Origin: Saccharopolyspora phatthalungensis
GTDB taxonomy: Bacteria > Actinomycetota > Actinomycetes > Mycobacteriales > Pseudonocardiaceae
Assembly (NCBI RefSeq): GCF_014203395.1
Contig: NZ_JACHIW010000002.1
Location: 1,240,001-1,304,000 of the forward strand
Direction: 5' to 3'
Length of the DNA: 64,000 nt
A program made the translations under genes and the position numbers. Shown here piece by piece: positions 1-64,000 of the stretch. Every line of letters begins with the position of its first letter. Position 1 is the first letter of the stretch. The notes under the pieces were generated by a model. It did no database searches and had not been told where the DNA came from. It saw only the letters and a list, made by a program, of their open reading frames with translations.

Positions 1-925
1 CCCCGGCGGGGATTTCGATGTCGCCGATGCGCACGGCCTGGCGGGTGTAGCGCGGGGAGGCCATGTTGTTGGGCGTCTCGAACCGCAGGAACTCTTCTAC
101 CGCGTTCGGCAGCAGCCCTGGGTCGGCGCGCAGTGCGGCCAGCTGGTCCGGGGCGCGCAGCAGGCTGAGCACTCCGTTGCCGATGAGGTTGACCGTGGTC
201 TCGTAGCCGCCGATGAGCAGGACGAACGTCATCGCGATCAACTCGGGCACCGCCAGCTGGTCGCCGTTGTCCGACGCGTGCACCAGTGCCGACAGCAGGT
301 CCTCGGCCGGGTTCGCCCGCTTGCTCTCGACGAGTTCGGCCAGATATCCGGCCATCGCGGCCGATGCCGCGCCGACCTCCTCCGCCGCGGCGGTGGAGAC
401 CATTTCGCCCGACCAGCCCGCGAACCGCTCCCGATCCTCGGCGGGGATGCCCATCAACTCGCAGATGACCCGGATCGGCAGCGGCAATGCGAACTCGGCG
501 AGCAGGTCGACGGACTCCCCCACCGGCATCGCATCGAGCAACTCGGTGGTGATCTCCTCGATGCGCGGGCGCAGTCGGGCGATAGTGCGGCTGGTGAACG
601 CCTTGTTCACGAGTTTGCGCAGCCGCGTGTGGTCCGGCGGATCGACGTTGAGCAGGTGCGCGGCCAGCGAGCGGGAGAACTCGATCTTCTTGCCCTCGGC
701 CAGCGCGCGGGCGTGCTCCAACCGGTCGTAGACGCCGTCGCTGGACAACCGCGGGTCTGTCAGCAGCGCCCGCGCGTCGGCGTGGCCGGTGACCAGCCAC
801 ACGCGCACGCCATCGGGCATCAGCACCGGCCGGGCGGGCCCCTCCGCGCGCAGCCGGGCCGCTAGCTCGTGCGGGTTCTGCAGGTACTCCTCGTCCAGTC
901 GCGGCGTGGAAGTCAGATCGGACAC
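1..925 (-). CDS. cytochrome P450, C-terminus beyond the window
   Basis: This is a heme monooxygenase of the actinobacterial CYP type. About 308 residues are visible. The I-helix oxygen-binding motif GGYETT and the following EEFLRFETPNN stretch are present, but the Cys heme loop lies off the left edge. I chose the GTG start because GGAGGA lies just upstream and because it overlaps the end of the preceding ATPase gene by 13 bases, which suggests translational coupling. It is the last visible gene of a leftward operon that starts at an iron box, so it probably oxidises the siderophore or its aryl cap. The substrate is unknown. P450s are known from related actinomycete siderophore loci; the role here is inference. 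Confidence 0.9.
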   Translation of the reverse strand, partial: MSDLTSTPRLDEEYLQNPHELAARLRAEGPARPVLMPDGVRVWLVTGHADARALLTDPRLSSDGVYDRLEHARALAEGKKIEFSRSLAAHLLNVDPPDHTRLRKLVNKAFTSRTIARLRPRIEEITTELLDAMPVGESVDLLAEFALPLPIRVICELMGIPAEDRERFAGWSGEMVSTAAAEEVGAASAAMAGYLAELVESKRANPAEDLLSALVHASDNGDQLAVPELIAMTFVLLIGGYETTVNLIGNGVLSLLRAPDQLAALRADPGLLPNAVEEFLRFETPNNMASPRYTRQAVRIGDIEIPAG

Positions 926-2409
926 GAGTCCTCCGTGATCGGCCGGTCGCGCGTCAGCAGCACCGGCAGTTGGTCGGGATGGGCGAGCAATTCGCTGGTG
1001 GGGCCCTGCGCGGCGACGCGGCCGGCGGCGAGCACGAGCACCCGGTCGGAGATCGCGGCGGCGGCCGGGTCGTGGGTGATGAACACGACCGCGAGCCCGT
1101 GTTGTGCCCGCAGGTCACCGAGCAATCCGAGCACGCCCGACTGGGTCACCGGGTCGAGCGCCGAGGTGATCTCGTCGCACAGCAGAACAGTCGGCTGCGC
1201 CGCGAGCGCGCGGGCCAGGGCGACGCGCTGCCGCTGCCCGCCAGACAGCTCGCCAGGCAGCCGCTCCGCCAGCGCCGCGGGCAGGCCCACGGCGTCCAGC
1301 AGCCGCCGCACCTCGGCGGCGCAAGCATTGCGGGACAGGCGGCGCAGAGTGCGCAACGGCCGGATCAGCGCCGTTCGGACGTCTTGCCGGGGGTGCAGCG
1401 ATTCGGCGGGGTTCTGCGGCACCAATTGCATCCCGGCCAACTGCGCCCGGGTCCGCCCGCGCACGCTGGCGGCGAGCCGATCACCGGCCAGTTCCACCGT
1501 TCCCGAGGCGGTCCGCTGAAGCCCGGCCAGGCACCGGGCCAGCGTCGATTTCCCTGCCCCGGACATGCCCAGCACGGCCACGCACTCACCGGTCCGCACC
1601 GCGAGATCCACGCCGCGCAGCACGGTGCTCGTGCCGTGTCGCGCGGTGATTCCGTTGCCCGTCAACACCGGCTCTGCGCTCGACGTTGCTGGTGGCGGCG
1701 GAATCTCGGCCGCCACCAACCGACGCGCCGCGGGCGAGTCGGGCACCAGCCGCCCCGAATCGAGCACCATCACCCGATCCACCGCGTTCCGCACGGTGTC
1801 CAGATCGTGGCTGATCCACAACATCGCGACGCCGCTGGCGCGCAGGCGGCGCAACTCGGCGAGTACCTCGGCTCGGGCGACGACGTCCAGCGCGGTGGTC
1901 GGTTCGTCCAGGAGCAACAACCGGGGTTCGCGGGCCAGCGCGATGGCGAGCGCCACTCGCTGCTGCTGTCCGCCGGAGAGCTGGTGCGGGTAGCGATGGG
2001 CGAAGGCGGCGGGCAGGCGGACCCGGGCCAGCATCGCGGCCACGTCCGCCCGCCGGTTTCCTGCCGCCAGCCGCAGCGCCGCGCCCACCTTCGCGTACGG
2101 GTTCAGCTCGGCTCCCGGATCCTGGCCCAGGTATCCCACGATGCCGCCCCGCACCCCGGGCGGCGGCGCCGGCAGCATCGGGTTTCCGTCTACATAGGAC
2201 TGTCCGGCGCCGTGCCGGGCACCTGCCCGCAGATGCCCAAGCAACGCCAGCGCAAGGGTCGTCTTGCCGCAACCGGATGGCCCGAGCACGCCGACGGCCT
2301 CGCCGGCGGCGATCTCCAGGTCCACGCCGTCGAGCACCGCCCTGCCGTCCACTTCGACCCGCAGCCCGTCCACCGCCGCCACCGCGCCGGTGGAACTTCC
2401 TTCCGTCAT
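913..2409 (-). CDS. ABC importer ATPase with two fused nucleotide-binding domains (Opp/Dpp/Nik type)
   Basis: This 498-aa protein powers the importer encoded just upstream. Two complete ATPase domains are visible. The first has Walker A GPSGCGKTT, signature LSGGQQQR and Walker B LLLLDEPTTALD. The second has GMSGAGKST, LSGGQRQR and VLLCDEITSALD. The fusion corresponds to OppD plus OppF in one chain. The frame stays open upstream to about 2766, but that part overlaps the permease gene and is low complexity. I therefore start at MTEGSS, which has GGAGG seven bases upstream. Its end overlaps the P450 start. Cargo is probably the metal-siderophore complex, inferred from the iron box on the operon. 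Confidence 0.9.
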   Translation of the reverse strand: MTEGSSTGAVAAVDGLRVEVDGRAVLDGVDLEIAAGEAVGVLGPSGCGKTTLALALLGHLRAGARHGAGQSYVDGNPMLPAPPPGVRGGIVGYLGQDPGAELNPYAKVGAALRLAAGNRRADVAAMLARVRLPAAFAHRYPHQLSGGQQQRVALAIALAREPRLLLLDEPTTALDVVARAEVLAELRRLRASGVAMLWISHDLDTVRNAVDRVMVLDSGRLVPDSPAARRLVAAEIPPPPATSSAEPVLTGNGITARHGTSTVLRGVDLAVRTGECVAVLGMSGAGKSTLARCLAGLQRTASGTVELAGDRLAASVRGRTRAQLAGMQLVPQNPAESLHPRQDVRTALIRPLRTLRRLSRNACAAEVRRLLDAVGLPAALAERLPGELSGGQRQRVALARALAAQPTVLLCDEITSALDPVTQSGVLGLLGDLRAQHGLAVVFITHDPAAAAISDRVLVLAAGRVAAQGPTSELLAHPDQLPVLLTRDRPITEDSCPI

Positions 2410-2483
2410 GGGTGAAACCTCCAACGTCGGCCGGATATCGCCGGGCCAATCCGGACGCCCTGCGTGGTTCGGGCCGTGTCGTC

Positions 2484-3272
2484 TCATCCGGCCAGCACCC
2501 GCGATCGACGCGTCAGCCAGTCCGAGCACAGATTCACGGCCACGGCCAGCGCGGCCAGTGCGGCGATCGGCACGGCGAGCGCCCAAGGTTGCAGGACGGC
2601 GCCGGGCAGGGCCTCGACGATCATCAGTCCCCAGTCCGAATCCGAGGTTCCCAGGCCCAGAAAGCCCGCCGCGGCGGCGAGGTGGACCGCCGCGACGAAC
2701 CGCAGACCGGCGTCGGACAACACGGTCGGGGCGATCAGCGGCAGCACCTCGCGGCCCAGCAGCCACGCCCAGCTCTCTCCCCGCGCGACGGCCGCCTCAA
2801 CGTGCGCCCGGCCGGTGACCTGCGCCGCGGCCGCCATCGTGACGCGCGCGGTCAGCGGTGCCCCGGCCAGCATCACCGCGAGTACCAGTCCGCCGCGCGC
2901 CGGCAGGGCGGTGAGTACCAGCAACAGCACAAGAATCGGCGGCACAGCGGCGAGCGCGTCCAGTGGACGCAGCACCAGTGCCGCCAGCCAGCGTCGCTCC
3001 GGTCCGGCCAGTGCGGCGACCAAACCCAAGGTCACGCCGAGCAGCCCGCCCGCCAGGGATGCCGCGAGGCTCGTGAGCACGAGCGGCCGTCCTCCGTTCA
3101 GCAAGCGGGACAGCACATCCCGCCCGAGTTGGTCGGTGCCGAAGGGACTGGTCGCGGTCGGGAGACCGAACGGGATCCCGACCGGCGCGGTGACCGAGTG
3201 CGGCGCGAGTTCGGGACCCATCAGCAACAGCAGGGCGAACACGCCGCCCAGCACGAAAAGAATCCGTCTCAT
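2484..3272 (-). CDS. ABC importer permease 2 (OppC/DppC/NikC family)
   Basis: This 262-aa membrane protein is the second permease of the importer. It has an N-terminal membrane segment, a periplasmic-side stretch with FGTDQLGRDVLSR (the conserved GTDxLGRD motif of the OppC/DppC family) and several further hydrophobic segments. The EAA-type cytoplasmic loop lies near the AAVARGESWAWLL region, which contacts the ATPase. The ATG chosen overlaps the stop of the preceding permease (ATGA), and an in-frame ATG five codons earlier is less likely. A 74-base gap with a clear Shine-Dalgarno separates it from the ATPase gene. Confidence 0.9.
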   Translation of the reverse strand: MRRILFVLGGVFALLLLMGPELAPHSVTAPVGIPFGLPTATSPFGTDQLGRDVLSRLLNGGRPLVLTSLAASLAGGLLGVTLGLVAALAGPERRWLAALVLRPLDALAAVPPILVLLLVLTALPARGGLVLAVMLAGAPLTARVTMAAAAQVTGRAHVEAAVARGESWAWLLGREVLPLIAPTVLSDAGLRFVAAVHLAAAAGFLGLGTSDSDWGLMIVEALPGAVLQPWALAVPIAALAALAVAVNLCSDWLTRRSRVLAG

Positions 3273-4213
3273 GCGCTCACCACCCACGTGCGCAACCGAG
3301 GCGTCAGCGCCAGCACGGCGAGGTCGGCCAGCGCGAGCGCGACCAGGGTCATCGCGGCCAGCAAGAGCACCAGGGCCTGTACCACCGGAAGATCACCGGA
3401 CTGCACCGATGCCACCAGCAGCTCCCCGATCCCCGGGTAGCCGAACACCTTCTCCACCAGGACTCCCCCGCCGAGCAGGCTTACCCCGATCACCAGCCAC
3501 ACCTGCACGGCGACCGGCAGCACCGCGGGCAGCACGGCGGCGCGCAGCACGGTGCGCGATGAGGCTCCGTTGAGCCGGAGGAACTCCACGTGCGCAGACC
3601 CGACGGCGGCGATCGTGGCGGCGCGAATCGCCCGGACCGCGTAGGAGAATCCGACGGCGAGCAGGCTCAGCACCGGCAGCACCAGCGCCGTGGGGTGTTC
3701 CAGGGGGCTGTCCCCGGCCGGGATGAACGACACGGCGGGCAGCCAGCGCAACGAGACCGCGAACAGCAGCGCCAGAACACCCGCCACCGCGAACTCCGGC
3801 ACGGACACCAGGACCAGCGCGCCCGCCGACACGAATCGTCCCCACCTGGAAGAGGCGGCGAGCAGACCGGCCCCGAGCGACACCGGCACCAGCAACACGA
3901 GGGCAGCACCAGCCAGGAGCGCGGAGTTACCGACTCGGTCGGACAGCATTTCGGTCACCGGCTTGCCGGTGACCGAGCGGCCCAGATCGCCGTGGACCAG
4001 CCCGGCCAGCCAGTCGCCGTAGCGGACGAGCACCGGTCGGTCCAAACCGAGGCGATGCCGGGCGATCGCGATGTTCTCGGGGGTGGCGTTCGCCCCGAGC
4101 CGGGTGGTCGCCGCGTCGCCGGGCAGCAGGTCGACCCCGACGTACACCAACAACGACAGCAGCGCGAGCAGGCCGACGCCGATGACCAGCCGCGTGGCGG
4201 CGCGGGCGATCAC
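3269..4213 (-). CDS. ABC importer permease 1 (OppB/DppB/NikB family)
   Basis: This 314-aa membrane protein pairs with the downstream permease to form the channel. The order of features is standard for the family: an N-terminal membrane helix, then LPGDAATTRLG, LGLDRPVLVRYGDWL and LVHGDLGRSVTGKPV. Five more hydrophobic segments follow, with a family-typical HVEFLRLNGASSRTVLRAAVLP loop. The frame runs open upstream to 4363. I start at the GTG at 4213 because it overlaps the stop of the binding-protein gene (GTGA), so both are likely coupled in translation. Confidence 0.9.
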   Translation of the reverse strand: MIARAATRLVIGVGLLALLSLLVYVGVDLLPGDAATTRLGANATPENIAIARHRLGLDRPVLVRYGDWLAGLVHGDLGRSVTGKPVTEMLSDRVGNSALLAGAALVLLVPVSLGAGLLAASSRWGRFVSAGALVLVSVPEFAVAGVLALLFAVSLRWLPAVSFIPAGDSPLEHPTALVLPVLSLLAVGFSYAVRAIRAATIAAVGSAHVEFLRLNGASSRTVLRAAVLPAVLPVAVQVWLVIGVSLLGGGVLVEKVFGYPGIGELLVASVQSGDLPVVQALVLLLAAMTLVALALADLAVLALTPRLRTWVVSA

Positions 4214-5766
4214 GCCAGACCGGCCCGGCCGAGGTACGGGTATTTGGCGAATCCGCGCGTCTGGACGCCCGCGACCGCCTTGCGCTCCAGGCTGAGCGTA
4301 TCGGCGAGACCCCACACGACGGTGTTGCCGCGGTCTGCCATCACATCCTGCACCGTGGCCCACGCCCGATCCCGGGCTGCCTCGTCCGTTTCGGCCAGAC
4401 CGGCGGCGAGCGCGGCGTTGAGCTGGGGGTCGGCCAGCGCGAGCGCGGGGTTGGCGGCAAGTCGCGCGTAGAGCACGGGTAACGGGAAAGCGCCGAGGGA
4501 GAAGGCCATGCCGTTGGCCGCGGAGACCGCACGCGGGTCGTAGAACTCAGGCACGCCCACGATGTCGGGCCGCACGTCCAGCCCGACCTCCTTGAGCTGC
4601 TCGGCCAGCAACTGGGTCGAGGCATTGAACCCGATCTCGTACTCCGCGGACCGGATCACGATCGGCGTGCCGCCCGCGCCCGCCTCCCGCACCAGCCTGC
4701 GGGCCTCGTCGGGATCGCGCCGCAGCGGCTCACGGCCGCTGTGCTGTGCCGCGCCGTAGCCGAAAAGGTCGTTGCCCACGGCGCCGAATCCGAGGAACAC
4801 GCCATCAACCAGAGCTTGGCGGTCCACGGCAAGCCGCACCGCGCGGCGCACCCTCGGGTCGTTGAACGGAGCGATCGTGGTGTTGAGCACGAAGCCGAAG
4901 CCGACCCTGTTGCGTTGCCCCGCGGTGCGCACTTCGAGGTCGGGGTCGGCCGCGCCGATCCGCGCCGTGGTGAATGGGATGTCGGCGGCGTAGTCGGCCT
5001 GCCCGGTGAGCACGGCGTTGGCTTTGGCCTGCGGGTCGGTGAGGCTCAGCAGCACCAGTTCGTCCGCGACGCCCGGAGCGTCCCAGTAGCCGTTGAACCG
5101 GGTGAGCCGGGCTTCCCGCCCGGGCTCGAACGTCGCTACCCGGTAGGGGCCGGTGCCGTTCGCGGTGACGGCGGTGAACGACGTCGTGCCGTCCTTGACG
5201 ATCTTGACGAGGAACGCGGCGAGCACCAGCGCGGGGTCACCGAGCGGCTGGAGCGTCCGCACCAGCAATGTGGCCGGGTCACGAACTTCGACGCTGGCCA
5301 GGTCGAGGTACTGGGTCAGTTCGCTGGGGACGGGCCGTTCGGGCGCGCCCAGGTACCGCAGGCTGTAGGCGACGTCGTGTGCGGTGAACGGTGAGCCGTC
5401 GTGCCAGGTCACGCCCTCGCGCAGCCGCAACACGAAAGACCGCCCATCCGCCGTCGGTTCGGCGGCGAGCGCGAGTCTCGGCACGGCCTGGCCGTTTTCC
5501 AACGAGAACAACGGATCGTAGATCACGTCGTTGCGGACGATGTCGGCCGGCGCCTGGCCGGCGAACGGGTCGAGAGCCTCGGCCGCGCCGCCGCCGGTGA
5601 GCGCCACCCGCAGTCTGCCGCCCGGTTTGGGCGTGCGGGACGCGGTGTCCTCGACCGGGGCGGGGCCGGACGTACTCGTGCCGCACGCGCCGAACAAGGC
5701 AGCGGCGCCCGCGGCGCCGAGTGCCAGTCGAGCGGAACGCAGTACGTCACGGCGGGTGAGCCACAT
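4210..5766 (-). CDS. extracellular solute-binding lipoprotein, peptide/nickel family 5 (SBP_bac_5)
   Basis: This 518-aa lipoprotein is the capture component of the importer. The N-terminus reads MWLTRRDVLR followed by an Ala/Leu-rich stretch and a lipobox ending in GAC, so it is likely exported by the Tat pathway and anchored through that Cys. The mature part has the family-5 signature regions, including RVALTGGG..LDPFAGQ, LREGVTWHDGSPFTAHDVAYS and RRAVRLAVDRQALVDGVF. The start has GGAGG upstream, and the longer in-frame extension to 5871 covers the iron box and is rejected. Iron box control suggests it binds a metallophore rather than peptides. Family-5 proteins such as CntA are known to bind metallophores, but the ligand here is inference. 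Confidence 0.92.
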   Translation of the reverse strand: MWLTRRDVLRSARLALGAAGAAALFGACGTSTSGPAPVEDTASRTPKPGGRLRVALTGGGAAEALDPFAGQAPADIVRNDVIYDPLFSLENGQAVPRLALAAEPTADGRSFVLRLREGVTWHDGSPFTAHDVAYSLRYLGAPERPVPSELTQYLDLASVEVRDPATLLVRTLQPLGDPALVLAAFLVKIVKDGTTSFTAVTANGTGPYRVATFEPGREARLTRFNGYWDAPGVADELVLLSLTDPQAKANAVLTGQADYAADIPFTTARIGAADPDLEVRTAGQRNRVGFGFVLNTTIAPFNDPRVRRAVRLAVDRQALVDGVFLGFGAVGNDLFGYGAAQHSGREPLRRDPDEARRLVREAGAGGTPIVIRSAEYEIGFNASTQLLAEQLKEVGLDVRPDIVGVPEFYDPRAVSAANGMAFSLGAFPLPVLYARLAANPALALADPQLNAALAAGLAETDEAARDRAWATVQDVMADRGNTVVWGLADTLSLERKAVAGVQTRGFAKYPYLGRAGLA

Positions 5767-5804
5767 GGTTGACCTCCGGATGCGGCGTAGCGCCGTGTGT
5801 CCAA

Positions 5805-5823
5805 GTAAGTTAGGTTGACCTAA
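5805..5823. promoter_or_regulatory. iron box (IdeR/DtxR-family operator) of the importer operon
   Basis: The 19-mer GTAAGTTAGGTTGACCTAA matches the IdeR consensus TTAGGTTAGGCTAACCTAA at 15 of 19 positions by hand alignment. Its core is the inverted repeat TTAGGT-TG-ACCTAA. It lies about 40 bases upstream of the binding-protein start, where a bound repressor would block transcription when iron is plentiful. Confidence 0.75.
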
Positions 5824-6112
5824 GCGCAGACACGCTAACAGCGGACACTGAAGGGTGCAATGGTGATCCAAAAATTGCGCCCCAGGTCACGTTAAAGCCG
5901 CCGAGATAACCGGTTATCGCACTATGACGATAGCCTTTTTATGCGAATAGCAACATATGGTCAAGGCGCATTACGATGCGCCATTTGCCGTCATGACCTG
6001 CTAGTATCCGGTGAACCACGCGGCCGGACGGGATCTCGACTCGGCAATTCCCTGGCCAAGAGAACCAATTTCTCGGCCCTTGCGTACATTGCGGCAGCCC
6101 CGGGGTTTTCTT

Positions 6113-6131
6113 TAGAGTAAGGCTACCCTTA
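6113..6131. promoter_or_regulatory. iron box (IdeR/DtxR-family operator) of the NRPS operon
   Basis: The 19-mer TAGAGTAAGGCTACCCTTA matches the IdeR consensus at 13 of 19 positions. It lies inside a perfect 9-base inverted repeat, AGAGTAAGG (6114-6122) with CCTTACTCT (6127-6135). It lies about 55 bases upstream of the thioesterase start and is expected to repress the biosynthetic operon under iron sufficiency. Confidence 0.65.
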
Positions 6132-6185
6132 CTCTCTTGAACAGTGCTCTAGGACTCTCGCCACCCAGGAAGGACACGATCGATC

Positions 6186-6950
6186 GTGCTGCCACGAACC
6201 GCCACGGGCTGGCTGCGGTGCCGGACTCCCCGCACGCGTCCACGCGCACGCCTGGTCTGCTTCCCGCACGCGGGCGGCTCGGCGAGCTTCTTCGGCAACT
6301 GGCCCGACCACCTGCCCGCCGATGTCGAGGCGCATGCGGTGCAGTACCCCGGCCGCGAGGACCGGATCGCCGAAGAACCGCCCGCCGGCCTGGACGCGCT
6401 GGCCGGATGTGTCGCACGGGAACTGGCAGCCCTGCTCGACCGCCCCATCGCCCTGTTCGGGCACAGCATGGGCGCGGTCGCCGCATACGAAGTGGCCCGG
6501 ATTCTGGAGCAGCACCACGGCGTGACCCCGTTGCGGCTGTTCGTGTCCGGCAGACACGTGCCGGGCGAGCACCGAGGCGACGAAATACACCGGCGTGACG
6601 ACGCCGGACTGGTGGCGGAACTGGTCCGCGTCGGCGGCGCCGGGGCGGACGTCCTGGCCGCCAGCCCCGAGCTGTGGCCGGTTTTCCTGCCCGCGATCCG
6701 CGACGACTACCGGCTTGAGGAGACCTACCGGCACCGGCCGGGCGCCCCGCTGCGCGCGCCGGTCACTGCCCTCGTCGGCGAAGACGACCAAGAGGTCACG
6801 CCGGACGAGGCGGGCCGGTGGAGCCACTACACGTCGGGACCATTCGCCCTGCACGTCATGCCGGGCGATCACTTCTTCCCCGCGCAGCACACGACGGCAC
6901 TGCTCGATCTGATGCTGCGCGAACTCGATGCCCAGGAGGCCCCCCGGTGA
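6186..6950 (+). CDS. type II thioesterase (proofreading, NRPS-associated)
   Basis: This 254-aa alpha/beta hydrolase of the TEII/GrsT family should remove wrongly loaded groups from carrier proteins of the NRPSs. The nucleophile elbow is GHSMG, preceded by the family's CFPHAGGSASFF near residue 30 and VQYPGREDR near residue 55. The catalytic His is in GDHFFP near the C-terminus. The GTG start has AGGAAGGA about eleven bases upstream. It is the first gene of the iron-box operon and overlaps NRPS1 by four bases (GTGA). The first 15 or so residues align less clearly with the family, so a later start is possible. Confidence 0.92.
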   Translation: MLPRTATGWLRCRTPRTRPRARLVCFPHAGGSASFFGNWPDHLPADVEAHAVQYPGREDRIAEEPPAGLDALAGCVARELAALLDRPIALFGHSMGAVAAYEVARILEQHHGVTPLRLFVSGRHVPGEHRGDEIHRRDDAGLVAELVRVGGAGADVLAASPELWPVFLPAIRDDYRLEETYRHRPGAPLRAPVTALVGEDDQEVTPDEAGRWSHYTSGPFALHVMPGDHFFPAQHTTALLDLMLRELDAQEAPR

Positions 6951-9900
6951 CCCAGTTGGACCTGCGCGCGGCGGTTGCCTCGTTGCTCCGTGTTCCGGCC
7001 GACACGCTCGACGAGCGGGCCGACCTGATCGCGGCCGGAATGGACTCGATAGCCATGATGCGCGTGGCGGGCAAACTCAAGCGCGCGGGAGTGATGGCGA
7101 GCTTCGCCGATCTCGCCGAGCGGCCAACGCTCGCCGCGTGGCGGGAACTCGCCGAGCGCACCCACACCATCGAGACCGCCGCGCAGATCGTCGACGACTC
7201 GGCGGATTTCGACCTCGACCCGCTCCAGCACGCGCTGTGGATCGGCCGCCACGAAGGCCAGGAGCTGGGCGGGGTCGCCGCCCACTTCTACACCGAGTTC
7301 GACGGCGGCCCGATCGAGCCGTCCCGGCTCGAACACGCGGTGCGCGCGTTGTTCGCCCGGCACGGCATGACCCGCGTGGTGATAGACGGCGCGGGACGCC
7401 AGCGCATCGCCGAGCACACGCCGTGGCCCGGACTGCGGCTACACGACCTGCGCGGCCTCGATCCGGAACAGAGCGGGCGACGCCTGGCCGCCCTGCGCAG
7501 CGAACTGTCCGAACGCGTCATGGACATCGAGGCGGGCGAGGTGTTCGACGTCCAGCTCTCGCTGGTGGACGACACCTCCACCAGGGTGCACGTGAACGTG
7601 GACATGGTCGCCGCGGACGCGATGAGCCTGCGCATCCTCGTCGCGGACCTGGCACGCCTGCTGCACGCGCCCGACGAGCCGCTGCCCGGCATCGACTACA
7701 GCTATCCGCGGTACCTCGCCGACCGGGCCCGTTTCCGTGCCGACGCGGTGCAACGAGACCGGGACTGGTGGCGCGAACGGCTCGCCGACCTGCCCGGCCC
7801 GCCCGCGCTGCCGGTCATCCCGACGGCCGCCGCGGAGACGGCCACCGCGCGACGCCGAGAACACTGGCTCGACCCGGCGGCGTCGGCCAGGCTGCGCGAC
7901 AAGGCGCACCGGGCGGGCCTAACCCCAGCCGTGGTGCTCGCCACGGCGTTCGCCGAGGTGGTGGGCGCGTGGAGCGCCGAGCGCGATTTCCTGCTCAACG
8001 TCCCGGTGTTCGGTCGCGAACCGTTGCACGATGACGTCGACCAGCTGGTCGGCGCGTTCTCCAGCTCGGTGCTGCTCGGCGTACGCACCGGCGTGGACGA
8101 GCCGTTCACCGAAGTGGCCCGACGCGTCCAGCGTGAGCTGCGGGAGGCCGCCGGGCACGCCGCGTTCGCCGGCGTGGAGGTGCTGCGCGAGCTGACCAAG
8201 GCCAATCAGGGCAAGCAGGTGCTCGCTCCGGTGGTTTTCTCCAGCACGCTGGAATTCGGTGAGTTGTTCGGTCCGCTGGTGCGCGAGAACCTCGGCCGCC
8301 CGGTGTGGATGATCTCGCAGGGACCACAGGTGTGGTTGGACGCGCAGGTGGCCGAACACGACGGCGGCCTGCTGCTCAGCTGGGACGCGCGAGAACTGGC
8401 GTTCGCACCCGGCGTGCTCGACGCGATGTTCGGCGCTTTCACGGCGCTGGTCGACCGTCTGGTCGGCGACGGCGCCGGGTGGGACGCGCCGGTGGGCGGG
8501 CTGCTGCCCGCAGGACAGCGCGCGGTTCGCGACGAGGTCAACTCGACCCGGGGAGCGGATCCCGGAAAGCCGCTGCACGAGCGGTTCTTCGCGCTCGCCG
8601 AGGCGGAACCCGACCGGATCGCGCTGGTCTGGGGTGTCGACGGCTCGATGACCTACGGTGAGCTGTCCCGGCGGGCACGGCAGGTGACCGCGATGGTGCG
8701 GTCGGATGGAGTGCGGCCCGGCGACGCGGTCGGCATAACCCTGCCGAAGGGACCCGACCAAGTAATCGCGGTGCTCGGCGTGCTCGGTGCCGGAGCTTGT
8801 TACGTCCCGTCCGGTGTGGACGTTCCCGCGGCCCGGCGGGCCCGGGTGTTCGAGTCGGCGGGCGCTCGCGTCGTGCTGGCCGACGACACCATTGCCAAGG
8901 CGGCGGCCCACGAGCCCGCGACCGAACTCGCCGAGGTCGGCGGCGAGGACCTGATGTACGTGATCTTCACGTCCGGCTCGACCGGCGCGCCCAAGGGTGT
9001 CGAGGTGCCGCACCGCGCGGTCGCGAACACCGTCGAAGCGGTCAACGACCACTTCGGCGTGACGCCGGACGACCGCACGATCGCATTGTCCGCATTGGAC
9101 TTCGACTTGTCCGCCTACGACTTGTTCGCGTTCCTGGCCTTCGGCGGCAGCGTGGTGCTACTCGACGAGGACCAGCGGCGGGACGCGCACGCCTGGGCCG
9201 AGCTGATCCGACGCTGGGACGTCAGCGTGGTCAGCTGCGTGCCCGCGCTGCTGGACATGCTGCTCGTCGCCGCCCGGACCACCGGCCTGGGCGAGGCGCT
9301 GTGGCTGGTCATGCTGGGCGGCGACTGGGTGACCGTGGACCTGCCCGCCCGGCTGCGGGAGTTGCGCTCGCGGTGCCGGTTCGCGGGGCTGGGCGGCATG
9401 ACCGAGGCCGCGATCCACGCCACCGTATTCGAGGTCGACGAGGTGGACCCGGCGTGGCGCGCGGTGCCCTACGGCACGCCGTTGCGTAACACCCTGTGCC
9501 GACTGGTCGACGCGCGCGGGCACGACTGCCCGGACTGGGTGCCCGGCGAACTGTGGGTGTCCGGCACGGGGCTGGCGCTGGGCTACCGCGGCGACCCCGG
9601 CCGCACCGCCGAGAAGTTCGTCGAGTTCGACGGCTCGCGCTGGTACCGCACGGGAGACCTCGGCCGGTACCGGCCCGACGGGACCATCGAATTCCTCGGC
9701 CGCGCCGACCATCAGGTCAAGATCCGTGGCCACCGCATCGAGCTCGGTGAGATCGAGGCAACGCTCGCATCGCTCCCCGGCGTCGCACAGGCCGTCGCCG
9801 TGGTGACCGGCGACCGCCGGATCGTCGCGGCGTTCACCGCCGAGCAACCGCCCGCCGAGCTCATCGACTCGTTCCTGAGCCACCTCCTCGACCAGGTGCC

Positions 9901-12900
9901 CCACGCCGAGGTGCCGTGGCGCGGCCGGGTGTCCGGTGCCGCGCCGTGGGCGACCACCCGGTGGCGGATGGCCGCTGCCGGGCATGGCGTCCTTGCCCAC
10001 CGGCTGGCCGAAAGCACCGACGAACTGGTGGCCGCCCTGCAACGCGGCGAGGACCCGCACGACTCGCTGCCGCTGGAGCTCGACGTGGACGCCGCCCGGG
10101 CGGCTTTGGCCGAGCGGTTGCCCTCGGTGATGGTGCCCGACCGGATAGTCGCGCTGCCCGCGCTGCCGATCACCAAGAACGGCAAGATCGACCGCAAGGC
10201 GATCGAGCGCACGGTCGCCGGTAGCTCCACTGTGGATATTTCGAACCTGACGCCACCAGCAGGTCCGGTGGAGGAAGTCGTCGCGGCCGCCTGGTCGGAA
10301 CTGCTCGGTGTGCCGATCACCGGCCGGGAGCAGGATTTCTTCCGCCTCGGCGGGGACTCCCTGCTGGCGACCAGACTGGTCAGCAGGCTGACGGCGGCCG
10401 GGCTCACCGGGGTCGCCTTGACGAAGCTGATCACCAACCCGGTGCTCGCCGACTTCGCCGCCACCCTCTCGTTCGACCGGCAGGCCGCGCCCGAATCCAC
10501 CGTGGTGGCCGCCCCGGAGCACCGCTTCGACCCGTTCGGACCGACCGACGTGCAACGCGCCTACTGGATCGGCCGGGGCGAGGGCTTCACCCTCGGCGGT
10601 GTCGGCAGCCACTTCTACCGCGAGTTCGAGATCATCGACCTTGACGTGGCCCGGCTGGAGGCCGCGGTGAACACCGTGGTCGCCCGGCACGACATGTTGC
10701 GCGCCGTCTTCGACTCCAACGGCGACCAGCGAGTGCTGCCCGAGGTCCCGCCGTTCCGGTTGTCCTTTGTGGACGATCCGCGCGAGCGGTGGTCGCACCA
10801 CGTGTTCGACCCGGCCACCTGGCCACTGTTCTCCATTACCGCGTCGCGGCGCGGGGACCGGACGATCCTCGCGGTCGGGACGGACAACCTCGTGTTCGAC
10901 GCGCTCAGCGTCCTTACGTTCTACGCCGAGATCAGCGCGCTGTACGCCGATCCGCACGCGCAATTGCCCGCGGTGGGCATCACCTTCCGCGACTACCTGC
11001 TCGCCCCTGCGCCGGATACCGCGCGCGCCGAGCGGTACTGGGCCGGCGTGCTCGACCAGTTGCCGCCCGCGCCGCGCCTGCCGCTCGCGGTCGACCCGGC
11101 GGAGGTCACCGCCGCGCGGTTCACCCGCCGGTCGGCTCGGGTGGATCGCGACCGCTGGCAGGTGATCAGCGGCCGTGCCCGCGAGCATGGGCTCACCCCG
11201 TCGGCCGTGCTGCTCACCGCGTTCGCCGAAGTGCTCGGCCGCTGGAGCGCGCGGGCCGACCTGACGCTGAACGTGACCCTGTTCGACCGCCGCGAGGCGC
11301 ACCCGGACATCCACGACGTGATCGGCGACTTCACCTCGCTGGTCCTGGTGGACCACCACCCGGAGGCCGGAGAGGCATGGCTGGCGGGCGTTCGCCGGTT
11401 GCAACGCCGGCTGTGGGATGCGCTGGAGCACCGCGAGATGTCCGCCGTGCGGGTGTTGCGCGAACTGGCCAAGAACACGGGCACCGCCGAGGCGACCATG
11501 CCGGTGGTGTTCACCAGCGCCCTCGGGCTGCCCGCACGGGACACCGGGCTGCTCTCCGAACCGGTGTACGGCATCTCGCAGACGCCCCAGGTGTGGCTCG
11601 ACCATCAGGTGTCCGATGTGGACGGAGGGGTCGAGCTGGTGTGGGACGCGGTGGAGGACTTGTTCCCCACCGGTCTGCTGGACGCGATGTTCGACGCCTA
11701 TCTGTGCCTGCTGGACTGGCTGGCCACCGGGGACTGGACCGCATCCGCTCCGGACCTGCTGCCCTCGGGCCAAAAACGCGTTCGGGAGCTGGTCAACGCC
11801 ACCGACGATGCGCTGCCCGACGTAACGTTGCACGAAGGTTTCTTCCGGCTGGCGGCCGAGGCACCGGACCGGCCCGCGCTGTGGTACGGCGACGACGGCG
11901 TGCTCACCCGCGGGGAACTGGCCGACCGCGCGCTGCGGATCGCCGCGGCGCTGGACATCCAGTTCGGCGACCCGGTCGCCGTGAGCCTGCCCAAGGGGCC
12001 CGACCAGATCGCCGCGGTGCTCGGTGTGCTCGCCGCGGGCGGCGCATACGTGCCGGTCGGCACCGACCAACCGGCCGCGCGACAGGAACGCATCCATCGC
12101 CGCGCCGGGGTGCGGGAGGTGGTGACCGAAGAGTTCGTGCGTGCCGCCAAGGAGCTCCCGCCGGCCACCCCGGTGCCCGGCGACCCCGACCGGCTCGCCT
12201 ACGTGATTTTCACGTCGGGCTCGACCGGCGAGCCGAAGGGCGTGGAGATCACGCATCGCGCGGCCATGAACACGATCGCCAATGTCACCGAACGGTTCGA
12301 GATCGGGCCGGATGACCGGGTGCTGGCGGTCTCGGCGCTGGACTTCGACCTGTCCGTCTACGACGTGTTCGGCCTGCTGTCCGCCGGTGGGGCGCTCGTA
12401 CTCGTCGAGGAGGACGCGCGCCGTGATGCCCGCCGTTGGCTGGAGCTGGTGCGGCGGCAGGGCGTGACCGTGTGGAATACCGTGCCGGCGCTGCTGGACA
12501 TGCTGCTGACCGTCGGTGCCGGCTCGACCGAACCGCTGCCGCTGCGGGTGTCTTTGGTGTCCGGCGACTGGGTGGGTCTCGACCTGCCGGCGCGTTTGGC
12601 CGCGCAGGCGCCGGAGTGTCGCTTCGCCGCGCTGGGCGGAGCGACCGAGGCGTCGATCTGGTCCAACGTGTTCGACGTCGAGCGGATCGATCCCGCGTGG
12701 CGCTCGATCCCGTATGGTTTTCCGTTGCGCAATCAGCGGTTCCGCGTCGTGGACCGGTTGGGCCGGGACTGCCCGGACTGGGTCGAGGGCGAGTTGTGGA
12801 TCGGCGGAGCCGGGCTGGCCCGAGGATACCGGGGCGATCCGGAGGCGTCCGCCGCCCGGTTCACCGACGGCTGGTATCGCACCGGGGACCTGGGTCGGTA

Positions 12901-14356
12901 CTGGCCGGATGGGACGCTTGAGTTCCTCGGCCGCACCGACCATCAAGTGAAGCTCCGCGGCTACCGCATCGAGTTCGGCGAGGTCGAGGCCGCCCTCCGG
13001 GATGCCGAGGGGGTCGGCCGGGCCGTCGCGGCGGTGGTGGACGGGACGCTGGTGGCGGCCGTGACAGCGGAAGCGCTGCCCCCGTCGGCTGTGGTCGACG
13101 GCACCGAGCCGGACGCTCGGGAGGCGGCCGCGTTCGCCGCCGCGATCCGCGGTCAGGCCGGCGCTGTCGCGCCGCTGCTGCGCGAACTGCTCAACGGGGA
13201 GATAACCGCCGAGCACGAACCCACCGCGCGACTGTGGCGTGACTGGCTGGCCCGCACGGGGGAGACCCCGGCAGCCGAGGACCCGGCGGTCCGCCGAGCG
13301 CACGAACTCATCGCTCGCTACCGCGACATCCTGGCGGGCCGGACCCCCGCCGCAGTCCTGCTCGACGAGCCACTGCTGGCGCCGGCCGCCGTGGTCACCG
13401 CGCACGCGGGTGCCGCGCTCGCCCCGGTGGCCGACCGGATCGCCAAGCTCTCCGACGAGCTGGGACGCCCGGTGGAGGTCGCCGAATGGGGCGCGGCGGC
13501 CGGGCTCGCCGACACGCTCGGCGAGCGGGTCCGGTGCACGGCGCTGGATTCTCCGCTCGACGTGGTGCCCGCCGAGCTGCGGCACCGCTTCGACGTGGTG
13601 CTGGCCAACGCGGTCCTGCACCGCTACCCCGACGTGACCCACGGCATCGCGGTGGCGCGGACCCTGGCCCGGCCCGGCGGCCTCATCGTCGCCGTGGAAC
13701 CGGCAGAACTCGCGCCGATCGGCCTGATCACGGCCGCGCTGCTGGAACACGGCTTCTCCGGGCTGGACCCGGCACGCCGCGCGGCGGGATCGCCGATGCT
13801 GCCGGCACGACGCTGGGCCGAGCTGTTCGCGGCGACTGGCTTCACCGACGTCACGTACCAAGCCGCCGGGGCCGAGGGACTCGCGGTCGTGCACGGCACC
13901 ATTCCGGACGGCATGCCCGTCCTGGACGGCGAGCGGCTGCGGTCGCACGCCCGCACCCGGGTTCCCGAGCACATGGTGCCCGAGCGGGTGGAGACGCTGC
14001 CGTGGCTTCCGTTGAGCGCCAACGGAAAGGTGGACCGGACCGCGGTGACGCGGCTGCTGGCCGCCGAGGCGGCCCCGGAGTCCGGCGAGCCGCCGCGCGA
14101 CGAGGTGGAACAGATGATCGCCGCGCTGTGGTCCGAACTGCTCGGGGTGCCCGTGACCGGGCGCGAACAGAGCTTCTTCGCGCTTGGTGGCGACTCCCTG
14201 CTGGCGACCCGGTTCCTCCAGCGCGTGGAGCAGGCGCATGGGGTGGTGCTGCCGTTGCGGCGCCTGTTCGCCGGACCGACGGTCGCGCGAACCGCCGCGT
14301 TGTTCACCGAGGTGGGCGGCGCGGGCATGGGCGACATCGAGGAGGGCGAACTGTGA
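6947..14356 (+). CDS. siderophore NRPS 1: ArCP-Cy-A-PCP-Cy-A(MT-like)-PCP
   Basis: This 2469-aa synthetase starts the assembly line. An aryl carrier domain has its phosphopantetheine Ser in GMDS (residue 34). Cy1 runs from about 87 to 510 (FDLDPLQ; DMVAADAMS). A1 runs from about 535 to 1090 (FTSGSTGAPKG; A10 Lys in TKNGKIDR). PCP1 carries GGDSL near 1136. Cy2 runs from about 1194 to 1600 (DNLVFDALS). A2 runs from about 1628 to 2370, PCP2 carries GGDSL near 2413. A2 reads DLYNLSLIW in the specificity pocket, a Cys code. A1 reads DLYSMGLIH and its substrate is uncertain. A2 contains an inserted methyltransferase-like region (about 2050-2320) with no proper SAM loop, like the epimerase-type insert of PchE. 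No aryl-AMP ligase lies in the window, so the ArCP must be loaded from elsewhere. The frame is open 129 bases further upstream; I use the GTG overlapping the thioesterase stop. Confidence 0.93.
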   Translation: MTQLDLRAAVASLLRVPADTLDERADLIAAGMDSIAMMRVAGKLKRAGVMASFADLAERPTLAAWRELAERTHTIETAAQIVDDSADFDLDPLQHALWIGRHEGQELGGVAAHFYTEFDGGPIEPSRLEHAVRALFARHGMTRVVIDGAGRQRIAEHTPWPGLRLHDLRGLDPEQSGRRLAALRSELSERVMDIEAGEVFDVQLSLVDDTSTRVHVNVDMVAADAMSLRILVADLARLLHAPDEPLPGIDYSYPRYLADRARFRADAVQRDRDWWRERLADLPGPPALPVIPTAAAETATARRREHWLDPAASARLRDKAHRAGLTPAVVLATAFAEVVGAWSAERDFLLNVPVFGREPLHDDVDQLVGAFSSSVLLGVRTGVDEPFTEVARRVQRELREAAGHAAFAGVEVLRELTKANQGKQVLAPVVFSSTLEFGELFGPLVRENLGRPVWMISQGPQVWLDAQVAEHDGGLLLSWDARELAFAPGVLDAMFGAFTALVDRLVGDGAGWDAPVGGLLPAGQRAVRDEVNSTRGADPGKPLHERFFALAEAEPDRIALVWGVDGSMTYGELSRRARQVTAMVRSDGVRPGDAVGITLPKGPDQVIAVLGVLGAGACYVPSGVDVPAARRARVFESAGARVVLADDTIAKAAAHEPATELAEVGGEDLMYVIFTSGSTGAPKGVEVPHRAVANTVEAVNDHFGVTPDDRTIALSALDFDLSAYDLFAFLAFGGSVVLLDEDQRRDAHAWAELIRRWDVSVVSCVPALLDMLLVAARTTGLGEALWLVMLGGDWVTVDLPARLRELRSRCRFAGLGGMTEAAIHATVFEVDEVDPAWRAVPYGTPLRNTLCRLVDARGHDCPDWVPGELWVSGTGLALGYRGDPGRTAEKFVEFDGSRWYRTGDLGRYRPDGTIEFLGRADHQVKIRGHRIELGEIEATLASLPGVAQAVAVVTGDRRIVAAFTAEQPPAELIDSFLSHLLDQVPHAEVPWRGRVSGAAPWATTRWRMAAAGHGVLAHRLAESTDELVAALQRGEDPHDSLPLELDVDAARAALAERLPSVMVPDRIVALPALPITKNGKIDRKAIERTVAGSSTVDISNLTPPAGPVEEVVAAAWSELLGVPITGREQDFFRLGGDSLLATRLVSRLTAAGLTGVALTKLITNPVLADFAATLSFDRQAAPESTVVAAPEHRFDPFGPTDVQRAYWIGRGEGFTLGGVGSHFYREFEIIDLDVARLEAAVNTVVARHDMLRAVFDSNGDQRVLPEVPPFRLSFVDDPRERWSHHVFDPATWPLFSITASRRGDRTILAVGTDNLVFDALSVLTFYAEISALYADPHAQLPAVGITFRDYLLAPAPDTARAERYWAGVLDQLPPAPRLPLAVDPAEVTAARFTRRSARVDRDRWQVISGRAREHGLTPSAVLLTAFAEVLGRWSARADLTLNVTLFDRREAHPDIHDVIGDFTSLVLVDHHPEAGEAWLAGVRRLQRRLWDALEHREMSAVRVLRELAKNTGTAEATMPVVFTSALGLPARDTGLLSEPVYGISQTPQVWLDHQVSDVDGGVELVWDAVEDLFPTGLLDAMFDAYLCLLDWLATGDWTASAPDLLPSGQKRVRELVNATDDALPDVTLHEGFFRLAAEAPDRPALWYGDDGVLTRGELADRALRIAAALDIQFGDPVAVSLPKGPDQIAAVLGVLAAGGAYVPVGTDQPAARQERIHRRAGVREVVTEEFVRAAKELPPATPVPGDPDRLAYVIFTSGSTGEPKGVEITHRAAMNTIANVTERFEIGPDDRVLAVSALDFDLSVYDVFGLLSAGGALVLVEEDARRDARRWLELVRRQGVTVWNTVPALLDMLLTVGAGSTEPLPLRVSLVSGDWVGLDLPARLAAQAPECRFAALGGATEASIWSNVFDVERIDPAWRSIPYGFPLRNQRFRVVDRLGRDCPDWVEGELWIGGAGLARGYRGDPEASAARFTDGWYRTGDLGRYWPDGTLEFLGRTDHQVKLRGYRIEFGEVEAALRDAEGVGRAVAAVVDGTLVAAVTAEALPPSAVVDGTEPDAREAAAFAAAIRGQAGAVAPLLRELLNGEITAEHEPTARLWRDWLARTGETPAAEDPAVRRAHELIARYRDILAGRTPAAVLLDEPLLAPAAVVTAHAGAALAPVADRIAKLSDELGRPVEVAEWGAAAGLADTLGERVRCTALDSPLDVVPAELRHRFDVVLANAVLHRYPDVTHGIAVARTLARPGGLIVAVEPAELAPIGLITAALLEHGFSGLDPARRAAGSPMLPARRWAELFAATGFTDVTYQAAGAEGLAVVHGTIPDGMPVLDGERLRSHARTRVPEHMVPERVETLPWLPLSANGKVDRTAVTRLLAAEAAPESGEPPRDEVEQMIAALWSELLGVPVTGREQSFFALGGDSLLATRFLQRVEQAHGVVLPLRRLFAGPTVARTAALFTEVGGAGMGDIEEGEL

Positions 14357-15357
14357 TCGCCTTGCTGGGGGCGTCGGGCGCGGTCGGAGGGCACGTGCTC
14401 GCCGGGCTGCGCGCACGCGGGCTGGACGTGCGAACCGGTAGCCGACAGTCCGGAGTGGACATACGCGACGACCGGTCGCTGGCCGCATTCATCGACGGGG
14501 CGCGGCTGGTGATCAATTGCGCGGGCCCGTCCCACGACACGGCGGCACGGGTGGCCCGAGCCGCCGTCCGGGTCGGCGCGGACTACGTCGACGCCGGCGG
14601 CGACAGCGACGACGCCATGGTGGACGCAGGCGATCGGACCGTCTTGTTCGCCGCGGGGGCCTCGCCCGGCCTGTCCGGACTGCTGCCGCGCTGGCTCGCC
14701 GGAGGGTTCGACGAGGTCCGCTCGCTCACTGCCTACTCCGGGGTGCTCGACCGGTTCACCTGGGCGGGCGCGGAGGACTTTCTGAGCGGTACCACCGAAC
14801 CGGGTGCCGCGTGGCGCGAGGGGCGACGGCGCTCGGGGGCGCTGAGCCGTGAGCACGACGTCCTGTTGCCCTACTTCGAGCGCCCGGTGGTCGCGTTGCC
14901 GTTCCTGGACCGGGAGAACGAGGCGACCGCACGCCAACTGTCCCTTGTGGATGGTCAGTGGTACAGCGTGGTCGAAAACGGCCACCTGCTCAGGGCACTC
15001 GACCGTGCTAGTGGCCTGCCGCGCGAGCGAGCGGTGGCCGCGATCCGCGACGCCGCCGCGCTGGATGTCGCCGGGCGCAGCCCGCACGCCATCCTGCTGA
15101 TTCAACTGGACGGCGTGCGGGACCGGGCTCCCTTCACCCGGACCGTCGCCGTGCGGGCCGATTCGGTGGCGGCCCTGACGGCCGCGGTGACCGTGGCTGC
15201 GGCGGTCGCGGTGCTCTCCGGCGAGGTCCCGCCGGGGGCGAACCGGGCGGGCGAGGTGCTGCCCGCATCGGTGGTGGAGAACATCGCGGGAAGTGGCCTG
15301 ACGGTCAGCGATGCCTCGATCGCCGAGCTGGCCCCGGCCGAGGAGGGAGTGCTGTGA
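14353..15357 (+). CDS. saccharopine dehydrogenase-like NAD(P)-binding protein
   Basis: This 334-aa protein starts with a Rossmann fold: IALLGASGAVGGHVLAGL, then LVINCAGPSHD and ADYVDAGGD, as in the saccharopine dehydrogenase-like/trans-acting reductase group. The GTG start overlaps the NRPS1 stop, and its own stop overlaps the next gene, so all four genes are likely translated as a coupled set. It sits beside a canonical thiazolinyl imide reductase, so it may be a second reductase acting on a carrier-bound heterocycle or a tailoring enzyme. That role is inference. Similar proteins occur in actinomycete thiazoline siderophore loci, as far as I recall. Confidence 0.8.
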   Translation: MIALLGASGAVGGHVLAGLRARGLDVRTGSRQSGVDIRDDRSLAAFIDGARLVINCAGPSHDTAARVARAAVRVGADYVDAGGDSDDAMVDAGDRTVLFAAGASPGLSGLLPRWLAGGFDEVRSLTAYSGVLDRFTWAGAEDFLSGTTEPGAAWREGRRRSGALSREHDVLLPYFERPVVALPFLDRENEATARQLSLVDGQWYSVVENGHLLRALDRASGLPRERAVAAIRDAAALDVAGRSPHAILLIQLDGVRDRAPFTRTVAVRADSVAALTAAVTVAAAVAVLSGEVPPGANRAGEVLPASVVENIAGSGLTVSDASIAELAPAEEGVL

Positions 15358-16412
15358 GCCGCCTGCGGGTGCTGGTGTGCGGCACCACGTTCGGTCAGTC
15401 CTATCTGGCCGCGCTAGCCCGGCTGCCCGACGAGTTCGAGCTCGCCGGGGTGCTGGGGCGTGGGAGCGGACGGTCGGCGGACACGGCGCGCCGCGCGGGC
15501 GTGCCCCTCTACACCGATGTCGGCGAACTACCCGACGACATCGACATGGCCTGCGTCATCGTGCGGTCGTCGTTGATGGGCGGCCCGGGCAGCGAACTCG
15601 CCCGCACCCTGCTCGCCCGGGGCATCCACGTGTTGCAAGAGCAACCGGTGCACCACGACGACCTCGCCGAAAGCCTCAAGGTGGCTCGCGCTCATGGCGT
15701 GCGGATGCGGATGGGCGACCTGTACCCACAGCTTCCCGCGGTGCGTGTTTTCGCCGACGCAGCCCGGGAACTGGCGGCCCGGCAACGACCGGTCTACATC
15801 GACGCCGCGTGCGCGGTGCAGGTGTCGCTGCCCTTGCTGCACACGCTGGGCGAGGCGCTTGGCACGGTGCGGCCGTGGCGGTTCGCCTCGGGCGGGGCGA
15901 GCGGCCCGTTCACCGTCGTCACCGGCGAGATCGGCGGAGTTCCACTCGTGCTGCGGGTGCAGAACGAGATCGCGCCGGAGGACCCGGACAACCACATGCA
16001 TCTGCTGCACCGGGTGACGATCGGCTTCGACGGAGGCGGCCTCACCCTGCATGACGCGCACGGGCCGGTGTCCTTCACGCCGCGGCTGCACATCCCGGAC
16101 TCGGTGCGCACCGCGTTCGACTTCACCGCGCCGGAGGCCGGGCATCTCACGCGACCGGCCACATCGGTGCTGGACGGGCCGCCGCCGACGCAGTGGGAGT
16201 TCCTGCGGGATGTGCTGCCCTCGGCGATCGGGCGGGACCTGCTGGATCTTCGTGCGGCCGTGATCGGGCTCGCCGGTGCGTCCCGGCCGGAGCAGTACCA
16301 CCTGACGCTGTGCCGGATGTGGCGGGATCTCACGACCGAACTCGGCTACGCCACGCTGCTGACCGGGCAGGAGCATCGCCCGGTAGCCGTTCCGGGACCG
16401 GGCGATGCGTGA
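15354..16412 (+). CDS. thiazolinyl imide reductase (Irp3/YbtU/PchG family)
   Basis: This 352-aa NADPH-dependent enzyme reduces a carrier-bound thiazoline to a thiazolidine, as in yersiniabactin and pyochelin synthesis. The N-terminal nucleotide-binding part reads RVLVCGTTFGQSYLAAL, then FELAGVLGRGSGRS. The family-typical HVLQEQPVHHDDL and RMGDLYPQLPAVR follow. The C-terminal half is the oxidoreductase substrate domain. The GTG start overlaps the preceding stop. Its presence predicts at least one reduced ring in the product. Confidence 0.92.
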   Translation: MSRLRVLVCGTTFGQSYLAALARLPDEFELAGVLGRGSGRSADTARRAGVPLYTDVGELPDDIDMACVIVRSSLMGGPGSELARTLLARGIHVLQEQPVHHDDLAESLKVARAHGVRMRMGDLYPQLPAVRVFADAARELAARQRPVYIDAACAVQVSLPLLHTLGEALGTVRPWRFASGGASGPFTVVTGEIGGVPLVLRVQNEIAPEDPDNHMHLLHRVTIGFDGGGLTLHDAHGPVSFTPRLHIPDSVRTAFDFTAPEAGHLTRPATSVLDGPPPTQWEFLRDVLPSAIGRDLLDLRAAVIGLAGASRPEQYHLTLCRMWRDLTTELGYATLLTGQEHRPVAVPGPGDA

Positions 16413-16416
16413 CCGG

Positions 16417-18027
16417 TCAGCGCTGCGCGGTGAACAGGTACTGCGACAGCGGAGCCAACGGGTGCTCGCCACCGGGCGTGGTGTGCACCACGGTGAAGCC
16501 CGCTTTTTCCAGTGCCTCGTGCCACTGCTGCCGGGACAGGAACGTGGTGCCCGACCGCAGCCGGGCGTCTTCCGCTGCGGTCATCATGAATGCCTGGGAG
16601 ATCAGGATCTCCAAGTACTCCCGGGTCGGCTCGATCAGCAGCAGCCAGCCGCCGGGTACGAGCAGTTCGTGGAGTCGGCGCAGCGTGGCGTCGGCGTCGC
16701 GCGCGTTGTTGAGCGCACCCGCGGCGATGAGGACATCGACGCTAGCGGGCACGAAGTCCTGCTCGCGGTTGTCCCGGTCGATGTCATAGACGCCGTAGCG
16801 AACGAAATCGTAGGCGGCGAAACGTTTCTGGGCGCCGTCGAGGAAGAACGGCGACACGTCGGTGAAGAGGTAGTCAACACCGTCCACTCCGGACTCCGCG
16901 AGGTCGGCCAGCACCACCTCGCTGGTCGCTCCGGTGCCGGCGCCGACCTCCAGCACTCGCGGTGGCGTAGGCCCACCGGCCAGCACCCGCATCGCCGCGC
17001 CGACCGCCGTGTTGAGGTAGCGGGCGGTCGCGGTGTCCCGGTACAGCGCATCCGCGATGTCGGTGCGTCCCTCTGGGAAAAGCAACAGCGCGGCTTGCTC
17101 CGCGCCGGACAGCAGCTGGGGCAGCCGGTCCGCGTTGAGCCGGAAGTACGCCATGACCTCCGCGCCGCCGAGTCGGCCGGTCCACAGCCGATGCGCCGCG
17201 TCCCACGCGGCGTCAACGACCGTCCGGTCGATCGGCGCAGTGCCACGCGTCCGGTCGCCGTCGCTACCGAGCACACCTCGTTCGGTGAGCGCGGTGAGCC
17301 AGCGTTCGACCACGGCGTGGTGGCGCGGCGAAACCCCGGCCGCGGTAAGCACTTCCGAGGTTGTGTGCGACACCGCCGGATCAGTGAGAACACCGTGTGC
17401 CTGCAAGGTATGCAGCATCGCGGCGAGCACGGCCTCGTCGAAGCGGGCGACGAACTCCGCGGTGTGCTCCTGGGTGAGCCCGTCCACCGCGACCGATTCG
17501 ATAGCGGCGATCAGACCGGCCCCGATCTCCCGGTCAGCCCCGGCAACCCCGACCACGCCGCTCGGGTCGCTGGTCAGGTGGACGGTCTCCACGGCATCGA
17601 ATGCGGCCGGGCCTCCGACGTGCAGGATGCGGCGCAGGGCCGCGAGATCGGTCAGCGGCACGGCCGGTTCGGCGGCCAGGCGCGCGAGCCGGGCCGAATC
17701 CAGCACGGCATGGTCGGCGCCGGTTCGCTCCAGCTCGGCCAGCGTGCGTGCCGGGTGCGCGGTCGCGTCGGCCAGCACGACCCTGGCGCCGACGAGAAGC
17801 GCGGCGATCGCGGCGTCCCGGCCGCCCGCGTCCAGCGGCAGGGCGACCATGACGGTCCGCGCGTCCGCGCCGAGCACCGCGCTCCAGGCTCGGACACGTG
17901 CGGTCGCCGCCGAGTCGCCGGAATTCAGTTCGGCGGCCAGTTCCCGCAATTCATCGACGGCACGCAAGGTGTCGTCCTGTTCGATTCGGGCGCGCAGAGA
18001 ATCAAGTTTCGTTCGACTGATTGGCAC
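16417..18027 (-). CDS. stand-alone SAM methyltransferase with a degenerate adenylation-like N-terminus
   Basis: This 536-aa protein ends in a class I methyltransferase domain (about 325-530) with the SAM loop RVLEVGAGTG and later motifs LFTDVSPFF and VPGGWLLLIEPTR, like the methyltransferases embedded in NRPS and PKS modules. Residues about 40-190 look like a worn adenylation-domain fragment (LLVGARVVLADATAHPARTL, DLAALRRILHVGGP). It is convergent with the reductase gene, four bases away, and divergent from the VOC gene. The GTG start has GAGGAA upstream. Since the methyltransferase-like inserts in the NRPSs lack a SAM loop, this enzyme probably methylates the siderophore in trans. Confidence 0.85.
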   Translation of the reverse strand: MPISRTKLDSLRARIEQDDTLRAVDELRELAAELNSGDSAATARVRAWSAVLGADARTVMVALPLDAGGRDAAIAALLVGARVVLADATAHPARTLAELERTGADHAVLDSARLARLAAEPAVPLTDLAALRRILHVGGPAAFDAVETVHLTSDPSGVVGVAGADREIGAGLIAAIESVAVDGLTQEHTAEFVARFDEAVLAAMLHTLQAHGVLTDPAVSHTTSEVLTAAGVSPRHHAVVERWLTALTERGVLGSDGDRTRGTAPIDRTVVDAAWDAAHRLWTGRLGGAEVMAYFRLNADRLPQLLSGAEQAALLLFPEGRTDIADALYRDTATARYLNTAVGAAMRVLAGGPTPPRVLEVGAGTGATSEVVLADLAESGVDGVDYLFTDVSPFFLDGAQKRFAAYDFVRYGVYDIDRDNREQDFVPASVDVLIAAGALNNARDADATLRRLHELLVPGGWLLLIEPTREYLEILISQAFMMTAAEDARLRSGTTFLSRQQWHEALEKAGFTVVHTTPGGEHPLAPLSQYLFTAQR

Positions 18028-18132
18028 GGTGAGAATTCCTCGTCCGGTGTTGTTTCCGGGGGCGACTTAACCATGATTTCTCCGATTTTGCAAACATCTT
18101 GATCAGGGCGGAAGACAGAAAGGGCGCGGTAG

Positions 18133-18843
18133 ATGTTGAGATGCAGTCATGTCCTGAGCCGAGTCGAGGATATCCACAAAATTGTGCGCGACTTCACCGA
18201 ACTCGGTTTCTCGGTGACCTGGGGAAGCGCCCCGGAGAAGGCGCGCAATGCCCTGATTTGGTTTGCCGAGGGACCATTTCTTGAGTTTTTTGAATTTCCC
18301 ACGGCGCTGCGTCCGCTGCGCTGGCCGGTCGCGGCGCGCTTCGGCCTGGGCATGGGCGACCGGCTCGCGAAGTGGGCCGCGCCCGGCTCCGGCTGGCGTG
18401 ATCTCGCCCTGGAGACCGACGACACCGATCTCACCGCGACCCGGGACCGCCTCGCCGCCACCGGACTGCCCATGTCGCGGATCTTCCGCAACACCCGCAC
18501 CCGGCCGGACGGCGAGCGCGTCCGCTACCAGATGAGCGCGCCGCGGCCCGCCGCGCTGCCGTTCGTCGTGTCGTCCTACGACCCACCGCAACGCCCGCGA
18601 CGGACCGAGCATCCCAACGGCGCCACCGGGATCTCGGCCGTCCACTATGGAATACGACCGCAGCATCGCGCCCACTACGACCGGCTGATCGGCCCCGATC
18701 CGTGGCTGCGCCCGCGTGCCTCGCCCGTCACCGGCGTGCTCACCGTGGAGCTCGATGGTCTGGCCGGTCCGCTCGACCCCGAGCTGACCAACGGCGTCGC
18801 GCTCGTCCCCACCCGTCCGACCATCGAGGAGCCCCAGCCGTGA
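18133..18843 (+). CDS. VOC-superfamily (glyoxalase-like) protein in the siderophore operon
   Basis: This 236-aa protein begins MLRCSHVLSRVEDIHKIV and continues with LGFSVTWGS and FLEFFEFP, the pattern of a Glyoxalase_3-type VOC domain. These bind a small ligand or a metal between paired beta-alpha-beta-beta-beta units. It is the first gene of the third siderophore operon and its stop overlaps the NRPS2 start (GTGA), so expression is coupled. The role is unknown. Resistance-like sequestration, isomerisation, or a helper role in ring formation are all possible. I did not find the full set of metal ligands by eye. Confidence 0.75.
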   Translation: MLRCSHVLSRVEDIHKIVRDFTELGFSVTWGSAPEKARNALIWFAEGPFLEFFEFPTALRPLRWPVAARFGLGMGDRLAKWAAPGSGWRDLALETDDTDLTATRDRLAATGLPMSRIFRNTRTRPDGERVRYQMSAPRPAALPFVVSSYDPPQRPRRTEHPNGATGISAVHYGIRPQHRAHYDRLIGPDPWLRPRASPVTGVLTVELDGLAGPLDPELTNGVALVPTRPTIEEPQP

Positions 18844-21800
18844 CCAGCCAGCAGACGCATTCCCCCGCCCACCTCGTGGCCACCCTGACCGAGTCGGGGG
18901 TGAAACTGTGGGCCGAGAACGACCGCCTGCGTTACCGCGCCCCGAAGGGGGTGCTCACCGCCGAGTTGCTGGCGGCGCTGAAAGCCGACAAGGACGCCGT
19001 GCTCGACCTGCTGCGCAGCGATCAGGTCGAGCTGGTACGCGACGATGCGGGCCGCTTCGAACCGTTCCCGCTCACCGACGTGCAGTCCGCCTACCTGCTC
19101 GGCCGCAGCGACGCCTTCGGTTCCGGCGGCGTCGCCTGCCATGTCTACGTCGAGGTGAGCTACCCCGAACTCGACCCCGACCGCCTGACCGCGGCGTGGA
19201 ATCGGCTGATCGCCCGGCACGACATGCTGCGCGCGGTCATCTCCGCCGACGGCTATCAGCGGGTATTGCCCGAGGTGCCGCACTACCCGGTGCCGGTCAC
19301 CGACCTGCGCGGCGCGGATTCCGGCACCGTCGAGGCGGCGCTGGAGTCCGTGCGCGCCGAACTCGGCCACCACGTCTACGACCCGGCCGCCTGGCCGCTG
19401 TTCGACCTGCGCGCCACTCGCACCGACGCCAACGCCGTGCTGCACGTCTCGCTGGACTTCCTCATCGCGGACTGGGCGAGCATCGCGCTCCTCCTCGGGG
19501 AGTTGGCGGCCCTGCACGCCGAACCCGACCACGAACTGCCCGAACTCGAAGTACGGTTCCGCGACTATCTGCTCACCGAGTTGCGGCAGCGGGAGACCGG
19601 CCGCTACCAGCGCGACCTCGACTACTGGACCGCCCGGCTGGACACGCTTCCCCCGGCACCGGACCTGCCCGTCGCCCCCCACGACCAGCGGCCCTCGTTC
19701 ACCCGCAAGCAGCTGCGGCTGGACGAGGACAGCTGGGCCGAGTTCACCCGGCGCACTCAGGAACGGGGCCTGACTCCCTCGTCGGCGGTGCTGTCGGCCT
19801 ATGCCGCCGTGATCGCCCGGTGGTCGCGCACCGCGCGGTTCTGCCTGAACCTGACCGTGCTCAACCGGCTTCCGCTGCATCCCCAGGTGGCCGACGTGGT
19901 CGGCGACTTCACGTCGGTGAACCTACTGGAGGTCGACTGGACCGCGGGCCGGACGTTCGCCGAGCGGACCCGCGCGGTCGGCGACCGGCTTTTCGACGAC
20001 CTCGATCACCGGTTGTACTCGGGCGTCGAGGTGATCCGCGAGCTCGCGCGCCGGCGCGGCCGCGAGTCGGCACTGATGCCGATCGTGTTCACCAGCGCCA
20101 TCGGCATCGGCGGCGACCGAGCAGGCACAGGTGCCACCGCCGGTCGTTTCGACGGATACGGCATCACCCAGACCCCGCAGGTGTACATCGACTGCCAGGC
20201 CATGGATGACGAAGGGGGCCTGCGGATCAACTGGGACGTTCGCGACGGCGTCTTCCCGGACGGGCTGGTGGACGACATGTTCGCCGCGTTCGAGGATCTG
20301 CTGCGCCGCCTCGCCACGAGCGCTGGGGCTTGGGAGGCCGAGCACGTCGTCGCGCTGCCCGGCTGGCAGGCCGAGCAACGTCACCGAGTCAACGACACCG
20401 CCGGAGCGCCGCCGGATTTCCTCCTGCACCAGCCGGTTTTCGACCAAGCACGCCGCACCCCGGACCGCCTCGCGGTCGTCGACCGCCGGGGCGCGACGAC
20501 CTACCGCGAGCTGGCCGGCCGCGCCGCCGCCGTCGCCGACGCGTTGCGGACCGGCGGGATCTCCCCCGGTGACCGGGTCGCGGTCGTGATGGACAAGGGC
20601 GTCGAGCAGGTCGCCGCCGTGCTCGGGGTTTTGCTCGCCGGCGGCGTCTACCTGCCGATCGACACGCACCAGCCGCCGCTTCGCCGCGCCGCCATCCTCC
20701 GCGACGCCGGGGTGCGGCACGTGCTCACGCAGTCCTGGGTCGACGAGACCGACGAGGTCGAGGGCGTCACTCGCACCTGCGTGGACACACTCGACCCGAT
20801 CGAGCCGTGGCAGGTACCCGACGGCGATCCGGATGCTCCCGCGTACGTGATCTACACCTCCGGTTCGACGGGCAAACCCAAAGGCGTTGTCATCGGCCAC
20901 CGCGCGGCCGCCAACACAATCGTCGACGTCAACGCCCGGTTCGGCGTCACGGCCGAGGACCGTGTCCTCGGCGTCGCCAACCTCGGCTTCGATTTGTCGG
21001 TCTATGACATCTTCGGCCCGCTCTCGCTCGGTGGCGCGCTGGTGCTGCCCGATCCCGACCGGCGTGCCGACCCGTCCCACTGGGCCGAGCTGATCGCCAA
21101 ACATGGTGTGACGCTGTGGAATTCGGTGCCCGCGCTGCTACAGATGCTGCTGGCATACCTCGGCGCGGAGCCCGCGGGTGCGCTGTCCTCGTTGCGGCTG
21201 GCGCTGCTGTCCGGGGACTGGATTCCCACCACGCTGCCGGCGCAGGCCCAGGCGCGACTGCCGCGCCTGGAGTTGGTGGGGCTCGGCGGTGCCACCGAGG
21301 CAGCCATCTGGTCGAACTTCCACCGCATCGACGGCGTTCCCGAGGGCTGGCACAGCATCCCCTACGGCAAGCCGCTCACGAATCAGGGCTTCCGGGTACT
21401 CGATGAGTCCTATCAGGACTGTCCGGTGTGGACTCCCGGAGAGTTGTTCATCACCGGGGCCGGGCTGGCGCAGGGCTACCTCGGCGACCCGGAGACCACC
21501 GCACACCGGTTCTTCACCCATCCCGTCGACGGGCAGCGGCTGTACCGCACCGGCGACATCGCGCGGTATCGGCCGGGCGGCGACTTGGAGTTCCTCGGCC
21601 GCGAGGACACCCAGGTGAAGGTGCGCGGACACCGCGTCGAGCTGGGCGAGATCGAGGCCGCCCTGCTGGAGCACCCGGCCGTGGCCGCCGCCGGGGTGGT
21701 GTTCGCGGAAGGCACGCTGTTCGGGGTCGTGGAATGCGCCCGCACCGAGCCGGTCCCGCTCGACCCGCGATTCGCCCGCCTGGTGACCGATGCCGCGGGA

Positions 21801-23519
21801 GATTCGCCGGAGCGCGCCGTGGCCGCCGTGGCGTACCGGGCCGCCATGAGCGCCGGGCGGCCGTTGCGGATATTGGAACTTTCCCCGGTCGACGGGCTGG
21901 CGGACGTGCTGGCCGGGCTCGATGCCGACCACCGTCGGGGCACTCTCGACGTCGACCTGGACTACCGGGTGCAGGGCTACGAGCCCAACACATTCGATGT
22001 CGTCATCTCGCGGAGCGCCCACGACGCGCTGGTGGAGCTGTTGGCGCCGGGGGGTTGGCTCGTGGTGCTCGCCTCGGCCGGCTCGGCCGATGCCGAGCTG
22101 ACGCTGCCCGGCGTGACCGCCTCCAGGGTCAAGACCGATCGCGCGGTGGTGACCGAGCCGGAACTGGTGTCGTTCTTGCGTGAGCGGCTGCCCGAGCACA
22201 TGGTGCCGTCCGGGGTGCAGGTCGTCGACGCCCTGCCGCTGACCGGAAACGGCAAGGTCGACCGCCGCACCCTGAGCGGCTGGCGGCCCACCTCCGGCGG
22301 GAATTCCGCCGCCCCGGAACCTCCGGCCGACGCGCTGGAGGAAGCCCTCGCGGCGCGGTGGGCGGAGGCGCTGCGCCTGCCGGCGATCGGCCGGACGGAT
22401 GACTTCTTCGCCAAGGGGGCCGACTCGCTGATCATGGCCAGGACCGCCGGCCGACTACGGGAAGAACTCCCGGAGGCCGCGCCGGTGCCGTTCGACACCC
22501 TGCTGCGCCACATGCTGAACGAACCGACCGTCGCCGCGCTCGCCGCGTTCTTGCGCGCCGCGGCGGCGCCAGCGGAAGTTGTCACCAGCGGCAGCAACGC
22601 CGCACTCGTGCCGTTCAGCACCGGCGATGGCCCGGTGCGGGTGCTGTTCCACGCGGGGCTGGGCACCATGGAGTGCTTCCGGCCGCTGGCCGCCGAACTG
22701 GTCGCGCAGGACCTCGGCCCGGTGCTGGGCATCGCCATCGCCGACACCGACGTCTACCGCGCCATCCCGCCGGCAGACGTCGTGGGCCGCCTCGCCGACG
22801 ACTACACCGAGCGCTTGCTCGCCGCCGGACACACCCGGTTCCAGCTCGTCGGCTACTGCCTCGGCGGCATGTTCGCCACCGAGGTCGCCCGTAGGCTCGG
22901 CGAACGCGGTGTCGAGCTCGACGACCTGGTTCTGGTCAGCAGCCACCTGGTGGCGTTCGACATCGAGGACGACCTGATGTTCGAGACGCTGTTCGTGCCC
23001 AACCTCGGCATCTCGCTGGACCAGGTCGGCTTCGGCGAGCTCGATCCGCAGGCGGTCGCGCGGGCTTTCCCCGCGCTGGTACGGGAAAACGGCGGCCGGG
23101 TGCCGGAAGGGGCGCTCGCCCGGCTCGACGGCGCCCCCGGCGCGGTGTACGCCCAGCTCGGGTCGCTCAGCCAGGAGGAACGCTTCGCCCGGTACGCCGA
23201 GACCGCATCGCGCGTCGCCGGACAGCAGATGCCTCCGGAGCTGGCACTGGGCATGTTCCGGGTGTTCAAGCACAGCTTCCAATCCGCGAGATTCGTACCG
23301 CCGCCGTACTTCGGCGACATGCGCTTCCTCGTGCCCACCGGCCCCTCGACTTTCGCGCCGGGGCTCACCGAACAAATGCTCTCGTTCTGGCGCGACGTAT
23401 GCCTAGGCGAGTTCACAGTGTCCGAAGTAGACGGTGATCATTTCTCGTGCATGAACCAACCGATCGTCGGCCAGGTCGCGGACCGCATCGCCCGACCGCT
23501 GCGCGGAGGTGCCCGATGA
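18840..23519 (+). CDS. siderophore NRPS 2: TubC docking-Cy-A(MT-like)-PCP-TE
   Basis: This 1559-aa synthetase finishes the chain. Residues 1-60 form a TubC-type N-terminal docking domain (LRYRAPKGVLTAELLAALK). Cy spans about 75-490 (FPLTDVQSAYLLGR; DFLIADWAS). The A domain spans about 529-1145 with YTSGSTGKPKG, A10 in TGNGKVDR and pocket code DLYNLSLIW, a Cys code. Between A8 and A10 lies a methyltransferase-like insert (about 987-1095) whose SAM loop is replaced by LELSPVDGLADVL, so it is probably inactive. PCP has GADSL near 1192. The C-terminal thioesterase (about 1260-1556) has GYCLGG where GxSxG is usual, so the nucleophile is a Cys. The thioesterase should hydrolyse or cyclise the finished chain. 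The start is the GTG overlapping the VOC stop. Confidence 0.93.
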   Translation: MTSQQTHSPAHLVATLTESGVKLWAENDRLRYRAPKGVLTAELLAALKADKDAVLDLLRSDQVELVRDDAGRFEPFPLTDVQSAYLLGRSDAFGSGGVACHVYVEVSYPELDPDRLTAAWNRLIARHDMLRAVISADGYQRVLPEVPHYPVPVTDLRGADSGTVEAALESVRAELGHHVYDPAAWPLFDLRATRTDANAVLHVSLDFLIADWASIALLLGELAALHAEPDHELPELEVRFRDYLLTELRQRETGRYQRDLDYWTARLDTLPPAPDLPVAPHDQRPSFTRKQLRLDEDSWAEFTRRTQERGLTPSSAVLSAYAAVIARWSRTARFCLNLTVLNRLPLHPQVADVVGDFTSVNLLEVDWTAGRTFAERTRAVGDRLFDDLDHRLYSGVEVIRELARRRGRESALMPIVFTSAIGIGGDRAGTGATAGRFDGYGITQTPQVYIDCQAMDDEGGLRINWDVRDGVFPDGLVDDMFAAFEDLLRRLATSAGAWEAEHVVALPGWQAEQRHRVNDTAGAPPDFLLHQPVFDQARRTPDRLAVVDRRGATTYRELAGRAAAVADALRTGGISPGDRVAVVMDKGVEQVAAVLGVLLAGGVYLPIDTHQPPLRRAAILRDAGVRHVLTQSWVDETDEVEGVTRTCVDTLDPIEPWQVPDGDPDAPAYVIYTSGSTGKPKGVVIGHRAAANTIVDVNARFGVTAEDRVLGVANLGFDLSVYDIFGPLSLGGALVLPDPDRRADPSHWAELIAKHGVTLWNSVPALLQMLLAYLGAEPAGALSSLRLALLSGDWIPTTLPAQAQARLPRLELVGLGGATEAAIWSNFHRIDGVPEGWHSIPYGKPLTNQGFRVLDESYQDCPVWTPGELFITGAGLAQGYLGDPETTAHRFFTHPVDGQRLYRTGDIARYRPGGDLEFLGREDTQVKVRGHRVELGEIEAALLEHPAVAAAGVVFAEGTLFGVVECARTEPVPLDPRFARLVTDAAGDSPERAVAAVAYRAAMSAGRPLRILELSPVDGLADVLAGLDADHRRGTLDVDLDYRVQGYEPNTFDVVISRSAHDALVELLAPGGWLVVLASAGSADAELTLPGVTASRVKTDRAVVTEPELVSFLRERLPEHMVPSGVQVVDALPLTGNGKVDRRTLSGWRPTSGGNSAAPEPPADALEEALAARWAEALRLPAIGRTDDFFAKGADSLIMARTAGRLREELPEAAPVPFDTLLRHMLNEPTVAALAAFLRAAAAPAEVVTSGSNAALVPFSTGDGPVRVLFHAGLGTMECFRPLAAELVAQDLGPVLGIAIADTDVYRAIPPADVVGRLADDYTERLLAAGHTRFQLVGYCLGGMFATEVARRLGERGVELDDLVLVSSHLVAFDIEDDLMFETLFVPNLGISLDQVGFGELDPQAVARAFPALVRENGGRVPEGALARLDGAPGAVYAQLGSLSQEERFARYAETASRVAGQQMPPELALGMFRVFKHSFQSARFVPPPYFGDMRFLVPTGPSTFAPGLTEQMLSFWRDVCLGEFTVSEVDGDHFSCMNQPIVGQVADRIARPLRGGAR

Positions 23520-25306
23520 GCGACGACTCCGGTCTGCGGCCGGTCAAGAACCTGGTCGCGCTCTCCCCGGGGGTACGAGCAAGGCTCGGCCGGGGACTCG
23601 CGCTCGGCGCCCTCGGCGGCATCGCATCGGTCGCCGGTTACGTATGCGTGGCGATGACGGTCGGTGAGCTCTTCTCCGGCACACGGTCGACCACGGCGCT
23701 CGCTTGGTGGGCCGGGTCGGCGCTCGGTTGCCTCATCGTGTCCTTTGGCGCGCGCTGGCTGGCCGAGCAAGTCGCCCACCACGCGAGCTTCGACCTGGAA
23801 GTGGTGCTGCGACGCCGGCTTGCCGACGCGCTGGCGCGGATGCCGCTCGGCCATGTGCAGCGCACGGGGTCCGGCCGGATCAAGAAGATCGTCCAGGACG
23901 ATGTCGCCGCGCTGCACAACGTCGTGGCCGACGCCGTGCCGTTCTTCGGTGCGGTGACCGCACAGCCGATCGCGGCACTCGTCGCGCTCGGCATCGTGCA
24001 GTGGAAGCTGCTGCTGGTCGCCCTGCTGGTCCTGCCCATCGCGATGGTGTCGTTCTCGTTGATGGCCCGAGACCACACGACGCAGCGCGCGCGCTACAAC
24101 CAAGCCGGCGAGGACGTCAACGCGGCGGTGGTCGAGTTCGTGCAAGGCATGCCGGTCGTGCGGACCTTCGACGACGGCCGCACCTCGTTCCAGCGATTCG
24201 GCGATGCCGTTGCCGCGTTCACCGATGCGGTCGGGGCCTGGACCGAGGCCACGCGCCGCGCCTCGGGGTTCACCAACCTGGTGATCGTGCCGTTGCCGAC
24301 GCTGCTGGTGATCGCGGCGGGCGGCGTGCCGATGCTGGCCGCGGGCTGGATCACGCCCGGTGACCTGGTGCTGGGCCTGCTGGTCGGCGCCATGCCGGTC
24401 GAGTCGATCGCGCCGCTGATGCACCTGACCAACTACGTCAACGACGCCAAGGCCGGCGCCGTGCGGATTGGCGAACTGCTCGGCGTGCCACCCCTACCCG
24501 AGCCGGAAAATCCCGAGCCGCCAACGGATTCCTCGGTATCGCTGACCGGCGTGACCTTCCGTTACACGGAAAAGGGCGCACCGGTCCTCGACGACGTGAC
24601 CCTCACGGTGCCCGAGGGCACGGTGTGCGCGCTGGTCGGCCCGTCCGGATCGGGTAAGTCCACGGTGGCGCGGCTGATCCCCCGGTTCTACGACGTCGAC
24701 GCGGGCTCGGTGCGGGTCGGCGGCGTTGACGTGCGGGACATCGCCAGTGACGTCCTGCTCCGCCACGTCGCGCTGGTGTTCCAGGATCCGTTCCTGGTGT
24801 CGGGCACGGTCGCGGAGAACATCCGGCTGGCCAAGCCCGACGCGACCGACGAAGAAGTCGTCGCCGCGGCGAAGGCGGCTGCCGCGCACGAGTTCATCAC
24901 GGAAGAACTGCCGGACGGCTACGACAGCCAGGTCGGTGAACGCGGCGGCCGGCTCTCCGGCGGGCAGCGCCAGCGGATCACCATCGCCCGCGCGATGCTG
25001 TCCGGCGCACCCGTGGTGGTGCTCGACGAGGCGACGGCGTTCGCCGACCCGGAGAGCGAGGCCGCGATCCAGGAGGCCCTCGCCCGGCTGACGGCGGGTC
25101 GCACCGTGCTCGTCATCGCCCATCGCCTGACGACGATCACCGGCGCGGACCAGATCGTGGTCCTCGACGGCGGTCGCGTCGTCGAGCGCGGCACGCACCC
25201 CGAACTGATCGCCGCGGGCGGCCGCTACTCGGCCCTGTGGGCCCGCCATGAGCAGGCCGCGGGCTGGGGACTATCGGCAGACGCCGGGAAGGACGTGATC
25301 GCATGA
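23516..25306 (+). CDS. ABC half-transporter 1, YbtP/Irp6-like (membrane domain plus ATPase)
   Basis: This 596-aa protein has an exporter-type six-helix membrane domain (about 20-320) and a C-terminal ATPase (about 340-580) with Walker A GPSGSGKST, signature LSGGQRQR and Walker B VVVLDEATAFAD. The start overlaps the NRPS2 stop (ATGA). Paired half-transporters like this in thiazoline siderophore loci (YbtP/YbtQ) and in mycobacteria (IrtA/IrtB) import ferric siderophore despite the exporter fold. Either import or export is possible here, but proximity favours siderophore traffic. Confidence 0.92.
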   Translation: MSDDSGLRPVKNLVALSPGVRARLGRGLALGALGGIASVAGYVCVAMTVGELFSGTRSTTALAWWAGSALGCLIVSFGARWLAEQVAHHASFDLEVVLRRRLADALARMPLGHVQRTGSGRIKKIVQDDVAALHNVVADAVPFFGAVTAQPIAALVALGIVQWKLLLVALLVLPIAMVSFSLMARDHTTQRARYNQAGEDVNAAVVEFVQGMPVVRTFDDGRTSFQRFGDAVAAFTDAVGAWTEATRRASGFTNLVIVPLPTLLVIAAGGVPMLAAGWITPGDLVLGLLVGAMPVESIAPLMHLTNYVNDAKAGAVRIGELLGVPPLPEPENPEPPTDSSVSLTGVTFRYTEKGAPVLDDVTLTVPEGTVCALVGPSGSGKSTVARLIPRFYDVDAGSVRVGGVDVRDIASDVLLRHVALVFQDPFLVSGTVAENIRLAKPDATDEEVVAAAKAAAAHEFITEELPDGYDSQVGERGGRLSGGQRQRITIARAMLSGAPVVVLDEATAFADPESEAAIQEALARLTAGRTVLVIAHRLTTITGADQIVVLDGGRVVERGTHPELIAAGGRYSALWARHEQAAGWGLSADAGKDVIA

Positions 25307-27087
25307 AGCGCATACTCGGCCTGATGATGCGGGCCGCCGGGCCTTACGCCCCGCAATTCCGCACGACGCTGCGGATTTCCATGCTGGCCTCGCTCGTGCA
25401 GGCCCTGGCGTACGCGACGTTCATCCCGCTGCTCGCGGCGCTGGCCGCCCAGCCGGTGGACACCGCCACGGCCTGGTTCTGGCTCGGCGTCCTCGCCGTC
25501 CTGGTGGCCGTCGAAGGGGTGCTGCGCTTGCGGGAGAGTTCCTTCACCTTCGACTACTGGCATCTGGTCACCGGCGAGATGCGGACGCGGCTGGGCGACC
25601 GGCTGCGGTCGATGCCGCAGCAGGAACTCGCCCGCCGGGACGCGGGCGACCTCACCACGGTGGTGGGCAGCAACGTGACCAGTGCGGCCACCGGAATCTC
25701 CTCGTTTTCCACGCTTTTCGTGCGACTGGTGACGGTGCCGGCCGTGATCGGCCTCGTGGTGCTCGTCGTCGACTGGCGCCTCGCGATGGTGCTCGTCGTC
25801 GCAGTCGTGGTGTCCGTGCCGCTGCTGCGCAGGCTGCGGTTCCTGTCCAACACCGGCTTCCGCCGAGTGGACGCCGCCAACGCCGACGCCGCCGGCCGGA
25901 TCGTGGAGTACGTGCAGGGTCTGCCGGTGTTCAAGGCCACCGGTCAGGCGGGTGCGGACTCGCCACGGCTGGCCGAGGTGTTCGATCACCAGCGCGAGGC
26001 CAACGCCGAGTCCAACCGCTCGGCGTCGGTCCCCGTCGCGGCGTTGCAGTTCCTGGTCCAGGTCGCGGTTGTCGCGCTGGTGGCGCTGGGCGCGGCACTG
26101 GTCCTCGACGCGCGGCTCACCCTGCCGCTGCTGTTGGCCATCGTGGTCGCCGCGGCCCGCTTCGCGGAACCACTCGGCGCCGCGGTCACCATGACCAAAC
26201 TGTTCGAGATGTCAGAGGCGGCGCTGGGGCGGGTCAGCGAGGTGCTGGACACCGAGCCCCTGCCGACGCGCCCGAACGGCCGAGCGCCGGAATCGTTCGA
26301 CATCACGTTCACCGGCGTTGGATTCACCTATGACGGCCGGACCGAACCGGCGTTGCGCGACGTCAGCCTGGAGGTGCCCGAACGCAGCCTCACGGCGCTG
26401 GTCGGCCCGTCCGGCTCCGGCAAGACCACCGCAACCCGGCTCATCACTCGGTTCGCCGATCCGCAGGCCGGGGTGGTCCGGCTGGGCGGCGTGGACGTCG
26501 GCACGCTCGCGCCCGAGGAGCTGATGCGCCACATCGCCGTGGTGTTCCAGGACGTCTACCTGTTCGACGACACGATCCTGGCCAATATCGCCATGGGCCG
26601 CCCCGGCGCCACCCGCGCGGAGGTGGTGGAAGCCGCGCGTGCCGCGAATGCGCACGCGTTCATCGAAAACCTGCCCGACGGCTACAACACACGGGTGGGC
26701 GAGATCGGCTCGGCGTTGTCCGGTGGGGAACGCCAGCGGATCTCCATCGCGCGCGCGATTCTCAAGGACGCACCCGTGGTGCTACTGGACGAACCGACCG
26801 CCGCCCTGGACACCGAGTCGGAGGTCGTCGTGCAGCAGGCGATCGACAACCTCGTCGCGGGCAGGACCGTGGTGGTCATCGCACACCGCCTGTCGACCGT
26901 GGTCCGGGCCGACCAGATCATCGTCTTCGAGCAGGGCGGTGTGGTGCAGCGCGGCACGCACGCCGAGCTACTTGGTGAGCAAGGCCGCTACGCACAGATG
27001 TGGCGCGCACAGACGCGCGCCAAGAACTGGCGGCTCGCGCCCACAGTGGAAGCGTCGTTCAGAAGGTCTGCTCGGTCGGCCGGATGA
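25303..27087 (+). CDS. ABC half-transporter 2, YbtQ/Irp7-like (membrane domain plus ATPase)
   Basis: This 594-aa partner of the preceding protein has the same layout: a membrane domain (about 15-310) and an ATPase (about 335-575) with GPSGSGKTT, LSGGERQR and VVLLDEPTAALD. It starts by ATGA overlap with half-transporter 1, as expected for a heterodimer. Its last 29 bases overlap the end of the convergent SDR gene, so no bidirectional terminator fits between them. Confidence 0.92.
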   Translation: MKRILGLMMRAAGPYAPQFRTTLRISMLASLVQALAYATFIPLLAALAAQPVDTATAWFWLGVLAVLVAVEGVLRLRESSFTFDYWHLVTGEMRTRLGDRLRSMPQQELARRDAGDLTTVVGSNVTSAATGISSFSTLFVRLVTVPAVIGLVVLVVDWRLAMVLVVAVVVSVPLLRRLRFLSNTGFRRVDAANADAAGRIVEYVQGLPVFKATGQAGADSPRLAEVFDHQREANAESNRSASVPVAALQFLVQVAVVALVALGAALVLDARLTLPLLLAIVVAAARFAEPLGAAVTMTKLFEMSEAALGRVSEVLDTEPLPTRPNGRAPESFDITFTGVGFTYDGRTEPALRDVSLEVPERSLTALVGPSGSGKTTATRLITRFADPQAGVVRLGGVDVGTLAPEELMRHIAVVFQDVYLFDDTILANIAMGRPGATRAEVVEAARAANAHAFIENLPDGYNTRVGEIGSALSGGERQRISIARAILKDAPVVLLDEPTAALDTESEVVVQQAIDNLVAGRTVVVIAHRLSTVVRADQIIVFEQGGVVQRGTHAELLGEQGRYAQMWRAQTRAKNWRLAPTVEASFRRSARSAG

Positions 27088-27817
27088 GCATTTCGCTGAT
27101 GGCGGCGTGCCGTGGGCGGGTGAGCATGTAGACGACAGCGTCGGCGATGTCGCTTGCCTGGAGGACACCGAGCGCGGAGGCGGCCCTCGCGTCCGGGGCG
27201 TTGTTCCGGGCGTTGGTCGTCATCTCGGTGACAACCACGCCCGGTTCGACGAGCCCGACACGCACGTGGTGCTCGGCAAGTTCTTGGCGCAGTGACTCGG
27301 AGAACGCGCCGACTGCGTGCTTGGTTGCGGCGTAGACGTTGTTGCCGGGCAAGACTTTGCGGCCGCCGACAGAGCTCACGGTGATGATGTCGGCGATGCC
27401 GCGAGGGCCCTGCGCGGCGGCGGTGAGGTGCGGCAGCGCGGCATGGGTGGTGGCCAGCACGCCGTTCAGGTTGACGTCGACCATCTTGTGCCACTCAGCG
27501 AGGTCGGCTTCGCGTGCGGGTCCCCACATGCCATAGCCGGCGTTATTGACCAACGCGTCGATGCCGCCTAGTTCGGCGGCGACGTGGTCGATCGCGGTGT
27601 GTACCGCGTCGGCGTCGGTGACGTCGACCTCGAAGACGTGTCCCGTGCCGCCCGGGGCCGCGTCAATCTCTTTGACGAGGGCATCGAGGCGGTCGCGGCG
27701 GCGCGCGAACAGTGCCACCGCAGCCCCCTCGGCAGCCAACGCACGGGCGGTCGCCTCCCCGATCCCGCTCGATGCGCCGGTGACAACCGCCGTCGTCCCG
27801 TTCAGCCTCTCGGCCAT
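27059..27817 (-). CDS. short-chain dehydrogenase/reductase, classical SDR
   Basis: This 252-aa NAD(P)-dependent oxidoreductase has the cofactor loop TGASSGIG, the structural motif NNAG, the catalytic Ser in TVSSVGG and the YxxxK pair in YAATKHAVGAF. That is a complete classical active site. I start at MAERLNG, 49 bases after the carboxylase stop, with a GAAGG-like site upstream; the longer frame to 28009 runs into the carboxylase gene. It is probably cotranscribed with the carboxylase. The substrate cannot be read from the sequence. Confidence 0.9.
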   Translation of the reverse strand: MAERLNGTTAVVTGASSGIGEATARALAAEGAAVALFARRRDRLDALVKEIDAAPGGTGHVFEVDVTDADAVHTAIDHVAAELGGIDALVNNAGYGMWGPAREADLAEWHKMVDVNLNGVLATTHAALPHLTAAAQGPRGIADIITVSSVGGRKVLPGNNVYAATKHAVGAFSESLRQELAEHHVRVGLVEPGVVVTEMTTNARNNAPDARAASALGVLQASDIADAVVYMLTRPRHAAISEMLIRPTEQTF

Positions 27818-27866
27818 CAAGTACACCTTCGCTTCTCTTCGATATCGCCCACCCGGAGTCTTTGAG

Positions 27867-33371
<5,505 letters not shown>

Positions 33372-33400
33372 CGGCTGAGCCTCCCAAGTACGCACGCGCA

Positions 33401-33494
33401 GCAGGCGACGTCCTCCCGGAGCGTCGCCTGCACCTGCCTCTACCCTGGTCGATCATCGGCGGGCAGACCAATGTCCGGCATAGCGCATGCCGGA
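33401..33494. repeat. two perfect hairpins between the HTH gene and the carboxylase gene
   Basis: GCAGGCGACG (33401-33410) pairs with CGTCGCCTGC (33422-33431), and TCCGGCAT (33474-33481) pairs with ATGCCGGA (33487-33494). They lie just upstream of the carboxylase start and downstream of the small HTH gene. They may terminate the HTH transcript, attenuate the carboxylase or bind a regulator. There is no U-run. Confidence 0.5.
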
Positions 33495-33574
33495 GCTGTT
33501 GTGTTGTGGAAACCCAACAATAGCCACCGCGACCACACCGGACGGCCGGGGGCTGGCGCGCGATCAGTTCGTCG

Positions 33575-33760
33575 TCATCCCGTCTGCCCGCGCTGGCGGC
33601 GAAGCTCTCCGCGCACGTCATCGAGCCGGAACCGGGATTGTCCTCCGGCTGTGATCTCAGTGGGTGTAATCCTGCCTTCGCGGACCCATCGAGACACCGT
33701 TGATCGGCTCACGCCAAGGGCTTTTGCCAGCTCAGAAGATGCGATCAGGTCACGAGGCAC
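33575..33760 (-). CDS. small helix-turn-helix protein (MerR/excisionase-like, BldC-sized)
   Basis: This 61-aa protein is essentially one winged-helix DNA-binding domain. SSELAKALGVSRSTVSRWVREGRI is the helix-turn-helix and FRLDDVRGELRR is the wing and final helix, as in excisionase-family HTH_17 proteins and BldC. It starts at a GTG with only a weak GGCGG site. It lies upstream of the carboxylase in the same direction, with two hairpins between, and may regulate it. It could also be a recombination directionality factor, but no integrase gene is in the window. Confidence 0.75.
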   Translation of the reverse strand: MPRDLIASSELAKALGVSRSTVSRWVREGRITPTEITAGGQSRFRLDDVRGELRRQRGQTG

Positions 33761-33936
33761 CCGCCAATAGTGTGGCGCAACTGGCTCATCTGTCGCACTC
33801 GTTGCTACCGCCGAGCCTTATGGGCCGGATGAGCCAGTTTGACCCGCGGACTCCGCCTGCCCGACCTGCGGGCACTGACCCGGGGCGTCCTTAGCATCTT
33901 CTACCTCACAGATCAACCCGGCTGTACCGTGGCCCC

Positions 33937-35115
33937 ATGAGTAACCATCTGTCACTAGGTGAGCGCATACGGCAACTACGAGGCGACCTCTACACCCAAC
34001 AGCAACTGGCAGACCGAGCGGGGCTATCGCTCACGTTGATCCGAAAACTAGAACAGGGGGTGCGGCAGACATGCAGCGTCGCGAGCCTGCACAAGATCGC
34101 TCGGGCCCTGGATGTCACGCTCGCCGATCTACTGGTCCCAGTCTCGATACCAGAGCACGACCAGGACCAAGGGGTTACGGCGCTACGGCACGCCGTGAGC
34201 TTGGTAGGCGTCCCGAAGGACGCCCCTGCGACTACGCAGGAGGCGCGTTTTGCCGAAATCGCCGCGTGGCGCACGTACTGGAGTGGGCAACACGACTCCG
34301 CCGTTTGGGCGTTGTCTCGTCAGATCAGACAACTAGAGTCCGGGCTAGCCACGTCAAACGACACAGATCGGCCGATTTATCTCCAGTCACTATCCCGGGT
34401 GTTGTGGGCTGCCGGGTGTACCTTGACACTGCTGCGGCACCCGGACGCCGCGCACCTGGCCATACAGAGATCAATACGCCTATCTGAAGGACTAAGCGAC
34501 CCCGTGATGACAGCTTCCGCGACGGGATCTCTAGCTTGGCAACTAATGGTTGCCGGCAGGTACGAGGAATCGTGGGAGTTGTCCACCTCAACTGCAAGGA
34601 CGATTGAACCGGGCAGAACCCACAATATCCCTCAAATGAAAGTGTACGGGTCTCTGTTGCTGCAGGCTGGTAACGCGCACGCCCGCGCAGGCAACGCCGT
34701 GGCGGCGAAGCATTTCTTGGGTGAAGCTCGGCAAATTGCCGCAAAGGTCCCCGACGGACAGTGCTACCACAGCAGCATCTTTGGCCCGTCCTCAATCGCT
34801 ATGCAGCATACAGATATTGCGATCAATCTCGGCGAATTCGGCGACGCGTTGGCCGCGTCTAAGACCATGCCGGGGGGCGGCTCAGCCCTACACCTCTTGG
34901 GTAAATGCAGGCACGATACGGATCGCGCCTTGGTCCATCTCAAGACCGGGGATACAGACAAGGCGGTGGCGCTGTTGTCGTCGACTGCTTCTGCCGCCCC
35001 CTTTTGGTTTCAGAATCAGCGCTTGTCAAAATCTATTGTCAAAGATCTGCTCCACACACCTGCGTCTAAGTCCCCGCAATTGCGGGGACTCGCTACGAAG
35101 CTGGGAGTGTGCTAA
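33937..35115 (+). CDS. XRE-family transcription regulator with TPR-like C-terminal half
   Basis: This 392-aa protein has an N-terminal HTH_3 domain (residues 6-65: LGERIRQLRGDLYTQQQLADRAGLS, IRKLEQGVR) and a helical C-terminus with repeated Ala-rich helix pairs typical of TPR regulators, for example LQAGNAHARAGNAVAAKHFLGEA and ALVHLKTGDTDKAVALL. TPR domains in such regulators often bind small peptides. It is directly followed by two perfect palindromes and a string of tiny ORFs, which it may control. Codon use is less GC-biased than in the neighbouring biosynthetic genes, and so is the whole 34-37 kb stretch, which suggests separate origin. Confidence 0.85.
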   Translation: MSNHLSLGERIRQLRGDLYTQQQLADRAGLSLTLIRKLEQGVRQTCSVASLHKIARALDVTLADLLVPVSIPEHDQDQGVTALRHAVSLVGVPKDAPATTQEARFAEIAAWRTYWSGQHDSAVWALSRQIRQLESGLATSNDTDRPIYLQSLSRVLWAAGCTLTLLRHPDAAHLAIQRSIRLSEGLSDPVMTASATGSLAWQLMVAGRYEESWELSTSTARTIEPGRTHNIPQMKVYGSLLLQAGNAHARAGNAVAAKHFLGEARQIAAKVPDGQCYHSSIFGPSSIAMQHTDIAINLGEFGDALAASKTMPGGGSALHLLGKCRHDTDRALVHLKTGDTDKAVALLSSTASAAPFWFQNQRLSKSIVKDLLHTPASKSPQLRGLATKLGVC

Positions 35116-35146
35116 CCCGATCGGGTAGTGACACGCTGCGTGTCAC
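35115..35146. promoter_or_regulatory. two adjacent perfect palindromes after the XRE gene
   Basis: ACCCGATCGGGT (35115-35126) is a perfect 12-base palindrome. Two bases on, GTGACACG (35128-35135) and CGTGTCAC (35139-35146) form a 19-base palindrome with a three-base centre. They begin at the XRE stop codon and precede the small-ORF set. They are candidates for the regulator's operator, or a terminator of its gene. Confidence 0.55.
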
Positions 35147-35260
35147 CAGCATTCCTCCGGCACCGACAAGATCCCTCCTGGATGGCCTCCGCCGGTCGTT
35201 AATCGATCCCCCGACAGCCGGACGGCGGGGGCGTCCTTCCAACGGATGGAGGGTGACCCA

Positions 35261-35323
35261 TTGAGAAAGCTTTCCAGCCCTGCCGGGATCGCAGACGCAG
35301 GAATCGAGCTCGACGAGAAATGA
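35261..35323 (+). CDS. possible 20-aa leader peptide
   Basis: A TTG start has a strong GGAGG eight bases upstream and opens a 20-residue frame (MRKLSSPAGIADAGIELDEK if initiated with Met). Its stop overlaps the next ATG (ATGA), and that 10-residue frame in turn overlaps the start at 35349, giving a chain of three overlapping frames. It could be a leader for translational coupling or a small peptide in its own right. It is too short for certainty. Confidence 0.35.
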   Translation: MRKLSSPAGIADAGIELDEK

Positions 35324-35352
35324 TCCGCAGGCGCGTGCGGGTATTCCTATGA
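35320..35352 (+). CDS. possible 10-aa linking ORF (MIRRRVRVFL)
   Basis: This very short basic frame overlaps the 20-aa frame before it and the 68-aa gene after it, each by ATGA. Such a chain would let one ribosome-binding site at 35248-35254 serve all three. No other evidence of coding. Confidence 0.2.
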   Translation: MIRRRVRVFL

Positions 35353-35555
35353 CGGGTGCCCCTGAGCCGGAGTCCATCGAAGGCCCCTCTGTCTCAACGG
35401 TCAGTCTTGATGTAGTTCTGCGTAAAGTCTCGTGGAAGCTTGACCAGGTGGCGTTCAAGCTGCCTCGTCGCGACGTATCTACCTCCGACTTGGATCAGCT
35501 CGCGGACACCCTCACGGAGCTAGTGGAACTCCTTCGAAAAGCGGACCTTTGTTGA
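35349..35555 (+). CDS. small hypothetical protein, 68 aa
   Basis: This acidic N-terminal, helical C-terminal protein (VVLRKVSWKLDQVAFKLP, then LDQLADTLTELVELLRK) has no recognised domain. It has no ribosome site of its own but overlaps the preceding mini-ORF by ATGA, consistent with coupled translation. It ends in LC. The leucine-rich tail could form a helical hairpin or dimer. It belongs to the small-ORF set behind the XRE regulator. Confidence 0.5.
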   Translation: MTGAPEPESIEGPSVSTVSLDVVLRKVSWKLDQVAFKLPRRDVSTSDLDQLADTLTELVELLRKADLC

Positions 35556-35651
35556 CTGGGTTTAGGCGACTGCTTCTGCGCCTTACGGTAGCCCTGATAA
35601 TTCTCTTGCCGGTTGCATCGGCACCGATCGAGGAAAGGAGGACTTACGCCG

Positions 35652-35735
35652 ATGTACGCACAGACGTGGGCTCAAGTGTTGATTATCGGACTGCCCCTTT
35701 TGTCTATCCTCTGGCCTACCAAGAGAGACCGATGA
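35652..35735 (+). CDS. possible 27-aa membrane peptide
   Basis: The ATG lies ten bases after AGGAAAGGAGG, one of the strongest Shine-Dalgarno sequences in this region. The product begins MYAQTWAQVLIIGLPLLSILWP and ends KRDR, so it is one hydrophobic segment with a basic tail. It could be a small membrane peptide or holin-like toxin peptide. A longer overlapping frame at 35549-35761 has no ribosome site. Confidence 0.4.
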   Translation: MYAQTWAQVLIIGLPLLSILWPTKRDR

Positions 35736-35862
35736 TGCCGATCCCTGAATTCGCCAACTGAATGGCTGGTAAGAACGAGGCGAAGTGGCATCAGACGGCC
35801 GGATGATCTGTCGCGGCTGTCTCGCCACGACAATAAGCATCCAGCAATCCCGAGACTCGAAA

Positions 35863-35893
35863 GGTCCCCGGTAGCAGCTACCTACCGGGGACC
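35863..35893. terminator. strong hairpin, likely terminator of the first small-ORF group
   Basis: GGTCCCCGGTAG (35863-35874) pairs perfectly with CTACCGGGGACC (35882-35893) around a seven-base loop. No U-run follows, as is common in actinomycetes. Confidence 0.7.
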
Positions 35894-35942
35894 ACCAAAG
35901 AGCCTACCGCACACGCCGCGTAACGATGAATGGAGGCCCCAG

Positions 35943-36122
35943 TTGCCTAGACGAACGTTCGCGCCTGATTGCTCCGTACTGTGGAAATGCGCAGCCGACC
36001 AGTGTCTTTTTGCCGACGAAGACCCTGATGTCGTAGGGCAGCACGAACACGGTTCCCACGGCCCCTCATGGATGGCGGAAGGACCCACCACAATCATTGT
36101 GGCTAACAGCCAGACCAAGTGA
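35943..36122 (+). CDS. small Cys/His-containing hypothetical protein, 59 aa
   Basis: A TTG start has TGGAGG six bases upstream. The product begins MPRRTFAPDC and has three Cys (DCSVLWKCAADQC) followed by a His-rich HEHGSHG segment, a pattern that could bind zinc. No family is recognised. It follows the terminator hairpin, so it may have its own promoter. I prefer this frame to the overlapping 36097-36447 frame, which has no ribosome site and a low-complexity product. Confidence 0.5.
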   Translation: MPRRTFAPDCSVLWKCAADQCLFADEDPDVVGQHEHGSHGPSWMAEGPTTIIVANSQTK

Positions 36123-36278
36123 AGGCCCTACGCCGGATCCCCCGTCCGTCCAGCGAGTGCCACCACCAAATACGCCCTTGCAGCACGCGAGGAGAGCGCT
36201 ACCAAGCGTAAACGTAGGACCGCCTCTCCTTTTCCCAGATGAGGGGGTCCCCTTATACCCGATCAAGGAGACGAGATT

Positions 36279-36389
36279 ATGCCGGACGAACCAGATAAGG
36301 ACCAGAGCGCCGCGCCGGAAGGCGAGGGGGATTACTACTACGACGATGCCGGAACGCTTATCCGGGCCGGAGCCGGCCCCCAGCTCTGA
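36279..36389 (+). CDS. small acidic peptide, 36 aa, possible precursor or signal peptide
   Basis: The ATG has AAGGAG eight bases upstream. The first part is acidic (MPDEPDKDQS, GEGDYYYDDAG) and the tail is neutral and ends LIRAGAGPQL. An acidic leader with a short distinct tail is what a modified-peptide precursor can look like, but no modifying enzyme lies next to it. A hairpin follows at 36426. No family is recognised. Confidence 0.45.
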   Translation: MPDEPDKDQSAAPEGEGDYYYDDAGTLIRAGAGPQL

Positions 36390-36425
36390 TCTACGCCCCT
36401 CCGCGCCCGGGCGATTGAGACTGGA

Positions 36426-36473
36426 AGAGACCCCCTCACCCTTGTGAAGTGGTCCCCGGGAGAGGGAGTCTCT
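36426..36473. terminator. hairpin after the 36-aa peptide gene
   Basis: AGAGACCCCCTC (36426-36437) and GAGGGAGTCTCT (36462-36473) pair over 12 positions with one mismatch and a 24-base loop. It probably ends the peptide transcript or attenuates the next gene. Confidence 0.5.
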
Positions 36474-36530
36474 CCGCTTCCCGCGTTTGGGTGCTTGCCA
36501 GATGAAGCTAAACCCTGTAACAACGGCGGT

Positions 36531-36791
36531 GTGACCGTGACCACCCACCCGGCCCGTAAGTGCTACATCTGTTTGGGCACTTGCCAGATTGAGGTGTCCG
36601 AACGGGACGAGCATGGAGAGGAGGTCCTAACTCCGCACACGTGCATCCGATGCGGGGGTGCGGGGGTTATCACAGATGGATTTACCCTAGATCTAATCCC
36701 CGTACCGCCGGAGTCTTGGCAAGGTCAGACATGCATTTGCGACTTTGGCCGAGACGGGCCTATGGGCCACCCTCAGTGCCCAGCGAGATGA
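36531..36791 (+). CDS. small Cys-rich (zinc-ribbon-like) protein, 86 aa
   Basis: Starting at a GTG (36531 or the one at 36537), the protein carries CYICLGTC, then CIRCGGAG, then CICDFG and a final QCP. The CxxC pairs with CIRCGGAG recall DnaJ-type zinc-binding repeats, so a structural zinc site is likely. The frame is open upstream to 36444, but that part covers the hairpin. It is followed 16 bases later by another Cys-rich ORF and then a terminator, suggesting a two-gene unit. Confidence 0.55.
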   Translation: MTVTTHPARKCYICLGTCQIEVSERDEHGEEVLTPHTCIRCGGAGVITDGFTLDLIPVPPESWQGQTCICDFGRDGPMGHPQCPAR

Positions 36792-36806
36792 GAGAGCGAG
36801 AGCACA

Positions 36807-36890
36807 GTGAATCCGACACCCCCGAGCCACAAGACCCCGCCAAGGTGCCCGGTCTGTGGGCACAATTTTTGCATATGCCCTAAAGACTGA
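36807..36890 (+). CDS. 27-aa Cys-rich peptide
   Basis: A GTG start opens a frame encoding MNPTPPSHKTPP and then RCPVCGHNFCICPKD, with four Cys and a His in 15 residues. It ends 12 bases before a strong terminator and starts 16 bases after the 86-aa Cys-rich gene. A purine-rich GAGAGAGCGAGAG lies upstream rather than a textbook ribosome site. A zinc-binding micro-protein is possible. Confidence 0.45.
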   Translation: MNPTPPSHKTPPRCPVCGHNFCICPKD

Positions 36891-36902
36891 GGCAGCACAA
36901 AA

Positions 36903-36942
36903 AGACCCCCTCCTGACATGAACTGCTCCCGGGAGGGGGTCT
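36903..36942. terminator. strong hairpin terminator ending the small-ORF island
   Basis: AGACCCCCTCC (36903-36913) pairs perfectly with GGAGGGGGTCT (36932-36942), followed by ATCTTTGC. Confidence 0.75.
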
Positions 36943-37674
36943 ATCTTTGCATCCGATTAGAATGCCTCGGTCAGCGCCAGTGCTCCGGTCTACCGCTGCC
37001 GCTCGGACAGGACTAATATACACGGCCCAGAGACACAAAACCTTGCAAGTGTCTCCTCACGCAGGGCAGGTTGCCGGAGGCCAAAAGGGAGCTACGAACG
37101 GCTACCGGGCGCAAGACTCCCGCTACCTGCCGCTTCTGCCACGACGTCATCCGCGACGAGCGACGCGTCGCGGCGGCGGCGCACATCACTGGACAACCTC
37201 GTGCATCGACGGTGCCCGCGGGGCTTGGCGGAAGCTGCGCGTAAAACGGCCTACCCAACAGACACCCGCCATTCGGCCTACCAATTAGGCCATTTTACGA
37301 TCAATTACACTATTGACAAACGTCCACGGCTTTCGACTCGGGGATTCCCGTACTCGGTCCGCTCGCCGAACCTTCCCGGACCGCCGCGCAACATATCGGC
37401 GGCAGCCGAGTCGTCAATGATCTGGCTCCTTCGCGTACTCGAATCTTCCCTTTCAGGACCTCTCCCCAGGATGCTATGGACACCGGCGCCCAATGCGACC
37501 GATACTTGCATCCAACATTCGCACAAGGACTAATGCTGGAATTGCGAAAAGTATCAGCAGACGCCGATGCGGGCTCGTGGCGCGGTTTTCGGCTACCGGT
37601 TGGCGGAGAACGTCGGTTTCGGGGTGTCTGCCTCGCGTGGCACGCGAGGAGAACCGCCGGGAGGGCCAGTGGGC
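36943..37674. other. intergenic region upstream of the PKS-aminotransferase gene
   Basis: This stretch of about 730 bases has no gene I can defend. A short frame around 37075-37240 includes TCRFCHD but has no good start. TTGACA at 37313-37318 could be a -35 element, but no clear -10 follows. The inverted repeat at 37240-37299 is listed separately. GGGAGGG at 37659-37665 is the ribosome site of the next gene. Confidence 0.45.
37240..37299. repeat. long inverted repeat with a tRNA-like look on the minus strand
   Basis: CGTAAAACGGCCTA (37240-37253) pairs with TAGGCCATTTTACG (37286-37299) with one mismatch. GGCCTA at 37275-37280 can pair with the same TAGGCC instead, so two hairpins compete. Read on the minus strand, the outer seven bases look like an acceptor stem and GCCT-AATTGGT-AGGC like a D arm. 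The whole is only 60 bases and lacks an anticodon and T arm, so it is not a functional tRNA. Confidence 0.5.
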
Positions 37675-40600
37675 ATGTGGACGCACCGCATCGCGATCAT
37701 CGGGATGTCGCTGAGATTCCCGGGAGCGGACACTCCGGAGCGCTTCTGGGCCGACATCGGCACCGGCGCCTCCCGGATCCACCACTTCACCCAAGAAGAG
37801 CTGGCCGCAGCGGGAATTCCCGAGAGCGAGCGCGGCGCGCCGGATTTCGTCGCCGCGAGCGGAATGGTGCCCGGCGTCGACCGGTTCGACGCCGACTTCT
37901 TCGGCATGAGCGCGCGCGAGGCGGCGATCACCGACCCGCAGCAACGGCTGTTCCTGGAGTGCTGCTACCACGCCCTGGAGGATGGCGGTTATCCGGTTAC
38001 GGACGACACCATGCGGGTCGGCGTGTACGCGAGCACCGGTTACCGGCTGCACTCGCTGCACAGCTACCTGGCCAACAACCTCGGTGTCGCCGGCTGGGAA
38101 CCGGGCTGGGCGGCCGCCAAGCAGGTCCAGATCGGCAACTACGGGGACTACGCGGCAACTCAGGCCGCCTACCGGCTGAATCTCACCGGGCCCGCGGTCA
38201 ACGTGGCCACGGCGTGTTCGAGTTCGCTGGTCGCCGTGCATCTGGCTTGCCAGGCACTGCTGCTCGGGGAGGCCGACCTGGCGCTCGCCGGCTCCTCGGC
38301 ACTGCACTTCCCCCAGGTGACCGGTCATCGCCACGTCAAGGGCTCGACGATGTCACCTCGCGGGTTGCTCAGCGCGTTCGACGCCGAAGCCGACGGCACG
38401 GTCGCGGGCAACGGGGTGGCGGCCGTGCTGCTGAAACGGCTCGACTCGGCACTGTCCGATGGCGACACCGTGCATGCGGTCATCCTGGGCTCCGGGGTGG
38501 CCAACGACGGGGCGGCCGACGACGGGACGGCCAAGACCGGGTTCGCCGCGCCGAGCGCGATCGGGCAACAAGACGCGGTGTTGCGGGCGATCGAGGCGGC
38601 CGGGGTGCCCGTGGCGACCATCGGCTACCTCGAAGCGCACGGCACGGGCACCCACAAGGGCGACCCGATCGAATTCGACGGCCTGACCAAGGCGTTCCGC
38701 CAGCACACCGACCAGGTTGGCTTCTGCGCGCTAGGCACCACGAAACCGAGAATCGGTCACTTGGACAGCTGCGCCGGCATGGCGGGGCTGATCAGCGCCG
38801 TGCTCGCACTGCGGCACGGCGTCATCCCGCCCCTGGTTAACTTCCGCAGGCCCAACCCGGCTCTCGACCTGTCGGCCAGCCCGTTCACCTTGTCGGCCGA
38901 GTCGCGCGAGTGGCCGGGCTCCGGGCCGCGCCGGGCGGGGGTGCACTCGGTGGGCATGGGTGGCACTAATGCGCACGTCATCCTGGAACAAGCCCCACCC
39001 AGCACATCCGCCCCGGCGCCGGCGCGAACCGTGCCGGGACTGCTCCCGCTGTCGGCACGCGATCCGGAAGCCCTGGCGGAGTACGCCTCGGCGGTGCGCG
39101 ACCATCTGCGAGCACACCCAGACACGAGGCTGGCCGACCTGGTCACCACCCTGGCCCTGGGGCGCCGCCGGTTCGCCCACCGCGTCGCGGTGCCCGGGCA
39201 CACGATCAAAGAACTGGTCAACGCACTCGACGGCTACCTCAGCGGCGCGACGGATCATCGGTGCAGCACCGGCGTGGTCACCGATTCCCCCGCTGTCGCC
39301 TTCGTCTTCGACGGCGAGCAGGCACCTCCGGAGCCGACGGACGAGGCCACGCTGGCCCAGTTGCACTGCTCCGGCGTCGACATCGACTGGGCTGCGCTAC
39401 TCGATGGCTGCGGTGGCCGGCGCATCCCGCTGCCGCTTTACCCGTTCCGGCGCACGAGGCACTGGGTGGGCCCGTCGTTGCCGGAACTCGCCGAACCCGG
39501 ACAGAACGGGGACACCAATATCACCGTGGAGGCGGTCATGTCGGATCAGGGGACGTTCGATCGCGTGCTGGAGCGGACGGCACGGCACCTCGGCCAGAGC
39601 CCCGACGAGATCGACCCCGAACGGTCCTTTGTGGACCTCGGAGCGGATTCGCTCCATCTTATCGGCGTGCAAGTGGAGCTGGAAGGCGAGTTCGGAGTCA
39701 AGATAGGCATGGAGGAAATGCTGGAGGTGGCGCGAACGCCGCGGCTGCTCGCGGAGCTGATCGCACAGCGCCGTGCCCCAGCGGAACCGCCGACCGAACC
39801 AGTACCACCAGCGCCAGCCGCCACGCCCACCTCCGCGCCCAGCCCCGAACCGCCTGCGGTGCATGGTCCGCGCGTCACCGTGGCCGCCGGCTCGGGCATG
39901 GCCGACACGGCGACCAGTCCGGGGCAGCACGCCCACATCGCGGATTTGACGCGCAGGTTCAACGAACGAACCCATACGTCGAAGGAAAACACCCAGCGCT
40001 ACCGTGGCGTGCTCGCCGACAGCCGAGCGGTCGTCGGTTTCCGCGCAGCGACCAAAGAAATGCGCTACCTCATCGACGGCCGGTCGGCCAAGGGCGCGCG
40101 GCTGGTGGACGTCGACGGCAACGACTACGTCGATATCACCATGGGTTTCGGTGCCCTGTTGTTCGGCCACGAACCGAAGTTCGTCACCGAGGCCGTGCGC
40201 GAACACCTGTCCGGCGGGCTGCGCTTCGGCCTGCGCGGCGCGGACGCCGGCGAAGCCGCCGCCCTGCTCGCGGAGCTGACCGGCGCGGAACGGGTCGCAT
40301 TCGCCTGCACGGGCACGGAAGCCAACTCGGCGGCTATCCGGCTCGCCCGCGCGGCGACCGGCCGCACCCGCATCGTGCTGTTCCGCGGCTCCTACCACGG
40401 TCACATCGACTCGGTGCTCGGCCGCGCCAGTGGCGGGGGCACCGTTGCGGTCTCGGCGGGCATCCCAGCCAGCGCCGTGGCCGAACTGATCATTCTGGAA
40501 TACGGCGACCCGCGCAGCCTTGAGGTCATCGAAGAACACGCCGACATGATCGCGGCCGTCCTCGTCGAACCCGTGCAGTGCCGCAACCCCTCGCTGCGTC

Positions 40601-42192
40601 CCACGGAGTTCGTGCGTAACCTGCGCGAACTGACCCGCAAGCGCGGCATTGTGCTGATCTTCGACGAAATGCTCACCGGCCTACGGCCCCACCCAGGTGG
40701 TGCCCAGCACCACTACGGCGTCACCGCCGACCTGGCCACCTACGGCAAGGCGCTGGGCAGCGGCTTCCCCGTCGGCGCCATCGCCGGCCGGGCCGACATC
40801 ATGGACTACGTCGACGGCGGTTTCTGGCGTTACGGCGATGACAGCGGGCCACAGCGCGAGACGGTTTTCTTCGGCGGCACCCACATGCAGCACCCCGTCT
40901 CGATGGCCGCGGCGCGGGCCGTGCTCACGCACCTGCGGCAGGAGGGCCCTGCCCTTCAAGCGTCGGTCAACGCCAGGACCGACCAGCTCGCCGAGGAGCT
41001 GAACCACTTCTTCGTGAACGAGGAGTTTCCGCTGCGGCTGGACAACTTCGGGTCGATGTTCCGCTTCAGTCACCGCGCGGACATGGAACTGCTCTACCAG
41101 CACCTGCTGCTGCGCGGTGTGCACGTGTGGGAGTGGCGCAGCTTCTATTTGTCCACCGCGCACACCGACACCGACGTCGAGCACGTGGCCGAAGCCGTGC
41201 GCGGTTCACTGCGGGAACTGCGCCAGGCTGGTTTCTTCCCGCCCAGCAGGCCGCGCCCCGTCGCGGTGCCCGCGCGGCGCGAGCGTCCGGCGCCGGACTT
41301 CAGCATCTATTTCTTCGGCGACTCGGCGGAAGCGGAATCGGCCGGGTCGCCGAAGAAATACGACCTGATCATGGACACCGCACGGTTCGCCGACGAGCAC
41401 GGTTTCCACGCACTGTGGCTGCCGGAGCGGCATTTCCACTCCTTCGGCGGCCTGTTTCCCAACCCAGCGGTGCTCGGGGCGGCGCTGGCCGGTCGGACCA
41501 GCCGGATCCGGCTCAACGCGGGCTCGGTCGTGCTGCCGCTGCACGACCCGATCCGGGTCGCCGAGGAGTGGTCGGTGGTGGACAACCTGTCCGGCGGGCG
41601 CGTCGGGCTCGGTTTCGGCACCGGCTGGCACGGCGAGGACTTCGCGCTGCATCCCGACCGGTTCGCCCGTCGCCGGGAAACCGCCTTCGAGCACCTGGCC
41701 GACCTGCGGCGCCTGTGGCGCGGCGATCCGCTGCGCCGCCGCTCGGGCTCCGGAGCCGAGATCGACGTGCGGGTGCATCCCCGCCCGATCCAGGGGCAGC
41801 CGCCGATGTGGCTTGCCACGACGGGGCGGGTGGGGTCCTATGAGCAGGCGGGCCGGCTCGACCTCGGCGTGCTCACGAATCTGATGAACCAGACGGTGGA
41901 GCAGTTGGCCCAGAACATCGACCACTACCGGCGCGCCCGGCGCGCCGCCGGGCTGGATCCCGATGCCGGCCGCGTCACCGTGCTGCTGCACACCTACCTC
42001 GGCGACGACCACGAGGCCGCTCGCGCCGAAGCGCTGGAGCCCATGGTCCGGTACCTGCGTTCCTCATTGCTGATGCGGTCCGCGGCCACAGATTCCGGTC
42101 GCAGTGCCGAGGTTTGGCCGCCGCGAGCCCCGAGGACCTGGACGCGCTGTTCCGGCACGCCTACCACCGCTACTGCGACCAGCGAGCCCTGA
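37675..42192 (+). CDS. PKS-aminotransferase-monooxygenase: KS-(AT scar)-ACP-AMT-MOX, 3' end frameshifted
   Basis: This 1505-aa protein should extend an acyl chain and convert it to an alpha-hydroxy-beta-amino thioester. KS (1-430) keeps Cys (TACSSS, about 181), His (EAHGTGT, about 322) and KPRIGH. The usual KS-AT linker follows to AVAFVFDGE (about 541), then jumps directly to the post-AT linker DWAALLDG and PLPLYPFRRTRHWV, so the AT is deleted in frame. ACP has GADSL near 660. The class III aminotransferase (about 770-1190) has the PLP Lys in TYGKALGSG. The luciferase-like monooxygenase (from about 1209, SIYFFGDS) loses its family sequence after LRSSLLM (about 1465) and ends in unrelated residues; its missing C-terminus is encoded in another frame from 42114. 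The ATG has GGGAGGG nine bases upstream; the frame is open to 37567. Confidence 0.88.
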   Translation: MWTHRIAIIGMSLRFPGADTPERFWADIGTGASRIHHFTQEELAAAGIPESERGAPDFVAASGMVPGVDRFDADFFGMSAREAAITDPQQRLFLECCYHALEDGGYPVTDDTMRVGVYASTGYRLHSLHSYLANNLGVAGWEPGWAAAKQVQIGNYGDYAATQAAYRLNLTGPAVNVATACSSSLVAVHLACQALLLGEADLALAGSSALHFPQVTGHRHVKGSTMSPRGLLSAFDAEADGTVAGNGVAAVLLKRLDSALSDGDTVHAVILGSGVANDGAADDGTAKTGFAAPSAIGQQDAVLRAIEAAGVPVATIGYLEAHGTGTHKGDPIEFDGLTKAFRQHTDQVGFCALGTTKPRIGHLDSCAGMAGLISAVLALRHGVIPPLVNFRRPNPALDLSASPFTLSAESREWPGSGPRRAGVHSVGMGGTNAHVILEQAPPSTSAPAPARTVPGLLPLSARDPEALAEYASAVRDHLRAHPDTRLADLVTTLALGRRRFAHRVAVPGHTIKELVNALDGYLSGATDHRCSTGVVTDSPAVAFVFDGEQAPPEPTDEATLAQLHCSGVDIDWAALLDGCGGRRIPLPLYPFRRTRHWVGPSLPELAEPGQNGDTNITVEAVMSDQGTFDRVLERTARHLGQSPDEIDPERSFVDLGADSLHLIGVQVELEGEFGVKIGMEEMLEVARTPRLLAELIAQRRAPAEPPTEPVPPAPAATPTSAPSPEPPAVHGPRVTVAAGSGMADTATSPGQHAHIADLTRRFNERTHTSKENTQRYRGVLADSRAVVGFRAATKEMRYLIDGRSAKGARLVDVDGNDYVDITMGFGALLFGHEPKFVTEAVREHLSGGLRFGLRGADAGEAAALLAELTGAERVAFACTGTEANSAAIRLARAATGRTRIVLFRGSYHGHIDSVLGRASGGGTVAVSAGIPASAVAELIILEYGDPRSLEVIEEHADMIAAVLVEPVQCRNPSLRPTEFVRNLRELTRKRGIVLIFDEMLTGLRPHPGGAQHHYGVTADLATYGKALGSGFPVGAIAGRADIMDYVDGGFWRYGDDSGPQRETVFFGGTHMQHPVSMAAARAVLTHLRQEGPALQASVNARTDQLAEELNHFFVNEEFPLRLDNFGSMFRFSHRADMELLYQHLLLRGVHVWEWRSFYLSTAHTDTDVEHVAEAVRGSLRELRQAGFFPPSRPRPVAVPARRERPAPDFSIYFFGDSAEAESAGSPKKYDLIMDTARFADEHGFHALWLPERHFHSFGGLFPNPAVLGAALAGRTSRIRLNAGSVVLPLHDPIRVAEEWSVVDNLSGGRVGLGFGTGWHGEDFALHPDRFARRRETAFEHLADLRRLWRGDPLRRRSGSGAEIDVRVHPRPIQGQPPMWLATTGRVGSYEQAGRLDLGVLTNLMNQTVEQLAQNIDHYRRARRAAGLDPDAGRVTVLLHTYLGDDHEAARAEALEPMVRYLRSSLLMRSAATDSGRSAEVWPPRAPRTWTRCSGTPTTATATSEP

Positions 42193-45100
42193 TCGGAACG
42201 CAGGAGAGTTGCGCGGGCCTGGTGGCGAAGCTGCATGCGGCCGGGGTCGACGAGATCGCCGCGCTCGTCGACTTCGGCTTGTCCGCCGAGCAGATCTCCG
42301 CCGGGCTGGTCCGGCTGGACCGGTTGCGACGCGCGTTCACCACTCCGGCCGAACGCAGCGGCCCGGCCACCACCGCTCAGCGCCGGATGTGGCTGGCCTG
42401 TCAGTTGACCGGGGCCAGTGCGTACAACGAGATCCAAGGCGTGCGGCTGCGCGGGCCACTGGACGAGGAGGCGGTGCGCGCCGCACTGCGCGGCCTCGTC
42501 GACCGGCACCCCGGGCTACGCGTGGTGTTCCGGCCGGACGGCCGGGACCAGGAACTGCGCCAGGTCGTGCTGGACAGGGTCGACGTGCCGGTGACGGTGA
42601 GCGAACACCACTGCCAGGACGCCGATACGGCCATCACGGCGGTTGTGCGAGAGGAAAGCCGCCGCGAGTACGACCTCGCGCAGGGGCCCTTGTTCACTCC
42701 GCGCCTGCTCCGGCTGGGCACGGACGACCACGCGCTCATCATCGGCATCCACCACCTCATCACCGATGGGCACTCCGCCGGTCTCATCGCCGCGGACTTT
42801 CCGGAGCTGTACCGGGCGGCAGTGGCCGGGGACGCGCCGCGTTTCGAAGCGCCGGGCGGCTCCCCGCTGGACGCCGACCGCCCCGTGCACGATCCCGCCG
42901 ACCTTGACTGGTGGCGCGCGCACCTGGGGACCGAGCCGCCGGTCCCCCAGCAGCCCACCGACCGGCCTCGTGCCGACGCTGCCGTGGGCATGGGCGCGTC
43001 GGTGACAGCCTGGTTCGACCCGAGACGGACCGCCGCGCTGCGTGAATGGAGCGGCACGCAAGGGGTGAGCGTGTTCGCGAGCCTGCTCACCGCGTGGCGG
43101 GAGGTATTAAGGCGATTCTCCGGCCAGGAGGAGTTCATTGTCGGCACCACGTTCGGGCGGCGCACGCCGCAGACCAAGAACACCGTGGGCTTCTTCTCGT
43201 CGCTGCTGCCGCTGCGCGGGGTGCTGCGCGACGACATGGAGACGGGGGCCGCCGTGCGGGCGGCCAGGGATGCGGTGCTGGAGGCCACCGAACACAGCGG
43301 GGTGGACCTGGACGCGCTGTTCACCGAGGTCAACCCCGCACCGGGCACGGCCAGGCCGCTGATGCCCGTCTCGATCGACCTGGACACCGAGGCCCTGCCG
43401 GGTATCACGCTGCCCGGTGTGAGTGCGGAGCCGCTCGGGGTGGGCACCGCCTCGGCGCCGCTGGAACTGTCGCTGATGGTCGTGCGCACCGGGTCCGGCT
43501 TGCGCCTGAGCATCCGGTACGACGCCGGCCTGTACGCCGAAGCCACGGCGCGGCGCTACCTCGATCACCTCCAGCTCGTCCTGGAGGCCATTTCCGACGG
43601 CCGGGCAGCGCGAATCGGCGACCTGCCGATGCTCACCGCCGAGGACGAGAAGCGGCTGCGGGCGATCAGCGTCGGACCGCAGCCGGTACCCCACCACACG
43701 ACGCTCACCGAGGTACGGCCGGGAGGCGATCGACCGCTGGTGGTCGACGCCGCGGGCCGACACAGCGGCGGAAAGCTGGCCGCTGCCGCGAACGGCGTCG
43801 CCGCGCGGCTGATCGAACAGGGCGCGGGACGCGGAGACGTAGTGGCGGTCGCCTTGCCCAGAGGGCACGAGTTCGTTGCGGCTGTCCTCGGCGCGGTCGC
43901 GGCCGGCGTGGCCTACCTGCCCCTGGATCTGAGCCAACCGGTGCCGCGACTGGCGGCGGTGCTCGCCGACGCCGGCCCGGTCGCGCTGATCTGCTCGCAC
44001 GACCTCGACCCGGCGCTGGCACCCGGCGTGCCCCGGCTCCACGTCGGCGGCGATAGTCCATTGAGGACTGTCACCGTGACCGGCGATGACCTGCTGTGCC
44101 TGCTCTACACGTCCGGGTCGACCGGGACGCCCAAGGGGGTGCTGATCGAGCACCGCAACGTGGCGGCCACGCTGGCGGTGTTCTTGGACCGGCTGGGTAT
44201 CACCGGGGACGACCGGCTGTCCTGGTACAGCGCGCCCGGTTTCGACGCTGGGCACATCGAACTGTGGCCCGCGCTCGCCACCGGCGCCGAGCTGCACGTG
44301 GTGCCCGACGAGGTGCGGCTTGACCCGCAGGCCCTGGTGGCGTGGCTGGTGCGGCAGCGGATCACCGTCGCTTTCCTGCCGACCGCCGTCGCCGAGGCGG
44401 TGCTCGACCAGCCGTGGCCCCGGGACGCGGCGCTGCGGGTGCTGTGCGTCGGCGGCGAGCGACTGAACTCACGGCCGCGCGAGGACATTGCCTTCACCGT
44501 GTTCAACATCTACGGCCCGACCGAGTGCTCGGTGTTCTGCTCATGGGGCGAGGTGTCGCCGCGAGGTGTCGGCAGCCCATCGCTGGGCCCTCCCAATCCC
44601 GCCCTGCGGCTTGAGGTGCGCGACGCGGCGGGGCGCGTGCTGCCACCGGGCGCGATCGGCGAGCTGCACGTCGGCGGCCCGCAGGTCGCACGCGGCTACC
44701 ACGGCGACCCGTCGCTGACCGCGCAGCGGTTCAGCACCGACGACAACGGCTGCCGCTGGTACCGGACCGGGGATCTGGTGCGGTGGCGCGCGGATGGCGA
44801 ATTGGACTTCGTCGGGCGCGCCGATGACCAGGTGCAGATCCGTGGTGTGCGCGTCGAGCCGGCCGAGGTCACCTGTGCGGTGCGCACGCTGCCCGGTGTG
44901 CTTGACGCGCGCGTGCTGGCGGAAACCGACGATGCGACCGGGCGGGATCTGCTCGCCTGCCACGTGCTCGCCGAACGGACAGCGGCGGACGGGCTCGGCG
45001 AGACCGAGCTTGCTCGGCGCTGGCGTGCGGGGCTGGCCGAATTGCTACCCAGGCCCATGGTTCCGGAGCGGTGGCTGGTGGTGGATCGGCTGCCGTTGAC

Positions 45101-45383
45101 ACAGAACGGGAAGTGGGCCCGCCAGGCCGGGCAGGCGAGTGACGACGATCGGATTGCCGCGGCTGTCCGGCAGGTGTGGGCGGAAGTCCTCGGTGTCGAC
45201 GGATTCGACGACTATGCGCGGTTTTTCGACCTAGGCGGGCATTCGCTGAACGCGTTGACCCTGCTGAACCGGGTACGGGAGCGGTTCGGCGCCGAGTATT
45301 CACTGAGCGAGTTCTTCGCCGACCCGACGGTGTGTGGCATGGCGTCGGTGCTGGCGGGGAATCGGATGCGGGGAGAGCTGTGA
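42114..45383 (+). CDS. NRPS: monooxygenase C-terminal remnant-C-A-PCP
   Basis: The 1089-residue frame starts with about 70 residues that are the C-terminus of a luciferase-like monooxygenase (LIGTQESCAGLV, GVDEIAALVDFGL). Then come C (HHLITDG near 213), A (YTSGSTGTPKG near 663; A10 in TQNGKWAR) and PCP (GGHSL near 1044). The pocket code reads DAIFCGIVF by hand, which I cannot assign. It overlaps the upstream gene by 79 bases in the -1 frame. The TTG at 42114 has no convincing ribosome site. It is most simply the rest of one KS-ACP-AMT-MOX-C-A-PCP protein separated by a one-base loss, a sequencing error or programmed slippage. If translated alone, the real start is unknown. Confidence 0.85.
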   Translation: MAAASPEDLDALFRHAYHRYCDQRALIGTQESCAGLVAKLHAAGVDEIAALVDFGLSAEQISAGLVRLDRLRRAFTTPAERSGPATTAQRRMWLACQLTGASAYNEIQGVRLRGPLDEEAVRAALRGLVDRHPGLRVVFRPDGRDQELRQVVLDRVDVPVTVSEHHCQDADTAITAVVREESRREYDLAQGPLFTPRLLRLGTDDHALIIGIHHLITDGHSAGLIAADFPELYRAAVAGDAPRFEAPGGSPLDADRPVHDPADLDWWRAHLGTEPPVPQQPTDRPRADAAVGMGASVTAWFDPRRTAALREWSGTQGVSVFASLLTAWREVLRRFSGQEEFIVGTTFGRRTPQTKNTVGFFSSLLPLRGVLRDDMETGAAVRAARDAVLEATEHSGVDLDALFTEVNPAPGTARPLMPVSIDLDTEALPGITLPGVSAEPLGVGTASAPLELSLMVVRTGSGLRLSIRYDAGLYAEATARRYLDHLQLVLEAISDGRAARIGDLPMLTAEDEKRLRAISVGPQPVPHHTTLTEVRPGGDRPLVVDAAGRHSGGKLAAAANGVAARLIEQGAGRGDVVAVALPRGHEFVAAVLGAVAAGVAYLPLDLSQPVPRLAAVLADAGPVALICSHDLDPALAPGVPRLHVGGDSPLRTVTVTGDDLLCLLYTSGSTGTPKGVLIEHRNVAATLAVFLDRLGITGDDRLSWYSAPGFDAGHIELWPALATGAELHVVPDEVRLDPQALVAWLVRQRITVAFLPTAVAEAVLDQPWPRDAALRVLCVGGERLNSRPREDIAFTVFNIYGPTECSVFCSWGEVSPRGVGSPSLGPPNPALRLEVRDAAGRVLPPGAIGELHVGGPQVARGYHGDPSLTAQRFSTDDNGCRWYRTGDLVRWRADGELDFVGRADDQVQIRGVRVEPAEVTCAVRTLPGVLDARVLAETDDATGRDLLACHVLAERTAADGLGETELARRWRAGLAELLPRPMVPERWLVVDRLPLTQNGKWARQAGQASDDDRIAAAVRQVWAEVLGVDGFDDYARFFDLGGHSLNALTLLNRVRERFGAEYSLSEFFADPTVCGMASVLAGNRMRGEL

Positions 45384-46855
45384 CGGGTGCCGGTGAGCTG
45401 GACGATCTTCTCGGCAGGTTGCGTGTGCTCGACGTGCGCTTGGCGGCCGCCGGTGACAAGTTGCGTTATGACGCTCCGCGCGGCGTGCTGTCCCCGGAAC
45501 TGCTGGCCGAGCTGAAGCGGCACAAACCGACGCTGCTCTCTCGCCTGGCCGGGGCCGTCGTCGACGAGGCACCCGTGTCCGCGCAACAGGAGGCCATGCT
45601 CACGACGGTCACGCACCTGCCGAGGCCAGCGGTCTTCAACGTGGGCACGAGGATTTGGCTGACCGGTCGGCTCGACACGCCCGCCCTCGGCAGGGCCATC
45701 ACCGAACTGGTCGCGCGGCACGTCGGACTGCGCTGCCGATTCGTCCGCGACGGTGCGGGGCGGTGGTCACAGCAGGCGCTGGCGCCCGTGCCGTTCACCC
45801 TGCCCGTCGACGACCTGCGCGACGGTCCCGCGGAGCGGGCCGAGGAGATCTGCCTCGAACTGGCCAACACCCCGTTCAACCTCGGCCGGGGAACTATGCC
45901 CGTGTGCCGTTTGCTCCGGGTCGGCACCCGGCGGTGGGCGTTGATGCTCGTCACTCACCACATCAGCACCGACGGGTGGTCCCTGTCATTGACGTTGCGG
46001 GAATTGGCGGCGTTGTACGGGGCAGCCGTCACCGGGACGGCACCGCAACTGGAGGCGCCCGGCGCGCAGTCCACCGACTACGCGCGCTGGCAACGCGAGC
46101 AAGCCGATGCGGGCCTGGACGCTCGTCAGCTTGAGTTCTGGCGCCAGCATCTGGAGGGCGTGCTCCTTGCCGCCGACCTGCCCACTGACCGGCCACGACC
46201 TAGCCGGGCGTCCGGTGCCGGGGACACCGTGCGGCTGGAAGTTCCCCACCCGACACGGGCCGCCGTCGAGTCGTTCGCCCAATCCCTTGGTGTGACCCCG
46301 TTCGCCGTCACCGCTGCCGCCCTCGGCCGGTTGTTGGCCAGATTGTCCGGCGCCCCGGATGTCGTGCTTCGGATGTCCTACGCCAACCGCGAGCGCCGTG
46401 AATTCGAGTCGTTGGTCAGCTGCACCAGGATCGGCGTCGGACTGGTTGTCCGGGCACCAATGCGGGTGCCCTTCACCACGCTTGTCAAGCAGACGTGCGC
46501 CGCGTCTCTTGCGGCGCTTGACAACCCGGTGTCCATCGATCGCGTGGTGTACGAGCTGTGTGCGACTGGACGCGGTGCGGAGCCGGACCGGCCGCTCATC
46601 GGGTTCGCATTCCAGAACCTGCCCGGCCCAGAGGTGGCCTTCACCGGGCTTGCGACCCGAGTCGAGAACGTCGCCGCGGCCGCATCGCGTGCCGACTTGA
46701 CCTTCGGGCTCGTGTCGGCCGACGCCCCCGCACGGGGCTACCAGGCTTGGCTGGAGTACACCACCGACCTGTGGGAACCGGCGACCGCCACTAGGCTGCT
46801 GCGCGAATACGTCGACTCCCTGGCGGAACTGTGCGATCCGGCGCGAGTGGCGTAG
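45380..46855 (+). CDS. stand-alone condensation domain with TubC-type docking domain
   Basis: This 491-aa protein has a TubC-like N-terminal docking domain (LRYDAPRGVLSPELLAELK, residues 10-55) and one condensation domain (about 65-485) with an intact HHISTDG near 193. It has no A, PCP or TE. The GTG start overlaps the PCP gene stop (GTGA). The docking domain should bring it to the C-terminus of an upstream synthetase, most simply the PCP just before it. There it would join the bound chain to a soluble amine or alcohol and so release the product. That release role is inference. Confidence 0.88.
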   Translation: MTGAGELDDLLGRLRVLDVRLAAAGDKLRYDAPRGVLSPELLAELKRHKPTLLSRLAGAVVDEAPVSAQQEAMLTTVTHLPRPAVFNVGTRIWLTGRLDTPALGRAITELVARHVGLRCRFVRDGAGRWSQQALAPVPFTLPVDDLRDGPAERAEEICLELANTPFNLGRGTMPVCRLLRVGTRRWALMLVTHHISTDGWSLSLTLRELAALYGAAVTGTAPQLEAPGAQSTDYARWQREQADAGLDARQLEFWRQHLEGVLLAADLPTDRPRPSRASGAGDTVRLEVPHPTRAAVESFAQSLGVTPFAVTAAALGRLLARLSGAPDVVLRMSYANRERREFESLVSCTRIGVGLVVRAPMRVPFTTLVKQTCAASLAALDNPVSIDRVVYELCATGRGAEPDRPLIGFAFQNLPGPEVAFTGLATRVENVAAAASRADLTFGLVSADAPARGYQAWLEYTTDLWEPATATRLLREYVDSLAELCDPARVA

Positions 46856-46909
46856 GGATGTGGGGCTTCGGCTCGAACTGGTTGTGCGACAACGTCACTC
46901 AGTGACCGC

Positions 46910-48718
46910 TCAGCGCGGTGGCAGGTGCTCGGCCGCGGACGCAGCCACGTCCCTGGCCATCCCGCAGACCTGATCCAGCGGCTGCGCCGCCCAGACGGTG
47001 ACCACCAGCTGTTCCCACTTCGGCTTCTGGTCCACGTCGTAGTACTCCCGGTACAGCGCGTTCACCTCGCAGCTGCCGTCATTTTTTGGGGTGACGGTGG
47101 CGCTGTAACTACCGAGCTGGACGGGAATGCTGGACGTCGAATTGCCCGGTTCGCCCTGGCTGAAGCGGATGAACAACGCCTTGCCGCCCGAGCCGTACTC
47201 CCAGTAGCATTCCCAGTTTCCGAAGCCGGGATCCGTGTTGGCGGGATCGACATCGGGAATCCGGGAAACCACGTTGCCATCGGGAAGCCTGCACGCATCC
47301 GCATTGGCAATGGAGTTGGTTCGGATCCGCGTGGAATCCCGGGGGATCTCGCCGGAGCGAAGCACGTCGGCCGCGGTCTTCGTAGCGACATCGGCGATGG
47401 CGCACAGGTCAGCCGTGGAACTGCCCTTCACCTTCGCTCTGACCGAGACCATTACCGGAGGGGCGAGCCGTATCCTGCGGAGGCAGGAATCGTTGCTCCG
47501 GGGTAGCAGTTCGATGCTGAGTGGCCCCGCTGGTGGCTGCCCGGTCCCGTCGGAGATCTCGAATTGCACTTGGACATCCACGGTGGGCTCGGCGCCCATA
47601 TCGACAAGAACGTCACAACGATTGAAGTTGCCGTAATCGACGTCTCTGCGGGTCGGGCCGAAACGCTTGAGAGGGTGGGGATCGGTGAGTTTGCAGGGAT
47701 CAACCGTGCGCGGATCCCCGACCGCCGGAAGCACCGTCGGAGTGTCCGGCACGGCTGTCGAACCTGTCGGTGGCGAACCTGTCGGCATCAACCCGCGGCC
47801 GAACCAGCTCACTACCCCGACGGTGAAGGCCAAAACGACGACGGCACCGACTCCCGCCAGCGCAACAAGTCGGAGGCGGCGCCTGCTGGTCGGACCGGTC
47901 CTCCCGGGCCCGGCCGGCGCCGGCGGAGGCGCTACCGGGAGCGTCGATCCGGCAAGGAGCCCCTGGAACATGTCCCTGGCCCGCGCCGCCGAGGGGCGCT
48001 GGTCCTCCCTGAACAACAGGAGTTGTGACAGCACCAGGCCGAGCGGCCCGGCACGGAAGGTCGTCGGCACCTGGAACGCGGACTCCCGCCGTGGGTCTGA
48101 GATCCCCGCCCCAAACGGCAACTTGCCTTCCACCGCATAGAACAGGGTCACGCCCAGGGAGAACACATCCGATGCCGGGGTGGCGGGCATGCCGGCGCCA
48201 ACCTCCGGCGCGCCGTAGGACGGGGTCCAGGCGAGCGCGCCGGTGTGCGTCTGGGTAGCTCCGGACCAGCGAGAAATACCGAAATCGGTCAGTTTGGCCG
48301 TACCGTCCGCGGCGACGAGTATATTGCCCGGCTTGATGTCGCGGTGCACGATTTCGTTGGCATGCAAGACCGCCAGGGCACCGGCGATCTGGACGCCGAT
48401 ATGCGCCACCTGCTTCGGGGACAGCACGTATCCCTCGGCGAGGATTCTGTCCAGGCTCGTCGACTCGAAGTACTCCATGATCAGAAAGCACTCGGCGCCG
48501 ATGCGCACCGAGTCGAACAACGTCACCGCGTTGGCATGATGCACGCGCGCGGCATTCTGGGCTTCGCGATGCAGTTGCTCGGCGTCACGCACTCCCCCGC
48601 CGGGCCTCGCCTGCTTGATCGCGACCACCCGTCTCAAATGCAGATCGGTGGCGCGCCATACGACGCCCATTCCCCCTGAGCCGATCAGATCATCGAGCCG
48701 GTAACGGTCAGCGACCAT
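46910..48718 (-). CDS. membrane Ser/Thr protein kinase (PknB/Hanks type) with extracellular domain
   Basis: This 602-aa kinase has GSGGMGVVW (glycine loop), VAIK, the catalytic HRDIKPGNILV, DFGIS and the APE motif, so it should be active. A Pro-rich juxtamembrane stretch precedes one membrane helix (RLVALAGVGAVVVLAFTVGVV, near residue 310). About 270 residues then lie outside the cell. That part contains two similar halves, each opening with a D-C pair (DPCKL, DACRL) and containing further Cys, perhaps a sensor domain. I start at MVADRYRL, which has GGAG seven bases upstream; two earlier Met codons are in frame. It is convergent with the condensation gene and no clear target lies nearby. Confidence 0.92.
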   Translation of the reverse strand: MVADRYRLDDLIGSGGMGVVWRATDLHLRRVVAIKQARPGGGVRDAEQLHREAQNAARVHHANAVTLFDSVRIGAECFLIMEYFESTSLDRILAEGYVLSPKQVAHIGVQIAGALAVLHANEIVHRDIKPGNILVAADGTAKLTDFGISRWSGATQTHTGALAWTPSYGAPEVGAGMPATPASDVFSLGVTLFYAVEGKLPFGAGISDPRRESAFQVPTTFRAGPLGLVLSQLLLFREDQRPSAARARDMFQGLLAGSTLPVAPPPAPAGPGRTGPTSRRRLRLVALAGVGAVVVLAFTVGVVSWFGRGLMPTGSPPTGSTAVPDTPTVLPAVGDPRTVDPCKLTDPHPLKRFGPTRRDVDYGNFNRCDVLVDMGAEPTVDVQVQFEISDGTGQPPAGPLSIELLPRSNDSCLRRIRLAPPVMVSVRAKVKGSSTADLCAIADVATKTAADVLRSGEIPRDSTRIRTNSIANADACRLPDGNVVSRIPDVDPANTDPGFGNWECYWEYGSGGKALFIRFSQGEPGNSTSSIPVQLGSYSATVTPKNDGSCEVNALYREYYDVDQKPKWEQLVVTVWAAQPLDQVCGMARDVAASAAEHLPPR

Positions 48719-48928
48719 CGCACCACTCCGCATAATCATGCAGTGTAGGGGGAACGGCCCAGGGCCCACGGCACGTTAGGCACGGAATGTGTCATTCGGG
48801 GTATCTCCTTCGCCAACTCCAACTCCGCGACCCGTTGTGCGGACAATCGAGGGATTCGCGTGCAGCAGGGGCGTTTTCCCCGCCGACCGTCAGCTTCCCG
48901 CCTCCGCCCCGGAATCGCTCCGAACCGC

Positions 48929-49930
48929 TCAGTAGGTGACGTCGATGTTGGTTAGGCCCTTGCCCGCATTGCGGACCTCGTTGTCTCGGTAGACCACGTT
49001 CGGTGCCGACCGGCATTCGCGCTGGTTCGTCACCTTGATCGCATAACCTTCGGCGCCGCCGAGGTCGGCGTTGTTGGCGCGAAATTGGTTCCCGCAACCG
49101 AATCCGTCCACGACGGTGTGCGTCTGGTAACCGTCGACCAGTGCGCCGTCGCCACCGAAGGTGCCGGTGTTGCCTTCGACCAGATAGCCGTTGCCTTTGG
49201 CATCCAGCCAGGAATCCGCGGAGTTCTCCCCCGCGATCCCCTGCCCGTCGAAGGTATTGCCCCTGACGAGGCCACCCTCGGTGCCTTCCTTGATGTCGAT
49301 GTGTTCGGCGGCCACGTTCGGCCCCAGCTTGTTGTTCAGCGCCTGATTGCGGTCGCTGCGGTCCGGGCCACCGTTCTCCCCGTACTGGTCCCAGTTGCTC
49401 TTCGCCGAGCCGAAGTAAATGGCCTCGCCGTACTGCGGCTTTACCAGGCCGATGTGGTGAATCCGGGATTCCTGGATCAGGTTGTCCGAACTGGAGGTCC
49501 GAAAGTGCACGGCTTCCTCGGCGATCTGGGACACTTCGACATTGTCGATGACGACGTGCTGGGAACGGTCGAGGACAATGCCCTTCTTGGCATTGCTGAC
49601 CGAGAACCCGGTCAGCTTCCAGTGTTCCGCGCCGTCCAGATGCAGTCCGTAGCCGCTGCCGTTGGAAAGAACCGCCGCTAACGGTCCCATGAGCGTGATA
49701 GGCGCTTCGGCGGTGCCTTTCGCGGTCGCCACGAAGCTCCCGTCGTAGTTGCCGGGCGCCAGCCGGATCGTGTCGCCGGGTTTGGCGGCACCTAGCGCGG
49801 CACGGAGTTCAGCCGCGGACCCGACCGGAATCATGCCCGGGTCGGCGCTAGCCGCCTTGGTGGCGCCGGCAGCCAGGCCGAGAGCGACGCCCATCGAGAC
49901 CAGGACCGCGCTGCGGAACTTGGAGACCAT
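48929..49930 (-). CDS. secreted right-handed parallel beta-helix protein (pectate-lyase-like fold)
   Basis: This 333-aa protein has a Sec signal peptide (KFRSAVLVSMGVALGLAAGA, cleaved near ASADP) and then repeating beta-strand turns rich in N, G and I/V, for example LDGAEHWKLTGFSVSNAKKG and SDNLIQESRIHHIG. This is the parallel beta-helix pattern of pectate lyases and related surface or carbohydrate-active proteins. Catalytic residues cannot be assigned by eye. The ATG has GGAGGACA upstream. It lies 210 bases upstream of the kinase on the same strand, possibly cotranscribed. Confidence 0.85.
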   Translation of the reverse strand: MVSKFRSAVLVSMGVALGLAAGATKAASADPGMIPVGSAAELRAALGAAKPGDTIRLAPGNYDGSFVATAKGTAEAPITLMGPLAAVLSNGSGYGLHLDGAEHWKLTGFSVSNAKKGIVLDRSQHVVIDNVEVSQIAEEAVHFRTSSSDNLIQESRIHHIGLVKPQYGEAIYFGSAKSNWDQYGENGGPDRSDRNQALNNKLGPNVAAEHIDIKEGTEGGLVRGNTFDGQGIAGENSADSWLDAKGNGYLVEGNTGTFGGDGALVDGYQTHTVVDGFGCGNQFRANNADLGGAEGYAIKVTNQRECRSAPNVVYRDNEVRNAGKGLTNIDVTY

Positions 49931-50332
49931 GACGTATGTCCTCCGCCGGGTCGGAAGAATCGGGTATTCGCGAATCGCCAGCAACGATATCCACAACATT
50001 CGGGAGGGGTCCCGAAAGCCATACTGTAATACCCCATGACTCCCGTCAGGCGCACACGCGATGGACGAAGCCCAACAGGTTCACCCGAAAAGATCAACAC
50101 AAAACGCCCCAGCGGTTCGCCCCATCTTCAACTGCGGCACCACCAAACGTTAAGGCATCCCCTTATTAACAGATCGAGAAAAACCAGGGCGCCCAATGCC
50201 CTTTGGCATATTCCCTCGATTGGTCTGGTAAAGTCACGCAACCATCCTTAGTGGACTTATTGGTCGACTGCCGGGCGCCCCGCCGCCCGGCAGGCAGTGC
50301 GCTCCTGACCTGCTCAGCCTCCGTGGCCGCCC
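49931..50332. other. intergenic region between the alcohol dehydrogenase and beta-helix genes
   Basis: This 400-base stretch holds the terminator-like hairpin at 50268-50293 and presumably the beta-helix gene promoter. The segment 50090-50250 is AT-richer than its surroundings. I see no supported ORF. Confidence 0.5.
50268..50293 (-). terminator. hairpin after the alcohol dehydrogenase gene
   Basis: CTGCCGGGCG (50268-50277) pairs perfectly with CGCCCGGCAG (50284-50293) around six bases, 40 bases past the dehydrogenase stop. No U-run. Confidence 0.55.
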
Positions 50333-51382
50333 TCACGCGCCGATCGTGGCGGTGTCGATCACGAAGCGGTACCGCACGTCGCTGTCGGCGACACGCTGGT
50401 AGGCCGCGTTGACTTGGTCGGCGGCGATGAGCTCGATCTCCGCACCGATACCGTGCTGCGCGCAGAAGTCCAGCATCTCCTGGGTCTCCGCGATCCCGCC
50501 GATCATCGACCCGGCCAGGACCTTGTTGCCGCCCAGCAGCGAGAACGCGTTGTACGACAGCGGCTCACCGGGAGCGCCGACGTTGACCATCGCGCCGCCG
50601 ACTCGCAGCAGCCCGAGGTAGGCGTCGACCGGGAGCTTCGCCGAGACCGTGTTGAGGATCAGGTCGAAACGCCCCTTTAACGCTTCGAAGGTCGACTCGT
50701 CGCCGGTCGCGAAGTAGTCCTTCCCGCCGAGCTTCAGGCCGTCCTCCTGCTTCTTCAGGCTCTGGCTGAGCACCGTCACCTCGGCCCCCATCGCGGCGGC
50801 CAGCTTGACCGCCATGTGCCCGAGCCCACCGAGCCCGACAACCGCGACCTTCTTGCCCGGACCCGCGCCCCACTGGCGCAGCGGCGAGTAGGTGGTGATG
50901 CCGGCGCAGAGCAGCGGCGCGGCGACATCCAGCTCGATGCCCTCCGGGATCCGGCACACGAAGGCGTCCTTCACCACGATCTGCTGGCTATAGCCACCGT
51001 AGGTGTTCTCGCCGTCGAACCCGACGCCGTTGTAGGTCGGGACATTGCCCTGGACGCAGAACTGCTCGGTGCCGGCCCGGCAGTACTCGCACTCACCGCA
51101 GGAGTCGACCATGCAGCCGACCCCGACCCGGTCTCCGACCTGGTAGTTCGTCACGGCCGAGCCGACCTCGGCGACCACGCCGGCGATCTCGTGCCCGGGA
51201 ACCATCGGGAAGATCGCCATGCCCCAGTCCTCGTTGGCCTGGTGGATGTCGCTGTGGCAGATGCCGGCGTAAGCGATGTCGATCAGCACGTCGTCCGGCC
51301 GCAGGTCACGTCGCGCGATCGTCGTCCGTACCAGGGGTGCGCCCGGCGACGGAACGGCGATAGCGTGCGTGGTCGTGTTCAT
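50333..51382 (-). CDS. zinc-dependent NAD(P) alcohol dehydrogenase (cinnamyl-alcohol/YahK type)
   Basis: This 349-aa medium-chain dehydrogenase interconverts aldehydes and alcohols. Catalytic zinc ligands are in GICHSD and PGHE. The structural zinc lobe is [18 protein letters not shown] with a further Cys in EQFC. The Rossmann loop is GLGGLG. The ATG has GGAGGG upstream. It is divergent from the TetR gene across a short region with palindromes, so it is probably TetR-regulated and may detoxify aldehydes. Confidence 0.93.
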
Positions 51383-51419
51383 GAACCCTCCAAGGAACGG
51401 CTGTGCGGCAGGTCCCGTT

Positions 51420-51435
51420 GTAAGAACCCTCTTAC
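51420..51435. promoter_or_regulatory. candidate TetR operator between the dehydrogenase and regulator genes
   Basis: GTAAGA (51420-51425) and TCTTAC (51430-51435) form an inverted repeat with a four-base centre. A second perfect palindrome, CAGAGCTCTG, lies at 51449-51458. Both sit between the divergent genes, where a TetR repressor would control both. Confidence 0.55.
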
Positions 51436-51490
51436 ATCAGCGACGTGACAGAGCTCTGACATATTCCGAGTGAAAGATGTGATCCACGAC

Positions 51491-52096
51491 ATGGGCGGTA
51501 AGTACCACCACGGGGACCTCCGCACCGAGCTTGTGCGCGTCTCGCTCGACCTGATCGCCGAACGAGGCCTGGCCGGCTTCTCGGTCGCCGAGGTGGCACG
51601 GCGGGCCAAGGTCAGCGCCGCCGCGCCGTACCGGCATTTCCCCGAGCGGGAGAGCTTGCTCGCGGCCGTCGCGGCAACGGTCGCCTGCCAACTCGCGGAG
51701 CGGGTGCGGGTCGCAATGGAGAGCCACGACGATCCCGTGGACGCCCTTGCCGCCGCAGCCGGTGCTTACACCGAGTACTTGATCGAGCGGCGCGCGGGCA
51801 TGAACGTCATCTATGCGGACGGCCTACAGGGCCCCAAGCACGCCGAACTGCATGAGCAGACGCGACGGCTGACCGATCAGTTCCTGATGCCGTGCCTGGC
51901 CGTATCCGACGGACCACGGGAAGCGCTCGAACTGATGGAGCAACTGTTCACCCAAGCCCACGGTTACGGCATGTTCTGGCTCGACGGCGTCTTCACCAAG
52001 CAGGGCTACTCCCCCGAACTCGTCGTGCGCAAGTCCAAGATGGCCGCACGCATCGCCATCGCAGGCCACCGGCACCCCCCTGGCGCGGGCGATTAA
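51491..52096 (+). CDS. TetR/AcrR-family transcription regulator
   Basis: This 201-aa repressor has the usual N-terminal HTH (KYHHGDLRTELVRVSLDLIAERG, then FSVAEVARRAKVSAAAPYRHFPERESLLAAVAA) and a helical ligand domain. I start at MGGKYHHG; GTG codons at 51470 and 51479 are in frame and cannot be excluded. It is divergent from the alcohol dehydrogenase, its likely target. Confidence 0.88.
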   Translation: MGGKYHHGDLRTELVRVSLDLIAERGLAGFSVAEVARRAKVSAAAPYRHFPERESLLAAVAATVACQLAERVRVAMESHDDPVDALAAAAGAYTEYLIERRAGMNVIYADGLQGPKHAELHEQTRRLTDQFLMPCLAVSDGPREALELMEQLFTQAHGYGMFWLDGVFTKQGYSPELVVRKSKMAARIAIAGHRHPPGAGD

Positions 52097-52345
52097 CGCC
52101 CTTGGCCGATCAGGGCACGCCGGTCGCGCAAGAGCCGCCAATTTTAGGCGAAATTGGAAACCACCACCGCCGACCACCAGAAGAACAGACACGAGAGCCC
52201 TTTTTCTCTAATTCTTAATGGCTGAACGTGCATAGTTGTTGCACGCGCGAGGCGCGCGGTTTAGGGCGGGGACCTGGCTGGCACATACTACGGTGCGTTG
52301 ATCGTTTCGTCCTAGTACGAGTGTGAGCCGAGTGGGTGTTGTTGC

Positions 52346-55300
52346 GTGTCGCTGCTGGTGCCAGAGGAGGTGAGGCGGCTATTTCAGGTATTAACCGGTG
52401 AGGACATGACGGATGCGGACGAGGATGCGTTATTCGCGGTGGCGGCGGCGTTGGAGTCGGGTGCGGTGGCGGTAGGGGCATTGGGGCCGGCGGTGGGGGA
52501 TGTGGTGGGGCGGGTGCGGGGCGGGTTTTCGGGCAAGGCGGCGGACCGATTCGCCCAGCGGTTAGAGGCGTTTGGTCCGGTTTTGGAGTCGGGTGGTGTG
52601 GGTGTGCGGGAGTTGGCTGGGTTTGTGCGGAATCTGGCGTTGCAGGTGCAGTATTTGAAGTTCGTGACGGTGGGGGGTTTGCTGCTGCTGGTGGCCGAGA
52701 TCGCCTGGGCGGTGGCGATGGCGGGGCCTACTGGTGGGGCGAGTATGGCGTGGTTGGCGGCGCGGTTCGCGGTGATGCGGTTGCTGCTGACCCGGTGGTG
52801 GGGCCAGTTGTTCATGCGTTTGGCGATGAGCCAGGTGGTGGGGGTGGGGTTGCAGGTGGTGATGGATGCGGGGGCGCAAGGGTTGCAGTTCGCGTTGGGG
52901 ACGCGGAAGAAGTGGGATGCGGCGATGTCGGAGATGGCGGTGGGGGTCGGCTCGTTCAGCGGGCTGCTGGCGGTGCCGCTCTCGGCGCTGGGCAATGTGG
53001 TGGGCAACGCGATCGCCAAGGTGTTGGTGCGGGGTCTGGGCGACAAGATCGATGCTGAGGTGTTGGCGGCGGCGGCGCGGCAGGTGGCCGAGGAGCATGC
53101 GGAGCAGTACCCGGTGGCTTCGATGGCGAGATTCGCCGATGTCGTGGCCAAGAACCTAGAGGGTTACACCGGCATGTCGGTGCGGGCGATGTGGGTGGCC
53201 CGCTTCGGCCACGGCCTGGGCGAATCCCTGGAAGAGGGCCTGACCGAAATGCTCGGCGAGGCCGGCTATGGCGCGATCAGTGGTCAGGGGGCGCAGTGGA
53301 ATCCGTTCTCGTTCACCGCCGGGGTGTCGGAGGCGATCGGTTCGGGTATCGGGAATCTGGCGGGCCTGGCGATGCGCGGCCAGTTGATCCCGGCGGGCCG
53401 GGCCCGGGACAACGCCAACGGGACCGAGGCTTCCAACACCGACACCGACGCGTCAGAGGAATTGACGACCGATTCCGGGTCGCAGACGGGCAAGGGATCG
53501 CAGCCGGGCGAGAAACCCAGCTTTGTGGAGCCCCTTAACGACAAGCCCGGCTCCCCGAAGGACAAGTCCAATGTGGATTCCGGTGTGCCGGAACCCGAGC
53601 CGGGTGTTCCGGTCACCTCGACTGTCCTGCCCGCCGGTTCCGCCGGGATTGCCTCGCCTGGCGAACCGGGCCGCGTGGGTACGGGTGCCGTGGTGGGTGA
53701 CAGACCGGGCACCCCTCCGCCGCCCTACAGCCCGCCGCAAAGCGAGGACCATGCCCGCGTCCACGCACCGGAGTCCGGCGACGCGACCAGTGTGGGTGAC
53801 ACCCCTACCGGCACACCGCCACCGGGCTACAGTCAGGCCGCCGATGCTCTTCGCGCCAGCCCAGAATCCTCTGGCGTGGATAGTCCCGACGATTCGATGG
53901 GACATCCGGAGCTGTCTGCGCCGCCGGTTCGTGGGTCGGTGAACCAGGACGGCCCGTTGGTTCCCGATGCCCGGGTGACGGCCGGGGAAACCCGTGTCGA
54001 TGCGCCGCTTGACGACCACACCACGCCCGGACAGTCCTCTATGGACAATAGAGGTAATGGCCGGGGCGGCCCGCTGGGCTCCGATGGCGGGGTCACCACG
54101 GCAGGATCCCGCGTCAGCGCACCCCCGGTGCACGACCCAGTCGGTGCCACCCACGCGAACTCCGGCACATCTGACACGGGCAATCTGGGTGTGCCAGTTG
54201 AACACACGGTGTCTGTTGTGGACAGAATAAGCACTGCGGTGGACGATGCGCGCGCGGTCGAGCCCGCAACAGGCAAGCCCGGCTCCCCGGCGGACACGCC
54301 CGTGACAGACGCCACCCAGGCTCCCGGGGCGTCTTCCGGCGGCCCGGCGCCGGAAACGACGCCGCCTGCTGCGGCCGGGGAGGGCGCTGCCACCGAGGGC
54401 GGGGTGGCGGTGCCCGGCCAGGTGCCCGCGCGGGGCGATGGCACCGCTACCGGTGCGGCCGCGGGAACGGGGCCGGACGCGGGAAATACCGACGCCGCCC
54501 GCGGTGCTAAACCGCCATCCCCAGGCACGGTGTCCCCGGGCGCGGTGTCCCCGGGCGCGGTGTCCCCAGGCACGGTGTCCCCAGGCACGGTGTCCTCGGG
54601 TGGCCGGGTGCCGGGTGCGGGGCCGGTGGGATTGCCCGCCGATGCGGTGCGCGTGCCGGTGCCTGCGGAGGCGGTCTCCAGCGGCGGGGTTGCCGAGTTC
54701 CTACGCGCCCGGGTCGACGATGCCGGTACCGGACCGGTGGTGCTGGCCTCCGGAGACGATGCGGGCTCTGATGTAGTGGTCTCGCCGAATCAGGCCGCGG
54801 ACGTGGCGCGCAGCCTGGGACGTGACATCGTCGCGCTGGTACCGGGACGCGGCCGGCGTGGCCCCCGGTGGATGCGGTTCGACGCAGAAGGCGCACGCCC
54901 CCGCCCGCTAAGCCCGCCGGGACCGATCCTGGCACCGCAACAGACCAGTCCAGGACGCCAGGAACTCGGTGCCGCGACCGACTCCGCCACCACCGTCCCG
55001 ACCAGCCCGGCAGCGCAAGCGCGCCGCGCCAGCGACACCGAGCCCCACACCGCCTCCAGCCCGGCAAGAATGTCCGGACAGGACACCGCGTGGGCTCGCC
55101 AAACGCTAGCCGAGAGTGCCAGAACCCAGCCCACACCACGGGAACGGCAGCCGGAGGCGCGTCATGCCGGGCAGCCTTCCACCGGCACGTCACCCGCCGA
55201 GGGGGCAAGGGGCGTTTCTGCTGCTGTCGCGGTGAATTCGGCGGCGACAGACCATTGGCGTGATGTGACGGAGATCGGGCGCGGGACACGGCAGGGGGTG

Positions 55301-58300
55301 CGCTCGGCAGGCGACCGCCCCAGGCTCGAACCACTGCTGTTCCAGGGCCCCCGCGATTCCGGCGACCTCATCGAACGCGCCGCACGGTTGGCGCCCCACC
55401 TGCTCGACACCCAGATCGTCGGCGTCCACGTGACCAGGGACGGGCGCGCGGTCCTGGCAGACGGCAGCCTGCTCGAACCCGAAGGCTTCGCCGCACACGT
55501 CCAGCACGACCGGCGTTTCGTGCCGGGACCGGACATCGCCCTGCTGGGATGCGCCGCCTACCAACGCCCCCGCCCGGACACACCGTCCTTCGCCGAACGG
55601 TTCACCCGCGCCCTGGGCGAGCGCGCCTGGGTCACCGACACCGAGGTATTCCAGACCACCGACGGCGCGGTACACGCCACCGAGACCGTCATCACCGGCG
55701 ATGGCCGGATGCTGCCGATGTTCCCCGACGGCCAGGGAACCGGCCACTGGTCCCTGCTCGACCCCGACGGGCACGAGGTCCTCTCACGTCGCGGCCCGGA
55801 ACTACGGGCCGCACTGACCGGCACGACCCCTCCGCGCTACACCGACCAAACCCGCCCCGAACCCGTGATCAAGTGGTCAGACAACGGCGACGAGTTGTTG
55901 CGTGGGTGGTGGGCCGCGCGTGCGGATGGTGCGTCGTCTGCTGGACAGCAGTTGTCCGATGCGGATGTGCGCGAGCTGGCTGATGCGGTGGAACTGCGCT
56001 ACCGGGATGGCGTGGATCGGCGGCCGGGCAAACGCGGCTGGGAGCGGTTGCGGGGCAGGCTTGTCCACGTCCTTGAGCTGACCGAGGAACTGGGCGGACA
56101 ACCCACAATCGCCAACGTGCGGGATATCCGCCTGATAGCCGACTGGATCCGGGACACCGGCCGGATGCCGGGGCCCACGGTGACCGCCGCCGACGTCCAC
56201 AACGCCGTGCAGGAACTGACCGAAACCACCACGAACGCCCGCCCGCACGAACTGCGCTACCTGGCCGATGTCCTGCGGCAGGTGGAACAGGAAGGCCAGC
56301 AGCGGGCGACCGTGCCCGAACTGCGCGCGCAGTGGCGGCATGGAGCCACGCAGGCCGTGACACTGCGGATGGGCGCCGAGGCCGAGAACACCGTGGCCTA
56401 CGCGGCCAGCATGGCTTCATCGCGGTGGTGGCGAAATTTCCACGGCGGCAGAATAAACCTTGACCAGCTCCGGCAGGAAATGGGAATCACCCCAGACCGC
56501 GAACCGGTCATCGTCGTGGTCGAGGCCCGACGACGCACGGCCGGTGCCGAAAAGTCCTTCCTGATCAGCGACGAGATCCGCGGCACGACCGCGCGCCTGG
56601 ACACCCCACGGGAGCTGGGACAACGCGTGGCCGGAACCGCGCAATACCAGCGAATCGCCACCAGCAACCCGGACGGCCCGCTCGTCCTGGTGGTCACGGG
56701 CGGCAACGCCGCACTCGGCCCACACCTCAGCCGCGACAATCTCGCCCAGGGATTCGCCGACGGACTCGGAGACAGCAGCCGGCAGGTCCTGCTTGCCGAG
56801 GGCTACATCTCACACGATCCCGCCGGGCTCGGGTTGATCGCCGTTGGCCCACGAACCGATGTTCGGCAACGCGCCGGGCTGGTGCTGCCCTCGGGCGTGC
56901 AGCCCAGCGTACTGGCCCTACGGATGGGTTCCACGCGATGGAACGCCATCGCCTACCCCATTGACGCCACGAACAGGGATTTCCTCCAGTACAGCTCGGA
57001 TTCGGCACCGGTGTCTGGTGACGCTGCTTTGACGATCTCCGTGTCGGCACAGACCACACCGCAGGGCGGATTCATCGTCGCGGACCGGAACACATGGCAA
57101 ACACAGCACGTCAGCCCACGCGAATTCGCTCAGCACGCGATCGAGGACGCTCGCTCCCACGCGATCACCTACCCAGACGACGAACGCCCCATCGTCGTCC
57201 ACACATACGCCGGGACGCGTGAGCAAGCGCTGCCAGAGCACGCCCAACAGGAGCTGGCCAAGAGCTTGCGCGAGGCAGGACATCGCGGGCCGGTTCACGT
57301 GACGGCATGGGACAGTGCAACGGAAAGCATCTACCCCATTGCCGTGGTTCCGTGGTCGCCGCGAGTGCGGCTGACGATACGGACGGGTTCAAGGGTATTC
57401 GACGCGGTGGCATATCCGCGCAACAGCGATGAGGAGGCCACCTGGAGGCGCTGGGCGGAGTCGGGGCCTGACCTGGACTGGTTGCCAGCGCAAGTGCGGG
57501 ATGAATCACCGATTCTCGTGCTGGCCCGCCCGGAGCCTGATGGAACTTTCACCTACGCCGACCCAGAAGCCCTGACAACGCAGGACGAGCTTCTGAGCGC
57601 GGGAGCATTCGGCCGGGAAGTGGCCGCGGCAGTGGGCGAGATAGCAGCCTCGAATCCCAGCAGGGCCATCGCCGTATTCGCCGTGCGGCCCCATGGCGGG
57701 GTGGCCTTGGGCAAGCACGCAAGCCAGCAACTCGCGAACGGGATACGCCGGCATGGCCACGAAGGACCGGTTTATCTCGCTACCGCTGTGCAGCGCGGTT
57801 ACGGCGGCACCATCCGGCTATGGATTCAGGATGTCGCGCTGGTCGGCGGAGGTCCGCGCGAGGCCGAACTGTCGGTGCTGAGCCTGACTTCCACAACCAA
57901 TCCGTGGGAGCGTCTGCTGGCGGCCGGTGGAACCTCGGCGGATGTGGACTGGTGGAAGCGGTGGTCGTCGGGTAGTTTCCGGACGGGTGACCTCGCCGGG
58001 TTCGCGCTGGGGCCACTGAACCCGACGGTCGTGCTCGCGCGGTTGTCAGGTGAAGAGTTCGTCACACCGTCGGGCACCCTGTCAGCCTTCGAATTCGGTC
58101 GCCAGCTGGCGCTCAGCGAGCCATATCAGGAGAGCCCGACGGCTCAAAGCTCTTCTCGGCGGTGGGGGCTGGTGTCCGGCAACCCTTCTCCTCAAAGCCC
58201 GACCGCTGGAAGCTCTTCTCTGCTGTTGGCGACGGTGGGAGCCGAGACCGGGCTCAGCGAGCGCGCCGCGCATGAGTTCGCCCGCGGCGTGCGCAGCACC

Positions 58301-61300
58301 GACCCGGATCGCACGATCTTCGTTACCGACCAGGACTTCCGGCTGCAGCACCTCTGGCGCGACACACTTGTCCTGCCCATCAGCATGCAGACGCCCCCGC
58401 GGTTGGTGCCGCTGCCGAACTGGTCCCCGGTCGCCGCGCTGAGCGGACCCGCAGACGACCACTTCGGTCCGGTGGTGACGTATTCGCCCTACAAAGGACA
58501 GCGGTGGCCGCAGCGCGCCCTGGACACCGGCTGGATCGCCTCGGAGGTCGGCCACAGCAGGCCATTCGTCGTGGTGGCAAGGCCGGTGGGCGGACGCTTC
58601 CACGTGCTCGATCCGCAAACCGGGAAGAGGAGGGCTCTAGGGCCCTTGGACTTCGGAACGATCGTGACCAGAAACGCGGCGTTCCAGCAGTCCGTCAGCG
58701 ACGATCAGACCCGCCCGGTCGTGGTCATGCTCGAAAAATGGCCGTCCGGCTTGACCGAGCAGGACGCGCGATCGCTGGCCACCGGCTTGCGCAGCGACGG
58801 CGTCCAACGACCCGTCTTTCTCTCGATGGGCGAGCTCACCAACGGGCGGTCGCACGCCCTGATCGAGGCACCATCAGCGCAGTCGGCACGGCTCACTCAC
58901 CCCGCCAGTGCCATCCAGGCGCAGCGGCCGACGCTCATCTCCTACCTGCACGGGAGCCATGCCAAGGTCGGCGCACAACTGCGTTCCTACGGGCTTTCCC
59001 GACTGCTGACCGAATTGGGGTACCGCAGCCCTCAGCAGCCGGTCGTCCTCCTCGTAGGCAGGGAGTCCAGCGGGTTCACCACCCCAGACGGGGAAAGAGT
59101 CTTCGATTCAACCTTGGGCGCTTTGCTGCGGCGAGACCCGGACTACCTCAACGCGATCCGCGGTGACTGGCGGCGACCGCTCGTGATCCTCCCGGTAGGA
59201 GGACAGAACGTCCCCGACGCCAGCACTCAGAACCTCACCGGCCTCACGGCAGAATTGCTGGGCACCCCGAACGCCGACCGGCCCGTCTACATCGCCGAAC
59301 ACAACATTCGGCCGGACGGGCTCGCGGTCGCCTTTCAGGAGGACAGGGGCGTCGTGGAGTCCGGCCTACGACTGCTGACACCCGACCGAATGCAGCCTCC
59401 CCCGGCGCGCGAATGCTTCGAGTCCCACACCTTGCATGTCGGCGTAGGTCAGGAATCGGCCGTCAACGCCGTGGCCTTCCCCGTGGAAAACGACACCACG
59501 GAGCGCTGGGAAAAATGGGGCTCGTTGGACTACGCCGGGCACGGGCCGGTGCTGCGGCGCGCGATGGAGGAATTGGACCCGGACCCGCTGTTCGTTTTTG
59601 TGCACGTACACAACGAAAACGTATTAGTGCGCAACAACTACGCGCAGCTTGAGGCACCGAATCCGGTTGAACTGGGCACACTCATCCAGGGTTCCCCACA
59701 GTTCCAGCGCGCCGACGGTGGGCACGAGGGCAGCACCATAGTGATCGTGCCGGACTCGGAGGATTCTCGGCCAATTCCCGACTGGTACGCCAGAGCACTC
59801 GCCGAAGGTCTGCGCCGAGTCGGTGGGCCACCGCGACCCGTGTACGTCTACGACGGCTTCTACCACGAGGCCGACGATACCGATATGGTGCTGGACCAGC
59901 TGCGCAGCGTGACACCCGAGCTGCACTGGCGGCAGGCTAGCGACGCGGCGGAGCCCCGGGAGATCCTGCCGCGCTACCAACGGGATTCACCGCCAAGTTA
60001 CGACAACGCCGGAGAGATCGCGTCCGCGATCACGGCGGTCGACCGGCAACGCGCGGCAGCCCTGGCCGATACCACCCGCCCAGCACAGCCCGTTGAAGTC
60101 ACTGAAACCGAGATAGCCGCCGTGCGTCAACGGTGGAGCAAGCAGTTCCACGACGCCGAACGCGCGCTGAGCGCACTTTCCGCCGACTGGGTGGCCGACT
60201 TACAGGCACGAGCCAGCGCAATCCTGAGCAGCGTGTGGCAACGCCCAAGGCAGGGCGATACATCCCCGGCAATGGCCATGCAAGACCTGTGGGACCAAAT
60301 GGCCCAACGGATCGCCTTCCGGCTCTCCCACGACGAGGTGGAGACGGGCGCCTGGGCCGAAGCCGCGGCGATGGTCGCGACCGTTCCGTCCCTGCCCATC
60401 GTGCTGGCAGTGCGGGGGGCCGACGAGTCGATCACTTATCCGACATGGACGAGGTCACCGGGATTCGCGGCGATATCGCCGGACCGGGGCCGACTGCTGG
60501 TCCTGGGCAGCGACCACGTGATCGTGCCCGGCGAATCGGTCACCGAGGCACGGCGATCAGGCGCCGACCTGCTCGCGCGGACCGAAACCGAAGACGGTCC
60601 ACAGTGGATACTGTTCCGGGCCGACGGGCGCGAACCGCTGCCAGTGGAACCACCGGCAGCGGTAACCCGGCTGGCCAACCCGACACCGCTGATGTACTTC
60701 GGACCTGACGATGGTGCCGTGGCGGCCCAGGCCGCGGCGCTGGCGTCGGATATGCCCGGTGTACAGGTCGTGGGAATACACGTGACCCCCCACGGGCGTG
60801 CGCGGTGGCCGGACGGAGAAGCAGGACCGGAGGAATCGGCCGAGCGCGCATTGTGCGACAGACGCTTCGTCGCGGGACTGCCGGTAGCGCTGTTCGGATG
60901 CGGCGCCGGACAACAATCGGGACCGGGTGAGACATCGTTCGCGCAGCGGTTCGCGGCGAGATTGCGCTCTTATGTGTGGACCACGAACGCCAGCGCCGTA
61001 TGGCAAACCAGCGACGGCGCGGTACACGCGACCGACACCATGATCACCGCCGACGGGCGAATGCAGCCGATGTTCGCCAACGGCCAGGGAACCGGCCACT
61101 GGTCACTGCTGGACCCCGACGGGCAGCAAGTCCTCTCACATGGCCCGGAACTACGAGCCGCGCTGACCGGCACGGTCGCACCGCGCTACACCGACCAAGC
61201 CCTCCCCGAGCCGGTGATCAAGTGGGCCGACAACGGCTCTGCCGCGCCCGTTGCCGTGGATGAGGGGGCGCTCGACGAGCTGTTGAGTGGGTGGTGGGCC

Positions 61301-64000
61301 GCGAGTGGGCGTGCGGATGGCGGGCCACCCGCTACGCGGAGCCTGGCTGACCAGGATGTGCGGCGGCTGGCCGACGCGGTGGAACTGCGATACCGGGATA
61401 GCGCGGGTGGGCCGGGCACGCGCAGTGCGGAGCGGTTGCGGCGCAGGCTCCTGCATGTCCTGGAACTGACCGAGGAACTGGGCGGGAAACCAACCGTCGC
61501 GGACGCGCGGGATGTTCGGTTCGTTTCGGACTGGGTTCGGGATACCGGCCGAATGGAGGGGCCGACGGTAACCGCTGCGGACGTGCACGGCCTTGTGCAG
61601 GAGTTGACTGGGACCACCACGCATGTTCGCCGGCATGAGGTGCGCTACTTGGCCGGTGTTCTTCAGCGGGTGGAACAGGGGTTGGCACAGCGAGGCGAGC
61701 GGGCAACGGTGGCCGAACTGCGGGCGCAGTGGCGGCATGGAGCCACCCGGGCCGTGACGCTGCGGATGGGGGGTCGCAGCGAGAACACCGTGGCCTACCC
61801 GGCCAGCATGGCGTCATCGCGGTGGTGGCGAGCCTTCAACGGCGGCCGGGTGGACCTGGGCCAGGTGCGGCGGGCGATGGGGATCGCCGGGAATCGGGAG
61901 CCGCTCATCGTCGCGGTGGAGACGAGGCGGCGGTCGGCTGGTGCGGAAAAGTCGTTCCTGCTCAGCGATGCGGTTAGCGGTACGACCGCGCACCTGGACA
62001 CCCCGTGGGAGCTTGGGCGGTGGGTGGCCGGCACCGAGCAGTACCAGCGGATTGCCGGGAACAACCAGGACGGCCCGGTCGTCTTGGTCATCCTAGGCGG
62101 CAACGCCGCGCTTGGGGTGCATCTGAACCGAGACCAGCTCACGCGGGGATTCGCCCGGGGGCTCGGTGCGGGTGGCGACGGTGTCCGGCAGGTTCTTCTG
62201 GCGGAGGGCTATATCTCGCATTCGGGGCTTGGGGTGGTCGCCGTAGGTTCGCGGCCCGGTGATCGACGCGATGCGGGATTGCTGCTGCCCTCGGGTGCGC
62301 GAGCGAACGTGCTGGCGCTGCGACTGGATTCCATGCAAGAGAACACGATCGCCTACCCCGTCGACGCGGAGAACGTCCACGAGCTCCAGCGATTGGCCGA
62401 CTCGGATTCGCTGGATATGAGTTCGGTGCGGGAGGATGTGGACGCTGATTCACCGGTCTTCGTTTTGGCATGGACCGCACCGCGGGGCGGGTTCATCGTC
62501 GCCAGCGGGGATGCGTGGGAAACGCACGAGCTGACCCCGCGCCAGTTCGCTCGTCGGGTGGTCGAGGACGCTCGTTTTCACGAGATCGCCGGCAACGAGG
62601 CTGACCGCACGGTCGTCGTTTGCACGTACTTCCGGGAACATCGTGACGTGATGCCCGAGCGGGCCCGGCAGGAGTTGGCCGAGGGCTTCCGGGAGGCGGG
62701 ACATCGCGGGCCGATTCACGTCACCGTACGGAACAGTGACATGTACGGGCCCATTCTGGATCAGGTGGACGAACCACGCGTGGAGCAGTCCTTCGACCAC
62801 GTGGTCCCGTTGTCGCCGCAATTGCGGTTGGCGGTCCCGACGGGTTCAGGCGTGATCGACGCGGTCGCATACCCGCGCGACAGTACTGACGAGGCGACCT
62901 GGAGTCGGTGGGCAGAGTCGGAGCCTGACCTGGACTGGCTGCGGGAAGAGGTGCGCGATGAGTCACCGATCCTCGTGCTGGCGCGCTGGCAGCCTGATCA
63001 GACTTTCGCCCACGTCGACCCCGAAACCCGGGTCACCGGGGGCCTGAGCGCCGGAGCATTCGGGCGGCGAGTGGCGGGCGCATTGGGCGACATTGCGTCC
63101 TCGAATCCGGGCCGGGCCGTCGTCGTGTTCAATGTGCAGCCGGTTGACCGGGTTTCCACGGATTGGCACGTGGACCGGCAACTCGCGAGCGGAGTACGCC
63201 GATACGGCCACGAAGGGCCGGTTTATGTTGCTACCGTTGTGGAACACCATGAAGGCGGAGAGGTTCGGTTCGCACTATGGGACGTGATCCTCGCCGGAGG
63301 ACGTCCCCGCGCCGTCGAACTGTCGGTGCTGGAGTTGGAAAACTCCAACCCAGAGCATCTCTTGCTGGCAGCCGGTGGAACCCCGTCGGATATTTTTTGG
63401 TGGTCCGAATGGTCCTCCGGTGGTTTCCAGTTGCGCGGTGGGCAACGATTCGGACTGCAGTTGACGAACATTGTGCTCGCGCGGTTGTGGGGCGATGAGT
63501 TCGTGACGCCGTCGGGCCCCCTGTCGGCCTTCGAATTCGGCCGCCGGCTGGCGCTCAGCCGGGCTTATGACGACTATGTCGCCAGTGATGTATCTCCTGT
63601 CTTGCTGGCGACCGTGGGAGCCGAGACCGGACTCAGCGAGCAAGCCGCGCGTGCCTTCGCCCGGGGCGTCTGGAGCAACGACCCGGATCATGCTGTCCTC
63701 GTCACGGACCGGAATTTCCGGTTGCTGCGCGATGCCAACAGCGGGCCCGTGCTCCACCTCGACATAGACCCCCCGAGGTTCGTGCCGCCGCCGAACTGGT
63801 CCCCGGTGGCCGGGCTGAGTCGGCCCGCCGACGACGGCTTCGGGCCAGTGGTGAGGTATTCGCCCTCCGCAGTACCGCCGCGAGATCTTATCTTGGACAC
63901 GGACTGGATCGTCTCGGAAACCGGCCACCGCAAGCCATTCGTGGTCGTGGCGCAGCCGGTGCGGGGACGCTTCCATGTCTTTGATCAACCGGCCTGGACG
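52346..64000 (+). CDS. giant WXG100-like / 'lonely Cys' protein, at least 3885 aa, runs off the right edge
   Basis: One frame is open from a GTG at 52346 to the last base of the window. Residues 1-95 are helical and WXG100-like (GGFSGKAADRFAQRLEAF), followed by a hydrophobic stretch (about 110-230) and an Ala-rich helical part. Residues about 350-980 are a Pro/Gly/Ser/Thr-rich linker with SPG(T/A)V repeats. A long globular module follows from about 990: first a segment with an isolated Cys in LLGCA (about 1068), as in proteins named lonely Cys domain-containing, then helical and mixed parts. The module recurs from about 2775 (FGCGA near 2850) and reaches the window edge. Huge proteins of this kind with a CpnT-like N-terminus are known in actinomycetes and thought to be secreted, perhaps by type VII systems. 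Their function is not established. No immunity gene or C-terminal toxin domain is in view. Confidence 0.85.
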   Translation, partial: MSLLVPEEVRRLFQVLTGEDMTDADEDALFAVAAALESGAVAVGALGPAVGDVVGRVRGGFSGKAADRFAQRLEAFGPVLESGGVGVRELAGFVRNLALQVQYLKFVTVGGLLLLVAEIAWAVAMAGPTGGASMAWLAARFAVMRLLLTRWWGQLFMRLAMSQVVGVGLQVVMDAGAQGLQFALGTRKKWDAAMSEMAVGVGSFSGLLAVPLSALGNVVGNAIAKVLVRGLGDKIDAEVLAAAARQVAEEHAEQYPVASMARFADVVAKNLEGYTGMSVRAMWVARFGHGLGESLEEGLTEMLGEAGYGAISGQGAQWNPFSFTAGVSEAIGSGIGNLAGLAMRGQLIPAGRARDNANGTEASNTDTDASEELTTDSGSQTGKGSQPGEKPSFVEPLNDKPGSPKDKSNVDSGVPEPEPGVPVTSTVLPAGSAGIASPGEPGRVGTGAVVGDRPGTPPPPYSPPQSEDHARVHAPESGDATSVGDTPTGTPPPGYSQAADALRASPESSGVDSPDDSMGHPELSAPPVRGSVNQDGPLVPDARVTAGETRVDAPLDDHTTPGQSSMDNRGNGRGGPLGSDGGVTTAGSRVSAPPVHDPVGATHANSGTSDTGNLGVPVEHTVSVVDRISTAVDDARAVEPATGKPGSPADTPVTDATQAPGASSGGPAPETTPPAAAGEGAATEGGVAVPGQVPARGDGTATGAAAGTGPDAGNTDAARGAKPPSPGTVSPGAVSPGAVSPGTVSPGTVSSGGRVPGAGPVGLPADAVRVPVPAEAVSSGGVAEFLRARVDDAGTGPVVLASGDDAGSDVVVSPNQAADVARSLGRDIVALVPGRGRRGPRWMRFDAEGARPRPLSPPGPILAPQQTSPGRQELGAATDSATTVPTSPAAQARRASDTEPHTASSPARMSGQDTAWARQTLAESARTQPTPRERQPEARHAGQPSTGTSPAEGARGVSAAVAVNSAATDHWRDVTEIGRGTRQGVRSAGDRPRLEPLLFQGPRDSGDLIERAARLAPHLLDTQIVGVHVTRDGRAVLADGSLLEPEGFAAHVQHDRRFVPGPDIALLGCAAYQRPRPDTPSFAERFTRALGERAWVTDTEVFQTTDGAVHATETVITGDGRMLPMFPDGQGTGHWSLLDPDGHEVLSRRGPELRAALTGTTPPRYTDQTRPEPVIKWSDNGDELLRGWWAARADGASSAGQQLSDADVRELADAVELRYRDGVDRRPGKRGWERLRGRLVHVLELTEELGGQPTIANVRDIRLIADWIRDTGRMPGPTVTAADVHNAVQELTETTTNARPHELRYLADVLRQVEQEGQQRATVPELRAQWRHGATQAVTLRMGAEAENTVAYAASMASSRWWRNFHGGRINLDQLRQEMGITPDREPVIVVVEARRRTAGAEKSFLISDEIRGTTARLDTPRELGQRVAGTAQYQRIATSNPDGPLVLVVTGGNAALGPHLSRDNLAQGFADGLGDSSRQVLLAEGYISHDPAGLGLIAVGPRTDVRQRAGLVLPSGVQPSVLALRMGSTRWNAIAYPIDATNRDFLQYSSDSAPVSGDAALTISVSAQTTPQGGFIVADRNTWQTQHVSPREFAQHAIEDARSHAITYPDDERPIVVHTYAGTREQALPEHAQQELAKSLREAGHRGPVHVTAWDSATESIYPIAVVPWSPRVRLTIRTGSRVFDAVAYPRNSDEEATWRRWAESGPDLDWLPAQVRDESPILVLARPEPDGTFTYADPEALTTQDELLSAGAFGREVAAAVGEIAASNPSRAIAVFAVRPHGGVALGKHASQQLANGIRRHGHEGPVYLATAVQRGYGGTIRLWIQDVALVGGGPREAELSVLSLTSTTNPWERLLAAGGTSADVDWWKRWSSGSFRTGDLAGFALGPLNPTVVLARLSGEEFVTPSGTLSAFEFGRQLALSEPYQESPTAQSSSRRWGLVSGNPSPQSPTAGSSSLLLATVGAETGLSERAAHEFARGVRSTDPDRTIFVTDQDFRLQHLWRDTLVLPISMQTPPRLVPLPNWSPVAALSGPADDHFGPVVTYSPYKGQRWPQRALDTGWIASEVGHSRPFVVVARPVGGRFHVLDPQTGKRRALGPLDFGTIVTRNAAFQQSVSDDQTRPVVVMLEKWPSGLTEQDARSLATGLRSDGVQRPVFLSMGELTNGRSHALIEAPSAQSARLTHPASAIQAQRPTLISYLHGSHAKVGAQLRSYGLSRLLTELGYRSPQQPVVLLVGRESSGFTTPDGERVFDSTLGALLRRDPDYLNAIRGDWRRPLVILPVGGQNVPDASTQNLTGLTAELLGTPNADRPVYIAEHNIRPDGLAVAFQEDRGVVESGLRLLTPDRMQPPPARECFESHTLHVGVGQESAVNAVAFPVENDTTERWEKWGSLDYAGHGPVLRRAMEELDPDPLFVFVHVHNENVLVRNNYAQLEAPNPVELGTLIQGSPQFQRADGGHEGSTIVIVPDSEDSRPIPDWYARALAEGLRRVGGPPRPVYVYDGFYHEADDTDMVLDQLRSVTPELHWRQASDAAEPREILPRYQRDSPPSYDNAGEIASAITAVDRQRAAALADTTRPAQPVEVTETEIAAVRQRWSKQFHDAERALSALSADWVADLQARASAILSSVWQRPRQGDTSPAMAMQDLWDQMAQRIAFRLSHDEVETGAWAEAAAMVATVPSLPIVLAVRGADESITYPTWTRSPGFAAISPDRGRLLVLGSDHVIVPGESVTEARRSGADLLARTETEDGPQWILFRADGREPLPVEPPAAVTRLANPTPLMYFGPDDGAVAAQAAALASDMPGVQVVGIHVTPHGRARWPDGEAGPEESAERALCDRRFVAGLPVALFGCGAGQQSGPGETSFAQRFAARLRSYVWTTNASAVWQTSDGAVHATDTMITADGRMQPMFANGQGTGHWSLLDPDGQQVLSHGPELRAALTGTVAPRYTDQALPEPVIKWADNGSAAPVAVDEGALDELLSGWWAASGRADGGPPATRSLADQDVRRLADAVELRYRDSAGGPGTRSAERLRRRLLHVLELTEELGGKPTVADARDVRFVSDWVRDTGRMEGPTVTAADVHGLVQELTGTTTHVRRHEVRYLAGVLQRVEQGLAQRGERATVAELRAQWRHGATRAVTLRMGGRSENTVAYPASMASSRWWRAFNGGRVDLGQVRRAMGIAGNREPLIVAVETRRRSAGAEKSFLLSDAVSGTTAHLDTPWELGRWVAGTEQYQRIAGNNQDGPVVLVILGGNAALGVHLNRDQLTRGFARGLGAGGDGVRQVLLAEGYISHSGLGVVAVGSRPGDRRDAGLLLPSGARANVLALRLDSMQENTIAYPVDAENVHELQRLADSDSLDMSSVREDVDADSPVFVLAWTAPRGGFIVASGDAWETHELTPRQFARRVVEDARFHEIAGNEADRTVVVCTYFREHRDVMPERARQELAEGFREAGHRGPIHVTVRNSDMYGPILDQVDEPRVEQSFDHVVPLSPQLRLAVPTGSGVIDAVAYPRDSTDEATWSRWAESEPDLDWLREEVRDESPILVLARWQPDQTFAHVDPETRVTGGLSAGAFGRRVAGALGDIASSNPGRAVVVFNVQPVDRVSTDWHVDRQLASGVRRYGHEGPVYVATVVEHHEGGEVRFALWDVILAGGRPRAVELSVLELENSNPEHLLLAAGGTPSDIFWWSEWSSGGFQLRGGQRFGLQLTNIVLARLWGDEFVTPSGPLSAFEFGRRLALSRAYDDYVASDVSPVLLATVGAETGLSEQAARAFARGVWSNDPDHAVLVTDRNFRLLRDANSGPVLHLDIDPPRFVPPPNWSPVAGLSRPADDGFGPVVRYSPSAVPPRDLILDTDWIVSETGHRKPFVVVAQPVRGRFHVFDQPAWT
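54518..54592 (+). repeat. five tandem 15-base repeats in the giant gene linker
   Basis: Five in-frame copies of a unit like TCCCCAGGCACGGTG encode SPG(T/A)V five times in the low-complexity linker. The copies differ at two or three positions, so they are likely expanded and drifting. Confidence 0.85.
55316..64000 (+). repeat. internal two-copy duplication of a long module in the giant gene
   Basis: Copy A runs from about 55316 to 58690 and copy B from about 60670 past the window edge. Anchor sequences lie 5352 bases apart (TGHWSLLDPDG at 55739 and 61091), 5397 (SSRWWR) and 5376 (NWSPVA). About 2 kb of less similar sequence separates the copies. Several DNA blocks are still nearly identical. 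Confidence 0.8.

Follow-up and report, generated by a model that had tools for sequence, protein, structure and literature searches.

A probably inactivated Saccharopolyspora copy of a conserved actinomycete synthetase cassette predicted to make β-amino-α-hydroxy acid peptides

The 64,000-nucleotide stretch of Saccharopolyspora phatthalungensis DNA analysed here, referred to as the window, holds a copy of a small conserved actinomycete synthetase cassette that has probably been inactivated and has intact counterparts in relatives. The cassette is predicted to make short peptides that start with a β-amino-α-hydroxy acid, the unit of bestatin-like aminopeptidase blockers. 3-Amino-2-hydroxyacyl peptides include the aminopeptidase inhibitors bestatin and amastatin. 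We consider it fairly probable that the window's copy was damaged recently, and that intact copies would build a 3-amino-2-hydroxyacyl-aminoacyl chain released by a docked condensation (C) domain onto an amine. Microginins are compared with amastatin in the excerpted text of PMC12250027. The literature searches, outside which most subscription papers fell, listed no publication describing a gene cluster of the bestatin or amastatin type. The features of the locus are as follows.

37573..37724, forward strand: MFS exporter remnant, by comparison with the intact gene in L009, L049, L050 and L051
37684..38844, forward strand: KS (PF00109/PF02801); protein start codon 37675; C-H-H motifs at 38209, 38632 and 38755
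39295..39465, forward strand: AT stump (39295–39321) and post-AT linker (39418–39465), identified against the decayed AT of P0012 and the full AT of the Streptomyces sister
39562..39762, forward strand: ACP (PF00550) with DSL serine
40063..41082, forward strand: class III aminotransferase (AMT) of mycosubtilin-AMT type (PF00202, PDB 6kfm); lysine motif TYGKALG at 40738–40758
41299..42087, forward strand: MupA/Atu3671-family FMN luciferase-like monooxygenase (LLM), positions 1–260 of 341, frame 1 (TIGR04020)
42088..42122, forward strand: frame break within the LLM, frame 1 to frame 3 (frame comparison, TIGR04020, alignment)
42123..42330, forward strand: C-terminal part of the LLM, frame 3, end approximate (alignment with eight relatives)
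42363..43658, forward strand: condensation domain 1 (PF00668); HHLITDG at 42750–42770
43725..45113, forward strand: adenylation (A) domain, code DAIFCGIVF (PF00501/PF13193)
45162..45344, forward strand: peptidyl carrier domain (PCP; PF00550)
45369..45380, forward strand: RGEL C-terminal tail, probable TubC_N docking motif (co-occurrence with TubC_N)
45401..45541, forward strand: TubC_N docking domain, N-terminus of the second protein (PF18563)
45563..46831, forward strand: terminal stand-alone condensation domain (PF00668); HHISTDG at 45956–45976; gene end 46855

Pfam places KS, ACP, AMT and LLM within 37675–42192, C, A and PCP in the frame of 42114–45383, and TubC_N and C in 45377–46855, with main domain matches in the three proteins at E values of 3e-12 to 6e-69, far beyond chance. 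A preliminary description had given the order KS-ACP-AMT-LLM-C-A-PCP and had spoken of a joined 37675–46855 protein; Pfam and TIGR04020 confirm the order over two frames, but the region comprises three reading frames, the first change falling inside the LLM. The TubC-docked lone C domain that it placed next is present in the last protein (PF18563 and PF00668), whose gene has a possible GTG start at 45380 and would then overlap the preceding gene's stop codon. By Pfam the three proteins contain no AT, loading domain or thioesterase (TE), as had been stated, although the AT has left a stump and a post-AT linker. KS TACSSS, EAHGTG and GHLDSC, ACP DSL, AMT TYGKALG, HHxxxDG in both C domains, the A core motifs and PCP GGHSL were all found, and we take these to be the catalytic motifs. 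No tRNA genes were found in the window.

The first frame change lies at about 42.09–42.12 kb. The LLM scores 369 bits against the TIGR04020 cut-off of 244, with in-frame coverage of 260 of the 341 model positions (1–260), compared with 1–341 in both relatives scanned, so that the synthetase is not a single intact frame. The preliminary description had asked whether catalytic residues of the AMT or LLM were lacking; none is missing, but the LLM is interrupted. The exporter is likewise degraded. Its 3′ end, the last ~30 codons (37635–37724), is 70% identical to the relatives' gene, and a further weak trace occupies another frame at 37573–37626; the 5′ portion, about 360 codons, was not found, and the genome has no close full-length copy. 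In all four relatives with flanks examined the MFS gene overlaps the synthetase start; the window has only a remnant there. Both the broken LLM frame and the degraded exporter had been overlooked earlier. Together they make the window's copy a doubtful producer, its pathway probably silent in this strain or, at best, yielding a product that lacks the hydroxyl.

The rest of the protein shows little sign of decay. At 927 columns invariant among the eight other sequences the window deviates at 26, which lies within the 1.2–8.3% range of the others, and the six relative-rate chi-square values involving the window are at most 2.3; neither test found relaxed selection on the window's protein. These data count against inactivation, as an old pseudogene would deviate more; with the other catalytic motifs intact, they point to recent damage or, with lower probability, to a fault in the assembly. 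Such an assembly or sequencing error would leave a working assembly line lacking only its own exporter, and the constraint on the protein and the clean alignment of the frames on both sides as far as the break agree with it. We nevertheless judge it rather unlikely, because homopolymers of more than three bases are absent from 42081–42125, the adjoining exporter is degraded too, and 18 other long KS-bearing frames in the same assembly, totalling 64,699 codons, run without interruption (a rough guide only, since a broken gene would be listed with reduced length and internal stops do occur in 2 of 71 matches, one KS-type and one LLM-type). It is very improbable that the 79-base overlap of the two open frames marks two working subunits, the first ending at 42192, the second restarting near 42114 and the LLM reassembling from two chains: the eight compared relatives are single chains of 2409–2633 residues, and the split falls within a catalytic domain. 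For work on this strain, a recently and probably fatally damaged copy is a caution.

Intact versions are found in other genera. The window's synthetase shares the fused order KS(AT-lost)-ACP-AMT-LLM-C-A-PCP plus terminal C with, and belongs to, a single clade of nine KS(AT-lost)-fused sequences (45 rows compared; support 99/94; recovered in 98% of 200 bootstrap trees), its partners being Amycolatopsis, Crossiella, Kutzneria, Actinocrispum, Kineosporia and Streptomyces proteins. Within its own genus, a search with the AMT-LLM part at E ≤ 1e-120 returned the window alone (1 of 22 genomes). KS, AMT, LLM, C and A occur together in 7 of the 119 matches listed, the window not counted, so the combination, earlier thought new, is not confined to this genome; the names in the match list are automatic annotations rather than characterised clusters. 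Literature searches turned up neither a product nor biochemical work on any clade member. Alignment reproduced the A-domain code DAIFCGIVF, which the Crossiella protein (L049) and P0008 share without change; other codes in the clade are DLISCGIVF, DALFCGIIF, DALLCGVVF, DAVFCGIVF, DALMCGIVF and DGILVGVVF. The order MFS exporter, synthetase, terminal C is kept in all four relatives whose flanks were examined and in one Streptomyces sister operon, where KS-AT-ACP and AMT-LLM-C-PCP are, however, separate proteins. A cassette this compact, intact in several genera (for instance in Amycolatopsis pithecellobii and Kutzneria buriramensis), is an easy expression target.

The window's module resembles a trans-AT module, with KS active-site motifs present and the AT domain absent. 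Among the seven KS-bearing matches listed, an AT domain is listed only in that of Actinocrispum (P0012), where it is shortened and has lost its nucleophile serine (GHG, against GHS in the full AT of the sister). With a full AT in the Streptomyces sister operon and a stump in the window, sequence comparison indicates that the AT has decayed inside the nine-member clade. This graded loss offers a testable case of polyketide synthase modules becoming dependent on trans acyltransferases.

An [R/Q]GEL-like C-terminal tail of the synthetase is paired with TubC_N in nine of nine pairs and is absent in both cases where TubC_N is absent, which suggests that the tail is probably the docking motif for TubC_N and that the pair may serve as a short exchangeable connector. 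The terminal C protein itself carries both HHxxxDG and a docking domain of the TubC_N type. Kutzneria has SbnA and SbnB genes (diaminopropionate) as the two immediately following it, both scoring above cut-off.

From these parts we propose how intact copies would work. The KS would be primed with an acyl group drawn from the pool of CoA or ACP thioesters and, the cis AT having decayed, malonyl would reach the ACP from an acyltransferase in trans. Going by their families, the AMT would aminate the β-keto product and the LLM would hydroxylate the α carbon, after which C1 would couple the 3-amino-2-hydroxyacyl unit to the amino acid selected by the A domain. TubC_N of the second protein would bind the [R/Q]GEL-like tail, and the terminal C would transfer the chain onto an amino acid or other free amine, a thioesterase-free release, leaving the MFS protein to export the product. 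It is a quite possible generalization that actinobacteria use minimal three-gene lines of this kind for TE-free 3-amino-2-hydroxyacyl peptides, passing the chain from an [R/Q]GEL carrier through a docked C domain to an amine such as diaminopropionate, with one clade displaying staged loss of its cis AT (full in the sister, nucleophile-less in Actinocrispum, reduced to a stump in the others) and so providing a natural example of a cis-AT module that becomes AT-less.

Release could take another course. Kutzneria (L050) and the Streptomyces sister (G875) each encode a separate A-PCP protein nearby, downstream, and the sister has a TE gene as well. The acceptor could thus sit on a carrier, with the terminal C passing its product in trans to a separate aminoacyl-carrier protein instead of releasing it, and a thioesterase could be required for release. 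We regard this as unlikely, with no A-PCP among the ORFs called in ~5 kb downstream in Amycolatopsis, Crossiella and Actinocrispum or among the window ORFs scanned after 46855. Further oxidation of the 3-amino-2-hydroxy unit and closure to a pyrazinone, like that proposed for the ichizinones, is improbable. According to the excerpted text of PMC12144821, IchH is likewise a KS-ACP without AT, and the ich genes include those for an SRPBCC-type cyclase and an FMN luciferase-like monooxygenase; a Polyketide_cyc (SRPBCC-type) gene also lies ~5 kb upstream in A. pithecellobii, though amid gas-vesicle genes. The ichizinone β-amino acid, however, is described there as the second residue in a line of four NRPS modules (PMC12144821), whereas here no module precedes the KS, and scans of ORFs flanking the operon showed no such cyclase in the window, Crossiella, Kutzneria or Actinocrispum. 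A poststatin- or eurystatin-like α-keto route was also considered; the excerpted eurystatin paper (PMC9557299) gives no cluster for the eurystatins. A microginin-type lipopeptide synthetase, in which a fatty acyl-AMP ligase (FAAL) would load a long fatty starter, would share the order KS-...-ACP-AMT-...-C-A-PCP but deserves scant credence: scanned ORFs flanking the operon, in the window and in four relatives, include neither a FAAL nor a loading carrier, and the microginin-like comparator has low identity and a full AT.

We return to the preferred reading, release by a docked C domain onto an amine, in comparing the cassette with known systems. Its AMT has as best solved relative the mycosubtilin synthase MycA AMT (PDB 6kfm, E 4e-111), whose sequence family and PLP lysine motif it shares; the mycosubtilin assembly line is not known to include a monooxygenase and carries a long fatty acyl chain. 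The microginin-like comparator, Planktothrix agardhii plasmid NZ_LR882964, was recognised from gene order. It resembles the window in the order KS-ACP-AMT-C-A-PCP and in β-amination, but comprises FAAL, ACP, KS-AT-ACP-AMT-C-A-PCP and further NRPS proteins, whereas the window shows no FAAL among the scanned ORFs around the operon and no full AT in its polyketide synthase module; Pfam detects no LLM in the comparator, and identities are 39% (KS), 50% (AMT), 28% (C) and 30% (A). Of the MicA-like 3-amino-2-hydroxy chemistry first proposed, the class survives by family membership (6kfm, TIGR04020), but the special tie to microginin, at 28–50% identity to a full-AT, FAAL-containing comparator, does not. 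Microginin kinship as the closest relation was rejected on that one FAAL-containing cyanobacterial cluster; a second cyanobacterial protein, L087, is equally distant.

Another related system, as described in the excerpted text of PMC12144821, is the ichizinone cluster (ich) of Streptomyces sp. LV45-129, with its AT-less KS-ACP, β-amino acid unit, FMN luciferase-like monooxygenase and MFS gene; its authors propose that malonyl is supplied in trans and that free acyl-CoAs (acetyl, propionyl, phenylacetyl) serve as starters. It differs in its separate proteins, four NRPS modules, thioesterase and β-amino acid in second place (PMC12144821). For release by a lone docked C domain, Kj12C of rhabdopeptide synthesis is a published precedent: in the excerpted account (PMC6195595) this stand-alone C domain with an N-terminal docking domain cooperates with the tail at the C-terminus of the preceding synthetase and transfers the chain onto a free amine. 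Kj12C belongs to Xenorhabdus and has no polyketide synthase part, and amine release, described there (PMC6195595), is here inferred. The Streptomyces sister operon (G875, L066–L067) differs in its full AT, separate KS protein, main protein without A, and separate A-PCP and TE genes, but its order MFS / KS-AT-ACP / AMT-LLM-C-PCP / TubC_N-C matches the cassette in gene order and docking tail, and its AMT-LLM is 72% identical.

Pfam matches across three reading frames of the window bear out the domain content given in the preliminary description. The frame at 37675-42192 encodes ketosynthase (KS), ACP, class-III aminotransferase (AMT) and luciferase-like monooxygenase (LLM) domains, that covering 42114-45383 encodes condensation (C), adenylation (A) and carrier (PCP) domains, and the third protein (45380-46855) comprises TubC_N and C. 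The third gene may begin with a GTG (45380) that overlaps the stop codon of the second, and the Amycolatopsis terminal C gene likewise overlaps the stop of the preceding gene. The A code DAIFCGIVF was reproduced and is identical in Crossiella and the homologous protein P0008.

A protein search with the AMT-LLM region yielded 2280 proteins at E ≤ 0.001 (7994 scored), of which the best 120 were listed. The combination, which had looked new, is not confined to this genome: at least seven other proteins carry KS and A domains beside AMT-LLM. These are the 7 found among the best 119 matches listed besides the window's own, and include those of Streptomyces sp. NPDC002589, Amycolatopsis pithecellobii, Kutzneria buriramensis, Kineosporia mesophila and Actinocrispum wychmicini. 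Together with Crossiella and the window they form a single clade of 9 among 45 AMT-LLM rows hand-picked from the loci and proteins collected (support 99/94, recovered in 98% of 200 bootstrap replicates). Within the window's genus, one of 22 genomes has an AMT-LLM match at E ≤ 1e-120; in its family 20 of 390 have such a match, the window's own counted, and four of those 20, which correspond to A. pithecellobii, Crossiella equi, K. buriramensis and A. wychmicini, are relatives with the cassette architecture. Kutzneria and Crossiella belong to the Pseudonocardiaceae and Kineosporia to another order. The distribution of the cassette is patchy. Streptomyces hygroscopicus encodes adjoining KS-AT-ACP and AMT-LLM-C-A-PCP-C proteins (locus L014:5025-17152).

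A C-terminal tail is present in all nine pairs with a TubC_N partner. It reads [R/Q]GEL in the window, A. pithecellobii, Crossiella, Kutzneria, P0014/P0129, P0061/P0131 and G875, a Streptomyces-type sister operon, and takes variant forms in Streptacidiphilus (RGTL, locus L010) and Streptomyces (RGAV, locus L012, where TubC_N is assigned by a tblastn match only). It is absent from both pairs lacking TubC_N, Actinocrispum and P0005/P0134. Partnership is presumed for the three P-numbered pairs, and P0003 (RGEL), P0008 (RGQV) and P0009 (no such tail), whose partners were unseen, are omitted from the count. A search with the terminal C protein gave 111 matches extending to ordinary NRPS C domains, the closest being similar-sized TubC_N-C proteins of Streptomyces fodineus, A. 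pithecellobii and K. buriramensis (55-60%). The window's terminal C shares 60%, 44% and 39% identity with the terminal C domains of A. pithecellobii, S. rimosus and S. hygroscopicus, but only 28-29% with internal C domains of the same species.

The G875 operon runs MFS, KS-AT-ACP, AMT-LLM-C-PCP and TubC_N-C, followed by thioesterase (TE) and A-PCP genes, and its acyltransferase (AT) bears the motif GHSVGEY. In Actinocrispum, which branches off first within the fused clade in the tree as drawn, the AT is shortened and reads GHGAGEY; this protein, P0012, is the only one of the 7 KS-bearing matches listed with an AT domain. Only an AT stump or linker is left in the window, P0003 and P0004, and in the Crossiella protein only about 140 residues separate KS from ACP, too few for an AT. 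Because the window's KS motifs are intact without an AT, malonyl must be supplied in trans or the module must be idle. A published parallel is the ichizinone PKS IchH, which consists of KS-ACP only; its authors propose that an acyltransferase acts in trans and that free acyl-CoAs serve as starters (PMC12144821).

The docked C protein had suggested release by condensation of the chain with a free nucleophile. Kj12C, a stand-alone C protein with a docking domain, passes its chain to a free amine (PMC6195595). The Kutzneria terminal C gene is followed by genes for SbnA and SbnB (both above NCBIfam cut-offs), so that diaminopropionate is a candidate acceptor in that organism. Instead of simple aminolysis, the line could use a carrier-bound acceptor, thioesterase release or both: both Kutzneria and G875 encode a separate A-PCP protein close to the cassette, and G875 a thioesterase as well. 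Directly downstream of the Kutzneria terminal C gene, L050:3-5098 holds SbnA, SbnB, a weakly hydrolase-like gene and the A-PCP protein.

The window synthetase retains motifs that we take to be catalytic, but its monooxygenase frame is interrupted by a shift at about 42.09-42.12 kb. Frame 1 covers TIGR04020 only up to position 260 of 341, and the remainder sits in frame 3, aligning cleanly with eight relatives, all single-chain; the model is matched over 1-341 in P0003 and P0012, the two relatives that were scanned. The 18 other KS-bearing frames in the genome listing (64,699 codons in total) are unbroken, a comparison that serves as a rough guide: 2 of 71 genome matches have internal stops, and a broken gene would look like a shorter frame. 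Because of these unbroken frames, and because no single-base run near the break exceeds three, the break is more probably a real mutation than an error.

In all four relatives with fetched flanks (L009, L049, L050 and L051), the synthetase is immediately preceded by an MFS gene that overlaps its start (the database or first start codon). A clear remnant in the window, at 37635-37724, corresponds to the last ~30 codons of this MFS gene (70% identity), and a weakly matching fragment precedes it in a different frame at 37573-37626; the gene's 5′ part was sought in the window and not found. The sole other genome match to the exporter is at 28%. Adjoining the truncated exporter, 33856-36199 contains an HTH/TPR regulator and is repeated elsewhere in the genome with 74-83% identity, and G+C is lowered to 59-62% across 34-38 kb.

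Of 927 alignment columns that do not vary among the other eight family members, the window deviates at 26 (2.8%; 1.2-8.3% for the others), and none of six relative-rate tests involving it was significant (chi-square 0.7-2.3). Given no excess of changes at invariant columns and non-significant rate tests, the damage, if real, is therefore recent. The window's copy is probably inactivated.

Elsewhere in the window lies a siderophore NRPS cluster (6186-27087), presumably of pyochelin/yersiniabactin-like type, and 52200-64000 has little coding signal, nine ORFs scanned there lacking a Pfam match. Features outside the cassette are as follows.
913-5871, minus strand: oligopeptide-type ABC importer (SBP_bac_5 protein, two permeases, ATPase), adjoining the siderophore cluster
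6186-6950: TE, siderophore cluster
6818-14356: two C, two A, three PCP and a weak methyltransferase match, siderophore cluster
15354-16412: Irp3-like thiazolinyl imine reductase, siderophore cluster
16417-18027, minus strand: methyltransferase, siderophore cluster
18702-23519: TubC_N-C-A-PCP-TE, siderophore cluster
23447-27087: two ABC transporter proteins, siderophore cluster
27867-33395, minus strand: acetyl-CoA-carboxylase-like single chain of 1842 aa (biotin carboxylase, biotin carrier, ACC central, carboxyltransferase)

The proposed likeness to microginin holds for domain order and beta-amination, but a special kinship is not supported. A microginin-like comparator cluster (fatty acyl-AMP ligase (FAAL), ACP, KS-AT-ACP-AMT-C-A-PCP) has these in common with the window's line but, unlike it, carries a FAAL and an AT; no LLM is seen in it, and its sequences are distant. 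A review gives micA as the FAAL and micD as the PKS (PMC12250027). Aminotransferase-monooxygenase pairs that form 3-amino-2-hydroxy units have been described for cyanobacterial peptides as well (PMC13252402). Two family genomes encode single proteins of 4560 and 4639 aa (L052:2955-16637 and L053:2525-16444) with A, KR, KS-AT-ACP, AMT-LLM, C-A-PCP and a final C; their A-KR start resembles the alpha-keto-acid loading described for cyanobacterial Athmu units (PMC13252402). The window's line belongs to the AMT-LLM hybrid assembly lines, a known kind, and is conserved as a small cassette.
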